51,394 nucleotides of DNA from NCBI RefSeq assembly GCF_009649845.1, contig NZ_WJIE01000028.1:1-51394 (forward strand), written 5' to 3'. The notes under the pieces are model-generated. The model made no database searches and was not told where the DNA came from. It saw only the letters and a program-made list of their open reading frames with translations. The DNA is from Polyangium spumosum. Lineage in GTDB: Bacteria > Myxococcota_A > Polyangia > Polyangiales > Polyangiaceae. A program made the position numbers and the translations under genes. How positions within the stretch are numbered: position 1 is the first letter of the stretch; every line of letters starts with the position of its first letter. Shown piece by piece: positions 1 through 51,394 of the stretch.

Positions 1-2158
1 TCGCGAATCAGCAGACCTCGCGGAAGCGCTCTTGACCGACGAGCGGCTCGATGGCGCTCTCCAGCAACGGATCGACGGGCTGCTCGCGCTGCCGCTCTCG
101 TTCGAGGTCTCGACCGAGACGGGCGACAAGGAGGCGGCGGAGCTCGCGCAGAAGAAGGCCGCGGAGGTCTGGTGGCGCTTCTGTCCCGAGCCTGTCCTGC
201 GTGATGTCCTGAAGTGGTTGATCATGCTCGGCGTCGCGGTCGTGCAACTGAACTGGACCGAGGAGCGGGGGCAATGGCTGCCGCTGCTCGAGGTCTGGCA
301 TCCGCGCGATCTGTGGTTCGAGGGGCACGAGGTTACCTACAAGGTCGGCACTCCGACCGCGCAGATCGCGATCGGCGCGGACCCGTACAAGTGGGCGATC
401 TTCGCCTCGGGGAGCCAGACACCCTGGATGAACGGCGCCGTCCGGCGGGTCGCGATGTACTACCTCGCGAAACAACAGATGTTCACGGATTGGGCCCATT
501 ACTCCGAGGTTTACGGGCATCCTACGCGGGTCGGGAAGTATCCCGCGGCCCTCGACGAGAGCGACGAGACGGCGCGGGAGCGCGATGCGTACCAGGACGC
601 GCTCGTCAACGCGGGGAAATCGCCGGTGATCATGCTCCCGGTCGATATTGACAGCGAGGGCAAGGCGGCGGCGGGTTGGGATTACGAGCTCGTCCAGGCG
701 GACGGCGCGAGCGCGGTCGAGGTGTTCGAGCGCGGGATCCGGTACTGTGACAGCGCGGCGGCGATGGCGATCCTCCGGCAGACACTCACCATGGAACCTG
801 CGCCGATTGGCTCGCATGCGCTCGGGAAGGTGCATAACGCCGTCCGCCATGAGGGGAAACGGGCGGACACCGAAGGGCTCGCGACGACGGGGCATTTCGA
901 GGTGTTGCGGCCGTGGGCGCTGTTCAACTTTGGGGACGAACGCCTCGCGCCGTGGCCGAAGTGGGACACGAGGACGCCCGAGGAGCGGGAGGCGCAAGCC
1001 GAGGCCGAGGTGCTCGAGGCGCGACGGCGGGCGGACGTGGCGAAGGCGGAAGCGGAAGCGCGGCGAGCCGTCGCTGAGGCGAAGCGGGCGGAAGCCATCG
1101 CGGCGGCCGAGGCGGCGAAGCTCCGGGCCGAGACGCTCGAACGTGTCGCGGGCGCGTTCGCTGCCCTCGGCGCGAGCACGCTCGCGAGCCGCGTGGATTG
1201 GGACGCGCTGGCGAAGGACGAGGGGCTCCCCCTGGCTCCGGCGGGCAAGTCTCAGCCGCGGGAGCTCGGGCGTCGCGCCTTGTCGGGAGGCGGGAAGGTT
1301 CTGCACGTCGTTGACGGCACGTATGAGCTCTTCCGCGCTCACTTCTCGCGAGGCCGGCGGCGCGTCGTCGACGGGAAGGACGTCAAGGCGACCGTGGGCA
1401 TGGTGGCCTCCCTCGTGACCCTGCTCGAGGCGGGCGAGGTCACGCATCTTGCCGTAGCCTTCGACAACCCGATCACGAGCTTTCGAAACAAGCTGTTCGA
1501 GGGATACAAGGACGATACCGTCGTCCCGGCGGCCCTGCGCGCGCAGTTCGAGGACGCGGAAGCGGCGGCGCGCGCGCTCGGGGTCGTGGTCTGGTCGATG
1601 GACGAGTTCGAGGCCGACGACGCGCTTGCCACGGCATGCCAGAAGTACGCGCAGGACTTCGCCACGATCCGCCTCCTCTCGCCGGACAAAGACCTCGCGC
1701 AATGCCTGACGCGGGCGGGCGTCGTGCTCGTGGATCGTGCTCGTGGTCGGGAGCTCGCGGCGGATGGCGTGCGGGATCGGTTCGGCGTCGATCCGGAGAG
1801 CATTCCCGATCTGCTCGCGCTCGTGGGCGATGCCGCCGACCAGATCCCGGGGCTCGATGGGGTGGGCATCGAGGCGGCGGCCGCGCTCCTGTCGAGATAC
1901 GGCCATATTGAAGATATCCCGGAAGATGCGACGGATTGGGACGTCGAGGTCTGGGGCGCGGAGCGTGTCGCGGCGGCCCTGAAGGCCGGTCGAGAGGACG
2001 CGCTCCTGTACCGCGAGCTCGCCACGCTCGTGCGGAATGTCCCCCTCGAAGAGAAGGCCGAAGAGCTCGCGTGGGGTGGGGAGAGCGAGGGATTTGGCGC
2101 ATGGTGTGAGAGAATGAACGCCGACCATTTGAAGGGACGGTTGCCTGTCGCCGGGTGA
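1..2158 (+). CDS. Mu-like portal protein (DUF935/gp29 type) fused to a 5'-3' exonuclease (FEN/PIN) domain, 5' end cut by window
   Basis: The frame is open from the window edge. The full-length copy at 45947-48214 shows that about 38 N-terminal codons are missing. In full-length numbering, residues 1 to about 355 are a DUF935-type portal with the usual WWRF and RDLWFEG regions. Residues about 360-430 are a charged Ala/Glu/Arg helical linker. Residues about 470-755 match the exonuclease domain of DNA polymerase I: VVDGTYELF with the first metal-binding Asp, FEADDAL, LLSPDKDL, and the helix-3-turn-helix signature GDAADQIPGLDGVG. All expected acidic residues are present, so the nuclease should be active. 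A portal normally forms the dodecameric DNA channel of the head. A nuclease on its C-terminus is not something I know from Mu-like phages. The stop lies about 120 bases before the protease gene. Confidence 0.9.
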   Translation, partial: RESADLAEALLTDERLDGALQQRIDGLLALPLSFEVSTETGDKEAAELAQKKAAEVWWRFCPEPVLRDVLKWLIMLGVAVVQLNWTEERGQWLPLLEVWHPRDLWFEGHEVTYKVGTPTAQIAIGADPYKWAIFASGSQTPWMNGAVRRVAMYYLAKQQMFTDWAHYSEVYGHPTRVGKYPAALDESDETARERDAYQDALVNAGKSPVIMLPVDIDSEGKAAAGWDYELVQADGASAVEVFERGIRYCDSAAAMAILRQTLTMEPAPIGSHALGKVHNAVRHEGKRADTEGLATTGHFEVLRPWALFNFGDERLAPWPKWDTRTPEEREAQAEAEVLEARRRADVAKAEAEARRAVAEAKRAEAIAAAEAAKLRAETLERVAGAFAALGASTLASRVDWDALAKDEGLPLAPAGKSQPRELGRRALSGGGKVLHVVDGTYELFRAHFSRGRRRVVDGKDVKATVGMVASLVTLLEAGEVTHLAVAFDNPITSFRNKLFEGYKDDTVVPAALRAQFEDAEAAARALGVVVWSMDEFEADDALATACQKYAQDFATIRLLSPDKDLAQCLTRAGVVLVDRARGRELAADGVRDRFGVDPESIPDLLALVGDAADQIPGLDGVGIEAAAALLSRYGHIEDIPEDATDWDVEVWGAERVAAALKAGREDALLYRELATLVRNVPLEEKAEELAWGGESEGFGAWCERMNADHLKGRLPVAG

Positions 2159-2247
2159 ACTGGCGTCGATTTCGTGCTCGTCGTCAATTGACGCGCTGAA
2201 TCATCCATCAATCCGCCAGATATGGCTGATTAAACCCCCAAGGGTAG

Positions 2248-2270
2248 AGGGCTCCTATTTGAGGGGCCCT
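2248..2270 (+). promoter_or_regulatory. Hairpin holding the Shine-Dalgarno sequence of the protease gene
   Basis: Bases 2248-2256 pair with 2262-2270 (9 bp including one G-T, 5-base loop). The only SD-like purine run before the protease ATG at 2278 (GAGGGG, 2261-2266) lies mostly in the 3' arm, so the closed hairpin would hide it. The right copy (45836-45856) has a perfect 9-bp stem at the same place with a different sequence but preserved pairing. It could alternatively be a transcription attenuator, though no U-tract follows. Confidence 0.55.
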
Positions 2271-2277
2271 ACACCCG

Positions 2278-3333
2278 ATGAAACGCACGTCTCGTGCCAC
2301 GCTTCGCCTTGTCGACCTATCCGGGGATCCCCCTGGCGAAGTGCTGCTCTTCCGCGCGGGCGTAAACAAGTCGTACAAGGGCCTCCTCCTCTTCGATGAG
2401 GAAGCCGCGCGGCGCGTCCTCGCCGATTTCGAGGCGCACGGCGCCGAACTGTTCTTCGATTACGACCACGCCTCTCTGTTCGGCTTCTCGAAGGGCATGG
2501 GCGAGGCGGCCGCATGGTTCCGGCCCGAGGTCCGCGAGGGCGCGCTCTGGGCCGTGAATGTCCGCTGGACCGAGGAGGCGGCCGAGAAGGTCCGGGCGCG
2601 GAAGTATCGCTATATCTCGCCCGCGGTCGATTACGAGCTCGATAGCAACCGGATCACGCGGCTGATCAACGTCGCGCTGACGAACCTGCCCGCTTCGCAC
2701 GGGCTTCCGCCGCTGATGGCGGCTTCGCAGGGAGCAAAAGGCATGCTGGAAGGCGCGCTCGCGCATATCGCCTCGGCGCTCGGGCTCGATCCCGATACGG
2801 CGACCGAGGACGACGTGATCAAGGCATTCGATGATCACATGGCCGAGGAGGGCGGCGACGAGGGGGACGACGCGCTCAAGGATAGCGACGCGGCGGAGGC
2901 CCTCGCGCAGATCCGCACGCTCACCGGGAAGGCGACGGCGCGCGAGGCGCTCGCGGCGGCGGCCGAGGAGCTGCAAGCGGCGCGAGCGGCGGCAGTGGAA
3001 GACGAGATCGGCGCGCTCGTCGATCGAGGCGTCGCGGCGAAGCTGATCCCCGAGGCGGGGCGCGAGGCGTTCGTCAAGCTCGGCCGGAAGGACCTCGACG
3101 CGCTGCGGGAGCTCGTCGGGAGCACGGGCGAGGATCCCGAGCGGGAGAAGCCGAAAGGGGATCCGCCGAAAGCCGATCCCCCGAAGAAACCCGCGGCGCG
3201 GCCCTCGCCTCCTGCGACGCGGTATCAGCAAGCGACGCTCGCGGCGCGCACGCGTCGGAATGGGGAGTTTGATCTCCAGGTGGCGAAAACGCTGCGGATC
3301 GATCCCGCTGCGATGGACGACGGCGACGATTGA
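2278..3333 (+). CDS. Mu I-like prohead protease with C-terminal scaffold-like region
   Basis: The 351-residue protein matches the Mu-like I protease family, which cleaves scaffold and itself during head maturation. The N-terminal half carries the family core around FFDYDHASLF and the segment YRYISPAVDYEL. From about residue 150 the protein becomes acidic, helical and Ala/Glu-rich, ending in a Lys/Pro-rich stretch (residues about 285-310), as expected for an in-frame scaffold like Mu Z. The start at 2278 (MKRTSRATLR) is chosen because both copies share it. A longer reading is possible only in the right copy. The gene follows the portal and precedes the cement protein by 12 bases, with GGAG before the next start. 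Confidence 0.85.
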   Translation: MKRTSRATLRLVDLSGDPPGEVLLFRAGVNKSYKGLLLFDEEAARRVLADFEAHGAELFFDYDHASLFGFSKGMGEAAAWFRPEVREGALWAVNVRWTEEAAEKVRARKYRYISPAVDYELDSNRITRLINVALTNLPASHGLPPLMAASQGAKGMLEGALAHIASALGLDPDTATEDDVIKAFDDHMAEEGGDEGDDALKDSDAAEALAQIRTLTGKATAREALAAAAEELQAARAAAVEDEIGALVDRGVAAKLIPEAGREAFVKLGRKDLDALRELVGSTGEDPEREKPKGDPPKADPPKKPAARPSPPATRYQQATLAARTRRNGEFDLQVAKTLRIDPAAMDDGDD

Positions 3334-3345
3334 AGGAGCTGGGCC

Positions 3346-3759
3346 ATGGTCCGTGACGTCAAGCGATACGGGATCGGCGTCTGCGTCGAGAGGATCGCGC
3401 CCGGCATGAAGGCCGGCGCGGTGATCGAGGAAGGCAATATCGTCTGCGTGGATGCCTCGGGCTACGCGGTCGAGACGACCGAGGCGGCGGATCTCCGGCC
3501 GGTCGGGCGAGCCTGCGAGACGAAGGACAACAGCGCGGGCCAGGACGGCGCCGAGCGTATCAACTGCGAGCCGGGGACGTTCCTGCTCCAGAATTCGAGC
3601 GGGGCCGATGCGGTGACCATGGCCGATTTCCTGAAGGACGTGTTCCTCGTGAACGGGGGGCGCGTCGCGAGGACGAGCGGCGGCGGGAAACGGTCGGTGG
3701 CGGGAAAGATGATGGGGCTCGACGGGGGCCGCGTCGCGGTCTCCATCGGTCCGCGCTGA
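3346..3759 (+). CDS. Capsid cement/decoration protein (DUF2190-like)
   Basis: A 137-residue protein between protease and major capsid, where many siphophages and Mu-like phages keep their head decoration protein. It has the beta-rich, Gly-rich look of DUF2190 capsid cement proteins: an N-terminal extended segment, then PGMKAGAVIEEGNIVCVDASG, where 'G..I..G.i..D..G' is typical. Such proteins trimerise on the outside of the capsid lattice. No signal peptide or membrane segment is seen. The assignment rests on position and general sequence style rather than on a diagnostic residue. Confidence 0.65.
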   Translation: MVRDVKRYGIGVCVERIAPGMKAGAVIEEGNIVCVDASGYAVETTEAADLRPVGRACETKDNSAGQDGAERINCEPGTFLLQNSSGADAVTMADFLKDVFLVNGGRVARTSGGGKRSVAGKMMGLDGGRVAVSIGPR

Positions 3760-3777
3760 CGCGAGGAAGGGCGTTCG

Positions 3778-4725
3778 ATGATCATCACGCGTTCGAGCCT
3801 GCGGGCGATGTTCAAGGGCTTCCAGGTCCTCTTCAAGAGCGGGATGGGCATGGCGGAGCCGTGGGGCTCGAAGGTCGCCCGCACGCTCCCGAGCACGGGC
3901 GAGGAAGAGACTTACTCGTGGTTGACCGCGATCCCGGGCCTCCGGCATTGGGTGGGCCCTCGCGTGGTCGAAAACCTCCGCTCGCGGAGCTTCACGATCA
4001 AGAACAAGCCCTTCGAGAAAACCCTCGGGGTCGAGCGGGAGAAGATCGAAGACGACAAATACGGGATGTATGGCGATTATGCGAGCCTGCTCGGGCAGCA
4101 GGCCGCAAAGCATCCCGACGACTGCATCGCGCCGATCCTTCTGTACGGGGAGCAAGCGAGCTACCTCGATCCCCTCGTCGGGCCGGTCTCGCTCGTCGTG
4201 TACGATGGCCAGCCGGTCTTTTCCGAGGTGCATCCGGTGGATCAAGACGATCCCGATTCACCCGTCCAGGCGAATTATTACCCGTCGGGGATGGCGCTCA
4301 CGCCCGAGAATTACGAGATCGTCCGCGCGAACATGCGCTCGCTCGTCGACGTGAACGGGCGGCGGATCGGGATCAAGCCGGATACGCTGATCGTGAGCCC
4401 GCAGAAGGAAGGCACGGCCAAGCGGATCGTCGAGGCCGAGACGATCGCCCGCGGCGGCGCGCAGGAAGACAACATCAATCAGGGGACGGCCGAGGTGCTC
4501 GTGATCGATGAGCTGAGCGATTCGCCCGGGGTCTGGTTTCTCGCCATGCTCAAGAATCAACTGATGCGGCCGATCATCTGGCAGGAACGGCAGAAACCGC
4601 GGTTTCAGGCGCTCATGAACGGGAGCGAGTACGCGTTCGTCAATAACCAATACCTCGCGGGGGTCGACTGCCGGGGCAATGCCGCGCCGGCCGTCTGGCA
4701 GAGCATCGCGAAGTGTCGCCCGTAG
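3778..4725 (+). CDS. Major capsid protein (Mu gpT-like)
   Basis: The 315-residue protein fits the Mu-like major head subunit family in length, position and sequence: N-terminal MIITRSSLRAMFKGFQ, then YSWLTAIPGLRHWVGPRVV, and FEKTLGVEREKIEDDKYG, the last two being hallmarks of the gpT family. It assembles the HK97-fold icosahedral shell. It is the most conserved protein between the two arms (only about two substitutions), as expected for a lattice protein. Start codon ATG follows a GAGGAAGGG-like ribosome site. Confidence 0.93.
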   Translation: MIITRSSLRAMFKGFQVLFKSGMGMAEPWGSKVARTLPSTGEEETYSWLTAIPGLRHWVGPRVVENLRSRSFTIKNKPFEKTLGVEREKIEDDKYGMYGDYASLLGQQAAKHPDDCIAPILLYGEQASYLDPLVGPVSLVVYDGQPVFSEVHPVDQDDPDSPVQANYYPSGMALTPENYEIVRANMRSLVDVNGRRIGIKPDTLIVSPQKEGTAKRIVEAETIARGGAQEDNINQGTAEVLVIDELSDSPGVWFLAMLKNQLMRPIIWQERQKPRFQALMNGSEYAFVNNQYLAGVDCRGNAAPAVWQSIAKCRP

Positions 4726-4742
4726 GGCCGGAGGGAAGGACG

Positions 4743-5051
4743 ATGATCATCGTTACGTGTGTTCCGCCTCCCGGATATGACGCCTATCGCTGCGGGTGGC
4801 GCGAGGAGGAGCGCGACGGGAAGAAGGTCCGGATCGGGCTCTGCTGGAAGGCCGGGGCAACCGAGCTCCCGGATGATGCGTTGACGCGCGAGCAAATCGA
4901 AATGCTGAAGCGTGATCCCGGGAAGCGGATCACGGTGCGGGAGCTGCCGGGCGTCGAGCAAGTGCGCGCGCCGAGGTCGAAGGAGCCGACCGAGGCGAAG
5001 GGCAAGGCGCCGAAGGAGAGCGGCGAGGCGAAGGAGACGGGGGAGACGTGA
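4743..5051 (+). CDS. Small hypothetical head protein after major capsid
   Basis: A 102-residue protein. The start is placed at 4743 (MIIVTCVPPPG) because GGAGGGAAGG lies directly upstream; an open frame 30 bases longer lacks such a site. The N-terminal two-thirds is compact, with three Cys and two Trp (YRCGWREEERDGKKVRIGLCW). The tail is a Lys/Glu-rich disordered stretch. It sits where Mu encodes small proteins between capsid and gp36. Its GTG-starting neighbour overlaps its stop codon. I do not recognise the family; a completion or head-tail joining role is only suggested by position. Confidence 0.7.
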   Translation: MIIVTCVPPPGYDAYRCGWREEERDGKKVRIGLCWKAGATELPDDALTREQIEMLKRDPGKRITVRELPGVEQVRAPRSKEPTEAKGKAPKESGEAKETGET

Positions 5052-5473
5052 ACGCGTACGCCACGCTCGCGCAACTGTACGCGCTCGGCGTCAACAAGGA
5101 GGCGCTGGCTCGTGTACCCGTCGCGGATCAACTCGAAGGGCTCGAGGCGGCTTCGCGGAAGGTGGATACGTATCTCGCGGATCTCAACCCTCCGCTGGCA
5201 GTCTTCACCGGGGCGATCGTCGAAGCTACCGCGGCGCTCGCGGCCTATATGCTCATGTCCGCCTCGGGGTTCGACCCCGAGCACGACGACTCGAAGAATC
5301 TGCGGCAACGATACCTCGACCAGATCCACTGGCTCGAAGGGCTCGACGGCGGAAAGAAGCTGCCGGGCGTGGTCGGGCAATCGGGGGCCGGAGGAAAGCG
5401 GCTCGGGCCGCGTGTGCGCGCGGCGGAGCTGCGTGGATGGGAGCGCGGGTGGCGAGGAGGGCGGCGGGCATGA
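5048..5473 (+). CDS. Head-tail connector, gp36-like (DUF1320)
   Basis: A 141-residue, mostly helical protein (MNAYATLAQLYALGVNKEAL; then repeated Ala-rich helices and LRQRYLDQIHWLEGLDGG). It matches the DUF1320/Mu gp36 head-tail connector family in length, helical pattern and place. The GTG start overlaps the stop of the preceding gene by four bases and its own stop overlaps the next ATG (ATGA), a translation-coupled chain. Such connectors form the ring under the portal to which the tail docks. Confidence 0.75.
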   Translation: MNAYATLAQLYALGVNKEALARVPVADQLEGLEAASRKVDTYLADLNPPLAVFTGAIVEATAALAAYMLMSASGFDPEHDDSKNLRQRYLDQIHWLEGLDGGKKLPGVVGQSGAGGKRLGPRVRAAELRGWERGWRGGRRA

Positions 5474-5925
5474 AGCTGTCACGAATCGCGGGGCGCGGGC
5501 TGCTCGAAATGGCCAAGAGGCTTCGAGGGCTCTCGAACGGCTCGCATCAAACCGAGGTGCAAAAGACCCTCGGCAAAGAGGCCGTCGAGCTCGTGAGGGA
5601 CGGCATCGAGTCCGGGCGCTCCCCCGACGGGGACGCCTGGCCAAAGCGCGCCGCGGATGGCGCGCTCGCGCTTCAGCCGCTCGCGGCGCACGTCGAGTAT
5701 CGTCCGCTTCCGCCGAACCCTTTCGAGTGCGCGGTCGAGGTGCGGGTGAATCACTGGACCGCCCATTTCGCGCAACGGGGGACGCTTCAGCATGGGGTCA
5801 TCCATAACCCCGAGCGGGCGCTCGTGCCCGATGGCCAACCCCCTCCGGGGTGGATTGCGCGCATCCGCGCGAGTGCGGGCGTCGCTTTCTCCGCGGCGGT
5901 GCGGCGCGCGGTCAAGGGGGAGTAA
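5470..5925 (+). CDS. Virion morphogenesis protein, Mu gpG-like (Phage_tail_S family)
   Basis: A 151-residue protein with the family's pattern: an N-terminal basic amphipathic helix, then LGKEAVELVRDGIESGRSPDGDAWP, the 'G..PdG..W' motif typical of phage virion morphogenesis (tail completion) proteins. The ATG at 5470 is preferred to an upstream GTG because GAGGAGG precedes it by nine bases and ATGA couples it to the previous gene. It ends in TAATG overlap with the next gene. Likely a tail completion or head-tail joining factor. Confidence 0.8.
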   Translation: MKLSRIAGRGLLEMAKRLRGLSNGSHQTEVQKTLGKEAVELVRDGIESGRSPDGDAWPKRAADGALALQPLAAHVEYRPLPPNPFECAVEVRVNHWTAHFAQRGTLQHGVIHNPERALVPDGQPPPGWIARIRASAGVAFSAAVRRAVKGE

Positions 5926-6431
5926 TGGGCGGCTGGGACGAAACGAGCCTCGGGCGGTTCGCCAAGGAGCTCCATGCGAAAATGAACGTCGAGGGGCTCG
6001 ACCTCGCGATCGGAAAGGACGAGGGGCGCGGGCTCGCCTCGCCCGCGCGGCTGATCGTCTCGGCTCCTGAACATGAGGACCTCGAACCTCCGGCGCAGCA
6101 AGGCGGCGCGGGGAAACACGTCTGCGAGGACCGCGTGATCGAAGCGACGTTTACGATCTGGGGGAGCTCGCCCGTCGAGGCGGAAGGCGTCTACCTTCGC
6201 CTGTTGCAATCGGTGCGGGAGCTCGGGGTGAGCCGGCGTGCGCGCGGATATGGGCGCGTCCAGTGGATCGCGGGGGCCGGGCGCGCGGGTTCGGCGGGGG
6301 TCAAGGTGGTCGTTCCGATGTCGATCCGCCTCCCCGTGGTCGACGTCGATCTGCGACATGCGCTGATCCTGAAAGCCTCGGTCGAGGGGGAGACGGCTGC
6401 GCCCGATGGCTCGAAACGTGAGGGGTTCTGA
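5925..6431 (+). CDS. Tail terminator/completion protein (Mu gp37-like)
   Basis: A 168-residue protein that sits between the gpG-like protein and the sheath, where Mu has gp37. It shows a mixed alpha/beta pattern with ARLIVSAPEHEDLEPPAQQG, then FTIWGSSPVEAEGVYLRLLQSV and a final strand IRLPVVDVDL. This is compatible with the tail terminator fold (hexamer capping the tube and sheath). The ATG shares an A with the preceding stop (TAATG). The copy in the other arm differs by a single residue. Function is inferred from position and fold pattern. Confidence 0.65.
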   Translation: MGGWDETSLGRFAKELHAKMNVEGLDLAIGKDEGRGLASPARLIVSAPEHEDLEPPAQQGGAGKHVCEDRVIEATFTIWGSSPVEAEGVYLRLLQSVRELGVSRRARGYGRVQWIAGAGRAGSAGVKVVVPMSIRLPVVDVDLRHALILKASVEGETAAPDGSKREGF

Positions 6432-8479
6432 TGCCGAGCGCTGAAATCACGTTTACGGAATTCGGGCCGGCGGGTGAGCCGGCATCCGCCGCGCGGGTGG
6501 TCGCCAAGGTCGGCGTATGCTCGGCGGGGTCGAAGAATACCGCTTATGCGTTCGATGTTCCCTCTCCGGTGGCGAAAGCCCTCGGCGAGGGGCCGCTCAC
6601 GGAAGCCACGGCGCAAGCGGTCCGCGTCTCCAGGCAGCGCACGCTCGCGGTTCCCGTCGAGGCGAGCATTCCGGGCGTCCTCGGGCCGCTCACGCAATCG
6701 GGCCCGGGGCCGGCGCTCGTTCTCTCGGGGGATCCGACGGATGCGGCGGCGGTGCGTGTGCGCATCACGAAGAGCGGGCCGCAAGGTGTCGGGCGGTTCC
6801 GCGTCTCCATTTCGGGGACGGCGGCGGGCGCGCAGGTGGTTCCGCGGTTCGGAACCGAGCTCGCGATTCCCTCGCGGAAGGCGGCCGAGGTGACGGGGAC
6901 GCGGGATCTGTCGCGGCTCGCGTATGCAAAATCGGCTGTCATCCGCGGCGACAAGGACCTCGGGGCGTCGGGCCTCTACGGGCCCGGGGGCTTGCTCGAT
7001 GGGAAGAGCATCGAGGCGAAGATCCACGGCGGCGAGGTGTCTTGCGTGCTCGAGGCGCCGAAGGACGGGGCCACGCTGCTCGCGCAACTGTCGAACGCTT
7101 TCGCCGCGTGCGTGTTTTCGCTCGACGTGGGCGCGCGGCTCGTGTGGACCTCGAAGGCCATCGGGAAGGCGGCGACGATCGAGCTCCTCGGCGGCTCCGC
7201 GCTCGGCGTGCTCGGGCTGGTGGTCGGGCTGAAGCAAGGCGAGGCGGGCGACCTCGACGGGACGACGGTCGATTTGCAGGAAGACACGGGCGATGCACAG
7301 AGCATCAAGTTCGATGATCCGCCCGCTGATCCTGCGGCGGTCGTCGCGGCGATCGGGAAGGCGAACAACGTGGCGGCGTCGCTCGTGGCTCCGGCCTCGA
7401 AGCTGCGGCTCGTGAGCAAGACGATCGGCGAGGGGTCGAGCCTCACGATCCTCGGCGGGAGCGCGATCGAGCTGCTCGGCCTCCCAAAGGCAGCGGCGAA
7501 GGGGCGCGAGGCGGACCATAAGATCCCGGGCGTCGGCGTGACGATCCAGTTTCCCGCGGCGGCGTTCGTCAAGGACACTGAATACGCGTTCGTCTGCAAC
7601 GCGCCGGGGTTCGCGATCGAGGCCGTGATCGAGGCGATCGACAAGCTCGTCCACGTGAAGGCCGATTTTCGGCTTCTGCATGTCGTCGGCGAGCTCGCCG
7701 ATGCTGCGGAAACGAGGGCGCTGGCGGAGGCGCTCGACACGAAGATCGCTGAGCTCGAAGCGCTCAAGCGGCCGATCGTCGCGATCCTCGGCGCGCCCCT
7801 CGGCGAGACGGACGAAGCGCTCGCGGAAGCCTTCGAGGGCTTCGTTTCGCGGCGCGTGTGCGTGTGCGCTCGTGGCGCGTGGCTCCGCGGTGGGACGCTG
7901 CAAGGGTCGTTCTTGCGGTCGCAATCGTGGGCGGCCGCGTACAAGGCGGCGGCGCTGCGGTTCTCGTCGGACCTCGGCAACCATGATGACGGGCCGCTGA
8001 AGGAGGTGGACGCTCTGCCGGTCGATGAGGGCCTCGCGACGGTGAAGCTCCGCGCGGCGCGGTTCACGGTCATGGATACGAGCGGGGGGAACGTGTACTT
8101 CGCTCGCGGTCTCACGATGGCGGACGAACGGAGCCGCTATCGGGATCTGAACGTGGCGCGCGTCATGATCGAGGCGTACCTCGCGGCGCAGCCGGTCCTC
8201 GATAACGAGATCAACAACGATCCGCCGCTGAACGAGGACGGGACGCTCGAAACGAATACCGCGGGGGCGATCGATCGAGCGGTAACGAATGCGTTGGCAA
8301 ATTCGCTCATGCCCGACCACGCAAGCGCGGTCCGGGCGCGCGTCATCCGCACGGACAACGTCTTCGAGACGAACCTGCTCCGGGCGCGGATGACCGTGGT
8401 CCCTCGGGGGCAAATCTACGGGGTCTCGGCCGAGCTCGGGCCGGGGCTCTTGACGGACAACGAGGAGGAGGGCGGCTGA
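6431..8479 (+). CDS. Contractile tail sheath protein (DUF2586-like, Mu gpL position)
   Basis: The 682-residue protein starts MPSAEITFTEFGPAGEPAS and ends in a long C-terminal domain (GLTMADERSRYRDLNVARVM; MIEAYLAAQPVLDNEINN) typical of DUF2586/sheath proteins that polymerise around the tube. It is longer than common sheaths because residues about 185-355 are two tandem modules of about 80 residues. Each begins near L-D-G and ends in a G-G-S-A-x-x-x-L-G-L core. The same module is found once in the tail-tip protein 16525-17568. It overlaps the previous stop (TGATG) and is followed after one base by the tube gene, the normal sheath-tube pair. Confidence 0.85.
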   Translation: MPSAEITFTEFGPAGEPASAARVVAKVGVCSAGSKNTAYAFDVPSPVAKALGEGPLTEATAQAVRVSRQRTLAVPVEASIPGVLGPLTQSGPGPALVLSGDPTDAAAVRVRITKSGPQGVGRFRVSISGTAAGAQVVPRFGTELAIPSRKAAEVTGTRDLSRLAYAKSAVIRGDKDLGASGLYGPGGLLDGKSIEAKIHGGEVSCVLEAPKDGATLLAQLSNAFAACVFSLDVGARLVWTSKAIGKAATIELLGGSALGVLGLVVGLKQGEAGDLDGTTVDLQEDTGDAQSIKFDDPPADPAAVVAAIGKANNVAASLVAPASKLRLVSKTIGEGSSLTILGGSAIELLGLPKAAAKGREADHKIPGVGVTIQFPAAAFVKDTEYAFVCNAPGFAIEAVIEAIDKLVHVKADFRLLHVVGELADAAETRALAEALDTKIAELEALKRPIVAILGAPLGETDEALAEAFEGFVSRRVCVCARGAWLRGGTLQGSFLRSQSWAAAYKAAALRFSSDLGNHDDGPLKEVDALPVDEGLATVKLRAARFTVMDTSGGNVYFARGLTMADERSRYRDLNVARVMIEAYLAAQPVLDNEINNDPPLNEDGTLETNTAGAIDRAVTNALANSLMPDHASAVRARVIRTDNVFETNLLRARMTVVPRGQIYGVSAELGPGLLTDNEEEGG

Positions 8480-8480
8480 T

Positions 8481-8939
8481 ATGGGCCATACCGTGACCAC
8501 TCCGCGCGGGGAATTCGCTCATGATGATCTAACGATCACGGCGATCCTCCACAACGGCAAGCGGCACACGTTCACCACGTGCTCCTCGATCACCTACGGC
8601 AATGGCCTGTCCTCGAGCACGGTCGGCGGGACGCAACCCGGGCCGAAGGCGCACGGGGGGCGGAAGGCGGAGCCGAAGTGCGAAATGGAGATATCCCGCG
8701 GCGAGGAGGACGAACTGCGCGGGAAGCAGGGGGACGGCTGGATCTATCGGACCGTGGATCTGCAAATCGTCTATTCGCTCCCGGGGAGGCCGGACATCAT
8801 CGATCGCGTGGAGACGTGGCTGCCGCTCGGGGATGAAACGTCCTCGCAAGCCGGTGATCCATCAATGACGAAGCTCGAAGGGAATTGCCTCAAGGTGATC
8901 AAGAATGGAATCGATCCTTTCAAGAAGCCGAGGAGCTGA
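8481..8939 (+). CDS. Tail tube protein (Mu gpM-like)
   Basis: A 152-residue beta-rich protein directly after the sheath. Features of the Mu-type tube family include the strand TITAILHNGKRHTFTTCSSI, a Gly-rich loop, KAEPKCEMEISRGEEDEL and the strand WIYRTVDLQIVYSL. Tube hexamers stack to form the inner DNA conduit. The arms differ at only two positions. Confidence 0.82.
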   Translation: MGHTVTTPRGEFAHDDLTITAILHNGKRHTFTTCSSITYGNGLSSSTVGGTQPGPKAHGGRKAEPKCEMEISRGEEDELRGKQGDGWIYRTVDLQIVYSLPGRPDIIDRVETWLPLGDETSSQAGDPSMTKLEGNCLKVIKNGIDPFKKPRS

Positions 8940-8945
8940 GCAAAA

Positions 8946-9635
8946 ATGCGCAAGCTGACGGATGAGGTGCGGGCGGACCTGCGGCGGACGCACGGCGGGG
9001 AGCTGCGCCTGATCGAGGTCGAGGATCGCGAGGGCGCGGCCGTCGTGGTGAAGCCTCCGACGCGGAAGGCGTGGGCGGCGGCGTTCGATGGGCTCTCCAA
9101 GCCTGCCGGGCGCCCGGACGCGCTGCACAACCTGCTGATCGATTGCGTGGCCTGGCCCGATGCGGCGGCGCTCTCGGCCGTACTCGAGGAGGTTCCCGCG
9201 CTGTCTGAACTGGCCTGGCCGATCCTGGCGGAGCTCGCCGGGGCGCCCGACGACGAGCTGGAAACGATCCCGCTCGGGAAGCTCGGTTCCGATGACTGGA
9301 TCACGCTCGCGGCGGCGGGCCTGGCGGAGGCGAAGTGCGCCGAGCTCGCGGCGGAGGCGCGCGGGCCCTCGCAACGCGTCGCGCTGCGGCTGCCGACGGG
9401 CTTGTGGTTGCTGAAGTGTCCGAGCTCCTCGCAATATACGGCGGCGCGGCGGCTGACCGCGCAAGGCAAGGTCTTCGAGGGGCTCTATCGGCTTTCCCTC
9501 AACGCGATCGAATGGCCGACGAGTGAAGCCGTGGCGGCTGTCTTCGAGCGCGCGCCGGGGCTCGCGAGTGCCGTCGGCGAGGTGGTGATGGATCTGGCCG
9601 GCGCGGGGGCAAAGCTTCGCGTGGGGGGGATCTAA
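8946..9635 (+). CDS. Tail assembly chaperone, short (zero-frame) form
   Basis: The 229-residue protein lies between tube and tape measure, the invariant place of tail assembly chaperones (lambda G/T, Mu gp41/42). It contains two tandem repeats of about 75 residues. The first (residues about 35-105) runs through VVVKPPTRKAWAAAF, LLIDCVAWPDA and LSELAWPILAELAG. The second (residues about 140-225) runs through WLLKCPSSSQYTAAR, LSLNAIEWPTS and LASAVGEVVMDLAG. It ends 6 bases after a run of seven G. A -1 shift there gives a longer product (see 8946-9787). Confidence 0.8.
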   Translation: MRKLTDEVRADLRRTHGGELRLIEVEDREGAAVVVKPPTRKAWAAAFDGLSKPAGRPDALHNLLIDCVAWPDAAALSAVLEEVPALSELAWPILAELAGAPDDELETIPLGKLGSDDWITLAAAGLAEAKCAELAAEARGPSQRVALRLPTGLWLLKCPSSSQYTAARRLTAQGKVFEGLYRLSLNAIEWPTSEAVAAVFERAPGLASAVGEVVMDLAGAGAKLRVGGI

Positions 9636-9787
9636 GCCTGCTGCGACAGGCGAGAACGGATCCGGGCCTGGTCGCGGACGGGCTCCTCGAGCTGTGCGGC
9701 GTCGATGCGGATTCCGAGCCGGCACGCGCGGCGGCGCTCATGATTGCGGCGTTTCTTCAGTCGAACATCAAATGGGCTGACTCATGA
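8946..9787 (+). CDS. Tail assembly chaperone, -1 frameshift (GT-like) form
   Basis: At 9623-9629 the message reads G GGG GGG, an ideal slippery heptamer in the zero frame (GTG GGG GGG ATC TAA). A -1 slip avoids the stop at 9633 and continues for 52 codons (DLSLLRQARTDPGLVADG ... AAFLQSNIKWADS), ending at 9787 and overlapping the tape-measure ATG as ATGA. That frame has no start codon or ribosome site for independent expression. It is intact and nearly identical in the other arm. This is the arrangement of lambda G/GT, in which the long form binds the tape measure during tail assembly. Confidence 0.75.
9623..9629 (+). other. Slippery heptamer for programmed -1 ribosomal frameshift
   Basis: Seven consecutive G, in phase X XXY YYZ relative to the chaperone frame, ten bases before the zero-frame stop ends being read. 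The counterpart in the other arm (38479-38485) keeps exactly seven G. I did not identify a downstream pseudoknot with confidence. Confidence 0.7.
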
Positions 9788-12411
9788 CCGTCTCCGAGAA
9801 ACTCGTTCTGCGCGAAGATGTGGCGCGGCCCGCGGCAAAGGCGGCGGCGAGCGTGGAGCGGCTTGCGGGCGCGCTCGGCGAGCTCGGGGCCGTCGAGGTG
9901 GACGCGCAAGCGGCCGCAAAGATAGAGCGGACGGCGAAGGCCGCGGCGGCGGCGCAGGATCGCGCAACGGAGGCGGCGAAGCGGGCGGCGGCTGTTCGAG
10001 AGGGGGCGACAAAGACTGAGGCGAAGGCGCGCGAGGCCGCCGAACGCGTTGCGAATGCGACGCGGGAGGCCGAGGACAAGGCCGCGGCGACGGCGAAGAA
10101 AGCCGCGGCGCTCCGCGAGGAGGCCACGAAGGCCTCCGAAAAGGCGGAGGAAGCCGCGGCTCGGGCGGCGCGGCTCCGGGAGACCGGAATCACGTCGGAT
10201 AAGGCAGACAGGGAAGCCGCGCGCGCGGCGGCCAAGGCGGCGCGCCTCCGGGCGAGCGCGGATCGGGCCGAGGAAGCGGCGCGAGAGGGCTCGGCGGCAG
10301 CGGCGCGGGCGCAGTCGTCCGCGGAGCGCCAGGCGCAACGGCTCGGGGAGAAGGCCGCGAGGCAACGGATAGCGGCGGAGCGCGCGGAAGCGACGGCGAA
10401 GAAGCGCGCGGCTACCGCGGAGCGCGCGCAAAGCAACGCGAACAAGGCGAAAAGCAAGGCCGAGGAGGCCAGCGCGAAGCGCGTGGCCAAGGCCAAGAAA
10501 GACGCCGACAAGGCGGCAGCGCGGGAGGCCAAGAAGCTCCCTCCGGGGATGAGCAAGACGGAGAAGCGCCTGCTGGATTCGATACACAAGTTCAATCCGG
10601 CGCAGGAACGGCGTGAGGCCATGCTGGAGAAGCAACTGCGCAAGATGCGGGAGGGGGCGCGCGTCGGCGTTGATGAACCATCCAAGGAGGGGGCCGGCGG
10701 CGGATGGGAGACGCTCAAGCAAGGCGCAAAGGCTGCGGCGCTCGCGGAAATCGCCTCGCGGGTCGCCTCGGCTGGGGCGCGCGCGGCGCTCGATCTGGGC
10801 TCGGCTGCCGTCGATGCGGCGGCGTTTCGAGAGGATGCGACGCGGGCGCTTGGCATTTTGCGCAAGTCCAAGGGAGACGCGGATCACGTTCTCCAGACGG
10901 CCATCCGAACGGCGGATTTCATAGGCCAAGGCCGTAGGGCTACGCTCGCGCAAGTCGTGGGCTTGCTGGGCAAATTCGAGGACGCTGCGCTCGTCGATCG
11001 GATCATCCGGTCGATCGCCGATCTCGGAACGGTCAACCCCGAGGCGAACGTCGACGCGATCATTCGCGCGATGGGAAAGATCCAAGCGCAAGGCTACCTC
11101 CAGGGCGATGAGCTCAACATGCTCACCGAGGCCGGCCTCGCGGCAGACAAGGTGTACACGCAGCTTGCGCGCAGGCTCGACAAGACGACCGATCAAATCC
11201 GAAGCATGCAGGGCGCGCGGAAGCTCTCGGCCGCGGATACCATCGAGTCGATCCTGGGGGCGATCAACGAGCAAGCTGGCGGCCGTGCGCCCGGCCTCGC
11301 GGCACGGGCGAAGTCGCTGGAGGATATCACAGGGATCCTCGGCCGCCTCCAAGCGATGCCGGGGAACCTGCTCATGGACCTCGACGTGACTCCGGGAATG
11401 CGGTCCTTCAAGGCGTTCGTGGGCGGCGTGCTCGATAGCCTCGATCCCTCGGGGCCGCGCTGGGGAAGGATCACGGGCGCGCTCGGGCGCGTGCTCAATT
11501 CAGCGTTCGGCGGGATCTTCGCAGAGCAGGATCCCGGGAAGTTCATCGATCGCTTGGTCGCGAAGATGGAGCAGGCCGAGCCCATCATCTCGGCGCTCGT
11601 CTCGGGTTTCCGGACGGGGTTCGGAGGTGTCCTCGGCGTGTTCGAGAAGCTCGATTCGCTCAGCGCGGGCGCGTTCGGCGAGGTGGAGAAGGTGCTCGGG
11701 ATCGACAAGATCCCCTGGATCGAGCGGGTGGCCCAGGGCGTCGGGTTGATCGCCGGTGTCGCGGGCGTGGCGATCGGGCTGATCGGGGTGATGGCGTCGA
11801 AGTGGGCCTCGTTCGTCGGGTCGGCCTACACGGCGGTGCTCGCGACCTACGGCTATCTCGTGACCTTTGTGGACTGGGTGGGGGGCCTGTTCTCCGGCGA
11901 GGGCCTCGCGGAAGCCGGGGCATCTGTGGGGACTGCCATCGTCGATGGCCTGGTCGGCAGTATCCGCGCCGGTGCGCTCGCGGTCGCTGGCGCGGTCAAG
12001 GCCATGGCCGGTGGGGCCATCTCCACGGCCAAGAGCGTGCTCGGGATCGCGAGTCCCTCGCGTGTGTTCGAGGGGATCGGCTGGAACATGGCCGGCGGCG
12101 CCGAGGTGGGCATCACGGGCGGCGCGGGGCGCGTGGTCCGCGCGGCGGAAGCCATGGCGTTCGCGGCGACGCGGGCGGCAAATGACAACATCGTGACCCC
12201 CTCGAAGGCCGCTGGCGTCGGCGGCTCCGGGATCGCTTCGAGCTCGGGCGCGCGGGCCGGGCGCGGGGGCGCGTACAGCGGCGAACGCGTGACGATCCAC
12301 GTCGAGAAAATCGAGATCGTGATCCAGGGCAGCGCAACGGAGCGCGACGGGGAAGCCGTCGCCCGCGGGCTCTGGGCCGAGCTCCAACGTCTCGCCGAGG
12401 AGGCTGCCTGA
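9784..12411 (+). CDS. Tail tape measure protein
   Basis: The 875-residue protein is one of the two longest in the window. Residues 1 to about 280 are a nearly uninterrupted Ala/Lys/Glu/Arg coiled coil. Residues about 345-500 carry the tape-measure domain (AFREDATRALGILRKSKGDA, DLGTVNPEANVDAIIRAMGK, GYLQGDELNMLTEAGL). Residues about 650-760 are hydrophobic and Gly/Ala-rich, with possible membrane-spanning stretches (VGLIAGVAGVAIGLIGVMAS), as expected for a protein that helps DNA cross the host membrane. Its length sets tail length. The coiled-coil and linker part at about 10380-10800 differs strongly from the other arm, while length changes by only one residue. Confidence 0.9.
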   Translation: MTVSEKLVLREDVARPAAKAAASVERLAGALGELGAVEVDAQAAAKIERTAKAAAAAQDRATEAAKRAAAVREGATKTEAKAREAAERVANATREAEDKAAATAKKAAALREEATKASEKAEEAAARAARLRETGITSDKADREAARAAAKAARLRASADRAEEAAREGSAAAARAQSSAERQAQRLGEKAARQRIAAERAEATAKKRAATAERAQSNANKAKSKAEEASAKRVAKAKKDADKAAAREAKKLPPGMSKTEKRLLDSIHKFNPAQERREAMLEKQLRKMREGARVGVDEPSKEGAGGGWETLKQGAKAAALAEIASRVASAGARAALDLGSAAVDAAAFREDATRALGILRKSKGDADHVLQTAIRTADFIGQGRRATLAQVVGLLGKFEDAALVDRIIRSIADLGTVNPEANVDAIIRAMGKIQAQGYLQGDELNMLTEAGLAADKVYTQLARRLDKTTDQIRSMQGARKLSAADTIESILGAINEQAGGRAPGLAARAKSLEDITGILGRLQAMPGNLLMDLDVTPGMRSFKAFVGGVLDSLDPSGPRWGRITGALGRVLNSAFGGIFAEQDPGKFIDRLVAKMEQAEPIISALVSGFRTGFGGVLGVFEKLDSLSAGAFGEVEKVLGIDKIPWIERVAQGVGLIAGVAGVAIGLIGVMASKWASFVGSAYTAVLATYGYLVTFVDWVGGLFSGEGLAEAGASVGTAIVDGLVGSIRAGALAVAGAVKAMAGGAISTAKSVLGIASPSRVFEGIGWNMAGGAEVGITGGAGRVVRAAEAMAFAATRAANDNIVTPSKAAGVGGSGIASSSGARAGRGGAYSGERVTIHVEKIEIVIQGSATERDGEAVARGLWAELQRLAEEAA

Positions 12412-12998
12412 TGCCGATTCCCGCGCCGAGCGATAACCCGGACGTCTGGGATACCGTGACCCTCGGGCCGGGTGATCTTCCGCCGAACCCTCGCGAGGGG
12501 ACGGCGACGCTCAAGGTACAGCCAAAGGCGAAGCTCGATACGAAGCGGAAGGGCGGCGCGTCGAAGCCGACCACCACAAATGCAGCGCGCGAGCTCGCCG
12601 AGGTGACGATCACCGTGCGTTTCACCGAGGCCCTATGGCACGACATGGAGGCGGCGATCGAGCGGCTCCAACCGGGGAGCGGGCCGCACAAGATCGGGCA
12701 TCCCAAATGCCGCCTTGCGAAGATCAACGCGGTTTCCATCGAGTCTTACGAGGGCCCGGATTGGGACGAGTTCCAAGTCGGGACAATCGTCTGGCATTGC
12801 AAGGAATGGGCGCCTCCGCCTCCGGCCGAGGTCGCTGCGAAGAAGCCGGACGCGGTAGAAACGCCGAGCACGGCTGTTCCGTACGAAAACAAGCCGTGGC
12901 ATGAGGTGAAGCCGGGGAGCACGGTTGCTCATAAGGGCATCGGCGCGCTCTTCGCGACGGCGGCGGCGAAAGCCGTGGCGGGAGCGAACCGGCCGTGA
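12411..12998 (+). CDS. Tail/baseplate protein at the Mu gpN position (unknown family)
   Basis: A 195-residue protein between tape measure and hub, where Mu encodes gpN. The N-terminal half looks like a beta-sandwich (DTVTLGPGDLPPNPREGTAT, ELAEVTITVRFTEALW). The middle contains GPHKIGHPKCRLAKINAVSI and a Trp-rich segment, and the C-terminus is Pro/Lys-rich and probably flexible. ATG overlaps the previous stop (TGATG), and the next gene starts with GTG overlapping its stop. It probably belongs to the tail tip or hub assembly. I cannot name a family. Confidence 0.65.
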   Translation: MPIPAPSDNPDVWDTVTLGPGDLPPNPREGTATLKVQPKAKLDTKRKGGASKPTTTNAARELAEVTITVRFTEALWHDMEAAIERLQPGSGPHKIGHPKCRLAKINAVSIESYEGPDWDEFQVGTIVWHCKEWAPPPPAEVAAKKPDAVETPSTAVPYENKPWHEVKPGSTVAHKGIGALFATAAAKAVAGANRP

Positions 12999-13666
12999 GC
13001 CTCGTTCAGATCGGCGCGCTCGAAGTGATCTCGCTCCGGCTCTCGATGCCGCTCGCGGGAGCCTGGACGGCGGAGGTCGAGGTCGACACGGGCGAGCCTC
13101 TCGCGGGCTCGGTCGTGGTCGCTATGGGCGTGGAAGATGCCGCGCCGGTCGAGTTCTCGGGGGCGGTGCTCGAAAGCCGGGCGTTCGAAGGGCGCGCGCG
13201 GGCCTTCATCGTCGGCGGGCGTGGAGGCCTGCGGCGCGAGCTCCCTCCGCGGCAGTATCAACTGGCTCCGCCTCGCCTCGTCGTCTCGGCGATCCTTCGC
13301 GAGGCCGGCGAGGAGGCGGCCGAGCTCGAAGGGCTCGACGGGCTGCCGCTGCTCGCGCGGTGGGTTAGGGCGCGTGCTCGGGCCGGGGACTCCCTCAACG
13401 TGGTTTGTCGACGTGCGGGCGTCTCGTGGCGGGTTCGGCGGAACGGTACAATCCGCGTCGGCGTCGAGACTTGGCCCGCGTATCCCGGGCGGCCGTTCTG
13501 CGTCTCGGAAGACGGGGCGCACGCGCGGGCGATGTATGCGCAAGAGGCGCCCGACATCGAGCCGGGCATGCTGCTCGAGGGGCGGCGCGTCGGGCGCGTC
13601 GTTCACCACGTGAACGATGCTGGCGCCTTCCGGACCGAGGTCATCTTCGACGAGGGCGGCTCATGA
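12995..13666 (+). CDS. Baseplate hub protein (gp27/gpP/gpD-like, short)
   Basis: A 223-residue protein with hub-like features: LRLSMPLAGAWTAEVEV, FSGAVLESRAFEGRARAFIVGG (the 'f.G.V......g......v.g' strand pair of hubs), then a helical LVVSAILREAGEEAAEL region and LARWVRARARAGDSLNVV, resembling the linker of phage late control D proteins. It is well under two-thirds of the usual length for gpP/gpD, so this appears to be a minimal hub. It lies between the gpN-position gene and the spike and overlaps both (GTGA, ATGA). Confidence 0.7.
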   Translation: MSLVQIGALEVISLRLSMPLAGAWTAEVEVDTGEPLAGSVVVAMGVEDAAPVEFSGAVLESRAFEGRARAFIVGGRGGLRRELPPRQYQLAPPRLVVSAILREAGEEAAELEGLDGLPLLARWVRARARAGDSLNVVCRRAGVSWRVRRNGTIRVGVETWPAYPGRPFCVSEDGAHARAMYAQEAPDIEPGMLLEGRRVGRVVHHVNDAGAFRTEVIFDEGGS

Positions 13667-14202
13667 CTGCGGCGCGCGAGAAGGAGATCCTCCGGCGGAT
13701 CGTGGCGCAAGCGCTCCCGGTTCCGCTGCAATACCTGGCCGCGCATGATGCCACGGTCGTGGCGCAAGGGACCGACGGGACGCTCGATCTGCGCCTCGAT
13801 GCCGCGGACATGCCCGGTTTATCGGGCGTCCCGATATGGCTCGGTCTGCCGGGCGTGCGGGTCGAGGTGGCGAAGGGCGCGCGCGTGAAGGTCGGGTTTT
13901 CCGAAGGGGATCCGGCCAAGCCCTTCGCGGGGCTGTGGGAGACGGATGCGGCCATGATCCGGATCGTCCTCGGTGGCGGGACGAAGGCCGTTGCTCGGGT
14001 CGACGATTCCACGGATTCGGGGACGCTCGTCCTCCGGACGGTCACGGAACCGGCGGCCCTTTGCACGATCGAATGGAAGCCGCCCGGCTCGGCGGTGGCG
14101 ATCGTCCTCGGGGCCCTCGGCGTCCAGGTCTCCGTGCCTTCGGTGGTCGAGATCCCGATCCGGGGCATCATCACAAGCGGGCTCGCCTCGCTGCTGGGAT
14201 AG
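13663..14202 (+). CDS. Baseplate spike/puncturing protein (gpV/gp45-like OB fold)
   Basis: A 179-residue protein at the Mu gp45 position. An OB-fold-like N-terminal half (YLAAHDATVVAQGTDGTLDL, GVPIWLGLPGVRVEVAKGAR, RVKVGFSEGDPAKPFAGLW: the 'v.v.F..GDp..P...g' signature of baseplate assembly protein V) is followed by a beta-rich C-terminal stretch. It should form the trimeric membrane-piercing tip below the hub. Start ATG overlaps the hub stop. Confidence 0.8.
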   Translation: MTAAREKEILRRIVAQALPVPLQYLAAHDATVVAQGTDGTLDLRLDAADMPGLSGVPIWLGLPGVRVEVAKGARVKVGFSEGDPAKPFAGLWETDAAMIRIVLGGGTKAVARVDDSTDSGTLVLRTVTEPAALCTIEWKPPGSAVAIVLGALGVQVSVPSVVEIPIRGIITSGLASLLG

Positions 14203-14206
14203 GCCG

Positions 14207-14614
14207 ATGGCGATCGATTACGGCGACGATCTAAGCACCTTTGGCCCGGATGGGTCGATCGATATCGATTTCGATTCGGTCGTCGAAGGACCGCGCGTCG
14301 TCCTCGAGGCCGTAGCGCGCCGGTGGCTCATGAGCTCGGGTGCGTTGCCCTGGTCGCCCGCCGAGGGCGTCAACGTCCTCCGCATGATCAACGCGGATCC
14401 CTCGCCGACGGATCTCTATCGCCTCGGCGAGCTCCTCGAAGGTGAGGCGCTGCAAGAGCCGGGCGTCGTCGGGGCCTCCGTGCGCGCGGAGCTGCGGGGC
14501 GGCGTGCTCTTCATCGTGGGGCGCCTCGAGCTCGCCGAAGGAAGCTACCTCCTCACGGTCGAGACGGGCGAGGCGCGGCGCGTGTTGTTCCGCCCGCTCG
14601 GGGAGGCTGCGTGA
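14207..14614 (+). CDS. Baseplate wedge protein GPW/gp25 family
   Basis: A 135-residue protein starting MAIDYGDDLSTFGPDG. The ATG at 14207 is chosen because the homology with the other arm and the family N-terminus begin there; longer open frames extend into the spike gene. The gp25 core is seen in ALPWSPAEGVNVLRMINADP and the C-terminal VGRLELAEGSYLLTVETG. gp25-like proteins couple baseplate wedges to the sheath. TGATG links it to the next gene. The arms differ by a single residue. Confidence 0.8.
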   Translation: MAIDYGDDLSTFGPDGSIDIDFDSVVEGPRVVLEAVARRWLMSSGALPWSPAEGVNVLRMINADPSPTDLYRLGELLEGEALQEPGVVGASVRAELRGGVLFIVGRLELAEGSYLLTVETGEARRVLFRPLGEAA

Positions 14615-15759
14615 TGGGCGCGCCGTCGCTCGCGGCGCTGCTTCGGGCTCGCCGAAAGGACGTCATCTTCGAGGACCTGCTCGAAAAGGCCCACGGGCTC
14701 GGGCTGCGGGCGCGCGGCTGGGACTCGAAGAGGATCGGGCGCGTGCTCCTCGAAATCGAGGCGCAAACGGTCGAGGCGTGGGAGGCGGCGAGGATCGCAA
14801 TCACGCGCGGCGGATACCTCGGCGACGATGAAAGCGGGCCCTTCGGCGCGTGGCTCGATCTCGTCGCGCTCGGCTGGTTCCAAGAGCTGCGGCGCGAGGC
14901 CATTCCGACCGAGGGGCGGATGGTCCTCACGGAGTTTGCCGACGACTCGCTGCACGTCATCCAACCGGGCGAGCTCGCGGCGGTGTTCGGGCCCGAGCTC
15001 GCCGATCCTCTCCGGTACGTGAACGTTGACGGCGGGACGCTACCAAAGGGCGGAAGTCTCGCGCTCACCTTTCGGGCCGAGGCGCCCGGCGCGAGGTACA
15101 ACGTTCCTCCGTCGACCATTTCGTTTCTGAATACGCCGCTCCAGGGCGTGAGGATCGCCAATCCGGCCGATCCCGCGACGGGGACATGGATCACGCGGGC
15201 CGGCGCGGACGAAGAGAGCGATCCGAGCCTCCGCGCCAAGTGCCGGGATAAGTGGGGCTCCCTCGGCGCAGGTGGAAACCTCGCGGCCGTCCGCTATCGC
15301 ATTCGCAAGGCGGCCGAGCTCTTCGGGCTCTCGGTCTCGCGGTTCCGGGTTCGTGACGATAACCCGAACGGGCCCGGGAGCGTGGACGTCTATCTCGCGA
15401 ATCCGGCCGGGCCGGCGTCGGCGGCCGAGGTGAAGGCGGTTCGGGGCTACCTCGCGGGCCTGAAGGCCGTGGGGACGGGGCCGCTTCGGTGCTTCGCGGC
15501 AACGCTGCTCGAGGTGCCGATCGTCGCGGGCCTGCGAAACCCGACGAATCCGCACGCGGTGGCGGAGGCGATCGGGCGGCTCGTCGCCCTGCAATCGGAT
15601 TACCCTCTCGGCGAGGCCCTCTACCGCGCGCGGCTGATCGAAGAGCTCGTCGATGTCGCCAGCGGGACGGTGGATGTGCGGCTCGTGTCGCCCGCGCGGG
15701 ACGTCCTTCCGAAGGCGACGGACGCAATCGTCTTCGTCCCTCAACTCATCCTGCTTTGA
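14614..15759 (+). CDS. Baseplate J-like protein (Mu gp47-like)
   Basis: The 381-residue protein fits baseplate J/gp47: an N-terminal helical region (RRKDVIFEDLLEKAHGLGL), then GSLALTFRAEAPGARYNV and the characteristic GVRIANPADPATGTWITRAG ADEESDPSLRAK run, where 'G.d.E.d..lr.r' is the J-family signature. The C-terminal LEVPIVAGLRNPTNPHAV matches the usual beta/alpha tail. The ATG at 14614 shares bases with the preceding stop; a GTG one codon upstream is possible. J forms the wedge arms of the baseplate. Confidence 0.88.
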   Translation: MGAPSLAALLRARRKDVIFEDLLEKAHGLGLRARGWDSKRIGRVLLEIEAQTVEAWEAARIAITRGGYLGDDESGPFGAWLDLVALGWFQELRREAIPTEGRMVLTEFADDSLHVIQPGELAAVFGPELADPLRYVNVDGGTLPKGGSLALTFRAEAPGARYNVPPSTISFLNTPLQGVRIANPADPATGTWITRAGADEESDPSLRAKCRDKWGSLGAGGNLAAVRYRIRKAAELFGLSVSRFRVRDDNPNGPGSVDVYLANPAGPASAAEVKAVRGYLAGLKAVGTGPLRCFAATLLEVPIVAGLRNPTNPHAVAEAIGRLVALQSDYPLGEALYRARLIEELVDVASGTVDVRLVSPARDVLPKATDAIVFVPQLILL

Positions 15760-15773
15760 AGATCCGAGGGCGC

Positions 15774-16535
15774 ATGGCCGACGAGTTTCGAGAGCTACAG
15801 CACGGCAATATCCCCGACGGTGGACAATGGACCGACGCGGAATGGCTCCGCGGCCCGAACGCGCAAGCCTTCCTCGCTCTGCTCGGCGAGACGAAGGACG
15901 CCACGCTGGACGAGCTCCGCGCGGCGATCAAAGCGCGCTGGCCTGGGCTCGGTCCGCCCGATGCGCTGCGCTTGCAGGGGCAGGGCTTCGACGTCGAACG
16001 CTTCGAGGGCGAGACGGACGAAGCCTACCTGGCTCGGCTGGAACGGGCTTGGGAGACGCATCGAGGCGCGGGGACCTCGGGGGCCATCGAGGAAAGCCTT
16101 CGGGCCTTCGGGCTCCCGGATGTGCTCGTGATCGAGGATTGGCAAGGGCGGTTCGCGGAGGGGTCCTGGTATTCGCGGTTCTGGGTCGTCCTCGGCCCGG
16201 ATTTCGGGACGCTCGGGATCGAGCCGCTGCGAATGCCCTTCCTTCTGGGGGAACCAACGCTCGGGAGCTCGGCGACGGTGGCACAAGTGCGGGCCATCAA
16301 GCGGCAAGTCCTCAAGTGGAAGGACGCGCACGGCTTCCCCGTCCACATGATCCTTCGCTTCCGGGACGCTCCGATCCTCGGGCTCGGGCTCGAGCTCGGC
16401 TTCAAGCTCGGCGGCTCCGAAGGGAGCGGGGCGGCGTTCTGGCCGATCGGCGCGGCGAACATGCTCGGGGAAATGACGATGCCCTTCCGGCTCGGCGGCG
16501 GTTACGACATCGATGGAGGCGGTCATGGCTTATGA
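15774..16535 (+). CDS. Tail protein I-like baseplate protein (Mu gp48 position)
   Basis: A 253-residue protein after baseplate J. The middle has the helical 'DEAYLARLERAWETHRGAG' segment and IEESLRAFGLPDVLVIEDWQ, typical of tail protein I/gp48, which caps the wedge and binds fibres. The C-terminal part is Gly-rich with short beta repeats (LGLGLELGFKLGG; MPFRLGGGYDIDGGG), perhaps the fibre attachment site. Its 3' end overlaps the tail-tip gene by 11 bases. Confidence 0.75.
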   Translation: MADEFRELQHGNIPDGGQWTDAEWLRGPNAQAFLALLGETKDATLDELRAAIKARWPGLGPPDALRLQGQGFDVERFEGETDEAYLARLERAWETHRGAGTSGAIEESLRAFGLPDVLVIEDWQGRFAEGSWYSRFWVVLGPDFGTLGIEPLRMPFLLGEPTLGSSATVAQVRAIKRQVLKWKDAHGFPVHMILRFRDAPILGLGLELGFKLGGSEGSGAAFWPIGAANMLGEMTMPFRLGGGYDIDGGGHGL

Positions 16536-17568
16536 TTTCATGGGTTCCCTCGTCTTCCATGCCTTCGTTCGCATGCTGAACGACGGGGAGCTCGTCAATC
16601 ACGAATCCCTCTACCGTCTCGGTCTGGTCCGCCTCGCGGATCGGACGGCGTACCTACTCGATGCCATCGGTCGAGCGCGCGCGGAGCTCGCCAGCGTGGC
16701 GAACGGGACGCGGGCAACGCTCCTCGGCTCGAAGCGGCTGTCCGTGTTCACGCAATATGACGCCGAGACGAACCCTACCGGCGAGCTTGGGCCGGGGGGG
16801 CTGCTCGACGGGAAGACCCTGCTCCTCGGCGAGGACTCGGGGCCGGCGGAGCTGGTCCAACTCGCGGCGCCGATGACGCCTGCGGACATCGTGCAGCAGA
16901 TCAAGGCGGGCGCGCCCAAGAACAAGGACGCCGGGCTCGATGATGAATCCCGGCTCGTGCTCATGTCGAAGACGTTGGGCGCGAGCTCCTCGCTCTCGGC
17001 GAGCGGGACGGCGGCGGCGATCCTCGGCCTCCCGAGCGGAACGGCGACGGGGACGGGGGCGATCGATGATGGAGCGTCGCGGGTCGGCTTCTTCGAGCAT
17101 GGCGCGATCCCGACGGGAAACGTCCGCTCGGCCCTCGTCGGCCTGATCCAAGCGGTGGACAAGCTCGGGAAGACGAAGGCGGCGCTCGCGGGGGACACGT
17201 TCACAGGGCCGGTTACGTTCGCGGGGCCGGTCACGTTCAAATCAGGAACGCAGGATACGATCTTCGCGAATGCGCCGAATGCGGACGCGGTGCTCGATGC
17301 GAGCACGGCAAACGTCTTCCTCCTGCCCATGCTTACGGGAGCACGGACCTACACGCTCGCGGAACCCTCGGGGGGCGCGAGGCGCGTCCGCGTCGTGCGT
17401 ACTGCGATCTCGGGCTTCGGGGCGCTGTTCCGGCGGCAGGATAGCGCGATGGTCGGGTTTCCGCCGAACGGCCAAGCGTGGGCGGAGTTCACGCATTTCG
17501 ATGATGGGACGGGGGCGCGGTGGCGGCCTACGGCTTGGGGCGGGAGCGTTTCGCAGGTGATTTGGTAG
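16525..17568 (+). CDS. Tail-tip/fibre-like protein with one sheath-type module
   Basis: A 347-residue protein, last of the structural module. The start at 16525 (MAYDFMGSLVFHAFVRML) follows GGAGG by five bases. Residues about 90-175 form a module (LLDGKTLLLGEDSGPAEL to SGTAAAILGLPSG) resembling the two modules in the sheath. Residues about 210-235 contain a collagen-like or beta-repeat stretch (FTGPVTFAGPVTF) of the type often found in trimeric tail fibres. The C-terminus has ARTYTLAEPSGGARRVRVVR. It ends where homology between the arms ends. A host-recognition role is inferred from position and repeats. Confidence 0.65.
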   Translation: MAYDFMGSLVFHAFVRMLNDGELVNHESLYRLGLVRLADRTAYLLDAIGRARAELASVANGTRATLLGSKRLSVFTQYDAETNPTGELGPGGLLDGKTLLLGEDSGPAELVQLAAPMTPADIVQQIKAGAPKNKDAGLDDESRLVLMSKTLGASSSLSASGTAAAILGLPSGTATGTGAIDDGASRVGFFEHGAIPTGNVRSALVGLIQAVDKLGKTKAALAGDTFTGPVTFAGPVTFKSGTQDTIFANAPNADAVLDASTANVFLLPMLTGARTYTLAEPSGGARRVRVVRTAISGFGALFRRQDSAMVGFPPNGQAWAEFTHFDDGTGARWRPTAWGGSVSQVIW

Positions 17569-17974
17569 TCTCGCAGGACGAGTTCGGGCGCTTAGCCCGT
17601 GAAGGTTCTCTTTTCGGCCAGCACTTGCTCACGCGGCTCGTGCTCCACTGGACTTCAGACGCCATTCTGCGAACCGTCTGGTGGAACTCGTCCGTATGCG
17701 TCAACTCGTACCCGAGGAACAGATCTCTTCCCTGTTCGGACCGGGGCAGCATGCTCCAAAAGACGTAAATACGCCCATCACTGCCGATCGCAATCTCCCC
17801 GGTGACTGCCCACGCCAGTAAAGGCCAATGCCCGAGCCGCGCGAGTTCTCGCCACGTAATGGCAAACCCCATGAACCAACGTCGACCCCGCTTCGGGCTG
17901 CCACGCACGTAGACGCGCCCATCCGTCGCACAAACGAAGTCGCGCTTTGCCACATCATCCTGCGCGCTTGACAT
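17528..17974 (-). CDS. 148-aa protein with two 'DGxxYV' repeats, 3' end running into the phage fibre gene
   Basis: The protein has two related segments of about 45 residues. The first contains ATDGRVYVRG and FMGFAITWRE; the second contains IGSDGRIYVFWSML, GRDLFLGYELT and a following helix. The second closely matches the small proteins at 18290-18574 and 30232-30528 (GSDGLLYV, then GRxxFxGYxLT). After about residue 105 the frame continues without recognisable repeat into 41 bases of the opposite-strand tail-fibre gene, so the original C-terminus may have been replaced at the arm junction. It overlaps the XRE gene start by 20 bases. No counterpart lies at the right junction. The DGxxYV motif resembles a beta-hairpin repeat; function is unknown. 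Confidence 0.6.
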   Translation of the reverse strand: MSSAQDDVAKRDFVCATDGRVYVRGSPKRGRRWFMGFAITWRELARLGHWPLLAWAVTGEIAIGSDGRIYVFWSMLPRSEQGRDLFLGYELTHTDEFHQTVRRMASEVQWSTSRVSKCWPKREPSRAKRPNSSCETTKSPAKRSRPKP

Positions 17975-18248
17975 GGCTTCCCGGGTCGCTTTCTCGACCC
18001 CTCGACAATAGGGCCTCCAACCCGCTGGGAATCACGTCCTGCACCCGGACCCCGAGGCCTACGGCGATCTTCACGCAGGTTTCGACCGTGAGGTTGATGC
18101 GCCCATTTTCGATGCTGGACAAGGATCCCTTGCTCACGCCGCTCGTGTCGGCGAGCTTGGCCAACGACATCTTCCGGTTGAGGCGCAGTTCCCGGATGCG
18201 GTCGCCAAGGGGCCTGAGAAGCGGCTGGACGGCTTTTCGACGCGGCAT
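17955..18248 (-). CDS. XRE-family helix-turn-helix regulator
   Basis: A 97-residue protein with a complete Cro/CI-type HTH at residues about 14-70: LGDRIRELRLNRKMSLAKLA, then SGVSKGSLSSIENGRINLTV and a helix ending in LGVRVQDVI. The conserved Gln is replaced by Ser (SLAKLAD), which still fits the family. It lies downstream of the small 'GSDG' gene in the left cassette and overlaps the next gene by 20 bases. There is no homologue in the right cassette, so it may control only the left cassette or its lysogeny. Confidence 0.85.
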   Translation of the reverse strand: MPRRKAVQPLLRPLGDRIRELRLNRKMSLAKLADTSGVSKGSLSSIENGRINLTVETCVKIAVGLGVRVQDVIPSGLEALLSRGRESDPGSHVKRAG

Positions 18249-18289
18249 GGATCAGTCCTCGAGGCGAGGTACCGCCGGGCGGATCGTGG

Positions 18290-18574
18290 TCAACGCTTTC
18301 GCTTGCTCTTCGGGTTCGCGAGACGGACTTCCGCTGTGATGTTGAAGGCGATCTTGTGCATCGCGGAGGCGGCGCGCTGAGCCTCGGCGGGGGTCATTGC
18401 GTACCCCTGGAACATGCGGCGACCCTCGCGCTCCTCGGCGGTCAGGTGCTCCGCGTTCACGTAGAGAAGGCCATCGGAGCCAAGGGCGAGCTCGGTGAAC
18501 AACTCCTCCGGCTCCTTCTCCTCGGGGAACGTCAAGGGCGCCGCGTCGTCTTGCTGAATTTGCGTCTTTGCCAT
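18290..18574 (-). CDS. Small 'GSDGLLYV' protein (left copy)
   Basis: A 94-residue acidic-to-basic soluble protein. ATG at 18574 follows GAGAGGTGG. Centre: LFTELALGSDGLLYVNAEHL, then AEEREGRRMFQGYAMTPAEA and a helix to a Lys/Arg-rich end. It is the clear partner of 30232-30528 (about 55-60 % identical by eye) and related to each repeat of 17528-17974. It follows the winged-helix-like gene by 26 bases in the same direction. No signal peptide or membrane segment. Function unknown. Confidence 0.8.
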   Translation of the reverse strand: MAKTQIQQDDAAPLTFPEEKEPEELFTELALGSDGLLYVNAEHLTAEEREGRRMFQGYAMTPAEAQRAASAMHKIAFNITAEVRLANPKSKRKR

Positions 18575-18600
18575 GGTACCACCTCTCGTGCCGCGCTTGT

Positions 18601-19290
18601 TCAGAGCGGGCGGCGAAGCTCGATGTGCGTGAGACAGCCGCGGACGGGATTCGAGATCCCGAGCGAAACCTCGCGCGGGTCGTTGGTCTCCAAGCAATAG
18701 AGCGCAATCGCTTGTTGCTCCTCGAGCTGCTCGAGGGCGCGATTCAGGTCGGACCGGCGTACCTCGGGGATGCGCGCGCGAACCCACGCGATCGGCACGG
18801 GGTCGCGCGCGGTTGCGCAGAGGCGCGTGACTGCGAAATGGACGACCGCGAGGACGCGTTCATGACTGGGAAGACGCTGGACGAGCCGGGCTGTGTAGAG
18901 GACATGCTCCGCCGCGTCGAGATACGCGGGCGACAGTCGAAAGAGGTTGTGGAGAAGGATCTCCCCGATCTGCTCGTGGGAGAGTTCGCCTTTGCGATGG
19001 AACGGCGGCGGCGGAAGGACGCTCGCCAAGGGCGGTGGATTGAGGCGCGCGGCGAGGCGCTCGCGGGCGCGGCGAGGCGCTCCGGCGATGAATGCCAGGA
19101 TGGCGAACACGAAATCGAGGGCGCGGCGCGGCCAAGGGACCGGCGGAGCGCACTGCGGATCGAGCCAAGTGTCGCGCTTCTCCTCGGGCGGCGCGCTCGA
19201 ACGCACCCCCGAGGCCGGCGGCGCGACGCTCGACGCGCAAACCACGGTGGGATCGTCCTCGTCCATTGGATTGATCGGCTGCGCGGACAT
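18601..19290 (-). CDS. Winged-helix-like protein with N-terminal Pro-rich/hydrophobic region (left copy)
   Basis: A 229-residue protein. The start at 19290 (MSAQP) is fixed by GGAGG five bases upstream and by identity with the right copy; the open frame runs further up but without conservation. Residues 1-50 are acidic/Pro-rich. Residues about 52-75 are a hydrophobic helix flanked by Arg (WPRRALDFVFAILAFIAG), probably a membrane or membrane-associated segment. Residues about 110-229 are alpha-helical, ending in a winged-helix-like unit (WVRARIPEVRRSDLNRALEQ, LEEQQAIALYCLE). The C-terminus GCLTHIELRRPL is conserved. It may read the state of the membrane or bind DNA, but neither is shown. Confidence 0.75.
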   Translation of the reverse strand: MSAQPINPMDEDDPTVVCASSVAPPASGVRSSAPPEEKRDTWLDPQCAPPVPWPRRALDFVFAILAFIAGAPRRARERLAARLNPPPLASVLPPPPFHRKGELSHEQIGEILLHNLFRLSPAYLDAAEHVLYTARLVQRLPSHERVLAVVHFAVTRLCATARDPVPIAWVRARIPEVRRSDLNRALEQLEEQQAIALYCLETNDPREVSLGISNPVRGCLTHIELRRPL

Positions 19291-19516
19291 GAGATCCTCC
19301 AGGCGAAAAGACACCGTCCGCTCGGGCCGGTCGTGGTGCGAATGCACAACGTCCCATTGCGAGCTGCACGGGGATACACGACAAGCGAAGGGGGCCGCGC
19401 GTCGACCTGGGCGACGGGTCGGCTCCTGCTCCTCTTGGTCTCTCGTGCGTATAGTCGGAGGATGGCTGCGGTTTTCCAAAAAAAACCGCACGCGGTCGGA
19501 CGTGTGGAGAAAGAGG
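19291..19516 (-). promoter_or_regulatory. Leader between sigma gene and winged-helix-like gene (left)
   Basis: 226 bases without a gene. Bases 19467-19475 pair perfectly with 19482-19490 (9 bp, 6-base loop), a hairpin 26 bases after the sigma stop. On the minus strand its loop and upper stem hold eight T, but no T-run follows, so it is an atypical terminator or an attenuator. The last roughly 40 bases before the start (AGCGGACGG, then GTCTTTTCGCCTGGAGG) are nearly the same in the right cassette and contain the ribosome site. Confidence 0.45.
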
Positions 19517-20563
19517 CTACGGTGTAGGCTTACAGGGGCCGTGCGTCGCAAACGCGGCGGCAAAGGCGCCCGTGAGCTCGCGGCGGAGCTTGTTCGCAGT
19601 TTCGCAGTCCCCCCGGGCCTCGGCCGCCTTGATGATCCGCGCGAGGTGGCGGTTCTTCGCGTTGATGTCCGCCTCCGGAGGGGCTCCGCCACGTGAGGGC
19701 GGAGCGGGCGCGGGGGCTGGCGCAACTTCGGGGCAAACAACCGCGCGGTCGTGCTCGAGGATCCCGCCCGGGGCGCCCGGCTCCCCCGAGGTCGCGACGG
19801 TGACGAAGATGGGCGAGAGTCGCGCGACGGCTTGGGGGCTGCGCATGAGAAGGAAGACGACAAGCCCCCCGGCGGCGGCGCTGGCGAGCATCGAAAGCAC
19901 GCGCCGAGCTCGCCCGCCAGGCTGCGGCGCAGGGGGCGGGACGGGGGCCGTGAAGGTGACCGGCGCCTCCGGCTTGTCCGTCGTTCCGCCCGCCTCCGCG
20001 GCGCCGTCGTGCATGTGGCTCTCGTCGATGAGCGGGAGGATCGTGCGGCTCGTGATCCCGCGCTTCCTGAACTCCTCGGCGAGCGTCGCCACGGCCTTCG
20101 TGAGCAAGTGATGCGCCGTGCTCATCGGCAACTTGAACTCCGCCGCGATCTCCTTGGTCGTCAGGTCGTCGACGAACCAAGCCCGCAAGATGGCGCGGCC
20201 GCGCGGGTCGTGCGTCTCGAGGCTCTCGAGGATGTCTTCGAGGTGTCGCTTGATCTCCGCGTCGTTGCACTCGTGCTCCGGGTTCGAGTCGGCGAGATCC
20301 TCCTCGGCGAGGCGAGGCGCCGCGCGCTCGTGGACGGCGCGCTTCTTCCAATAGTCGGCCGCTACCCTTTCGGCGATTCGCTGAAGGAACGTGCTCATGG
20401 CCCGGACCTCGTGGGTTTCGAGGTACTTGATCGCCTGCCGGTACACCTCTTGCCGCAAGTCCGGCACGTCGACGGCCGGGACGTGTTGCCTTCGCAGGCA
20501 GGCGTCGATGGCGTCCTGGTGGTTCGTCAGAAGGGCGAGCGGGTCCTGGTCACGTGCATCCAT
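19517..20563 (-). CDS. Membrane-tethered ECF-like sigma factor (left copy)
   Basis: A 348-residue protein. Residues about 1-175 form an RNA polymerase sigma-70 family unit: region 2-like DVPDLRQEVYRQAIKYLE through RVAADYW, and a region 4 helix-turn-helix (LTTKEIAAEFKLPMSTAHHL) followed by a long helix. Residues 176-220 are a Pro-rich linker. Residues about 221-241 are one membrane segment (VLSMLASAAAGGLVVFLLM). Residues 245-348 would lie outside the inner membrane, with three Cys conserved in the right copy (C277, C320, C344) and the conserved run NAKNRHLARIIKAAEARGDC. The sigma part would thus be held at the membrane until released, for instance by proteolysis. It follows the lipoprotein gene by 39 bases and probably shares its message. 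Confidence 0.85.
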   Translation of the reverse strand: MDARDQDPLALLTNHQDAIDACLRRQHVPAVDVPDLRQEVYRQAIKYLETHEVRAMSTFLQRIAERVAADYWKKRAVHERAAPRLAEEDLADSNPEHECNDAEIKRHLEDILESLETHDPRGRAILRAWFVDDLTTKEIAAEFKLPMSTAHHLLTKAVATLAEEFRKRGITSRTILPLIDESHMHDGAAEAGGTTDKPEAPVTFTAPVPPPAPQPGGRARRVLSMLASAAAGGLVVFLLMRSPQAVARLSPIFVTVATSGEPGAPGGILEHDRAVVCPEVAPAPAPAPPSRGGAPPEADINAKNRHLARIIKAAEARGDCETANKLRRELTGAFAAAFATHGPCKPTP

Positions 20564-20602
20564 GCTGCGGTTCCTCGTTCCTTCGGCAAACGCGGTGCGG
20601 GG

Positions 20603-21733
20603 TCACGGGCGGCAACACAAGGTCCGGGGGCCGACGAGGGCGACGTCGCCCGAAAGCTCGCCCCCGGAAGCCTCGCAAACGCCGGCATGGTAGGTCGGGG
20701 CCGTCGCTGCCTTCGCTGCGATTCCCTGGCCTTCTGGATTGATATCGAGGCAGGTCGGCTTGGTCGAAGAGGCGGACGCCTTGAACGTGTCGGCTGAGCA
20801 CGCGGCGTCCTCGTAGAGGGTGATCCACGCGGAACATGAGCTCCCCTCGGGCGCGCCGCACGTGCAAGGGGAGCACGTGCGATGGTCCTCGAATGCCTCG
20901 TAAACGATGACGCGGTCGATGTAATCCTCGGCCGGGCACGCGTGGATCCCGAGACGCTCGACGCAGTGGCGGAAGCCGTCCTGTTCGGCGGGAATACAAT
21001 GCTCGTCGGATTCGCACGCGCCGAACGCGCTCCCCTCACAGATCCGCGCGAGCTGGGAAAAAGAGGGCACGGGGGGCGGTACGGTCGTGCTGTTCGAGGC
21101 GTCGACAGCCATGCACGTCTCGTCCTCGACGCCAAGGGGGCCGAAGGTGACGGACTGCACGCACGGTACGCCGGGCCCGCAGGAAAGGTCCGCGGGGATG
21201 GCTCCCTCGGCGGTACAAGCGCCGTCCCAACCGGCCGGGGGGTTGGTCGGCGTCGCAATCGTCCCCTCGGGAGGCGTGCACGGGGCCGCGTGCGCGGTGA
21301 TGGTCGAGGGCAAGGTGCATGCTCCCGTCGACGGGCGGCACGAACACGGGCCGCACGGCTTCGGGGGGATCACGAGATCGGCGTACCAGGTGTACTGCTC
21401 GACGGGCGCGGCGTCCGGGCAGGCGGGCGCGGTGCCGTCGTTCGGGCCGATCCACGCGAGAAATGGGAAGGTAAACCCGGCGGGTCGGAACGGCGCGCAG
21501 TCTCCCAAACACTCGAAATTGCAGTCGTCCCCCGGGATGATACTTGGAACGTCGGCGTCCTCGTCACCGGAATCTGCGTCTGCGCCTGCGTCGGGCGCGC
21601 CTCCGCCTTCGCCGTCGTCGATGGGGCGAACGATGACCATGCCTTCGCTGCAACCGATGAAGCCGGCTGTCAAAACGGTGATGAAGGTGGCGGCGAGAAA
21701 GTGTTTCCAGGGTAGAACAGTGAGGCTCCTCAT
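20603..21733 (-). CDS. Cys-rich surface lipoprotein (left copy)
   Basis: A 376-residue exported lipoprotein. The start at 21733 gives a normal signal: MRSLTVLPWKHFLAATF..., hydrophobic core and lipobox FIGC followed by SEG. An acidic Asp/Gly/Ala-rich tether (residues about 35-60) leads to a body with roughly 25 Cys. Two similar cores occur: CGPCSC...C.LPSTIT...AP near residue 145, and CSPCTC...C...ITLYEDAAC near residue 305, suggesting an internal duplication of a disulfide module. The C-terminus is GPRTLCCRP. The longer open frame upstream overlaps the previous gene and is rejected. The start is 7 bases after the outer-membrane-like gene, so the two are co-transcribed. Confidence 0.82.
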   Translation of the reverse strand: MRSLTVLPWKHFLAATFITVLTAGFIGCSEGMVIVRPIDDGEGGGAPDAGADADSGDEDADVPSIIPGDDCNFECLGDCAPFRPAGFTFPFLAWIGPNDGTAPACPDAAPVEQYTWYADLVIPPKPCGPCSCRPSTGACTLPSTITAHAAPCTPPEGTIATPTNPPAGWDGACTAEGAIPADLSCGPGVPCVQSVTFGPLGVEDETCMAVDASNSTTVPPPVPSFSQLARICEGSAFGACESDEHCIPAEQDGFRHCVERLGIHACPAEDYIDRVIVYEAFEDHRTCSPCTCGAPEGSSCSAWITLYEDAACSADTFKASASSTKPTCLDINPEGQGIAAKAATAPTYHAGVCEASGGELSGDVALVGPRTLCCRP

Positions 21734-21740
21734 TATATGA

Positions 21741-22796
21741 TTACTCCATGAGGTTCGCGGACACATTGACGCCAATAGCAATGCGGAGGACCGGTGATCG
21801 CCAGAAGGTGGTTTCTCCTGTGGTTTGCGACGGGTCGAGCGCTACAGCGATGCTTCGAAGCTGCATGTTCACGTCCACGTAGCCGTGCAACCTGAAGCGT
21901 TCGGAGAGCCGGATCCGGCCGTCTATCCGACCCCCGAAACCTACCGAGAAGGCATCCGAGGCCGTCACGTCGTAGGCCGGACCCAGGTCGAATTGAAGCT
22001 GGCTGAAGCTGACTACGCCGCACGCGTCGACGTGCTTCAACGCAAGGCAAGGGAGCACGGATCCTGTCCAAGCCACGGTCCGGCCTGGCAAGTCCCTATC
22101 TCCGATGCCGGACGCTGGGGTGATCAAGCCGCGGACCTCCGCGAAGGCGGCGAAAAACGGCCATCGTACGCCAAGCAAGCCGCTTCCTCCCACTGCGACG
22201 CCGGGCAAGCCATAGAGCGACACAGCCGGGCCGGCGGCGGCTTCTACCTCGAAGGGTGGTTCCTCCCCGTTGGGCGTCGAGCTTGTGACGGACGCTGGCG
22301 CTCGTGGGACGAGGGCCGCTAGGGACTCGGGCGGGCGAAAGGCGAAGGTGTGAAGCTCGGGCGGCTTGACCTCGATCTCGGGCGGCGCCGCGAGGTGCGG
22401 CGGCGGGGCCTCGCTGCTCCACGCGCGCGCACCGAGCCGCGCCTCGACGAGGGCCGCCACATCGTAGGCGAGCTCGCGGCAAGTCCCTTGCGGATCCGTT
22501 CGGCCATGCCAGGGCTCGACCCCCTCGGCGGGATCGGGTCCCCAAATCTCCGCCTCGAAGCCCTTCCCGACGCGTTGGACCTCGATCCGGACGACGGGCG
22601 AGACGTCGGTCCGGACAACCAAGTATCCGAATTCGCCCGCGAGGAGAAGCGCGAGCTCCTCGGCGTCGGGGCACCCCTCGGGCGGCGTCGGCGCGTACTC
22701 CAGGCGAAAGGCGATCTTCGGTTTCGCCGCGAGGGCAGGCGGCGCGAGCGTGAGCCCGCAAAACACGGCGGCGAGGCTGGCGAGGCGGCGCGGCAT
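21741..22796 (-). CDS. Exported outer-membrane-like protein (left copy)
   Basis: A 351-residue protein with a signal peptide (MPRRLASLAAVFCGLTLAPP, cleavage after ALA). The N-terminal domain (residues about 25-130) is a small alpha/beta unit, including the Cys pair GCPDAEEL and QGTCRELAYD. A Pro-rich linker (130-175) precedes a C-terminal region rich in alternating Gly/aromatic strands (AVGGSGLLGVRWPFFAAFAE; FSVGFGGRIDGRIRLSERF), which looks like a small outer-membrane beta-barrel. No ribosome site precedes the ATG; see the promoter at 22809-22838. First gene of the left signalling cassette. The exact family is unknown to me. Confidence 0.78.
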   Translation of the reverse strand: MPRRLASLAAVFCGLTLAPPALAAKPKIAFRLEYAPTPPEGCPDAEELALLLAGEFGYLVVRTDVSPVVRIEVQRVGKGFEAEIWGPDPAEGVEPWHGRTDPQGTCRELAYDVAALVEARLGARAWSSEAPPPHLAAPPEIEVKPPELHTFAFRPPESLAALVPRAPASVTSSTPNGEEPPFEVEAAAGPAVSLYGLPGVAVGGSGLLGVRWPFFAAFAEVRGLITPASGIGDRDLPGRTVAWTGSVLPCLALKHVDACGVVSFSQLQFDLGPAYDVTASDAFSVGFGGRIDGRIRLSERFRLHGYVDVNMQLRSIAVALDPSQTTGETTFWRSPVLRIAIGVNVSANLME

Positions 22797-22808
22797 GACG
22801 CTGGGACG

Positions 22809-22838
22809 AAGCTACGCTCGGTCTTCGCGGGGATGCAA
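22809..22838 (-). promoter_or_regulatory. Promoter of left cassette, nearly leaderless
   Basis: Reading the minus strand: -35 TTGCAT (22833-22838), 18-base spacer, -10 TAGCTT (22809-22814), then only 12 bases to the ATG. GGCAAACGG lies just upstream. The right cassette has the same boxes and spacing (25895-25924), so the elements are conserved between otherwise diverged genes. Predicted transcript start is about 5-7 bases before the ATG, with no Shine-Dalgarno sequence. Confidence 0.6.
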
Positions 22839-22959
22839 GCGCCGTTTGCCGGGGCCACCTTCCCGCGGGGGAAACGCGAGAAGTCCCGAGGTGGGTTGCG
22901 GTCGAGAGGTTCGTCCGGGGCGCTGTCTGCGCGCGCTCCCCTCCCCTACCCCACGGGCT

Positions 22960-23544
22960 TCAGAACTCCGCCACGGCCTTCCGCGTCTTCGCGACGAGGG
23001 GCTCCGGCACGGCTTGCCCGCCGAGGTTCATCATCACCACGAAGCACCACGAACGCTCCGAACCCACGAAGACGAGCTCCTTCTCTTTCTTTCGCGGCTC
23101 GACGGCGCGGTATTCCTCTTCCGTGCGGCACTGCGGGACCATGACGGTATTGTCGACGGACAGGCCAAACCCGTTGGCCGTCTGAATGCACGTTCCCGCG
23201 CCGTGGGCCGTCCGGAGCTTGTCGCAAAGCGTGCGCGCGTCGCGCGCGGGGCTCGTTGTGGTAGTCGAAACTTCGGTCGCGGCCGGCTCGGTCTTGCCCT
23301 TGCTGGAAGCTCCTCCCACCACGACGAGCACACACGAGCCAAGCCAGATGAAGCCGCCCGCGAGGACCAGGGCCCACGGGATGGGGGTGGACTTCTGCGG
23401 CGGCGGGGGCGCGGGGCCTGCCTGCGCGCAGGCCGGGTGCATCGGTCCGGCGGGAAAGGCGACGTACGCGCCGTAAACAGGGTGGCGACACCCAAGGCAT
23501 GTTCCGACGAGCGGCGGGTTGGGAGGGGGGCCGTAGGGCGTCAT
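22960..23544 (-). CDS. Hypothetical membrane-anchored protein with Cys pair ribbon and extracytoplasmic domain
   Basis: About 194 residues from the ATG at 23544; a GTG six codons upstream is also possible. The N-terminus is Pro-rich with CLGCRHPVYG ... HPAC, a small zinc-ribbon-like unit. A membrane helix (IPWALVLAGGFIWLGSCVLV) follows at residues about 65-90. The rest (about 105 residues, with RTLCDKL, GTCIQTA, PQCRTEEE, SWCFVVMM) is an outside domain with four Cys. No counterpart is found in the right half. The gene is flanked by a direct repeat (GGTTCGTCCGGG at 22908 and 23568). Function unknown. Confidence 0.65.
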   Translation of the reverse strand: MTPYGPPPNPPLVGTCLGCRHPVYGAYVAFPAGPMHPACAQAGPAPPPPQKSTPIPWALVLAGGFIWLGSCVLVVVGGASSKGKTEPAATEVSTTTTSPARDARTLCDKLRTAHGAGTCIQTANGFGLSVDNTVMVPQCRTEEEYRAVEPRKKEKELVFVGSERSWCFVVMMNLGGQAVPEPLVAKTRKAVAEF

Positions 23545-23687
23545 GCCTCCGGAGCTTACCACGGTGGGTTCGTCCGGGCACGTTTGCTGCGCGTGGTCGT
23601 GAGGGGGAGCCGTGCAGGGGACGCGAGGAGCGCGGGCCTAGGAACTGTGATCTGTGTTGCGTGTCCGGCCCTGCGTTAGGCAGACCG

Positions 23688-25391
23688 TCACGCAGCGAAG
23701 CCCATCCGCGCGGAGGCGACGCGGGCCAGATCGAGCGAAAACGCGGCGTTTTGTGGATGTCTTAATGTTTCGAATCCCGCTGGGGACGCTGAGTTGCCAA
23801 GTTCGATACCGAACAGTCTGCCAGGGGCCGACACACCGACCAGCCGCATCCGACGCTCTCCGGGCGTCGGGAGCGGCGTGGCGGTCAGACCGTTCGGGAA
23901 GAGCTTCTGGATGAACCGCCGCGCTTCGACCGGGTTCCGCCCGATCGCCTCCCGCAGCTCTTCCAGCCGCCGCCGGGCGTCGACCTCGAGCCGACGGACC
24001 TCGAGGTCCATCGCGGCAGGAACCGTCTTGGCCGTCCGGAGCCGCGCTTCGAGCGCCGTCAACTCCTTCTGACGCTCGCCCACCTTCGCGAAGAAGACGC
24101 CCCGCGCCTCTGCCGGCGCTTCGAGCGCGAGCTCCGCGAACCTGTCTACCTCGGCGCGCAGCTTCGCCGCTTGGCGCTCCAAAGCCTCGACCTCGTCGCC
24201 CTGCGACTTCGCCCGAGCCTCGAGCCGTCCCCGAAGCGCCGCGAGTAACCGACCGAGGAGCTCCTCCGTCATGACCTCCCGCGAGACCCACGCGAGCACA
24301 GCCGTGTCGACCGTCTCGACCTGGCGCCGCAAGGTCGACGCGCAGACCTGCCCGCCCCGATCGCGACGACGGCAGCACGTGTAGACCTTGATCGGATCGT
24401 ACCCCTTCTTGCCGTTGACGACCGAGAGCGGACCCCCGCACTCCCCGCAGCGCAGGATCCCCGAGAGTAGGTAGCTCGTCGGCCTTCCGCCGTCCGTCGA
24501 GTGCCGCTCGTTCCGCTCGATCCGCGCCTGGACGGCTTGCCAGAGCTCTTCAGGCACGATCCGAAGGTGCGGAGCATCGACGACGACCACCTCGTGAGCG
24601 TGCGTCTTCGTCCGGACCTTCGTCCCGGCCTTGTACGTCTTGTGCGTGTGCCCCCACTCGATGCGCCCGACGTAGAGCGGGCGCCGCAGCATCGCGTGGA
24701 TTGCAGCAGGCGCCCAGGCCCCGAGCCCATCCTTGCGCACCCGAGGAGGCGTGATCCCGCGCTCCGTCAGATCCTTCGCCACGGTTCGCAGACCTTCGCC
24801 GTCCGCGTAACGTTCGAAGATTTCCCGCACGATCGCCGCTTGCTCGGGATCGACCTCTCGCACGCGCCCCGCCCCGTCCGCCGCCGGAACGTTCCGGTAG
24901 CCGTACACCGCGCCGCCCGCCACGAGGCCCCGCCGGGCCTTGCGCTCGACGCTCTCCCGCGTGCGGCTCGCGATGCGCCGCCGTTCGCTCTCCGAGGCAA
25001 ACCCACGCATGACCGCGACGAGCCGCGTCATCTCGTTGTCGAGGACCATCTCGTCGCCGGTCGAGTAGAAGAGGATCTTGACCCCGGCATCCGTCAGCTC
25101 TTGCGCGAACGTGGCCACGCGGAGCATGTCGCCGCCGAGCCGGGAATCGTCGCGAACGATGACGACGTCGAACTGACCCGCGAGCGCGGCATCCCGCAGC
25201 GCCGCGAACCCTCGCCGCCGGTGGGGAGCGAACTCCGCGCGGCTCGCCGTGTCGGTGAATTCGTGCGCCATGTCGAGCGAGTACCCGCGCTTCAGGGCGT
25301 AGCGCCTCGCGTTGTCGAGTTGGGTGTCGAGGCTCTCGACTTGATGCTCGTCCGTCGAGCGACGCGCGTAGATTGCAGCTCGGACCGTCAT
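23688..25391 (-). CDS. Large serine recombinase (site-specific integrase)
   Basis: A 567-residue protein. The catalytic domain, residues 1 to about 150, has YARRSTDEHQ (nucleophile Ser12), VIVRDDSRLGGD (catalytic Arg and Asp) and ASESERRRIASRTRESV. A recombinase domain follows at residues about 165-285 (REVDPEQAAIVREIFERYAD; MLRRPLYVGRIEWGH). The zinc ribbon has RCGECGGPLS and CCRRRDRGGQVC near residues 320-350. A long coiled coil (about 385-470) is typical of large serine integrases. The last 34 codons (SPAGFETLRHPQN...) read through a tRNA-Glu-like 3' end and may come from the attachment site. The ATG overlaps the stop of a small upstream ORF (ATGA). It lies close to the centre of the big inverted repeat. 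Single integrase, resolvase or inverter activity is possible. Confidence 0.9.
   Translation of the reverse strand: MTVRAAIYARRSTDEHQVESLDTQLDNARRYALKRGYSLDMAHEFTDTASRAEFAPHRRRGFAALRDAALAGQFDVVIVRDDSRLGGDMLRVATFAQELTDAGVKILFYSTGDEMVLDNEMTRLVAVMRGFASESERRRIASRTRESVERKARRGLVAGGAVYGYRNVPAADGAGRVREVDPEQAAIVREIFERYADGEGLRTVAKDLTERGITPPRVRKDGLGAWAPAAIHAMLRRPLYVGRIEWGHTHKTYKAGTKVRTKTHAHEVVVVDAPHLRIVPEELWQAVQARIERNERHSTDGGRPTSYLLSGILRCGECGGPLSVVNGKKGYDPIKVYTCCRRRDRGGQVCASTLRRQVETVDTAVLAWVSREVMTEELLGRLLAALRGRLEARAKSQGDEVEALERQAAKLRAEVDRFAELALEAPAEARGVFFAKVGERQKELTALEARLRTAKTVPAAMDLEVRRLEVDARRRLEELREAIGRNPVEARRFIQKLFPNGLTATPLPTPGERRMRLVGVSAPGRLFGIELGNSASPAGFETLRHPQNAAFSLDLARVASARMGFAA
23769..23789 (+). 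other. tRNA-Glu-like 3' end, candidate att core
   Basis: The sequence TTCGAATCCCGC followed by TGGGGACGC has the T-loop, the 3' T-stem strand, the acceptor 3' strand and the discriminator base of bacterial tRNA-Glu. The 5' half of the tRNA is absent: the bases before 23769 do not pair with the T-stem. It lies inside the last codons of the recombinase. Such partial tRNA 3' ends are common attachment cores. A short stem (23738-23743 with 23747-23752) lies next to it. Confidence 0.5.
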
Positions 25392-25651
25392 GACCGCGGA
25401 GGGTATCGCACGAGGTCTGCCTCGACAAGCGCGAGGAGCGCGTCGACGATCGCATCCTGCTGCTTTCGTGGCAGTTCATCCCAGAACCGAGCCCTCGAAG
25501 CGGTTGTCGGGCCACTCCCCGCCGACGAACCTGCCCCCCCACGTCCGCCTCGCCGAGCATCCGTCTCGCTCCCGGGGGCGTCCTGCGCCGAGGCGGGGGA
25601 CGCGTCGACTTCGGTAGGGGGGATCGTGGAAGGGGAGCGTGCTCGCAGCAT
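25388..25651 (-). CDS. Small ORF coupled to the serine recombinase
   Basis: About 87 residues if started at 25651; the start is uncertain and no clear ribosome site is seen. The C-terminal third is a compact helical unit (ARFWDELPRKQQDAIVDALL ... ADLVRYPPRS); the N-terminal part is low-complexity Ser/Gly/Ala. The stop overlaps the recombinase ATG by four bases, so the two are translationally coupled. A directionality or accessory role is an inference from this coupling. Confidence 0.55.
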   Translation of the reverse strand: MLRARSPSTIPPTEVDASPASAQDAPGSETDARRGGRGGAGSSAGSGPTTASRARFWDELPRKQQDAIVDALLALVEADLVRYPPRS

Positions 25652-25938
25652 GGTGCCGTGGAGGAAGGTACCTACTGCCAGGCGCACTTTGCACGCGGAA
25701 ACGACGCGGAGATAGGACAATTTCTGACATATCATCCGCTCGGATCCTGTGCGTACCGTCCGCCGCAGTGGGCCCGCCATCCAGGGCCCTGGCTCGTGTG
25801 CCCGCTCGTGTTGTCGTAGACGAACTCGCCAACGGTCCGAACGTCGGAAACCGCCTTCAATAACCGGCAGACGGCGCTCCCGGGCAAACGGGGCTTGCAT
25901 CCCGGCGCGAACGGAGCGTAGCTTCGAGTCGTTCCGAC
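25652..25938. other. Central intergenic region between recombinase unit and right cassette
   Basis: 287 bases with no convincing gene. It holds the divergent control regions: the leader of the recombinase unit (an AT-rich stretch at about 25715-25740 could hold its promoter), a perfect 12-bp palindrome CCAGGGCCCTGG at 25781-25792, and the right cassette promoter near its right edge. Confidence 0.5.
25895..25924 (+). promoter_or_regulatory. Promoter of right cassette, nearly leaderless
   Basis: -35 TTGCAT (25895-25900), 18 bases, -10 TAGCTT (25919-25924), 14 bases to the ATG at 25939, preceded by GGCAAACGG. It matches the left promoter in both boxes and in spacing. There is no Shine-Dalgarno sequence in the predicted leader of about 7 bases. 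Confidence 0.6.
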
Positions 25939-27000
25939 ATGCCTCGCCGTCTCGCCAGTCTCGCCGCCGTGCTCTGCGGGCTCACCCTCGCGCCGCCCGC
26001 CCTCGCGGCGAAGCCGAAGATCGCGTTCCGCCTGGAGTACGCGCCGCCGACGTCGCCCGAGGATTGCCCCGATGCCGAGGAGCTCGCCTTCATGCTCGCG
26101 GGCGAATTCGGGTACATGGTTGTCAGGACCGACGTCTCGCCGGTGGTGAGGGTCGAGGTCCGCCGCGTCGGGAGGGCCTTCGAGGCGGAGCTTTGGGGAC
26201 CGGATACCGAAGGCGGCGTGGAGGCGTGGCACGGCAAGACGGACACGCAGGGGACGTGCCGCGAGCTCGCGTACGACATCGCCGCCCTCGTCCGAGCGCG
26301 CCTCGGACCGGGCGCGTGGGGACGCGAGGACCCGCCGGCCCACCTCGCCGCGCCACCCGAGATCGAGGTCCAGCGGCCCGAGCTCCGCCCCTTCGCCCTT
26401 CGCCTGCCCGAGTCGCTCGCGTTCCTGGCCCCACGCATGCCGGCGTCCTTGGAGAGCTCGACACCGAACGCGGAGGGATCACCCGTTCTTATCGAGGCAG
26501 GGCTCGGAGCCGCGGTGTCCCCGTACGGCTTGCCGAGCGTGGCAGTCGGCGGGAACGCGTTCCTCGGGGTTCGCTGGCGCCGGTTCGCCGCATTCGTCGA
26601 GGCCCGGGGGCTCATCACGCCCGCATCCGGGATCGGCGAGACGGAGATTCCCGGCCGGGCCACGATCTGGACGGGTTCGGCCATGCCCTGCCTTGCCTTG
26701 AAGTATGTGGATGGATGCGCCGTCGTTTCGCTGAGTCAGCTTCAGATCGATCTCGGGCATGGGCGCGCGGTCACGGGCTCGGATGGCTTTTCGGTTGGGT
26801 TCGGTGGTCGAGTCAACGGCAAGCTCTCCCTATCGGAACGGTTTTCCTTACTCGGATATGCGGACTTCAACATGCAACTACGGAGCATCGCGCTCGAATT
26901 GGCTCCGCAGACGTCGACTTCGGGAGCGGTCCCCGACTGGCGATCACCGCTCCTTCGCATCACGCTAGGCGTTGCTGTCACAGCAAGTTTCTCTGATTGA
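25939..27000 (+). CDS. Exported outer-membrane-like protein (right copy)
   Basis: The 353-residue paralogue of 21741-22796, roughly two-thirds identical by eye. Signal peptide MPRRLASLAAVLCGLTLAPP and the N-terminal domain (RLEYAPPTSPEDCPDAEELA, GTCRELAYDIAALV) are well conserved. The linker and the C-terminal barrel-like strands (FSVGFGGRVNGKLSLSERFS) vary more, mostly in loops, as would be expected if the two proteins recognise different things. First gene of the right cassette; the lipoprotein follows after 11 bases. Confidence 0.78.
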   Translation: MPRRLASLAAVLCGLTLAPPALAAKPKIAFRLEYAPPTSPEDCPDAEELAFMLAGEFGYMVVRTDVSPVVRVEVRRVGRAFEAELWGPDTEGGVEAWHGKTDTQGTCRELAYDIAALVRARLGPGAWGREDPPAHLAAPPEIEVQRPELRPFALRLPESLAFLAPRMPASLESSTPNAEGSPVLIEAGLGAAVSPYGLPSVAVGGNAFLGVRWRRFAAFVEARGLITPASGIGETEIPGRATIWTGSAMPCLALKYVDGCAVVSLSQLQIDLGHGRAVTGSDGFSVGFGGRVNGKLSLSERFSLLGYADFNMQLRSIALELAPQTSTSGAVPDWRSPLLRITLGVAVTASFSD

Positions 27001-27011
27001 GGTAGGCAACT

Positions 27012-28133
27012 ATGAGGACCAAGATTCATTGGCAACGATCCTTGCTGAAGGGGGCGTTTGTTGTAGCCCTGGTTTCCTCCCTCGTCGCCTGTAGCGAGGG
27101 TAAGATTTATTATATTGAACTCGACGCGGGCGAAGGCGGAGCTTCAGCCGACGCGGGCGCAGATTCCGGCGACGAGGACGCCGACGTTCCAAGTACCGAC
27201 GGGGGGGACGACTGTGATTTTACCTGCCTGGGGGTTTGCGCGCCCTTTCGCCCTGGGGATTTCTCCCTCCCCGTGCTCGCCTACATCGGGCCCGACGACG
27301 ACACGGCGCCCGACTGCCCCGACACGGCGCCCGTGGAGCAATTCATCTGGCACGACGACATCCAGATCCCCCCGAAGCCCTGCGGACCTTGTTCCTGCGG
27401 TCCTCCCAAGGGCTTCTGCGCCCTACCCTCGACCATCACCGCGTACGCGGCCCCTACCTCGCCTCCCGAGGGTACGATCGCGACGCCGACGAACCCGCCG
27501 GAGGATTGGGACGGTTCCTGCGCCGCGGATGGGGCGATCCCCGCGGGCCTCGCTTGCGGCGCGTCCCTCCCTTGCGTTCAATCGATCATGATCGGACCGC
27601 TCGAGATCACGGACGAGTTTTGCGTTGCCGTGGACGGCGCCGGAGGCCCGACCGAGCCGACCCCCGCGCCCACTTGGGGAACCATCGCCCGGATCTGCGA
27701 AGGCAGCACGTTCGGCCAGTGTTTGGCGGATGAGCACTGCGTTCCCGCGCCGGTGGGCAGCTTTCGGCAGTGCGTCCAGCGCCAGGGGATCCACGACTGT
27801 CCCGCCGAGGAATACACCGAGCGGCACGTTTTCTTCGAAGCGTTCGAGGATGAGCGCACGTGTTCGCCCTGCACGTGCGGGGCGCCCACGGAAAGCTACT
27901 GCCAAACCTCGGTTTCCTTGTACCCCGACGCCAGTTGTTCCGCGCCCACGTTCACGGTATCCGCGTCCTCCATCGAGCCGACGTGGTTCGACGTGAACCC
28001 CAAGGGCCAGGCCATCGGCGCGAAGACCGCGACTGTGCCGACGTACCACGCCGGGATTTGCCATGCCCAAGGGGGCGAGCTCGATGGAGACGTGCAGCTC
28101 CTCGGGCCGCGGACCTTGTGTTGTCGTCCTTGA
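27012..28133 (+). CDS. Cys-rich surface lipoprotein (right copy)
   Basis: A 373-residue lipoprotein. Signal MRTKIHWQRSLLKGAFVVAL with lipobox LVAC, then SEG; start preceded by GAGGTAGG. The acidic tether (DAGEGGASADAGADSGDEDA) and all main Cys motifs of the left copy recur (CGPCSCGPPKGFC; CSPCTCGAPTESYC; final GPRTLCCRP). The second disulfide core and its surroundings are more divergent. It precedes the sigma gene by 39 bases, the same distance as in the left cassette. Confidence 0.82.
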   Translation: MRTKIHWQRSLLKGAFVVALVSSLVACSEGKIYYIELDAGEGGASADAGADSGDEDADVPSTDGGDDCDFTCLGVCAPFRPGDFSLPVLAYIGPDDDTAPDCPDTAPVEQFIWHDDIQIPPKPCGPCSCGPPKGFCALPSTITAYAAPTSPPEGTIATPTNPPEDWDGSCAADGAIPAGLACGASLPCVQSIMIGPLEITDEFCVAVDGAGGPTEPTPAPTWGTIARICEGSTFGQCLADEHCVPAPVGSFRQCVQRQGIHDCPAEEYTERHVFFEAFEDERTCSPCTCGAPTESYCQTSVSLYPDASCSAPTFTVSASSIEPTWFDVNPKGQAIGAKTATVPTYHAGICHAQGGELDGDVQLLGPRTLCCRP

Positions 28134-28172
28134 AACCGGAGAGCGTTTCCCTTCTGATCGAGGATCAAGACT

Positions 28173-29213
28173 ATGGATGCACATGACCGGGATCGGCTGG
28201 CCATTCTGACGACCCATCAAGGCGCGATCGACGCGCAGCTACGAAAGAAGAACATCCCGGCGAATGACGTGCCAGACCTGCGACAGGAGGTCTACCGCCG
28301 GGCGCTGAAGTACCTCTCCAAGCGAGAGATCACGGATGCCGTAAAGGGCCTCTTGGTGCGGACGGCGGAGAGCGTCGCGGCCGACTACTGGAACGAGCGA
28401 GGCATCGAGCGCCGCGCAGCTCCGAAGCTCGCGGAGGACGACGTCGCGCCTTCGAACCCCGAGCACGAGTACAACGAGCGCGAGATCCGCAAGCACCTGA
28501 CCGAGATCCTCGAGCTCTGCGAACCCCGCGGCCGCGCCGTTCTCTGGGCGCGCTTCGCCCAGAACATGACGCTCGATCAGATCGCGAAGACGATGGGGGT
28601 GCCGAAGAGCACGGCACACGACCTGACCGAGCGTACGCTCGCCGAGCTCGCGGAGGAGTTCAGAAGGCGCGGGATCACGCGCCGCATGATCCTTCCCCTC
28701 GTCGAGAGGACGGGCGAGCACGGAGGGCCAGCCTCGCCACCCGGAGGGACCGACAAGGGAGAGGCGCCCGTCTCCTTCGCCGCGCCCGTCGCGCCCTCGG
28801 TTCGTCCCCCGGGCGGCTGGAGCAGGCCCGTCCTCTACGTGACCAGCGGCGCGGCCCTCGGCGGACTCATCGTGTACCTCTTGATGCACTCCGCCGCGCC
28901 GCTCGCGAGGCTCTCGCCAGTGATCGTCACTGTGGCCGCCGCGGGGCAACCCAGCGTCCAGGGGGGCATCCTTGGGGTGGATCGCCCGCTCGTCTGCCCG
29001 GAGGTCGTCGCCGCGCCCGGCCCCGCCTCGCCGCCACCCCCGGTCAGCCCAGGGCAGCCCGAGATCAACGCGAAGAACCGCCACGTCGCGCGCGCCATCA
29101 TGGCCGCCGAGGAGCGGGGGGACTGCGAAACCGCGAACAAGCTCCGCCGCGAGCTCACGGGCGCCTTCGCCGCGACGTTCGAGCTCCGCGGCGCCTGCAA
29201 GCTTACACCGTAG
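28173..29213 (+). CDS. Membrane-tethered ECF-like sigma factor (right copy)
   Basis: A 346-residue paralogue of 19517-20563 with the same architecture: region 2 (VPDLRQEVYRRALKYLSKRE), region 4 HTH (MTLDQIAKTMGVPKSTAHDL), Pro-rich linker, membrane segment (VLYVTSGAALGGLIVYLLM) at residues about 222-241, and an outside domain with three conserved Cys. The outside C-terminal run NAKNRHVARAIMAAEERGDC and its continuation are better conserved between copies than the DNA-reading HTH. So the two sigmas may share an input but differ in promoters. Confidence 0.85.
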   Translation: MDAHDRDRLAILTTHQGAIDAQLRKKNIPANDVPDLRQEVYRRALKYLSKREITDAVKGLLVRTAESVAADYWNERGIERRAAPKLAEDDVAPSNPEHEYNEREIRKHLTEILELCEPRGRAVLWARFAQNMTLDQIAKTMGVPKSTAHDLTERTLAELAEEFRRRGITRRMILPLVERTGEHGGPASPPGGTDKGEAPVSFAAPVAPSVRPPGGWSRPVLYVTSGAALGGLIVYLLMHSAAPLARLSPVIVTVAAAGQPSVQGGILGVDRPLVCPEVVAAPGPASPPPPVSPGQPEINAKNRHVARAIMAAEERGDCETANKLRRELTGAFAATFELRGACKLTP

Positions 29214-29530
29214 CACACGCTCCCACCAATCGACAGTTTGTTCCGGAAAACGGGAGCGATCCCCCGAAGTAAGGGGGTGACAAACAGGAACGTCGGGAGA
29301 CCCGACGAGCCACCCGCTTTGCTCGGACGATAGCCCTACGGCTCGCAAAGGCGCGCGCTGCAATCGCCACGCGCCCCTTTGGGGGCCGTCCGTTTGGCCA
29401 ATGCCGACGTACGAGCTCGCGGCGCGGCATTCGACGGACACCCGCGCGCTCCATAATGTCACCCCGCTGGGCCGCATGTCACAAGCATCGTGGCCAAGCG
29501 GACGGCCCCGTCTTTTCGCCTGGAGGTCTT
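29214..29530 (+). promoter_or_regulatory. Leader between sigma gene and winged-helix-like gene (right), with hairpin and inverted repeat
   Basis: 317 bases without a gene. Contents: a perfect 7-bp hairpin with AGA loop (29291-29307, CGTCGGG/CCCGACG), possibly ending the sigma message, and a 19-bp inverted repeat with one mismatch (29382-29400 and 29491-29509) with a 90-base spacer. A smaller ATGCCG/CGGCAT pair lies inside the spacer. The last bases before the next ATG (GTCTTTTCGCCTGGAGG) match the left cassette. The 19-bp repeat is present only here. Confidence 0.5.
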
Positions 29531-30208
29531 ATGTCCGCGCAACCGGTCGAAACAGTGGACGACGACGAGCCCACCGTGGTCTGCGCATCGAGCGCCGCGC
29601 CGCCGGCCTCGGGCGTTCGCCCGAGCGCGCCCCCCGAGGATCAGCGCGAAACGTTGTACGATCCCCGTTGTGCTCCGCCCTTGCCCTGGCCCCGTCGAGC
29701 GCTCGATTTGGTATTTGCCCTCCTGGCATTCCTCGGTCGTCCGTTTCAACGTATCCGCGAACGCCTCGACCCGCCACCCTTGGCCAGCTTCCTCCCGCCG
29801 CCGCCGCTGCATCGCAGAGGCGAGATCCCGACCGAGCAGATCGGCGAGATTCTGCTCCACAACATCTTCCGACTCTCCCCGGCCTATTTACTCGCGGCGG
29901 AGCAGGTCGTCCGAGAGGCCCAGCACATCCAACGCTTTCCGAGCCAGGATCGGCTCCTCGTTTTCGTGCATTTCGCGATCACGCGACTCAGCGCAATCAC
30001 GCGCGAGCCCGTGCCTGTCGTATGGGTTCGCGCGCGCCTGCCCGAGGTGCGCAGGTCCGACCTGAACCGCGCCCTCGAACGGCTCGAGGAGGAGAACCTC
30101 ATCACGCTTTATGGTCTGGAGACGAGCGATCCGCGCGCGGTAGCTGGTGGCATTTCAAGCCCCGTTCGTGGGTGTCTCACGCACATCGAGCTCCGTTCCC
30201 CGCTTTGA
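29531..30208 (+). CDS. Winged-helix-like protein with N-terminal hydrophobic helix (right copy)
   Basis: A 225-residue paralogue of 18601-19290. ATG at 29531 follows GGAGG by four bases; the longer frame from 29456 is rejected for lack of conservation. It shares the acidic N-terminus (PTVVCASSAAPPASGVRPSA), the hydrophobic WPRRALDLVFALLAFLG helix, the helical core (EQIGEILLHNIFRLSPAYL) and the winged-helix-like RARLPEVRRSDLNRALERLE. The small protein follows after 23 bases. Confidence 0.75.
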   Translation: MSAQPVETVDDDEPTVVCASSAAPPASGVRPSAPPEDQRETLYDPRCAPPLPWPRRALDLVFALLAFLGRPFQRIRERLDPPPLASFLPPPPLHRRGEIPTEQIGEILLHNIFRLSPAYLLAAEQVVREAQHIQRFPSQDRLLVFVHFAITRLSAITREPVPVVWVRARLPEVRRSDLNRALERLEEENLITLYGLETSDPRAVAGGISSPVRGCLTHIELRSPL

Positions 30209-30231
30209 TCTCAAAGGAGAGGTGACGACCC

Positions 30232-30528
30232 ATGGCCACGAAGAAAGGCCGGCCGCGCCGCAAGCCAGAGCCCATACCCACCACCAAAGAGGACGAAGAG
30301 AACCCCGCTGAATTGTTCGCGGAGCTTGCGCTCGGCTCCGATGGTCTCCTCTACGTGACCGCGGAGCACCTGACCGAAGAGGAGCGCCAAGGGCGCGACA
30401 GGTTCGAAGGGTACGCGTTGACCCCCGAGGAGACCCAGCGCGCAATCGATACGATGCACACGATGGCCTTCAACCTGACCATTGCCGCGATGGGCAAGGG
30501 CAAGGCCAAGTCCTCCTCGAACAAATAA
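30232..30528 (+). CDS. Small 'GSDGLLYV' protein (right copy)
   Basis: A 98-residue protein with ATG after AGGAGAGGTGA. Core LFAELALGSDGLLYVTAEHL, GRDRFEGYALTPEETQRAI, then a helix and a Lys/Ser-rich tail. It converges on the phage fibre gene, with five bases between the two stop codons and no terminator. Here the cassette ends without the regulator and 148-aa gene found on the left. Confidence 0.8.
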   Translation: MATKKGRPRRKPEPIPTTKEDEENPAELFAELALGSDGLLYVTAEHLTEEERQGRDRFEGYALTPEETQRAIDTMHTMAFNLTIAAMGKGKAKSSSNK

Positions 30529-30533
30529 GCGCG

Positions 30534-31577
30534 TTACCAGATCACCTGCGACACGTTCCCACCCCAAGCCGTAGGCCGCCACCGCGCCCCCGTCCCATCG
30601 TCGAAATGCGTGAACTCCGCCCATGCTTGGCCGTTCGGCGGAAACCCGACCATCGCGCTATCCTGCCGCCGGAACAGCGCCCCGAAGCCCGAGATCGTGG
30701 TCCGCACGACGCGGACGCGCCTCGCGCCCCCCGAGGGTGCCGCGAGCGTGTAGGTCCGTGCTCCCGTCAGCATGGGCAGGAGGAAGAGGTTTGCCGTGCT
30801 CGCATCGAGCACCGCGTCCGCATTCGGCGCATTTGCGAAGATCGTATCCTGCGTTCCTGATTTGAACGTGACCGGCCCCGCGAACGTAACCGGCCCCGTG
30901 AACGTGTCCCCGGCGAGCGCGGCCTTCGCCTTCCCGAGCTTGTCCACCGCCTGGATCAGCCCGACCAGCGCCGAGCGGACCGTTCCCGTCGGGATCGCGC
31001 CATGCTCGAAGAAGCCGATCCGCGACGCACCATCATCGATCGCCCCCGTCCCCGTCGCCGTCCCGCTCGGGAGCCCGAGGATCGCCGCCGCCGTTCCGCT
31101 CGCCGAGAGCGAGGAGCTCGCGCCCAACGTCTTCGAGACGAGCACGATCCGCGATTCATCGTCGAAGCCGGCGTCCTTGTTCTTTGGTGCCCCCGCTTTG
31201 ATCTGCTGCACGATGTCCGCCGGCGTCATCGGCGCCGCGAATTGGACCAGCTCGGCCGGCCCCGAGTCCTCGCCGAGGAGCAACGTCTTCCCGTCGAGCA
31301 GCCCACCCGGCCCGAGCTCGCCGGTAGGGTTCGTCTCAGCGTCATATTGCGTGAACACGGACAGCCGCTTCGACCCGAGGAGCGTAGCCCTCGTCCCGTT
31401 GGCCACGCTGGCGAGCTCCGCGCGCGCCCGGCCGATGGCATCGAGGAGGTACGCCGTCCGATCCGCGAGGCGGACCAGGCCGAGACGGTAGAGGGATTCG
31501 TGATTGACGAGCTCCCCGTCGTTCAGCATGCGAACGAAGGCATGGAAGACGAGCGACCCCATGAAATCATAAGCCAT
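30534..31577 (-). CDS. Tail-tip/fibre-like protein (copy 2)
   Basis: 347 residues, about 97 % identical to 16525-17568. Start at 31577 (MAYDF) with GGAGG upstream. Substitutions are conservative (for example SRIVLVSK for SRLVLMSK) and spread along the protein, including the shared sheath-type module, so there is no sign that one arm carries an alternative receptor-binding tip. Stop is TAA here and TAG in copy 1. Confidence 0.65.
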   Translation of the reverse strand: MAYDFMGSLVFHAFVRMLNDGELVNHESLYRLGLVRLADRTAYLLDAIGRARAELASVANGTRATLLGSKRLSVFTQYDAETNPTGELGPGGLLDGKTLLLGEDSGPAELVQFAAPMTPADIVQQIKAGAPKNKDAGFDDESRIVLVSKTLGASSSLSASGTAAAILGLPSGTATGTGAIDDGASRIGFFEHGAIPTGTVRSALVGLIQAVDKLGKAKAALAGDTFTGPVTFAGPVTFKSGTQDTIFANAPNADAVLDASTANLFLLPMLTGARTYTLAAPSGGARRVRVVRTTISGFGALFRRQDSAMVGFPPNGQAWAEFTHFDDGTGARWRPTAWGGNVSQVIW

Positions 31578-32328
31578 GACCGCCTCCATCAATGTCGTAA
31601 CCGCCGCCGAGCCGAAACGGCATCGTCATTTCCCCGAGCATGTTCGCCGCGCCGACCGGCCAGAACGCCGCCCCGCTCCCTTCGGAGCCGCCGAGCTTGA
31701 AGCCGAGCTCGAGCCCGAGCCCGAGGATCGGAGCGTCCCGGAAGCGAAGGATCACGTGGACGGGGTAGCCGTGCGCGTCCTTCCACTTGAGGATTTGCCG
31801 CTTGATCGCCCGGACTTGTGCCACGGTCGCCGAGCTCCCGAGCGTTGACACCCCCAGAAGGAAGGGCATTCGCAGCGGCTCGATCCCTAGCGTCCCGAAA
31901 TTCGGGCCGAGGACGACCCAGAAACGCGAATACCAGGACCCCTCAGCGAACCGCCCTTGCCAATCCTCAACCACGAGGACATCCGGGAGCCCGAAGGCCC
32001 GCAGGCTTTCCTCGATGGCCCTCGCGGTCCCCGCCCTTTGATGCGTCTCCCAGGCCTTTTCCAGGCGTGCGAGGTACGCTTCGTCCGTCTCCCCCTCGAA
32101 GCGTTCGACGTCGAAGCCTTGCCCCTGCAAGCGCAGCGCATCGGGCGGACCGAGCCCAGGCCACCGCGCCTTGATCGCGGCGCGCAGCTCGTCGAGCGTG
32201 GCGTCCTTCGTCTCGCCGAGCAGAGCCAGGAAGGCTTGCGCATTCGGACCGCGGAGCCATTCCGCGTCGGTCCATTGCCCCCCGTCCGGAATGTTGCCGC
32301 GCTGAAGCTCGCGAAACTCGTCGGCCAT
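31567..32328 (-). CDS. Tail protein I-like baseplate protein (copy 2)
   Basis: 253 residues. The differences from 15774-16535 cluster in the helical segment around residue 90-100 (EKAWETHQRAGTAR against ERAWETHRGAGTSG) and near GVSTLGSS; the Gly-rich C-terminus is unchanged. The last 11 bases overlap the fibre gene. Confidence 0.75.
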   Translation of the reverse strand: MADEFRELQRGNIPDGGQWTDAEWLRGPNAQAFLALLGETKDATLDELRAAIKARWPGLGPPDALRLQGQGFDVERFEGETDEAYLARLEKAWETHQRAGTARAIEESLRAFGLPDVLVVEDWQGRFAEGSWYSRFWVVLGPNFGTLGIEPLRMPFLLGVSTLGSSATVAQVRAIKRQILKWKDAHGYPVHVILRFRDAPILGLGLELGFKLGGSEGSGAAFWPVGAANMLGEMTMPFRLGGGYDIDGGGHGL

Positions 32329-32343
32329 GCGTCCTCGGTTCGG

Positions 32344-33489
32344 TCAAAGCAAGGTGAATTGAGGGAGGAAGACGATCGCGTCCGTTGCCTTTGGGAGGAC
32401 GTCCCGCGCGGGCGACACGAGCCGGACATCCACCGTCCCGCTGGCGACATCGACGAGCTCTTCGATCAGCCGCGCGCGGTAGAGGACCTCGCCGAGCGGA
32501 TAATCCGATTGCAGGGTGACGAGCCGCCCGATCGCTTCCGCCACCGCGTGCGGATTCGTCGGGTTTCGCAGGCTCGCGACGATCGGCACCTCGAGCAGCG
32601 TTGCCGCGAAGCACCGGAGGGGCCCCGTCCCCACGGCCTTCAGCCCCGCGAGGTAGCCGCGGACGGCCTTCACCTCGACCGCCGACGCCGGCCCCGCCGG
32701 ATTGGCGAGGTAGACGTCCACGCTCCCCGGACCGTTCGGGTTATCGTCGCGGACGCGGAAGCGCGAGACGGAGAGCCCGAAAAGCTCGGCCGCCTTGCGG
32801 ATGCGATAGCGGACGGCCGCGAGGTTTCCACCTGCGCCGAGGGAGCCCCACTTGTCCCGGCACTTCGCGCGGAGGCTCGGATCGCTCTCTTCGTCCGCGC
32901 CGGCCCGCGTGATCCATGTCCCCGTCGCGGGATCGGCGGGATTCGAGATGCGGACCCCTTGGAGCGGCGTATTCAGAAACGAAATGGTTGACGGAGGGAC
33001 GTTGTACCGCGCGCCGGCTGCCTCGGCGCGAAAGGTGAGCGCGAGGCTTCCGCCCTTTGGCAGCGTCCCGCCGTCAACGTTCACGTACCGGAGAGGTTCG
33101 GCGAGCTCGGGCCCGAAGACCGCCGCGAGCTCGCCCGGTTGGATGACGTGCAGCGAGTCGTCGGCGAATTCCGTGAGGACCATCCGCCCCTCGGTCGGGA
33201 TGGCCTCGCGCCGCAGCTCTTGAAACCAGCCGAGCGCGACGAGATCGAGCCACGCGCCGAACGGCCCGTTTTCGTCGTCGCCGAGGTATCCGCCGCGCGT
33301 GATTGCGATCCTCGCCGCCTCCCATGCCTCGACCGTTTGCGCCTCGATTTCGAGGAGCACACGCCCGATCCGCTTCGAGTCCCAGCCCCGCGCGCGCAGC
33401 CCGAGCCCGTGAGCCTTTTCGAGCAGGTCCTCGAAGATGACGTCCTTTCGGCGAGCCCGGAGCAGCGCCGCGAGCGACGGCGCGCCCAT
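32344..33489 (-). CDS. Baseplate J-like protein (copy 2)
   Basis: 381 residues from ATG at 33489 (a TTG lies one codon earlier). The J-family run ADEESDPSLRAK is intact. About ten substitutions against copy 1, including the last residues (FLPQFTLL for FVPQLILL). Confidence 0.88.
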   Translation of the reverse strand: MGAPSLAALLRARRKDVIFEDLLEKAHGLGLRARGWDSKRIGRVLLEIEAQTVEAWEAARIAITRGGYLGDDENGPFGAWLDLVALGWFQELRREAIPTEGRMVLTEFADDSLHVIQPGELAAVFGPELAEPLRYVNVDGGTLPKGGSLALTFRAEAAGARYNVPPSTISFLNTPLQGVRISNPADPATGTWITRAGADEESDPSLRAKCRDKWGSLGAGGNLAAVRYRIRKAAELFGLSVSRFRVRDDNPNGPGSVDVYLANPAGPASAVEVKAVRGYLAGLKAVGTGPLRCFAATLLEVPIVASLRNPTNPHAVAEAIGRLVTLQSDYPLGEVLYRARLIEELVDVASGTVDVRLVSPARDVLPKATDAIVFLPQFTLL

Positions 33490-33896
33490 CAAGCAGCCTC
33501 CCCGAGCGGGCGGAAGAGGACGCGCCGCGCCTCGCCCGTCTCGACCGTGAGGAGGTAGCTCCCTTCGGCGAGCTCGAGGCGCCCCACGATGAAGAGCACG
33601 CCGCCACGCAGCTCCGCGCGCACCGAGGCCCCGACGACGCCCGGCTCTTGCAGCGCCTCGCCTTCGAGGAGCTCGCCGAGCCGATAGAGGTCTGTCGGCG
33701 AGGGATCCGCGTTGATCATCCGGAGGACGTTGACGCCTTCAGCGGGCGACCAGGGAAGCGCGCCCGAGCTCATGAGCCACCGGCGCGCCACGGCCTCGAG
33801 GACGACGTGCGGTCCTTCGACGACCGAATCGAAATCGATATCGATCGACCCATCCGGACCGAACGTGCTTAGATCGTCGCCATAGTCGATCGCCAT
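33489..33896 (-). CDS. Baseplate wedge protein GPW/gp25 family (copy 2)
   Basis: 135 residues starting MAIDYGDDLSTFG at 33896; one substitution (Arg to His in VEGPHVV) against copy 1, which is among the strongest conservation of the module. Confidence 0.8.
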   Translation of the reverse strand: MAIDYGDDLSTFGPDGSIDIDFDSVVEGPHVVLEAVARRWLMSSGALPWSPAEGVNVLRMINADPSPTDLYRLGELLEGEALQEPGVVGASVRAELRGGVLFIVGRLELAEGSYLLTVETGEARRVLFRPLGEAA

Positions 33897-33900
33897 CGGC

Positions 33901-34440
33901 CTATCCCAGCAGCGAGGCGAGCCCGCTTGTGATGATGCCTCGGATCGGGATCTCGACCACCGAAGGCCCGGAGACCTGAACGCCGAGGGCCCCGAGGACG
34001 ACCGCGATCGCCGAGCCGGGCGGCTTCCATTCAATCGTGCAGATGGCCGCCGGTTCCGTGACTGTCCGGAGGACGAGCGTCCCCGAATCCGTGGAATCGT
34101 CGACCCGTGCAACGGCCTTCGTTCCGCCGCCGAGGACGATCCGGATCATGGCCGCATCCGTCTCCCACAGCCCCGCGAAGGGCTTGGCCGGATCCCCGTC
34201 GGAAAAACCGACCTTCACGCGCGCCCCCTTCGCCACCTCGACCCGCACGCCCGGCAGACCGAGCCATATCGGGACGCCCGACAAACCAGGCATGTCCGCG
34301 GCATCGAGGCGCAGATCGAGCGTCCCGTCGGTCCCTTGTGCCACGACCGTGGCATCATGTGCGGCCAGGTATTGCAGCGGAACCGGGAGCGCTTGCGCCA
34401 CGATCCGCCGGAGGATCTCCTTCTCGCGCGTCGCAGTCAT
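33901..34440 (-). CDS. Baseplate spike/puncturing protein (copy 2)
   Basis: 179 residues with the intact GDPAKPFAGLW signature; about six conservative changes against copy 1, chiefly in the C-terminal strands. ATG overlaps the hub stop. Confidence 0.8.
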   Translation of the reverse strand: MTATREKEILRRIVAQALPVPLQYLAAHDATVVAQGTDGTLDLRLDAADMPGLSGVPIWLGLPGVRVEVAKGARVKVGFSDGDPAKPFAGLWETDAAMIRIVLGGGTKAVARVDDSTDSGTLVLRTVTEPAAICTIEWKPPGSAIAVVLGALGVQVSGPSVVEIPIRGIITSGLASLLG

Positions 34441-35108
34441 GACCCGCCCTCATCGAAGATGACCTCGGTCCGGAAGGCCCCGGCATCGTTCACGTGGTGA
34501 ACCACGCGCCCGACGCGTCGCCCCTCGAGCAGCATCCCCGGCTCGATGTCCGGAGCCCCTTGCGCGTACACCGCCCGCGCATGCGCCCCGTCTTCCGAGA
34601 CGCAGAACGGACGCCCGGGATACGCGGGCCAAGCCTCGACGCCGACGCGAATTGTACCGTTCCGCCGAACCCGCCACACGACGCCCGCCCGTCGACAGAT
34701 CACGTTGAGCGCTTCCGCGGCCCGAGCACGCGCCCGAACCCACCGCGCGAGCAGCGGCAGCCCGTCGAGCCCTTCGAGCTCGGCCGCCTCCTCGCCGGCT
34801 TCGCGCAGGATCGCCGAGACGACGAGCCGCGGCGGAGCCAGTTGATACTGCCGCGGAGGGAGCTCCCGCCGCAGCCCACCGCGCCCGCCGACGATGAACG
34901 CCCGCGCGCGCCCCTCGAAGGCCCGGCTATCAAGCACCGTGCCCGAGAACTCGACCGGCGCGGCATCCTCCACGCCCATAGCGACGACGACCGCCCCCGC
35001 GAGGTGCTCGCCCGTGTCGACCTCGACCTCCGCCGTCCAGGCCCCCGCGAGCGGCATCGAGAGCCGCAGCGAGATCACTTCGAGCGCGCCGATCTGTACG
35101 AGGCTCAC
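34437..35108 (-). CDS. Baseplate hub protein, short (copy 2)
   Basis: 223 residues. More variable than its neighbours (about 10-12 substitutions: GEHLAGA for GEPLAGS, AEALNVI for GDSLNVV, VYAQGAP for MYAQEAP), all without length change. GTG start overlaps the preceding stop. Confidence 0.7.
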   Translation of the reverse strand: MSLVQIGALEVISLRLSMPLAGAWTAEVEVDTGEHLAGAVVVAMGVEDAAPVEFSGTVLDSRAFEGRARAFIVGGRGGLRRELPPRQYQLAPPRLVVSAILREAGEEAAELEGLDGLPLLARWVRARARAAEALNVICRRAGVVWRVRRNGTIRVGVEAWPAYPGRPFCVSEDGAHARAVYAQGAPDIEPGMLLEGRRVGRVVHHVNDAGAFRTEVIFDEGGS

Positions 35109-35692
35109 GGCCGGTTCGCTCCCGCCACGGCTTTCGCCGCCGCCGTCGCGAAGAGCGCGCCGATGCCCTTATGAGCAACCGTGCTCCCCGGCTTGACCTC
35201 ATGCCACGGCTTGTTTTCGTAGGGAACAGCCGTGCTCGGCGTTTCCACCGCGTCCGGCTTCTTCGGGGCGACCTCGGCCGGAGGCGGAGGCGCCCATTCC
35301 TTGCAATGCCAGACGATTGTCCCGACCTGGAACTCGTCCCAATCCGGGCCCTCGTAAGACTCGATGGATACCGCGTTGATCTTCGCGAGGCGGCATTTGG
35401 GATGCCCGATCTTGTGCGGCCCGCTCCCCGGTTGGAGCCGCTCGATCGCCGCCTCCATGTCGGGCCATAGGGCCTCGGTGAAACGCACGGTGATCGTCAC
35501 CTCGGCGAGCTCGCGCGCTGCATTCGTCGTGGTCGGCTTCGACGCGCCGCCCTTCCGCTTGGTATCGAGCTTCGCTTTCGGCTGGACCTTGAGCGTCGCC
35601 GTCCCCTCCCGAGGGTTCGGCGGAAGATCGCCCGGCCCGAGGGTCACGGTATCCCAGACGTCCGGGTTATCGCTCGGCGCGGGAATCGGCAT
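35105..35692 (-). CDS. Tail/baseplate protein at gpN position (copy 2)
   Basis: 195 residues from ATG at 35692 (MPIPAPSDN); the longer open frame reads into the tape-measure gene and is rejected. Two substitutions against copy 1. Here a single base separates it from the tape-measure stop, instead of the one-base overlap in copy 1. Confidence 0.65.
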   Translation of the reverse strand: MPIPAPSDNPDVWDTVTLGPGDLPPNPREGTATLKVQPKAKLDTKRKGGASKPTTTNAARELAEVTITVRFTEALWPDMEAAIERLQPGSGPHKIGHPKCRLAKINAVSIESYEGPDWDEFQVGTIVWHCKEWAPPPPAEVAPKKPDAVETPSTAVPYENKPWHEVKPGSTVAHKGIGALFATAAAKAVAGANRP

Positions 35693-35693
35693 G

Positions 35694-38324
35694 TCAAGCC
35701 GCCTCCTCAGCGAGACGTTGGAGCTCGGCCCAGAGCCCGCGGGCAACGGCTTCCCCGTCCTGCTCCGTTGCGCTGCCTTGGACGACGATCTGGATCGCCC
35801 CGGCCTCGAAGTGCATCACCACCCGCTCGCCCCCGTGCAGGGCCGAGCGCCCGGCCCGCGCGCCCGCGCTCGAGGCGATCCCCGAGCCGCCGACGCCGGC
35901 CGCCTTCGAGGGGGTCACGAGGTTGTCGTTGGCCGCCCGCGTCGCCGCAAACGCCATCGCTTCCGCGGCCCGGACCACGCGCCCCGCGCCGCCCGTGATG
36001 CCCACCTCGGCGCCGCCGGCCATGTTCCAGCCGATCCCCTCGAACACGCGCGACGGACTTGCGATCCCGAGCGTCCGCTTCGCCGTGGAGATGGCCCCGC
36101 CGGCCATGGCCTTGACCGCAGCAGCGACCGCCAGCGCACCGGCGCGGATACTGCCGACCAGGCCATCGACGATCGCGGTCCCCGCCGAGCTCCCCGCTTC
36201 CGCGAGGCCCTCGCCCGAGAATAAGCCCCCCAGCCATTCCACGAAGGTAACGAGATATCCGTATGTTGCGAGCACCGCCGCGTAGGCCGAGCCGACGAAG
36301 GAGGCCCACTTCGCCGCCGCAACTCCGATGACGCCGATCGCGACCCCTGCCACGCCCGCGATCAAGCCGACCCCCTTCGCCACGCGTTCGATCCACGGGA
36401 CATCATCGACCCCGAGGAACTTGGAGAGCTCGCCGAGCGGCCCCGCGTTCATCGCGTCGAGTTTCTCGAAGACGCCCAGAGCTCCGCCGAGCCCCGTCCG
36501 AAAGCCCGAAATGACGGCCGAAATGATCGGCTCCGCCTGCTCCATCTTCGCCACCACGCGATCGATGAACTTCCCTGGATCCTGCTCCGCGAAGAGCCCG
36601 CCGAACACCTTGTTCAGCACCCGCCCGAGGGACCCCGTGATCCTGGCCCAGCGTGGCCCCGAGGGGTCCAGGCTATCGCGCACGCCCCCCACGAATGCCT
36701 TGAAGGACCGCATCCCCGGGGTCACGTCGAGGTCCATGAGCAGGTTCCCGGGCACGGCGCGGAGCCGTCCGAGAAGCCCCGTGATATCCTCCAGCGACTT
36801 CGCCCGCGCCGCGAGCCCCGCCGCCCGTCCGCCTGACAGCTCGTTGATCGCCGCGAGGATCGCCTCGATGGTATCCGCCGCCCCCAGCTTCCCGGCGCTC
36901 TGCATTCGTCGAATTTCGTCGGTGCTCTTCCCAAGCCTAGCGGCAAGCTTTCCGTACACCTTGTCAGCCGAGAGCCCCGCCTCGGTGAGCATGTTCAGCT
37001 CGTCTCCCTGAAGGTAGCCTTGAGCTTGGATTTTCCCCATCGCTCGGACGATGGAGTCGACGTTCGCCTCGGGGTTGACCGTGCCGAGATCAGCGACGGA
37101 TCGGACAATTCGATCGACGATTGTTGTATCGAACCCCTTCCCGAGCAGCTCGACGAATTGCCCGATGGTCTCGCGTCGACCTTGCCCGACGAAATCCGCC
37201 GTGCGAACCGCTGTTTGGAAGACCTTGTCCGCGTCCCCCTGAGTGCGCCGCAGGATGGCGAGCGCCCGCGTCGCATCCTCGCGAAACGCCGCCGCGTCGA
37301 CAGCCGCCGAGCCCAGATCGAACGCCGCCCGCGCCGCCCCCGAGGCTACCGCCGCCCCCGCAGCCGCGAGCGCTGCGACCGCAGCAGCGCGCCCGCCCCC
37401 CACGCCGAGCTCGCCGCCTCGCCCCCCATCGTCATCGAGGCCCGTCCGTGCTTGCTTCCGCATCTCTCGAAGCTGACGCTCCAGCATCGCCTCGCGCCGT
37501 TCCTGCGCCGGGTTGAACCGCTGAACCGAATCGGCGAGCCGCGCCTCCGTCTTGCTGACCTTGGACTCCAGGCCCTTCCGCCGCCGCTGCTCCTCGCGTT
37601 GCGCCAGCCGATGCGCCCTTGCGGCGCGCTTTTCCGCGGCCGCCTCCGTGGTTCGTCGCGCCCTTTCGGCCGAGGACTGCACACGCGCCGCCGAGGCGGC
37701 CCTCTTCTTCGCAGTCGCCTCCGCGCGCTCCGCGGCCGCCCGTTGCTTTGCGGCTTTCTCGCCCAGCCGTTCCGCTTGCCGTTCCGCGGCCGACTGCGCC
37801 CGCGCAGCCGACGCCGAGCGCTTCCGCGCCGCCTCCTCGGCCCGCTCCGCGCTCGCCCGGAGCCGCGCCGCCTTCACCGCCGCGCGCTCCGCCTGCTGCT
37901 CCGCCTTGCCTGCCTTGACGCTGGCCTCCCGCAGCCGCGCCGCCCTCGTCGCCGCCTCCTCCGCCTTTTCCGCCGCCTTGTTCGCCTCCTCCCGCAGCGC
38001 CGCCGCTTTCTTCGCCGTCGCCGCCGCCTTGTCCTCCGCCTCGCGCGTCGCATTCGCCACGCGTTCGGCCGCCTCCCGCGCCTTCCCCTCGGTCTTCGTC
38101 GCGGCCTCCCGGACCGCCGCCGCTCGCTTCGCCGCCTCGGTCGCCTTGTCCTGCGCCGCGCTCGCCGCCTTCGCCGTCCGCTCGATCTTCGCCGCCGCGC
38201 CCGCGTCCACGTTCACGGACCCGAGCCCGCCGAGCGCGCCTGCAAGGCGTTCCACGCTCGCCGCTGCCTTCGCCGCGGGCCTCGCCACATCCTCGCGCAG
38301 AACGACCTTTTCCGAGACCGTCAT
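35694..38324 (-). CDS. Tail tape measure protein (copy 2)
   Basis: 876 residues with the same layout as copy 1. It is the most diverged protein of the module: residues about 130-340 (about 37300-37930) differ in roughly a third of positions or more (for example RRTTEAAAEKRAARAHRLAQ against KSKAEEASAKRVAKAKKDAD), while the tape-measure domain and hydrophobic region are mostly conserved. Near the end SALHGGERVVMHFEAGAI replaces the copy-1 sequence. Length is preserved within one residue, as required if tail length is fixed. Confidence 0.9.
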   Translation of the reverse strand: MTVSEKVVLREDVARPAAKAAASVERLAGALGGLGSVNVDAGAAAKIERTAKAASAAQDKATEAAKRAAAVREAATKTEGKAREAAERVANATREAEDKAAATAKKAAALREEANKAAEKAEEAATRAARLREASVKAGKAEQQAERAAVKAARLRASAERAEEAARKRSASAARAQSAAERQAERLGEKAAKQRAAAERAEATAKKRAASAARVQSSAERARRTTEAAAEKRAARAHRLAQREEQRRRKGLESKVSKTEARLADSVQRFNPAQERREAMLERQLREMRKQARTGLDDDGGRGGELGVGGGRAAAVAALAAAGAAVASGAARAAFDLGSAAVDAAAFREDATRALAILRRTQGDADKVFQTAVRTADFVGQGRRETIGQFVELLGKGFDTTIVDRIVRSVADLGTVNPEANVDSIVRAMGKIQAQGYLQGDELNMLTEAGLSADKVYGKLAARLGKSTDEIRRMQSAGKLGAADTIEAILAAINELSGGRAAGLAARAKSLEDITGLLGRLRAVPGNLLMDLDVTPGMRSFKAFVGGVRDSLDPSGPRWARITGSLGRVLNKVFGGLFAEQDPGKFIDRVVAKMEQAEPIISAVISGFRTGLGGALGVFEKLDAMNAGPLGELSKFLGVDDVPWIERVAKGVGLIAGVAGVAIGVIGVAAAKWASFVGSAYAAVLATYGYLVTFVEWLGGLFSGEGLAEAGSSAGTAIVDGLVGSIRAGALAVAAAVKAMAGGAISTAKRTLGIASPSRVFEGIGWNMAGGAEVGITGGAGRVVRAAEAMAFAATRAANDNLVTPSKAAGVGGSGIASSAGARAGRSALHGGERVVMHFEAGAIQIVVQGSATEQDGEAVARGLWAELQRLAEEAA

Positions 38325-39162
38325 GGGTCATTCCATTTAATGTTCGACTGAAGAAACGCCGCAATCATGAGCGCCGCCGCGCGCGCCGGCTCGGAATCGC
38401 CATCGACGCCGCACAGCTCGAGGAGCCCGTCCGCGACCAGGCCCGGATCCGTTCGCGCCTGTCGCAGCAGGCTTAGATCCCCCCCACGCGAAGCTTTGCC
38501 CCCGCGCCGGCCAGATCCATCACCACCTCGCCGACGGCACTCGCGAGGCCCGGCGCGCGCTCGAAGACGGCCGCCACGGCTTCACTCGTCGGCCATTCGA
38601 TCGCGTTGAGGGAAAGCCGATAGAGCCCCTCGAAGACCTTGCCTTGCGCGGTCAGCCGCCGCGCCGCCGTATATTGCGAGGAGCTCGGACACTTCAGCAA
38701 CCACAAGCCCGTCGGCAGCCGCAGCGCGACGCGTTGCGAGGGCCCACGCGCCTCCGCCGCGAGCTCGGCGCACTTCGCCTCCGCCAGGCCCGCCGCCGCG
38801 AGCGTGATCCAGTCGTCGGAACCGAGCTTGCCGAGCGGGATCGTTTCCAGCTCGTCGTCCGGCGCCCCGGCGAGCTCCGCCAGGATCGGCCAGGCCAGTT
38901 CAGACAGCGCCGGAACCTCCTCGAGCACCTTCGCGAGCTCCGCCGCATCGGGCCAGGCCACGCAATCGATCAGCAGGTTGTGGAGCGCATCCGGGCGCCC
39001 GGCAGGCCTGGAGAGCCCATCAAACGCCGCCGCCCACGCCTTCCGCGTCGGAGGCTTCACCACGACCGCCGCGCCCTCGCGATCCTCGACCTCGATCAGC
39101 CGCAGCTCCCCGCCGTGCGTCCGCCGCAGCTCCGCCCGCACCTCATCCGTCAGCTTGCGCAT
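38321..39162 (-). CDS. Tail assembly chaperone, -1 frameshift form (copy 2)
   Basis: The same G GGG GGG heptamer (38479-38485, C-run on the given strand) leads to a 52-codon extension ending ...FLQSNIKWNDP with its stop overlapping the tape-measure ATG. Only about three residues differ from the copy-1 extension, with silent changes as well, so the extension is under protein-level selection. Confidence 0.75.
38473..39162 (-). CDS. Tail assembly chaperone, short form (copy 2)
   Basis: 229 residues with both internal repeats. The few differences fall in the first repeat (DAAELAKVLEEV against DAAALSAVLEEV). Confidence 0.8.
   Translation of the reverse strand: MRKLTDEVRAELRRTHGGELRLIEVEDREGAAVVVKPPTRKAWAAAFDGLSRPAGRPDALHNLLIDCVAWPDAAELAKVLEEVPALSELAWPILAELAGAPDDELETIPLGKLGSDDWITLAAAGLAEAKCAELAAEARGPSQRVALRLPTGLWLLKCPSSSQYTAARRLTAQGKVFEGLYRLSLNAIEWPTSEAVAAVFERAPGLASAVGEVVMDLAGAGAKLRVGGI
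38479..38485 (-). other. Slippery heptamer for -1 frameshift (copy 2)
   Basis: Seven G on the minus strand in the same phase and distance to the zero-frame stop as at 9623-9629. Confidence 0.7.
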
Positions 39163-39168
39163 TTTCGA

Positions 39169-39627
39169 TCAGCTCCTCGGTTTCTTGAAAGGATCGATCC
39201 CGTTCTTTACGACCTTGAGGCAATTCCCTTCGAGCTTCGTCATCGAGGGATCCCCCGCCTGCGACGACGTTTCATCCCCGAGCGGCAGCCACGTCTCCAC
39301 GCGATCGATGATGTCCGGCCGGCCCGGGAGCGAATACACGATTTGCAGATCAACCGTCCGGTAGATCCAGCCGTCCCCTTGCTTCCCGCGCAGCTCGTCT
39401 TCCTCCCCGCGAGAAATCTCCATCTCGCATTTCGGCTCGGCCTTCCGCCCCCCGTGCGCCTTCGGTCCGGGTTGCGTCCCGCCGACCGTGCTCGAGGAGA
39501 GGCCATTTCCGTAGGTAATCGACGAGCACGTGGTGAACGTGTGCCGCTTGCCGTTGTGGAGGACCGCCGTGATCGTCAGATCATCATGAGCGAATTCCCC
39601 ACGCGGAGTGGTCACGGTATGCCCCAT
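39169..39627 (-). CDS. Tail tube protein (copy 2)
   Basis: 152 residues, two conservative Ile/Val changes against copy 1. One base separates it from the sheath stop. Confidence 0.82.
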   Translation of the reverse strand: MGHTVTTPRGEFAHDDLTITAVLHNGKRHTFTTCSSITYGNGLSSSTVGGTQPGPKAHGGRKAEPKCEMEISRGEEDELRGKQGDGWIYRTVDLQIVYSLPGRPDIIDRVETWLPLGDETSSQAGDPSMTKLEGNCLKVVKNGIDPFKKPRS

Positions 39628-39628
39628 G

Positions 39629-41677
39629 TCAGCCGCCCTCCTCCTCGTTGTCCGTCAAGAGCCCCGGCCCGAGCTCGGCCGAGACCCCGTAGATTTGCCC
39701 CCGGGGAACGACGGTCATCCGCGCCCGGAGCAGGTTCGTCTCGAAGATGTTGTCCGTGCGGACGACGCGCGCCCGTACCGCGCTCGCATGGTCGGGCATC
39801 AGCGCACCTGACAGGGCATTCGTTACAGCTCGGTCAATCGCGCCTGCGGTATTCGTTTCGAGCGCCCCGTCCTCGTTCAGCGGCGGATCGTTATTGATCT
39901 CGTTATCGAGCACTGGCTGCGCCGCGAGATACGCCTCGATCATGACGCGCGCCACGTTCAGATCCCGATATCGGCTCCGTTCGTCCGCCATCGTGAGCCC
40001 GCGAGCGAAGTACACGTTTCCCCCGCTCGTATCCATGACCGTGAACCGCGCCGCGCGGAGCTTCACCGTCGCGAGCCCCTCGTCCACCGGGAGCGCGTCC
40101 ACCTCCTTCAGCGGCCCGTCATCATGGTTGCCGAGGTCCGACGAGAACCGCACCGCCGCCGCCTTGTACGCGGCCGCCCACGATTGCGAGCGCAAGAGCG
40201 ACCCTTGCAGCGTCCCCCCGCGAAGCCACGCGCCACGAGCGCACACGCAGACGCGCCGCGAAACGAAACCCTCGAAGGCTTCCGCGAGCGCTTCGTCCGC
40301 CTCGCCGAGCGGCGCGCCGAGGATCGCGACGATCGGCCGCTTGAGCGCTTCGAGCTCAGCGATCTTCGTGTCGAGGGCCTCCGCCAGCGCCCTCGTTTCC
40401 GCAGCATCGGCGAGCTCGCCGACGACGTGCAGGAGCCGGAAATCGGCCTTCACGTGGACGAGCTTGTCGATCGCCTCGATCACGGCCTCGATCGCGAACC
40501 CCGGCGCGTTGCAGACGAACGCGTATTCCGTGTCCTTGACGAACGCCGCCGCGGGAAACAGGATCGTCACGCCGACGCCCGGGATCTTATGGTCCGCCTC
40601 GCGCCCCTTCGCCGTCGCCTTTGGGAGGCCGAGCAGTTCGATCGCGCTTCCGCCGAGGATCGCGAGGCTCGACGCCTCGCCGATCGTCTTGCTCGCAAGC
40701 CGCACCTTCGAGGCCGGAGCCACAAGCGACGCCGCCACGTTGTTCGCCTTCCCGAGCACCGCGACGACCGCCGCAGGATCAGCAGGCGGATCATCGAACT
40801 TGATGCTTTGTGCCTCGCCCGTGCCTTCCTGCAAATCGAGCGTCGCCCCGTCGAGGTCCCCCGCCTCGCCTTGCTTCACCCCGACCACCAGGCCGAGCGC
40901 GCCGAGCGCGGAGCCGCCGAGGAGCTCGATCGTCGCCGCCTTCCCGATGGCCTTCGAGGTCCATACGAGCCGCGCGCCCACGTCGAGCGAGAACACGCAC
41001 GAGCCGAAAGCGTTCGCCAATTGCGCCAGCAACGCGGCCCCGTCCTTCGGCGCCTCGAGCACACACGTCATCTCGGCGCCGTGGATCTTCGCCTCGATTC
41101 CCTTCCCATCGAGCAAGCCCCCGGCCCCGTACAGGCCCGAGGCCCCGAGGTCTTTGTCCCCGCGGACGACGGCCGGTGTTGCATACGCGAGCCGCGACAG
41201 ATCCCGCGTCCCAGTCACCTCGGCCGCCTTCCGCGAGGGAATCACGAGCTCGGTTCCGAACCGGGGAACCACCTGCGCGCCCGCCGCCGTCCCCGAAATC
41301 GACACGCGGAAGCGCCCGACACCTTGCGGCCCGCTCTTCGTGATGCGCACACGCACGGCCGCCGTATCCGTCGGAGCGCCCGCGAGCAGGAGCGCCGGCC
41401 CCGGTCCCGATTGCGTGAGCGGCCCGAGGACACCCGGAATGCTCGCCTCGATGGGAACCGCGAGCGTGCGCTGCCTTGAGACGCGGACCGCTTGCGCCGT
41501 GGCTTCCGTCAGCGGCCCCTCGCCGAGCGCCTTCGCAACGGGGGAGGGGACATCGAACGCATAAACGGTATTCTTCGGCCCGGCCGAGCAGACGCCCACT
41601 TTGGCGACCACCCGCGCGGCGGATGCCGGCTCGCCCGCCGGCCCGAATTCGGTGAACGTGATCTCAGCGCTCGGCAT
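39629..41677 (-). CDS. Contractile tail sheath protein (copy 2)
   Basis: 682 residues. Changes against copy 1 gather in the N-terminal third and in the two inserted modules (LLLAGAPTDTAAV for LVLSGDPTDAAAV; ATPAVVRG for AKSAVIRG; SSLAILGGSAIELLGLPKAT), whereas the C-terminal polymerisation domain is nearly identical. This supports the modules being exposed and non-essential for contraction. Confidence 0.85.
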   Translation of the reverse strand: MPSAEITFTEFGPAGEPASAARVVAKVGVCSAGPKNTVYAFDVPSPVAKALGEGPLTEATAQAVRVSRQRTLAVPIEASIPGVLGPLTQSGPGPALLLAGAPTDTAAVRVRITKSGPQGVGRFRVSISGTAAGAQVVPRFGTELVIPSRKAAEVTGTRDLSRLAYATPAVVRGDKDLGASGLYGAGGLLDGKGIEAKIHGAEMTCVLEAPKDGAALLAQLANAFGSCVFSLDVGARLVWTSKAIGKAATIELLGGSALGALGLVVGVKQGEAGDLDGATLDLQEGTGEAQSIKFDDPPADPAAVVAVLGKANNVAASLVAPASKVRLASKTIGEASSLAILGGSAIELLGLPKATAKGREADHKIPGVGVTILFPAAAFVKDTEYAFVCNAPGFAIEAVIEAIDKLVHVKADFRLLHVVGELADAAETRALAEALDTKIAELEALKRPIVAILGAPLGEADEALAEAFEGFVSRRVCVCARGAWLRGGTLQGSLLRSQSWAAAYKAAAVRFSSDLGNHDDGPLKEVDALPVDEGLATVKLRAARFTVMDTSGGNVYFARGLTMADERSRYRDLNVARVMIEAYLAAQPVLDNEINNDPPLNEDGALETNTAGAIDRAVTNALSGALMPDHASAVRARVVRTDNIFETNLLRARMTVVPRGQIYGVSAELGPGLLTDNEEEGG

Positions 41678-42183
41678 CAGAACCCCTCACGTTTCGAGCC
41701 ATCGGGCGCAGCCGTCTCCCCCTCGACCGAGGCTTTCAGAATCAGCGCATGCCGCAGATCGACATCCACCACGGGGAGGCGGATCGACATCGGAACGACC
41801 ACCTTGACCCCGGCCGAACCCGCGCGCCCGGCGCCCGCGATCCACTGGACGCGCCCATATCCGCGCGCACGCCGGCTCACCCCGAGCTCCCGCACCGATT
41901 GCAACAGGCGAAGGTAGACACCTTCCGCCTCGACGGGCGAGCTCCCCCAGATCGTGAACGTCGCTTCGATCACGCGGTCCTCGCAGACGTGTTTCCCCGC
42001 GCCGCCTTGCTGCGCCGGAGGTTCGAGGTCCTCGTGTTCCGGCACCGAGACGATCAGCCGCGCGGGCGAGGCGAGCCCGCGCCCCTCGTCCTTTCCGATC
42101 GCCAGATCGAGGCCCTCAACGTTCATTTTCGCATGGAGCTCCTTGGCGAACCGCCCGAGGCTCGTTTCGTCCCAGCCGCCCAT
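41677..42183 (-). CDS. Tail terminator/completion protein (copy 2)
   Basis: 168 residues; a single Ala to Val change (SVPEHED) against copy 1. Confidence 0.65.
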   Translation of the reverse strand: MGGWDETSLGRFAKELHAKMNVEGLDLAIGKDEGRGLASPARLIVSVPEHEDLEPPAQQGGAGKHVCEDRVIEATFTIWGSSPVEAEGVYLRLLQSVRELGVSRRARGYGRVQWIAGAGRAGSAGVKVVVPMSIRLPVVDVDLRHALILKASVEGETAAPDGSKREGF

Positions 42184-42638
42184 TACTCCCCCTTGACGGC
42201 GCGCCGCACCGCCGCGGAGAAAGCGATACCCGCACTCGCGCGGATGCGCGCAATCCAGCCCGGAGGGGGTTGGCCATCGGGCACGAGCGCCCGCTCGGGG
42301 TTATGCATGACCCCGTGTTGGAGCGTCCCGCGTTGCGCGAAATGCGCGGTCCAGTGATTCACCCGCACCTCGACCGCGCACTCGAAAGGGTTCGGCGGAA
42401 GCGGACGATACTCGACGTGCGCCGCGAGCGGCTGTAGCGCGAGCGCGCCATCCGCCGCCCGCTTGGGCCAGGCGTCCCCATCGGGCGAGCGGCCGGACTC
42501 GATGCCATCGCGCACGAGCTCGACGGCCTCTTTGCCGAGGGTCTTTTGCACCTCGGTTTGATGCGAGCCGTTCGAGAGCCCTCGAAGCCCTTTGGCCATT
42601 TCGAGCAGCCCGCGACCCGCGACCCGTGACAGCTTCAT
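42183..42638 (-). CDS. Virion morphogenesis protein, Mu gpG-like (copy 2)
   Basis: 151 residues from ATG at 42638, preceded by GAGGAGG. The SPDGDAWP motif is intact; about four conservative substitutions. Confidence 0.8.
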   Translation of the reverse strand: MKLSRVAGRGLLEMAKGLRGLSNGSHQTEVQKTLGKEAVELVRDGIESGRSPDGDAWPKRAADGALALQPLAAHVEYRPLPPNPFECAVEVRVNHWTAHFAQRGTLQHGVMHNPERALVPDGQPPPGWIARIRASAGIAFSAAVRRAVKGE

Positions 42639-43060
42639 GCCCGCCGCCCTCCTCGCCATCCCCGTTCCCAGCCCCGCAGCTCCGCCGCGCGCACACGCGG
42701 CCCGAGCCGCTTGCCGTTCGTGCCCGATTGCCCGACGACGCCCGGCAGTTTCTTCCCCCCGTCGAGCCCTTCGAGCCAGTGGATCTGGTCGAGGTACCTT
42801 TGCCGCAGATTCTTCGAGTCGTCGTGCTCGGGATCAAAACCCGAGGCGGACATGAGCATATAGGCCGCGAGCGCCGCCGTAGCTTCGACGATCGCCCCGG
42901 TGAAGACCGCCAGCGGAGGGTTGAGATCGGCGAGGTACGTGTCGACCTTCCGCGAAGCCGCCTCGAGCCCTTCGAGTTGATCCGCGACGGGTACACGAGC
43001 CAGCGCCTCCTTGTTGACGCCGAGCGCGTACAGTTGCGCGAGCGTGGCGTACGTGCTCAC
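42635..43060 (-). CDS. Head-tail connector, gp36-like (copy 2)
   Basis: 141 residues; N-terminus STYATL for NAYATL and GTNGKR for GAGGKR are the main changes. GTG start overlapping the preceding stop, as in copy 1. Confidence 0.75.
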   Translation of the reverse strand: MSTYATLAQLYALGVNKEALARVPVADQLEGLEAASRKVDTYLADLNPPLAVFTGAIVEATAALAAYMLMSASGFDPEHDDSKNLRQRYLDQIHWLEGLDGGKKLPGVVGQSGTNGKRLGPRVRAAELRGWERGWRGGRRA

Positions 43061-43365
43061 GTCTCCCCCGTCTCCTTCGCCTCGCCGCTCTCCTTCGACG
43101 CCTTGCCCTTCGCCTCGATCGGCTCCTTCGACCTCGGCGCGCGCACTTGCTCGACGCCCGGCAGCTCCCGCACCGTGATCCGCTTCCCGGGATCACGCTT
43201 CAGCATTTCGATTTGCTCGCGCGTCAACGCATCGTCGGGCAGCTCGGTTGCACCGGCCTTCCAGCAGAGCCCGATCCGGACCTTCCTCCCGTCCCGCTCC
43301 TCCTCGCGCCACCCGCAGCGGTAGGCGTCATATCCGGGAGGCGGAACACACGTAACGATGATCAT
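43057..43365 (-). CDS. Small hypothetical head protein (copy 2)
   Basis: 102 residues from ATG at 43365 with GGAGGGAAGG upstream. Cys and Trp positions of copy 1 are kept; changes lie in the Lys/Glu tail. Confidence 0.7.
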   Translation of the reverse strand: MIIVTCVPPPGYDAYRCGWREEERDGRKVRIGLCWKAGATELPDDALTREQIEMLKRDPGKRITVRELPGVEQVRAPRSKEPIEAKGKASKESGEAKETGET

Positions 43366-43382
43366 CGTCCTTCCCTCCGGCC

Positions 43383-44330
43383 CTACGGGCGACACTTCGC
43401 GATGCTCTGCCAGACAGCCGGCGCGGCATTGCCCCGGCAGTCGACCCCCGCGAGATATTGGTTATTGACGAACGCGTACTCGCTCCCGTTCATGAGCGCC
43501 TGAAACCGCGGTTTTTGCCGTTCCTGCCAGATGATCGGCCGCATCAGTTGATTCTTGAGCATGGCGAGGAACCAGACCCCGGGCGAATCGCTCAGCTCAT
43601 CGATCACGAGCACCTCGGCCGTCCCCTGATTGATGTTGTCTTCCTGCGCCCCGCCGCGGGCGATCGTCTCGGCCTCGACGATCCGCTTCGCCGCGCCTTC
43701 CTTCTGCGGGCTCACGATCAGCGTATCCGGCTTGATCCCGATCCGCCGCCCGTTGACGTCCACGAGCGAGCGCATGTTCGCGCGGACGATCTCGTAATTC
43801 TCGGGCGTGAGGGCCATCCCCGACGGGTAATAATTCGCCTGGACGGGTGAATCGGGATCGTCTTGATCGACCGGATGCACCTCGGAAAAGACCGGCTGGC
43901 CATCGTAGACCACGAGGGAGACCGGCCCGACGAGGGGATCGAGGTAGCTCGTTTGCTCCCCGTAGAGGAGGATCGGCGCGATGCAATCGTCGGGATGCTT
44001 GGCGGCCTGCTGCCCGAGCAGGCTCGCATAATCCCCATACATCCCGTATTTGTCGTCTTCGATCTTCTCCCGCTCGACCCCGAGGGTTTTCTCGAAGGGC
44101 TTATTCTTGATCGTGAAGCTACGCGAGCGGAGGTTTTCGACCACGCGCGGGCCCACCCAATGCCGGAGCCCCGGGATCGCCGTCAGCCAGGAGTAGGTTT
44201 CCTCCTCGCCCGTGCTCGGGAGCGTGCGGGCGACCTTCGAGCCCCACGGCTCCGCCATGCCCATCCCGCTCTTGAAGAGGACCTGGAAGCCTTTGAACAT
44301 CGCCCGCAGGCTCGAACGCGTGATGATCAT
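43383..44330 (-). CDS. Major capsid protein, Mu gpT-like (copy 2)
   Basis: 315 residues, two substitutions against copy 1 (EQTSYL, KEGAAK). Subunits of the two copies should co-assemble if both are expressed. Confidence 0.93.
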   Translation of the reverse strand: MIITRSSLRAMFKGFQVLFKSGMGMAEPWGSKVARTLPSTGEEETYSWLTAIPGLRHWVGPRVVENLRSRSFTIKNKPFEKTLGVEREKIEDDKYGMYGDYASLLGQQAAKHPDDCIAPILLYGEQTSYLDPLVGPVSLVVYDGQPVFSEVHPVDQDDPDSPVQANYYPSGMALTPENYEIVRANMRSLVDVNGRRIGIKPDTLIVSPQKEGAAKRIVEAETIARGGAQEDNINQGTAEVLVIDELSDSPGVWFLAMLKNQLMRPIIWQERQKPRFQALMNGSEYAFVNNQYLAGVDCRGNAAPAVWQSIAKCRP

Positions 44331-44348
44331 CGAACGCCCTTCCTCGCG

Positions 44349-44762
44349 TCACCGCGGACCGATGGAAACCGCGACGCGGCCCCCGTCGAGCCCCACCATC
44401 TTTCCCGCCACCGACCGTTTCCCGCCGCCGCTCGTTCTGGCGACGCGCCCCCCATTCACGAGGAACACGTCCTTCAGGAAATCGGCCATGGTCACCGCAT
44501 CGGCCCCGCTCGAATTCTGGAGCAGGAACGTCCCCGGCTCGCAGTTGATCCGCTCGGCGCCGTCCTGGCCCGCGCTGTTGTCCTTCGTCTCGCAGGCGCG
44601 CCCGACCGGCCGGAGATCCGCCGCCTCGGTCGCCTCGACCGCGTAGCCCGAGGCATCCACGCAGACGATATTGCCTTCCTCGATGACCGCGCCCGCCTTC
44701 ATGCCGGGCGCGAGCCTCTCGACGCAGACGCCGATCCCGTATCGCTTGACGTCACGGACCAT
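44349..44762 (-). CDS. Capsid cement/decoration protein (copy 2)
   Basis: 137 residues, three conservative changes against copy 1 (VERLAPG, VEATEAA, GKMVGL). Confidence 0.65.
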   Translation of the reverse strand: MVRDVKRYGIGVCVERLAPGMKAGAVIEEGNIVCVDASGYAVEATEAADLRPVGRACETKDNSAGQDGAERINCEPGTFLLQNSSGADAVTMADFLKDVFLVNGGRVARTSGGGKRSVAGKMVGLDGGRVAVSIGPR

Positions 44763-44774
44763 GGCCCAGCTCCT

Positions 44775-45827
44775 TCAATCGTCGGCCTCATCCATCGCAG
44801 CGGGATCGATCCGCAGCGTTTTCGCCACCTGGAGATCAAACTCTCCATTCCGACGCGTGCGCGCCGCGAGCGTCGCTTGCTGATACCGCGTCGCCGGAGG
44901 CGAGGGCTTCGCCGCGGGCTTCTTCGGGGGATCGGCTTTCGGCGGGGGATCCCCTTTCGGCTTCTCCCGCTCGGGTTCCTCCGTCCCGACGAGCTCTCTC
45001 AGCGCGTCGAGGTCCTTTCGGCCGAGCTTGACGAACGCCTCGCGCCCCGCCTCGGGGATCAGCTTCGCCGCGACGCCTCGATCGACGAGCGCGCCGATCT
45101 CGTCTTCCACGGCCGCCGCCCGCGCCGCTTGCAGCTCCTCGGCCGCCGCCGCGAGCGCCTCGCGCGCCGTCGCCTTCCCGGTGAGCGTGCGAATCTGCGC
45201 GAGGGCCTCCGCCGCGTCGCTATCCTTGAGCGCGTCGTCCCCCTCGTCGCCGCCTTCCTCGGCCATGTGATCATCGAACGCCTTGATCACGTCGTCCTCG
45301 CTCGCCGCGTCGGGATCGAGCCCGAGCGCCGAGGCGATATGCGCGAGCGCGCCTTCCAGCATGCCTTTTGCTCCCTGCGAAGCCGCCATCAGCGGCGGAA
45401 GCCCGTGCGAAGCGGGCAGGTTCGTCAGCGCGACGTTGATCAGCCGCGTGATCCGGTTGCTATCGAGCTCGTAATCGACCGCGGGCGAGATGTAGCGATA
45501 CTTTCGCGCCCGGACCTTCTCGGCCGCTTCCTCGGTCCAGCGGACATCCACGGCCCACAAGGCGCCCTCGCGGACCTCGGGCCGGAACCATGCCGCCGCC
45601 TCGCCCATGCCCTTCGAGAAGCCGAACAGGGAGGCGTGGTCGTAATCGAAGAACAGCTCGGCGCCGTGCGCCTCGAAGTCAGCGAGGACGCGCCGCGCCG
45701 CTTCCTCATCGAAGAGGAGCAGGCCCTTGTAGGATTTGTTCACGCCCGCGCGGAAGAGCAGCACTTCCCCGGGGGGATCCCCAGAGAGATCAACGAGGCG
45801 AAGCGTGGCACGAGACGTGCGTTTCAT
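44775..45827 (-). CDS. Mu I-like prohead protease/scaffold (copy 2)
   Basis: 350 residues from MKRTSRATLR at 45827. The protease half is conserved. The scaffold tail has small insertions and deletions (GTEEPEREKPKGDPPPKAD against GSTGEDPEREKPKGDPPKAD), the only length change in the head genes. Confidence 0.85.
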   Translation of the reverse strand: MKRTSRATLRLVDLSGDPPGEVLLFRAGVNKSYKGLLLFDEEAARRVLADFEAHGAELFFDYDHASLFGFSKGMGEAAAWFRPEVREGALWAVDVRWTEEAAEKVRARKYRYISPAVDYELDSNRITRLINVALTNLPASHGLPPLMAASQGAKGMLEGALAHIASALGLDPDAASEDDVIKAFDDHMAEEGGDEGDDALKDSDAAEALAQIRTLTGKATAREALAAAAEELQAARAAAVEDEIGALVDRGVAAKLIPEAGREAFVKLGRKDLDALRELVGTEEPEREKPKGDPPPKADPPKKPAAKPSPPATRYQQATLAARTRRNGEFDLQVAKTLRIDPAAMDEADD

Positions 45828-45835
45828 CGGGTACG

Positions 45836-45856
45836 GGCTCCTCAAAATGAGGAGCC
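45836..45856 (-). promoter_or_regulatory. Hairpin holding the Shine-Dalgarno sequence of the protease gene (copy 2)
   Basis: Bases 45836-45844 pair perfectly with 45848-45856 (9 bp, 3-base loop). The minus strand reads GAGGAG in the 3' arm, the only SD-like sequence before the ATG at 45827. Pairing is kept although several stem bases differ from copy 1. Confidence 0.55.
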
Positions 45857-45946
45857 TCTACCCTTCGGGCGGGAATCAGCCATATCTGGCGGATTGATGG
45901 TTGATTCAGCGCGTCAATTGTCAACGAGCACGAAATCGTCGCAGGT

Positions 45947-48214
45947 TCACCCGGCGACAGGTAACCGTCCCTTCAAATGGTCGGCGTTCATTCTCTCACA
46001 CCATGCGCCAAATTCCTCGCTCTCCCCACCCCACGCGAGCTCTTCGGCGTTCTCTTCGAGGGGAACATTCCGAACGAGCGTGGCGAGCTCGCGGTACAGG
46101 AGCGCGTCCTCTCGACCGGCTTTCAGGGCCGCCGCGACACGCTCCGCGCCCCACACCTCGACGTCCCAATCTGTCGCATCTTCCGGGATATCTTCAATAT
46201 GGCCGTATTTCGACAGGAGCGCGGCCGCCGCCTCGATGCCCACCCCATCGAGGCCCGGGATCTGGTCGGCGGCATCGCCCACGAGCGCGAGCAGATCGGG
46301 GATGCTCTCCGGATCGACGCCGAACCGCTCCCGCACGCCATCCGCCGCGAGCTCCCGACCACGAGCACGATCCACGAGCACGACGCCCGGCCGCGTCAGG
46401 CATTGCGCGAGGTCTTTGTCCGGCGAGAGGAGGCGGATCGTGGCGAAATCCTGCGTGTACTTCTGGCATGCCGTGGCAAGCGCGTCGTCGGCCTCGAACT
46501 CGTCCATCGACCAGACCACGATCCCCAGCGCTCGCGCCGCCGCTTCCGCGTCCTCGAACTGCGCGCGCAGGGCCGCCGGGACGACGGAATCGTCCTTGTA
46601 TCCCTCGAACAGCTTGTTTCGAAAGCTCGTGATCGGGTTGTCAAAGGCCACGGCAAGATGCGTCACCTCGCCGGCCTCGAGCAGGGTCACGAGGGATGCC
46701 ACCATGCCCACGGTCGCCTTGACGTCCTTCCCATCGACGACGCGCCGCCGGCCTCGCGAGAAGTGAGCGCGGAAGAGCTCATACGTGCCGTCAACGACGT
46801 GCAGAACCTTCCCGCCTCCCGACAAGGCGCGACGCCCGAGCTCCCGCGGCTGAGACTTGCCCGCCGGAGCCAGGGGAAGCCCCTCGTCCTTCGCCAGCGC
46901 GTCCCAATCCACGCGGCTCGCGAGCGTGCTCGCGCCGAGGGCAGCGAACGCGCCCGCGACACGTTCGAGCGTCTCGGCCCGGAGCTTCGCCGCCTCGGCC
47001 GCCGCGATGGCTTCCGCCCGCTTCGCCTCAGCGACGGCGCGCCGCGCTTCCGCTTCCGCTTTCGCCACGTCCGCCCGCCGCCGCGCCTCGAGCACCTCGG
47101 CCTCGGCTTGCGCCTCCCGCTCCTCGGGCGTCCTCGTGTCCCACTTTGGCCAGGGGGCGAGGCGTTCGTCCCCGAAGTTGAACAGCGCCCACGGTCGCAA
47201 CACCTCGAAATGCCCCGTGGTCGCGAGGCCTTCCGTGTCCGCCCGTTTCCCCTCGTGACGAACGGCGTTATGCACCTTCCCGAGCGCATGCGAGCCGATC
47301 GGCGCTGGCTCCATGGTGAGCGTCTGCCGGAGGATCGCCATCGCCGCCGCGCTGTCGCAGTACCGGATCCCGCGCTCGAACACCTCGACCGCGCTCGCGC
47401 CGTCCGCCTGGACGAGCTCGTAATCCCAGCCCGCCGCCGCCTTTCCCTCGCTGTCGATGTCCACCGGGAGCATGATCACCGGCGATTTCCCCGCGTTGAC
47501 CAGCGCGTCCTGGTACGCATCGCGCTCCCGCGCGGTCTCGTCGCTCTCGTCGAGGGCCGCGGGATACTTCCCGACCCGGGTAGGATGCCCGTAAACCTCG
47601 GAGTAATGGGCCCAATCCGTGAACATCTGTTGTTTCGCGAGGTAGTACATCGCGACCCGCCGGACGGCGCCGTTCATCCAAGGCGTTTGGCTCCCCGACG
47701 CGAAAATCGCCCACTTGTACGGGTCCGCGCCGATCGCGATCTGCGCGGTCGGAGTGCCGACCTTGTAGGTAACCTCGTGCCCCTCGAACCACAGATCGCG
47801 CGGATGCCAGACCTCGAGCAGCGGCAGCCATTGCCCCCGCTCCTCGGTCCAATTCAGTTGCACGACCGCCACGCCGAGCATGATCAACCACTTGAGAACG
47901 TCACGCAGGACAGGCTCGGGACAGAAGCGCCACCAGACCTCCGCGGCCTTCCGTTGCGCGAGCTCCGCGGTCTCCTTGTCGCCCGTCTCGGTCGAGACCT
48001 CGAACGAGAGCGGCAACGCGAGCAGCCCGTCGATCCGTTGCTGGAGAGCGCCATCGAGCCGCTCGTCGGTCAAGAGCGCTTCCGCGAGGTCCGCCGACTC
48101 GCGGAAGTCTCCCGCTTCATGCCGTTCGAGCGCCTGCCGCACGCGGTCATTATCCCAGCCCATGAGCGGCGCGAAGACGTGTTGCGCGTAGCGGACGCGA
48201 GGAGCTCGATTCAT
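45947..48214 (-). CDS. Portal protein fused to 5'-3' exonuclease domain (copy 2, full length)
   Basis: The complete 755-residue form: MNRAPRVRYAQHVFAPLMGW, portal to about residue 355, charged helical linker, exonuclease from about residue 470. About 10 substitutions against copy 1, none touching the metal-binding residues or the GDAADQIPGLDGVG motif; one frame without stop in both copies argues against a sequencing fusion. ATG overlaps the terminase stop (ATGA). Confidence 0.92.
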   Translation of the reverse strand: MNRAPRVRYAQHVFAPLMGWDNDRVRQALERHEAGDFRESADLAEALLTDERLDGALQQRIDGLLALPLSFEVSTETGDKETAELAQRKAAEVWWRFCPEPVLRDVLKWLIMLGVAVVQLNWTEERGQWLPLLEVWHPRDLWFEGHEVTYKVGTPTAQIAIGADPYKWAIFASGSQTPWMNGAVRRVAMYYLAKQQMFTDWAHYSEVYGHPTRVGKYPAALDESDETARERDAYQDALVNAGKSPVIMLPVDIDSEGKAAAGWDYELVQADGASAVEVFERGIRYCDSAAAMAILRQTLTMEPAPIGSHALGKVHNAVRHEGKRADTEGLATTGHFEVLRPWALFNFGDERLAPWPKWDTRTPEEREAQAEAEVLEARRRADVAKAEAEARRAVAEAKRAEAIAAAEAAKLRAETLERVAGAFAALGASTLASRVDWDALAKDEGLPLAPAGKSQPRELGRRALSGGGKVLHVVDGTYELFRAHFSRGRRRVVDGKDVKATVGMVASLVTLLEAGEVTHLAVAFDNPITSFRNKLFEGYKDDSVVPAALRAQFEDAEAAARALGIVVWSMDEFEADDALATACQKYTQDFATIRLLSPDKDLAQCLTRPGVVLVDRARGRELAADGVRERFGVDPESIPDLLALVGDAADQIPGLDGVGIEAAAALLSKYGHIEDIPEDATDWDVEVWGAERVAAALKAGREDALLYRELATLVRNVPLEENAEELAWGGESEEFGAWCERMNADHLKGRLPVAG

Positions 48215-49620
48215 CGGGTGTACCTCGTGAGCTTCACCGGCCGCTTGTTCGCCGCGGAGAACGACCCCGCGATCCGCCCCGCCGGCGAGGAGAGCAGGTC
48301 ATGCGCGGCCGCGCCGGCGTCGACCTGGTCGTCTTCGTCGTCGTCCTGCCCCGTGAACCGAAGATGCTCCGCCAGGAAGACATTGACCCACGAATCCGGG
48401 CCCACGTCTTCCGGGAGGAGCACGCGCCCATCGTTCCAGGACGCCGCGTACGGTTGCGCGCGCGTGAACTTGTCCGCCTTCACGCGGCGCGCCTCGACCG
48501 TGAAGCCGCGATCCGACATGAACGGGACGATCATCTTCTCAAAAACCGTGACGTAGCCCATCGCCTTGCATCCCCCGTGCGCCCGTTGCAGCCGCGCGCC
48601 CTCCGCGGCGAATTCGGGCGCAAGGACCTGCTTCCGCAGGCATTCGAGCACGTAGTAAACGCGCCGCCCGCGCTCGGGTTCGTGCGAGCGCATGACCACC
48701 GCCGACGAGTAATCCGCATGCTTCCGCGCGGTATACGCGAAATCGACGCCGATCCCGTCGCGATATTCCCGCACCAGGTCGAGGGCCGCGGAGGTGTAGA
48801 GGGCCGGCTCAGCGTTGAACACGGCCCCGCCCCGAGGCCTCGGGACGCCTTGATAGAGCGAGGCCCACGTGTACTCTCCGACCTCGCGCCGCCGCGCTTC
48901 GAGCTCAGCCGCGGGCCATCGTTCGGGCCAGAGCGCGCGCCCGTCGTCGGAGAGCGCAGGGAGGCGGAGATACTGCCAACCCTGGGAGATCAGGCGTCCG
49001 GAGAGGTCCTCGGGATGCCACCGCGTAGCAAGGACGATCGCGCTCCCGCCCGGCTCGACACGGTTGATTGTCGAGCCCTGCCAGAGGTCCCAGATCCGCG
49101 AGCGATAGGTCGGGCTTTCGGCTTGGATCCGGTTCTTGAAAGGGTCGTCCACGAAGAGCACGCGGAACCCCTTGCCCGTGAGCGAGCCATTTAGCGCCGT
49201 GAACACGGCCCGCCCGCCCTCGCGCGTGCGCCATTCGCCGACGCCCTTCGCGCCCGCATCGAGCTCGACGCCAGCCGCGCGCGCCATCGCCCGAGCGTCG
49301 CGGCTCTTGCTGTTGGCCAGCTCGATCCCGTACGTGGCGTAAGCGATCGGCAGGGTGGGATCCTTCCGCAGGTACCACGCAATCGCATGGAGGATCGTGT
49401 CCGTCTTCCCGTGGCGCGGCGGAGCGTGGATCACCGCGCGGACAGGCTCGCGCCGCGCGCGCTCGAGGAGCTCGATCAGGGGGGCGAGATGATCCGGGCG
49501 CGCATACCCGGGCGTCACGGCCGGTACGAACGCCGCGAGGCCCTCGGAGGGGGCCGCCGCGATCCGGCCGTGCTCCTTGAATGAGAAATCGCCCACCCGG
49601 TAGCCGAAAGCCTTCGCCAT
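48211..49620 (-). CDS. Terminase large subunit
   Basis: 469 residues from ATG at 49620. The ATPase domain has Walker A APPRHGKT (residues about 66-73), Walker B VLFVDD (about 154-159) and the coupling motif IVLATRWHPEDL. The C-terminal nuclease region has GVDFAYTARKHADYSSAVVM and a final acidic DDDEDDQVDAGAAAHDLL, as expected for the RNase H-like domain. It packs DNA into the prohead through the portal. The start is four bases after the small-subunit stop; the long open frame upstream is a shadow of that gene. Confidence 0.92.
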   Translation of the reverse strand: MAKAFGYRVGDFSFKEHGRIAAAPSEGLAAFVPAVTPGYARPDHLAPLIELLERARREPVRAVIHAPPRHGKTDTILHAIAWYLRKDPTLPIAYATYGIELANSKSRDARAMARAAGVELDAGAKGVGEWRTREGGRAVFTALNGSLTGKGFRVLFVDDPFKNRIQAESPTYRSRIWDLWQGSTINRVEPGGSAIVLATRWHPEDLSGRLISQGWQYLRLPALSDDGRALWPERWPAAELEARRREVGEYTWASLYQGVPRPRGGAVFNAEPALYTSAALDLVREYRDGIGVDFAYTARKHADYSSAVVMRSHEPERGRRVYYVLECLRKQVLAPEFAAEGARLQRAHGGCKAMGYVTVFEKMIVPFMSDRGFTVEARRVKADKFTRAQPYAASWNDGRVLLPEDVGPDSWVNVFLAEHLRFTGQDDDEDDQVDAGAAAHDLLSSPAGRIAGSFSAANKRPVKLTRYTR

Positions 49621-49624
49621 CGAG

Positions 49625-50149
49625 CTATTCCCCGAGGTACGGCTCCGGGTTTGCTTTGAGCTCGGCCAAGAGCTTTTCGAGCGCTGCGATCTGCTCGGGC
49701 CTCGCGATCTCCCCCGTCGCCCAATAGATTTCCAGCTCCCGACAAGCCTTCCGATCCTTCCACCCGCTCTTCGCCCCCGCATCCCACGCGGCGCGGAGCT
49801 CCTTCGGAAGCGTCGGGGGTCGAGCGACGTCCACGTGGACGTTGCCATCGACCCGCGTATGCCTGCGGTTCCACTTTTCGGGATACCGCGCGCGCAGAAT
49901 GTCGAGCGCCAAGCGAGGATCATCCGCGGCCCCTTGCGTCGCGATCAAGGCGAGCCGCGCTTCGCCCTTCGCTTCCGCGGCCCGGATCGCCGCGTCGAAT
50001 TCGGGATCCTGCTTCCGCCAATCCCGCAGCGTGCGCGGCTTGATCCCGACGAGCGCGCAGACCGTGGGCCGGTGAAGTTGACCGAGCCGGAGCGCGTCGA
50101 GGATTTGCTTTTCCACCTCGGGGGTTCGCAGCGTAGGGCGTCCGCTCAT
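49625..50149 (-). CDS. Terminase small subunit
   Basis: 174 residues. The N-terminal helix-turn-helix (LHRPTVCALVGIKPRTLRDW RKQDPEF) is followed by helices (ALDILRARYPEKWNRR) and a strand (VDGNVHVDV), the pattern of phage small terminases that recognise the packaging site. It lies just before the large subunit. Confidence 0.85.
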   Translation of the reverse strand: MSGRPTLRTPEVEKQILDALRLGQLHRPTVCALVGIKPRTLRDWRKQDPEFDAAIRAAEAKGEARLALIATQGAADDPRLALDILRARYPEKWNRRHTRVDGNVHVDVARPPTLPKELRAAWDAGAKSGWKDRKACRELEIYWATGEIARPEQIAALEKLLAELKANPEPYLGE

Positions 50150-50152
50150 GGT

Positions 50153-50542
50153 CTACTCCAGCAGGTTTCGGAAATCGTCAAACTCGTCCCGGGGCTTGGC
50201 GCCTCCGTTCCCGCCCCCCTCGAAGCGCCCCGGCTCGGGAGCCGTGGCCGTGCGCGACGAGAGGCGCCCTTCGCGGATCGCGATGGCATCGAGCAGCCGG
50301 TGGACGTCGCGAAGGATCACGCTCGTTTCGGGGAAGACGATCCGCCGCTCCCGCTCGATGCGCACGGCTTCCTTGAGCCGGCGTTTCTCGACGCGGAGGA
50401 GCCAGCGGAGGGTCTTGACGTCCGCGTCCATCTTCGGCGCGTCGGGGTTCGGTTCGGGTCGGCCTTCCGCGGATGCCCGCTCGGCTTCCTCGGGCGTCAA
50501 CGGTTGAGCGCGATCCCGCGGCCTTTCGCTGCTTTGGTCCAT
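50153..50542 (-). CDS. Small helical hypothetical protein upstream of terminase
   Basis: 129 residues from ATG at 50542 with GGAGG five bases upstream. A Pro/Glu/Asp-rich N-terminus precedes a strongly helical middle (LRWLLRVEKRRLKEAVRIER) and LRDVHRLLDAIAIREGRLSS. It overlaps the HNH gene by 46 bases and stops three bases before the small terminase. Family not recognised. Confidence 0.7.
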   Translation of the reverse strand: MDQSSERPRDRAQPLTPEEAERASAEGRPEPNPDAPKMDADVKTLRWLLRVEKRRLKEAVRIERERRIVFPETSVILRDVHRLLDAIAIREGRLSSRTATAPEPGRFEGGGNGGAKPRDEFDDFRNLLE

Positions 50543-50805
50543 GACGGCCTCCGGATCAAGGGGTGCATGAGCATGTGGCAATCGTTGCAGATCACGATCA
50601 GATTCGCGGGATCGAAGACGAGCTCCGAGGCGATCCCCGAGATCGAGCAGGGGATGATATGGTGAACGTGCCGCGCCGGAACGCCGCAGCACTCGCAGAA
50701 CCGCCCGCGAGCGTCGAGGACTTCGCGGACGATGCGCCGGTAACGGCTTTGCGGGGTCTCGGCCCTGGGTTCTGCCATCTCGCCCTTACGCCGCGAACGT
50801 GTCAT
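50497..50805 (-). CDS. HNH endonuclease
   Basis: 102 residues from ATG at 50805, which overlaps the previous stop (ATGA). Shows a Zn-binding CxxC pair (C37/C40), catalytic HHIIP (H48/H49), Asn68 in DPANLIVICNDCH, and the second Cys pair C73/C76 with H77 and H81. HNH proteins next to terminase genes are often needed for packaging cleavage in phages with cohesive ends; that role is inferred from position. Confidence 0.88.
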   Translation of the reverse strand: MTRSRRKGEMAEPRAETPQSRYRRIVREVLDARGRFCECCGVPARHVHHIIPCSISGIASELVFDPANLIVICNDCHMLMHPLIRRPSWTKAAKGRGIALNR

Positions 50806-51212
50806 TTTCGGCCCGTTTTCGGTCGCATTGTAGACGCCGGGCCGCCGATCTCGCGTTCGACGACCGCGAGCCGCCGCTCGAGGGCGACGCAACGTTCGCG
50901 GAGCTCATGAACGGCAAGCGCGGCCGCTACCGGAACCGGACAGGCCAGATAAAGCCCCTCGAGCCGCACCATGGCGCCCTCCCGACCGCGCCGCGAGACG
51001 AGGATCTCGACGTGGTGCTCTTTTTCGAGCGCCCGGAGCCGCCGCAGCAGCCGACGGCGCCAATCAGGATGCTTCGTCGCCTCGCCGATCATGGCGCCCG
51101 CTTCGGCAAGCTCGATGCAGCCGGGCGGACGGGATTCCACGCGTGCCGCGTCGGGGGTACGCGCCGCGACTACATTGACCACCGCCTCCCAATTGGACTC
51201 CATCGGGGCCAT
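50802..51212 (-). CDS. Hypothetical phage protein with N-terminal HTH-like and C-terminal coiled-coil regions
   Basis: 136 residues from ATG at 51212 (AGAGAGG upstream). Middle: HPDWRRRLLRRLRALEKEHH, EILVSRRGREGAMVRLEGLY. C-terminus: a heptad-like helix (VHELRERCVALERRLAVVER). Coupled to the HNH gene. Function unknown. Confidence 0.7.
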   Translation of the reverse strand: MAPMESNWEAVVNVVAARTPDAARVESRPPGCIELAEAGAMIGEATKHPDWRRRLLRRLRALEKEHHVEILVSRRGREGAMVRLEGLYLACPVPVAAALAVHELRERCVALERRLAVVEREIGGPASTMRPKTGRK

Positions 51213-51394
51213 AGCGGACCTCTCTTCGTCGAAGGGTCGCTCCGGTCGGGGATCGGGGGAAGTAAAAAATAAAATGTCGAGCGCGGTCAGGGCGCCTCGA
51301 CCCCGGGGAAGATTTTCGACGAGCGCCGGCCTCCTCGCCGAGGCCCCCTCGACCCCTTGCGCGCGCCGAGCTCGCGCCCCTCGACCAGGCCCGG
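51213..51394 (-). other. Upstream edge: AT-rich spacer and possible end of another gene
   Basis: An AT-rich patch at 51261-51277 stands out from the GC-rich surroundings and may hold a late promoter for the minus-strand genes. From 51394 down to a stop at 51287 one minus-strand frame is open with phage-like Arg/Gly-rich sequence (GLVEGRELGARKGSRGPRR) and could be the end of the next gene, but this is too short to decide. Confidence 0.3.

Follow-up and report, generated by a model that had tools for sequence, protein, structure and literature searches.

A gene run at the end of a Polyangium prophage

Do an exported barrel-like protein, a cysteine-rich lipoprotein and a sigma factor, encoded side by side at the end of a prophage, form a surface-signalling system? 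The question is raised by a 51,394-nucleotide stretch of Polyangium spumosum DNA (contig NZ_WJIE01000028.1), analysed here at its full length and referred to as the window. The three genes occupy 19517-22796 on the minus strand and follow each other in transcription order as barrel protein (21741..22796, 351 aa), lipoprotein (20603..21733, 376 aa with 28 cysteines) and ECF sigma factor (19517..20563, 348 aa). A preliminary description had proposed this run as a signalling system; its genes, their order and their exact coordinates were confirmed. The unit also includes two conserved minus-strand genes further downstream, wh (18601..19290, 229 aa), whose product is winged-helix-like by eye only and matched no family in Pfam and NCBIfam scans, and the small sm (18290..18574, 94 aa). 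In left-type prophage copies it has three more, all on the minus strand: an XRE-type helix-turn-helix regulator at the left prophage end (17955..18248, 97 aa), a 148-aa gene with an sm-like stretch between module and tail fibre (17528..17974) and a gene between recombinase and module for a 200-aa protein with a hydrophobic stretch (22960..23562), which is 84-88% identical to counterparts at the same place in two other Polyangium genomes.

The module sits inside the prophage and outside its structural genes. The left prophage is of the contractile-tail type and runs from portal to tail fibre (1..17568, plus strand), with the contig starting inside it. The right prophage is inverted and runs from tail fibre to terminase (30534..51394, minus strand), with the contig ending near it. 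A large serine recombinase (23688..25391, minus strand) is the probable integrase of the left prophage; its assignment to the right one was rejected, as the order at loci L088 and L089 places it with the left. The order recombinase-tmA-module-xre-tail fibre is common to the left prophage and two other Polyangium genomes, and the recombinase has matches placed likewise in P. fumosum and P. sp. y55x31, the former missing a middle part. The right prophage has its own module on the plus strand, consisting of a barrel protein (25939..27000, 353 aa), a lipoprotein (27012..28133, 373 aa), a tethered sigma factor (28173..29213, 346 aa, with 58-59% identity to that of the left prophage), wh (29531..30208) and sm (30232..30528). 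Most structural genes of the two prophages are 94-96% identical, while the modules are far more diverged.

The sigma factor is predicted to be membrane-tethered

The sigma factor is predicted to consist of a sigma2 domain (residues ~8-74), a sigma4 domain (~95-167), a linker of ~45 residues that is disordered in the AF2 model, a hydrophobic helix (217-241) and a three-helix tail (297-341). It scores 49.6 bits against TIGR02937, the sigma70-ECF superfamily model (curated cut-off 42.9), and the copy of the right prophage scores 49.1 bits. In Pfam, Sigma70_r4 lies just above its cut-off (24.3 vs 24.1) and Sigma70_r2 below (18.6 vs 24); for the paralogue at locus L083, r2 passes with 29.4 and r4_2 falls short (20.1, cut-off 25.7). 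The AF2 model has a mean pLDDT of 56 and a pTM of 0.29, with a pLDDT of about 57-86 across sigma2 and sigma4 and of 77-86 over most of the tail. Using Foldseek against the PDB we obtained E. coli sigma-E as top match (1or7_B, E=2.9e-4), while the single sigma domains 4lup (TMt 0.69) and 3hug (TMt 0.83) were not significant by E-value. A PDB profile search likewise matched sigma-E (1or7) over both domains (query 5-156, E=4.2e-6). Of the structure predictions that the preliminary description had proposed, that of the sigma factor thus recovered the sigma2/sigma4 fold, and that of the barrel protein is weak (pLDDT 50.9).

The hydrophobic segment, VLSMLASAAAGGLVVFLLM at 222-240, is retained in relatives, and helix and ~100-residue tail are present in all seven close sigma copies. 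In the own genome, every one of the 21 module sigmas carries an extension of 127-249 aa containing a hydrophobic stretch, compared with a long hydrophobic extension in 2 of 40 control sigmas (examined out of 57 non-module sigma70-family matches). By a strict test for a transmembrane segment (an uncharged 17-21-mer with KD>=1.5), 13 of the 21 pass, as do 29/41 in a wider sigma set with a shuffled-sequence mean of 4.0. FecR, zinc-finger and carbohydrate-binding domains had no match in the extension in Pfam (FecR also in NCBIfam). Sigma factor, membrane helix and periplasmic part are, as modeled, on one chain. This predicted layout had been claimed before and stands, with a correction on the cysteines of its extracytoplasmic domain: of those in the tail only C277 (VCPE) is invariant among seven sequences. 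Also as described earlier, there is no recognisable separate anti-sigma factor: neither an anti-sigma family nor a dedicated protease was found among the module proteins scanned with Pfam and NCBIfam.

Barrel protein and lipoprotein match no family in Pfam or NCBIfam

The barrel protein has a signal-like N-terminus, an N-terminal domain (~25-125), a proline-rich linker and eight predicted strands at 183-349. Its model is weak (pTM 0.38). The best 50 of 615 Foldseek matches are all outer-membrane barrels by title, none with E<0.001, and a PDB sequence search gave just two weak unrelated matches (E 0.46 and 0.95). Pfam and NCBIfam yielded no match, including none to TonB receptors or STN. From the model we infer an 8-stranded barrel fold.

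The lipobox of the window lipoprotein reads FIGC, in which F is unusual, and several relatives have LVAC, LIGC or LSGC. With a pattern devised for this analysis, a lipobox was found in 31 of 51 family members. SitA-type polymorphic toxins are found in myxobacterial prophage-like elements. Such an identity was considered for the lipoprotein and dropped, as no family, toxin families included, matched it in Pfam or NCBIfam. PADLOC gave no match for barrel, lipoprotein, wh or sm.

The module recurs in genomes and in a metagenomic phage

Because generic ECF matches alone say little, we anchored a six-frame census on the lipoprotein and modeled chance from the density of sigma70-family matches. The own Polyangium genome holds 26 lipoprotein relatives, 24 of them with a barrel relative nearby and 21 with a module-type sigma, which lies within ~1 kb of barrel or lipoprotein in 20 cases and 2.7 kb from the barrel gene in one. 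By chance, a nearby sigma is expected at 1.5-1.8 loci in 8-10-kb windows and at 2.2-2.7 in 12-15-kb windows. Module sigmas make up 21 of the 78 sigma70-family matches of this genome. In other genomes, a sigma is present at 16/20 loci, which were picked from the match list.

The same three-gene order was found in other Polyangium genomes and a metagenomic phage, as the preliminary description had suggested searching for; the module also occurs in one further genome, and on the viral contig of the phage it adjoins an XRE repressor. Sequence searches found no module in INPHARED phages (lipoprotein or sigma) or PLSDB plasmids (lipoprotein). Alignment scans of IMG/VR with lipoprotein, barrel and sigma were empty as well, which does not mean absence, because a terminase scan of IMG/VR retrieved a viral contig carrying the module. 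The prophage location, in this case the end of one of contractile-tail type, is borne out, but the term prophage system is too narrow, since the genome has 21 sigma-bearing paralogous copies, of which four are shown at ends of prophages of this type.

The barrel domain diverges differently from the rest

Across nine prophage-type modules, pairwise identities of the sigma factor correlate with those of the lipoprotein body (r=0.97) and the barrel N-domain (0.95), but less with those of the barrel domain (0.60). Identity of the sigma tail tracks that of the sigma (r 0.91) and of the lipoprotein (r 0.89). Between the right copy and the C1 copy, dS is 0.19 for the barrel N-domain and 1.79 for linker plus barrel. 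As judged from these alignments, the barrel domain is swapped by recombination, whereas sigma, lipoprotein and barrel N-domain diverge in step. With the signalling core kept constant, these barrel swaps suggest that the inputs can be exchanged. Values of dN/dS of 0.17-0.44 for the three module proteins, and of 0.27-0.37 for the sigma domains, show purifying selection on the three proteins. Note that shared ancestry would also make divergence correlate; what is informative is that the barrel domain behaves differently.

A promoter-like element precedes barrel-first modules

A conserved promoter-like element, GGCAAACGGCGCTTGC overlapping CTTGC-N18-CGTAGC, lies upstream of the barrel gene (22811..22850, minus strand), and a second one belongs to the second module (25883..25922, plus strand). 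Searched as the pattern CTTGC-N18-SGTA, it is present ahead of 15/23 barrel-first modules, in about five unrelated upstream contexts, and in none of 115 control upstream regions. A 16-mer of the element has four mismatch-free sites in 10.76 Mb, every one ahead of a prophage module. The strict pattern is absent from 8/23 barrel-first and from most sigma-first modules, and a looser one (TTG-N18-20-SGTA) also precedes 2/115 control genes. Genome-wide, GCTTGC-N18-SGTARC has 12 matches, four of them prophage modules, and a reversed-pattern control has 40; as the count is not above the control, we claim no wider regulon. TTGCnn-N18-TAnnnT could be a housekeeping promoter. A common element for sigma-first modules (AAAATCG and GTTACC by eye) was not established.

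Comparison with known signalling systems

The layout had been likened to cell-surface signalling, and the prediction agrees with this in that it has a barrel, an inner-membrane regulator and an ECF sigma, the latter two on one chain. Classical systems such as FecA/FecR/FecI and FoxA/FoxR/FoxI, in which the output of the ECF sigma includes the receptor gene, share the outer-membrane barrel with N-terminal periplasmic domain, the inner-membrane regulator and the ECF output, according to excerpts of PMC11637429. Unlike in these systems, no separate anti-sigma was recognised here and the barrel has no TonB-receptor or STN match. Also similar is IutY of Pseudomonas putida (ECF243), described in excerpts of PMC5411451 and PMC8999054 as a sigma/anti-sigma hybrid of cell-surface signalling, a single chain that joins an ECF sigma to a membrane segment and a regulatory part in the periplasm, as is predicted here, and that works with an outer-membrane receptor; its fused sigma is active when the periplasmic part is truncated (PMC5411451, in part). 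In contrast to IutY, the periplasmic part is here a predicted three-helix tail lacking a FecR match, the barrel is small with eight predicted strands and no TonB-receptor match, and the module adds a cysteine-rich lipoprotein to the gene run, many paralogues per genome and phage carriage. The novelty claimed for the system holds in part: no description of the module was found in the open-access PMC literature among the matches listed, but surface signalling through a sigma factor fused to its regulator is already known from IutY (PMC5411451 and PMC8999054, in part).

Fusion of a sigma factor to a C-terminal membrane helix, as predicted here, is also reported for the actinobacterial groups ECF48, ECF52 and ECF53 (e.g. 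SCO4117), for which proteolytic activation is proposed; excerpts of PMC5826349 and PMC8999054 mention no barrel or lipoprotein partner. Here the phylum is different and zinc-finger and carbohydrate-binding matches are lacking. Regulatory extensions also characterize ECF216, ECF220, ECF276 and ECF270, groups that reach into the myxobacteria and whose listed model members belong to Myxococcus, Sorangium and Anaeromyxobacter; no barrel/lipoprotein module is mentioned for them in the excerpts of PMC8999054. One of these groups, compared by description only, could overlap the module sigma family. Small barrels and lipoproteins as prophage cargo have counterparts of their own. Lom of phage lambda is a prophage-borne small outer-membrane barrel. 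Surface lipoproteins of the Ltp type, by which phages exclude other phages, are known as well (excerpts of PMC3952083). Both morons resemble the module in this respect, but here barrel and lipoprotein are coupled to a tethered sigma and have many paralogues beyond known prophages.

A model for the module and its alternatives

We give about even chances to the module being an autoregulated surface-signalling system in which, as in IutY but built from unrelated parts, sigma and regulator form a single protein. Its topology, the contact between its parts, signal, release, promoter use and expression in the lysogen are what we infer. The barrel protein would sit in the outer membrane with its N-terminal domain in the periplasm and the lipoprotein as its envelope partner, and one helix would hold the sigma at the inner membrane with the three-helix tail in the periplasm. 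At rest, the tether would keep the sigma domain off core RNA polymerase or make the sigma inefficient. A change of state in barrel or lipoprotein (ligand, damage, misassembly or contact) would be relayed to the tail and would free or activate the sigma domain, most likely via regulated proteolysis. With CTTGC-N18-SGTA as promoter, the sigma would then drive the operon that encodes it, and prophages would carry the module as cargo. In favour of this reading are the sigma fold, the hydrophobic extensions, the recurrence of the module, the promoter-like element, the joint divergence of its parts, the purifying selection and the IutY precedent. Counting against it are the low Sigma70_r2 score, the module sigmas that fail the strict transmembrane test, the modules lacking the strict promoter pattern, its possible housekeeping nature and its looser form at control genes, the loci with barrel and lipoprotein but no sigma, and the ordinary ECF beside a barrel relative.

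Regulators of the ToxR type work while membrane-anchored. If the module sigma did so too, placing transcription near the envelope with nothing sensed or released, the hydrophobic helix and ~100-residue tail in all seven close copies would fit, as would the lack of a recognised protease or anti-sigma family among the module proteins scanned. We consider this unlikely: the ~45-residue predicted disordered linker suits release equally, and the divergence of the tail with sigma and lipoprotein suggests a partner. Similarly improbable in our view, barrel and lipoprotein could themselves be the acting parts of a surface-antigen or exclusion cassette (receptor masking, superinfection exclusion, kin marking or surface defence), carried by prophages for lysogenic conversion, with the sigma doing no more than keeping the operon on through positive feedback. 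This agrees with the position between recombinase and tail fibre at a prophage end, the metagenomic phage copy beside an XRE repressor, the recombined barrel domain, the exact 16-mer solely ahead of the operons of prophage modules, the different module alleles of co-resident prophages whose tail genes are nearly identical, and the known phage-excluding lipoproteins (PMC3952083, in part). It leaves the tethering of the sigma unexplained, however, prophage location is shown for a minority of copies, and PADLOC recognised none of the four proteins compared.

That the sigma has degenerated into an ECF-derived DNA-binding membrane protein or decoy is very unlikely. The Pfam scores, with region 4 just clearing its curated cut-off and region 2 falling short, are in line with lost sigma function, but TIGR02937 is passed, the profile match to sigma-E extends over both domains and the sigma domains are under purifying selection. 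We give hardly any weight to the genes being chance neighbours without functional link or to the inverted prophage pair being an assembly artefact. The contig does break off within each prophage or close to where it ends, as repeats often cause. The arms, however, show 4-6% divergence over most parts and the modules much more, therefore the prophages are not one sequence read twice. The order is repeated in other Polyangium genomes and a metagenomic phage, with co-localisation far above expectation, and this census refutes chance for the gene order.

Returning to the autoregulated signalling module, we consider it possible, though less likely than not, that it represents a new class of surface signalling in which swappable small outer-membrane barrels, each with cognate periplasmic domain, cysteine-rich lipoprotein and tethered sigma, form ~20 parallel channels per genome that are shuttled between host and prophage; the lysogen would then receive a surface sensor and a transcription output from the phage. 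If true, about a quarter of the sigma70-family matches of a Polyangium genome would belong to one kind of module. Next to IutY there would be another, unrelated way of fusing a sigma to its transmembrane regulator, a phage would carry a transmembrane signalling channel of its own, and the module would be a clean test case for the switching-on of membrane-tethered sigma factors. Barrel, lipoprotein and wh protein would add proteins without a family in the libraries searched. In the predatory soil bacterium Polyangium and its resident phages, the many diverged copies of the module give it the look of a cell-surface reporter that has been copied again and again and can travel with phages.

Variation in module layout

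Some loci (C5:402k, L098 and L099) have barrel and lipoprotein without the sigma, and at one site (C10:316407) a barrel relative has an ordinary ECF in its vicinity. The layout also varies at the C1 module copy, where a recombinase 45% identical to that of the left prophage is oriented divergently from the barrel gene.

Two inverted prophages each carry the module

C28 is one contig in the 10.76-Mb genome and its two halves (1-17568 and 30534-51394) are contractile-tail prophage copies, inverted relative to each other and 94-96% complementary in long blocks and 74-90% in shorter ones. PHROGs matches in the prophages include portal, terminase, head, sheath, tape measure and baseplate. On the minus strand, the barrel gene (21741-22796) is followed by the lipoprotein gene (20603-21733) and the ECF sigma gene (19517-20563). 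The coordinates in the preliminary description were exact, and both the order barrel-lipoprotein-sigma and the prophage location are confirmed. Each prophage has a module (the second from 25939) on the strand opposite to the tail genes. The two modules mostly share 49-86% identity in 150-bp windows, compared with 94-96% in the long prophage blocks. At either side, C28 breaks off inside a prophage or close to where the prophage ends. A 755-aa protein (45947-48214) combines a portal-type N-terminus with a C-terminal third that matches an exonuclease family. The product of a 148-aa gene (17528-17974) has one stretch similar to the 94-aa protein of the downstream module gene sm (18290-18574), and many modules have small proteins similar to these two nearby.

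The sigma factor at 19517-20563 passed the TIGR02937 cut-off (49.6 bits vs 42.9) and narrowly that of Pfam region 4, while missing that of region 2. Searching the PDB with its family profile matched E. coli sigma-E (1or7) across both domains (E=4.2e-6). Structure prediction, as proposed earlier, recovered the sigma domains, and 1or7 was also the top Foldseek match of the AF2 model (E=2.9e-4). Mean pLDDT is only 56 (about 57-86 over the sigma domains); the model continues into a disordered linker, a helix at 217-241 and a predicted C-terminal three-helix tail, most of it at pLDDT 77-86.

For the first protein a barrel-like fold had been proposed. Its model predicts eight strands preceded by an alpha/beta domain at the N-terminus. 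Of 615 Foldseek matches, the 50 listed all carry titles of outer-membrane barrels, but confidence is low (pLDDT 50.9) and none of the listed matches reaches E<0.001. The sequence itself gave only two PDB matches, both weak and unrelated. The lipoprotein, with 28 Cys, has no match in Pfam, NCBIfam or PDB and a single weak one of unknown function in PHROGs (E=0.034). Overall, searches of Pfam, NCBIfam, PHROGs and PADLOC gave nothing meaningful for barrel, lipoprotein or the product of the downstream gene wh (18601-19290). The two halves of the right-copy lipoprotein weakly resemble each other (E=1e-4).

The module is a family within the genome

Using six-frame translations, we found a module-type sigma near 21 of the 26 lipoprotein relatives in this genome. 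From the density of the 78 sigma70-family matches in the genome (67 exceed the cut-off), 1.5-1.8 would be expected by chance when windows of 8-10 kb are used and 2.2-2.7 when they span 12-15 kb. All but one of the 21 lie at most about 1 kb from barrel or lipoprotein; the sigma on C3 is 2.7 kb from the barrel gene. Barrel relatives occur at 24/26 loci; two of these relatives are weak and sit at the ends of contigs. A module sigma is lacking at five loci: C5:402k has just barrel and lipoprotein, C10 and C1:1.2M have no more than the lipoprotein, and C34 and C25 are both at contig ends, the latter with an ordinary ECF carrying a 4-aa extension some 9 kb away. Two main gene orders were observed, barrel-lipoprotein-sigma-wh-sm and sigma-barrel-lipoprotein-wh, the second with a longer N-terminal part of the barrel protein; in C43, C27, C12, C6:317k and C5:168k one gene is reversed or the order deviates. 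Modules L071 (C33) and L009 (C21:95k) adjoin antibacterial toxin/immunity-type genes: DUF2169, a PAAR-like toxin with colicin-type DNase and a SUKH protein; and a SUFU-domain protein.

Module sigma factors are predicted to be membrane-tethered

The layout of a sigma factor with a hydrophobic extension on one chain, first proposed for the protein at 19517-20563, is shared by all 21 module sigmas of the genome. They extend 127-249 residues past the TIGR02937 match, and every extension contains a hydrophobic stretch whose best 19-residue window scores 1.18-2.96; 13 passed a strict transmembrane test (uncharged 17-21-mer, KD>=1.5). As controls, 40 of the 57 non-module matches were sampled. Twenty high-scoring ones, a set that omitted three matches in the same score range, have extensions of 4-40 residues, none with a hydrophobic stretch. 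Among 20 further, mostly lower-scoring ones, C5:83730 (L146; 254 aa, stretch 1.61) and C10:28309 (L152; 179 aa, 2.16) have long hydrophobic extensions, and neither barrel nor lipoprotein was detected near them. One lower-scoring match has a 74-residue extension without a hydrophobic stretch. Because 2/40 controls share the feature, the predicted membrane tether is a strong but not absolute hallmark of module sigmas. When other genomes were included, 29 of 41 sigma-family proteins passed the strict test (shuffled mean 4.0); these 41 contain one ordinary ECF and count some loci more than once. Ordinary sigma genes without long extension also lie near a barrel relative (the ECF C10:316407, L145) and near a contig-end lipoprotein fragment (C36, L143).

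Occurrence in other genomes and phages

Relatives among named genomes comprise five loci, all in Polyangium. P. sp. y55x31 and P. fumosum share the order recombinase-tmA-barrel-lipoprotein-sigma-wh-sm-xre-tail fibre with the left prophage (recombinase 23688-25391; tmA, a hydrophobic-stretch protein, 22960-23562; xre, an XRE-type regulator, 17955-18248); P. fumosum also retains the 148-aa gene. The triplet, for which a search was suggested earlier, is also present in genome G270 (contig of 14,782,125 bases), and barrel-lipoprotein-sigma lies beside an XRE repressor on a metagenomic viral contig, whose terminase is 86% identical to that of the window and whose module lies on the terminase side of the structural genes.

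When the best six candidates per genome were scored, 71/289 genomes of the class matched the lipoprotein at E<=1e-5, though many of these matches are weak and cover it only in part. At 20 loci hand-picked mostly from the high-scoring end, sigma was present in 16 (not L098, L099, L111, L112) and barrel in 17 (not L110, L111, L112). At the weaker loci L025-L041, which have short flanks, neither was detected; therefore, the triplet is established only within one family, in a few of its genera. L110 (G238) has three tandem lipoprotein relatives near a sigma gene.

A promoter-like element precedes many barrel-first modules

Ahead of the barrel gene, the nine prophage-type copies share GGCAAACGGnGCTTGC, followed further downstream by GTA or something close to it. 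Without mismatch, the 16-mer occurs four times in the genome, each ahead of a prophage module. CTTGC-N18-SGTA is retained at about -40 to -50 in further barrel-first modules whose upstream DNA differs. It precedes 15/23 barrel-first modules, several closely related (about five independent contexts by eye), vs 0/115 control regions upstream of script-called genes around non-module sigma matches; for the looser TTG-N18-20-SGTA the counts are 15/23 and 2/115. The eight without it are L098 and L091 (near misses), L101, L103, L070, L083, L084 and L082. In a mixed set including sigma-first modules, the looser pattern occurs in 10/28 (shuffled mean 0.6). The metagenomic phage element, read by eye, is GGGCAAACCTCCCTTGC-N18-CCTA. 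The element could be an unusual housekeeping promoter with an operator; since control genes lack it, we favor a dedicated sigma promoter. Upstream of sigma-first modules (e.g. L071, L073, L074, L080), runs such as AAAATCG and GTTACC seem to recur by eye.

Barrel domains are swapped on a co-diverging core

When the nine prophage-type modules are compared pairwise, the identities for sigma, lipoprotein body, barrel N-domain and sigma tail covary (r 0.89-0.97, five pairs computed), whereas barrel-domain identities fall out of step (r 0.47-0.63, four pairs). The right prophage and C1 copies are a direct barrel swap: sigma domains (94%), barrel N-domain (84%) and lipoprotein body (85%) are similar, but barrel domain (48%) and lipoprotein signal/linker (42%) are not, and nucleotide identity falls at about 26351-27100 and then recovers. 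Fast selection might be considered instead, but synonymous divergence of 1.79 in linker plus barrel vs 0.19 in the N-domain points to replacement through recombination. For each of the three proteins, the compared pairs give dN/dS of 0.17-0.44, so purifying selection acts on all of them. A second case is fumA (L089), its barrel domain being 56-57% identical to the C21 group vs 42-45% to the left window module or L088.

Comparison with known signaling systems

The resemblance to cell-surface signaling noted in the preliminary description is sustained at the level of prediction: an outer-membrane barrel with N-terminal domain, an inner-membrane regulator and ECF output onto its own operon. Unlike FecIRA, the module family has no TonB receptor, STN or FecR match in Pfam or NCBIfam; no separate anti-sigma was recognized among the proteins scanned. 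IutY offers a precedent, a sigma factor fused to its regulator that becomes active once the periplasmic part is removed (PMC5411451). In the Fox system, the receptor N-terminal domain binds and protects the anti-sigma C-terminal domain (PMC11637429). If the module works in a similar way, the sigma tail would be held by the barrel N-domain, whose divergence tracks that of sigma and lipoprotein, and the input would depend on the exchangeable barrel.

No description of the module was found among the listed open-access matches, and as a whole it appears undescribed within the literature searchable here. The sigma factor itself may already be in a named ECF group, because a table in PMC8999054 lists regulatory extensions for some groups with Sorangium and Myxococcus members.
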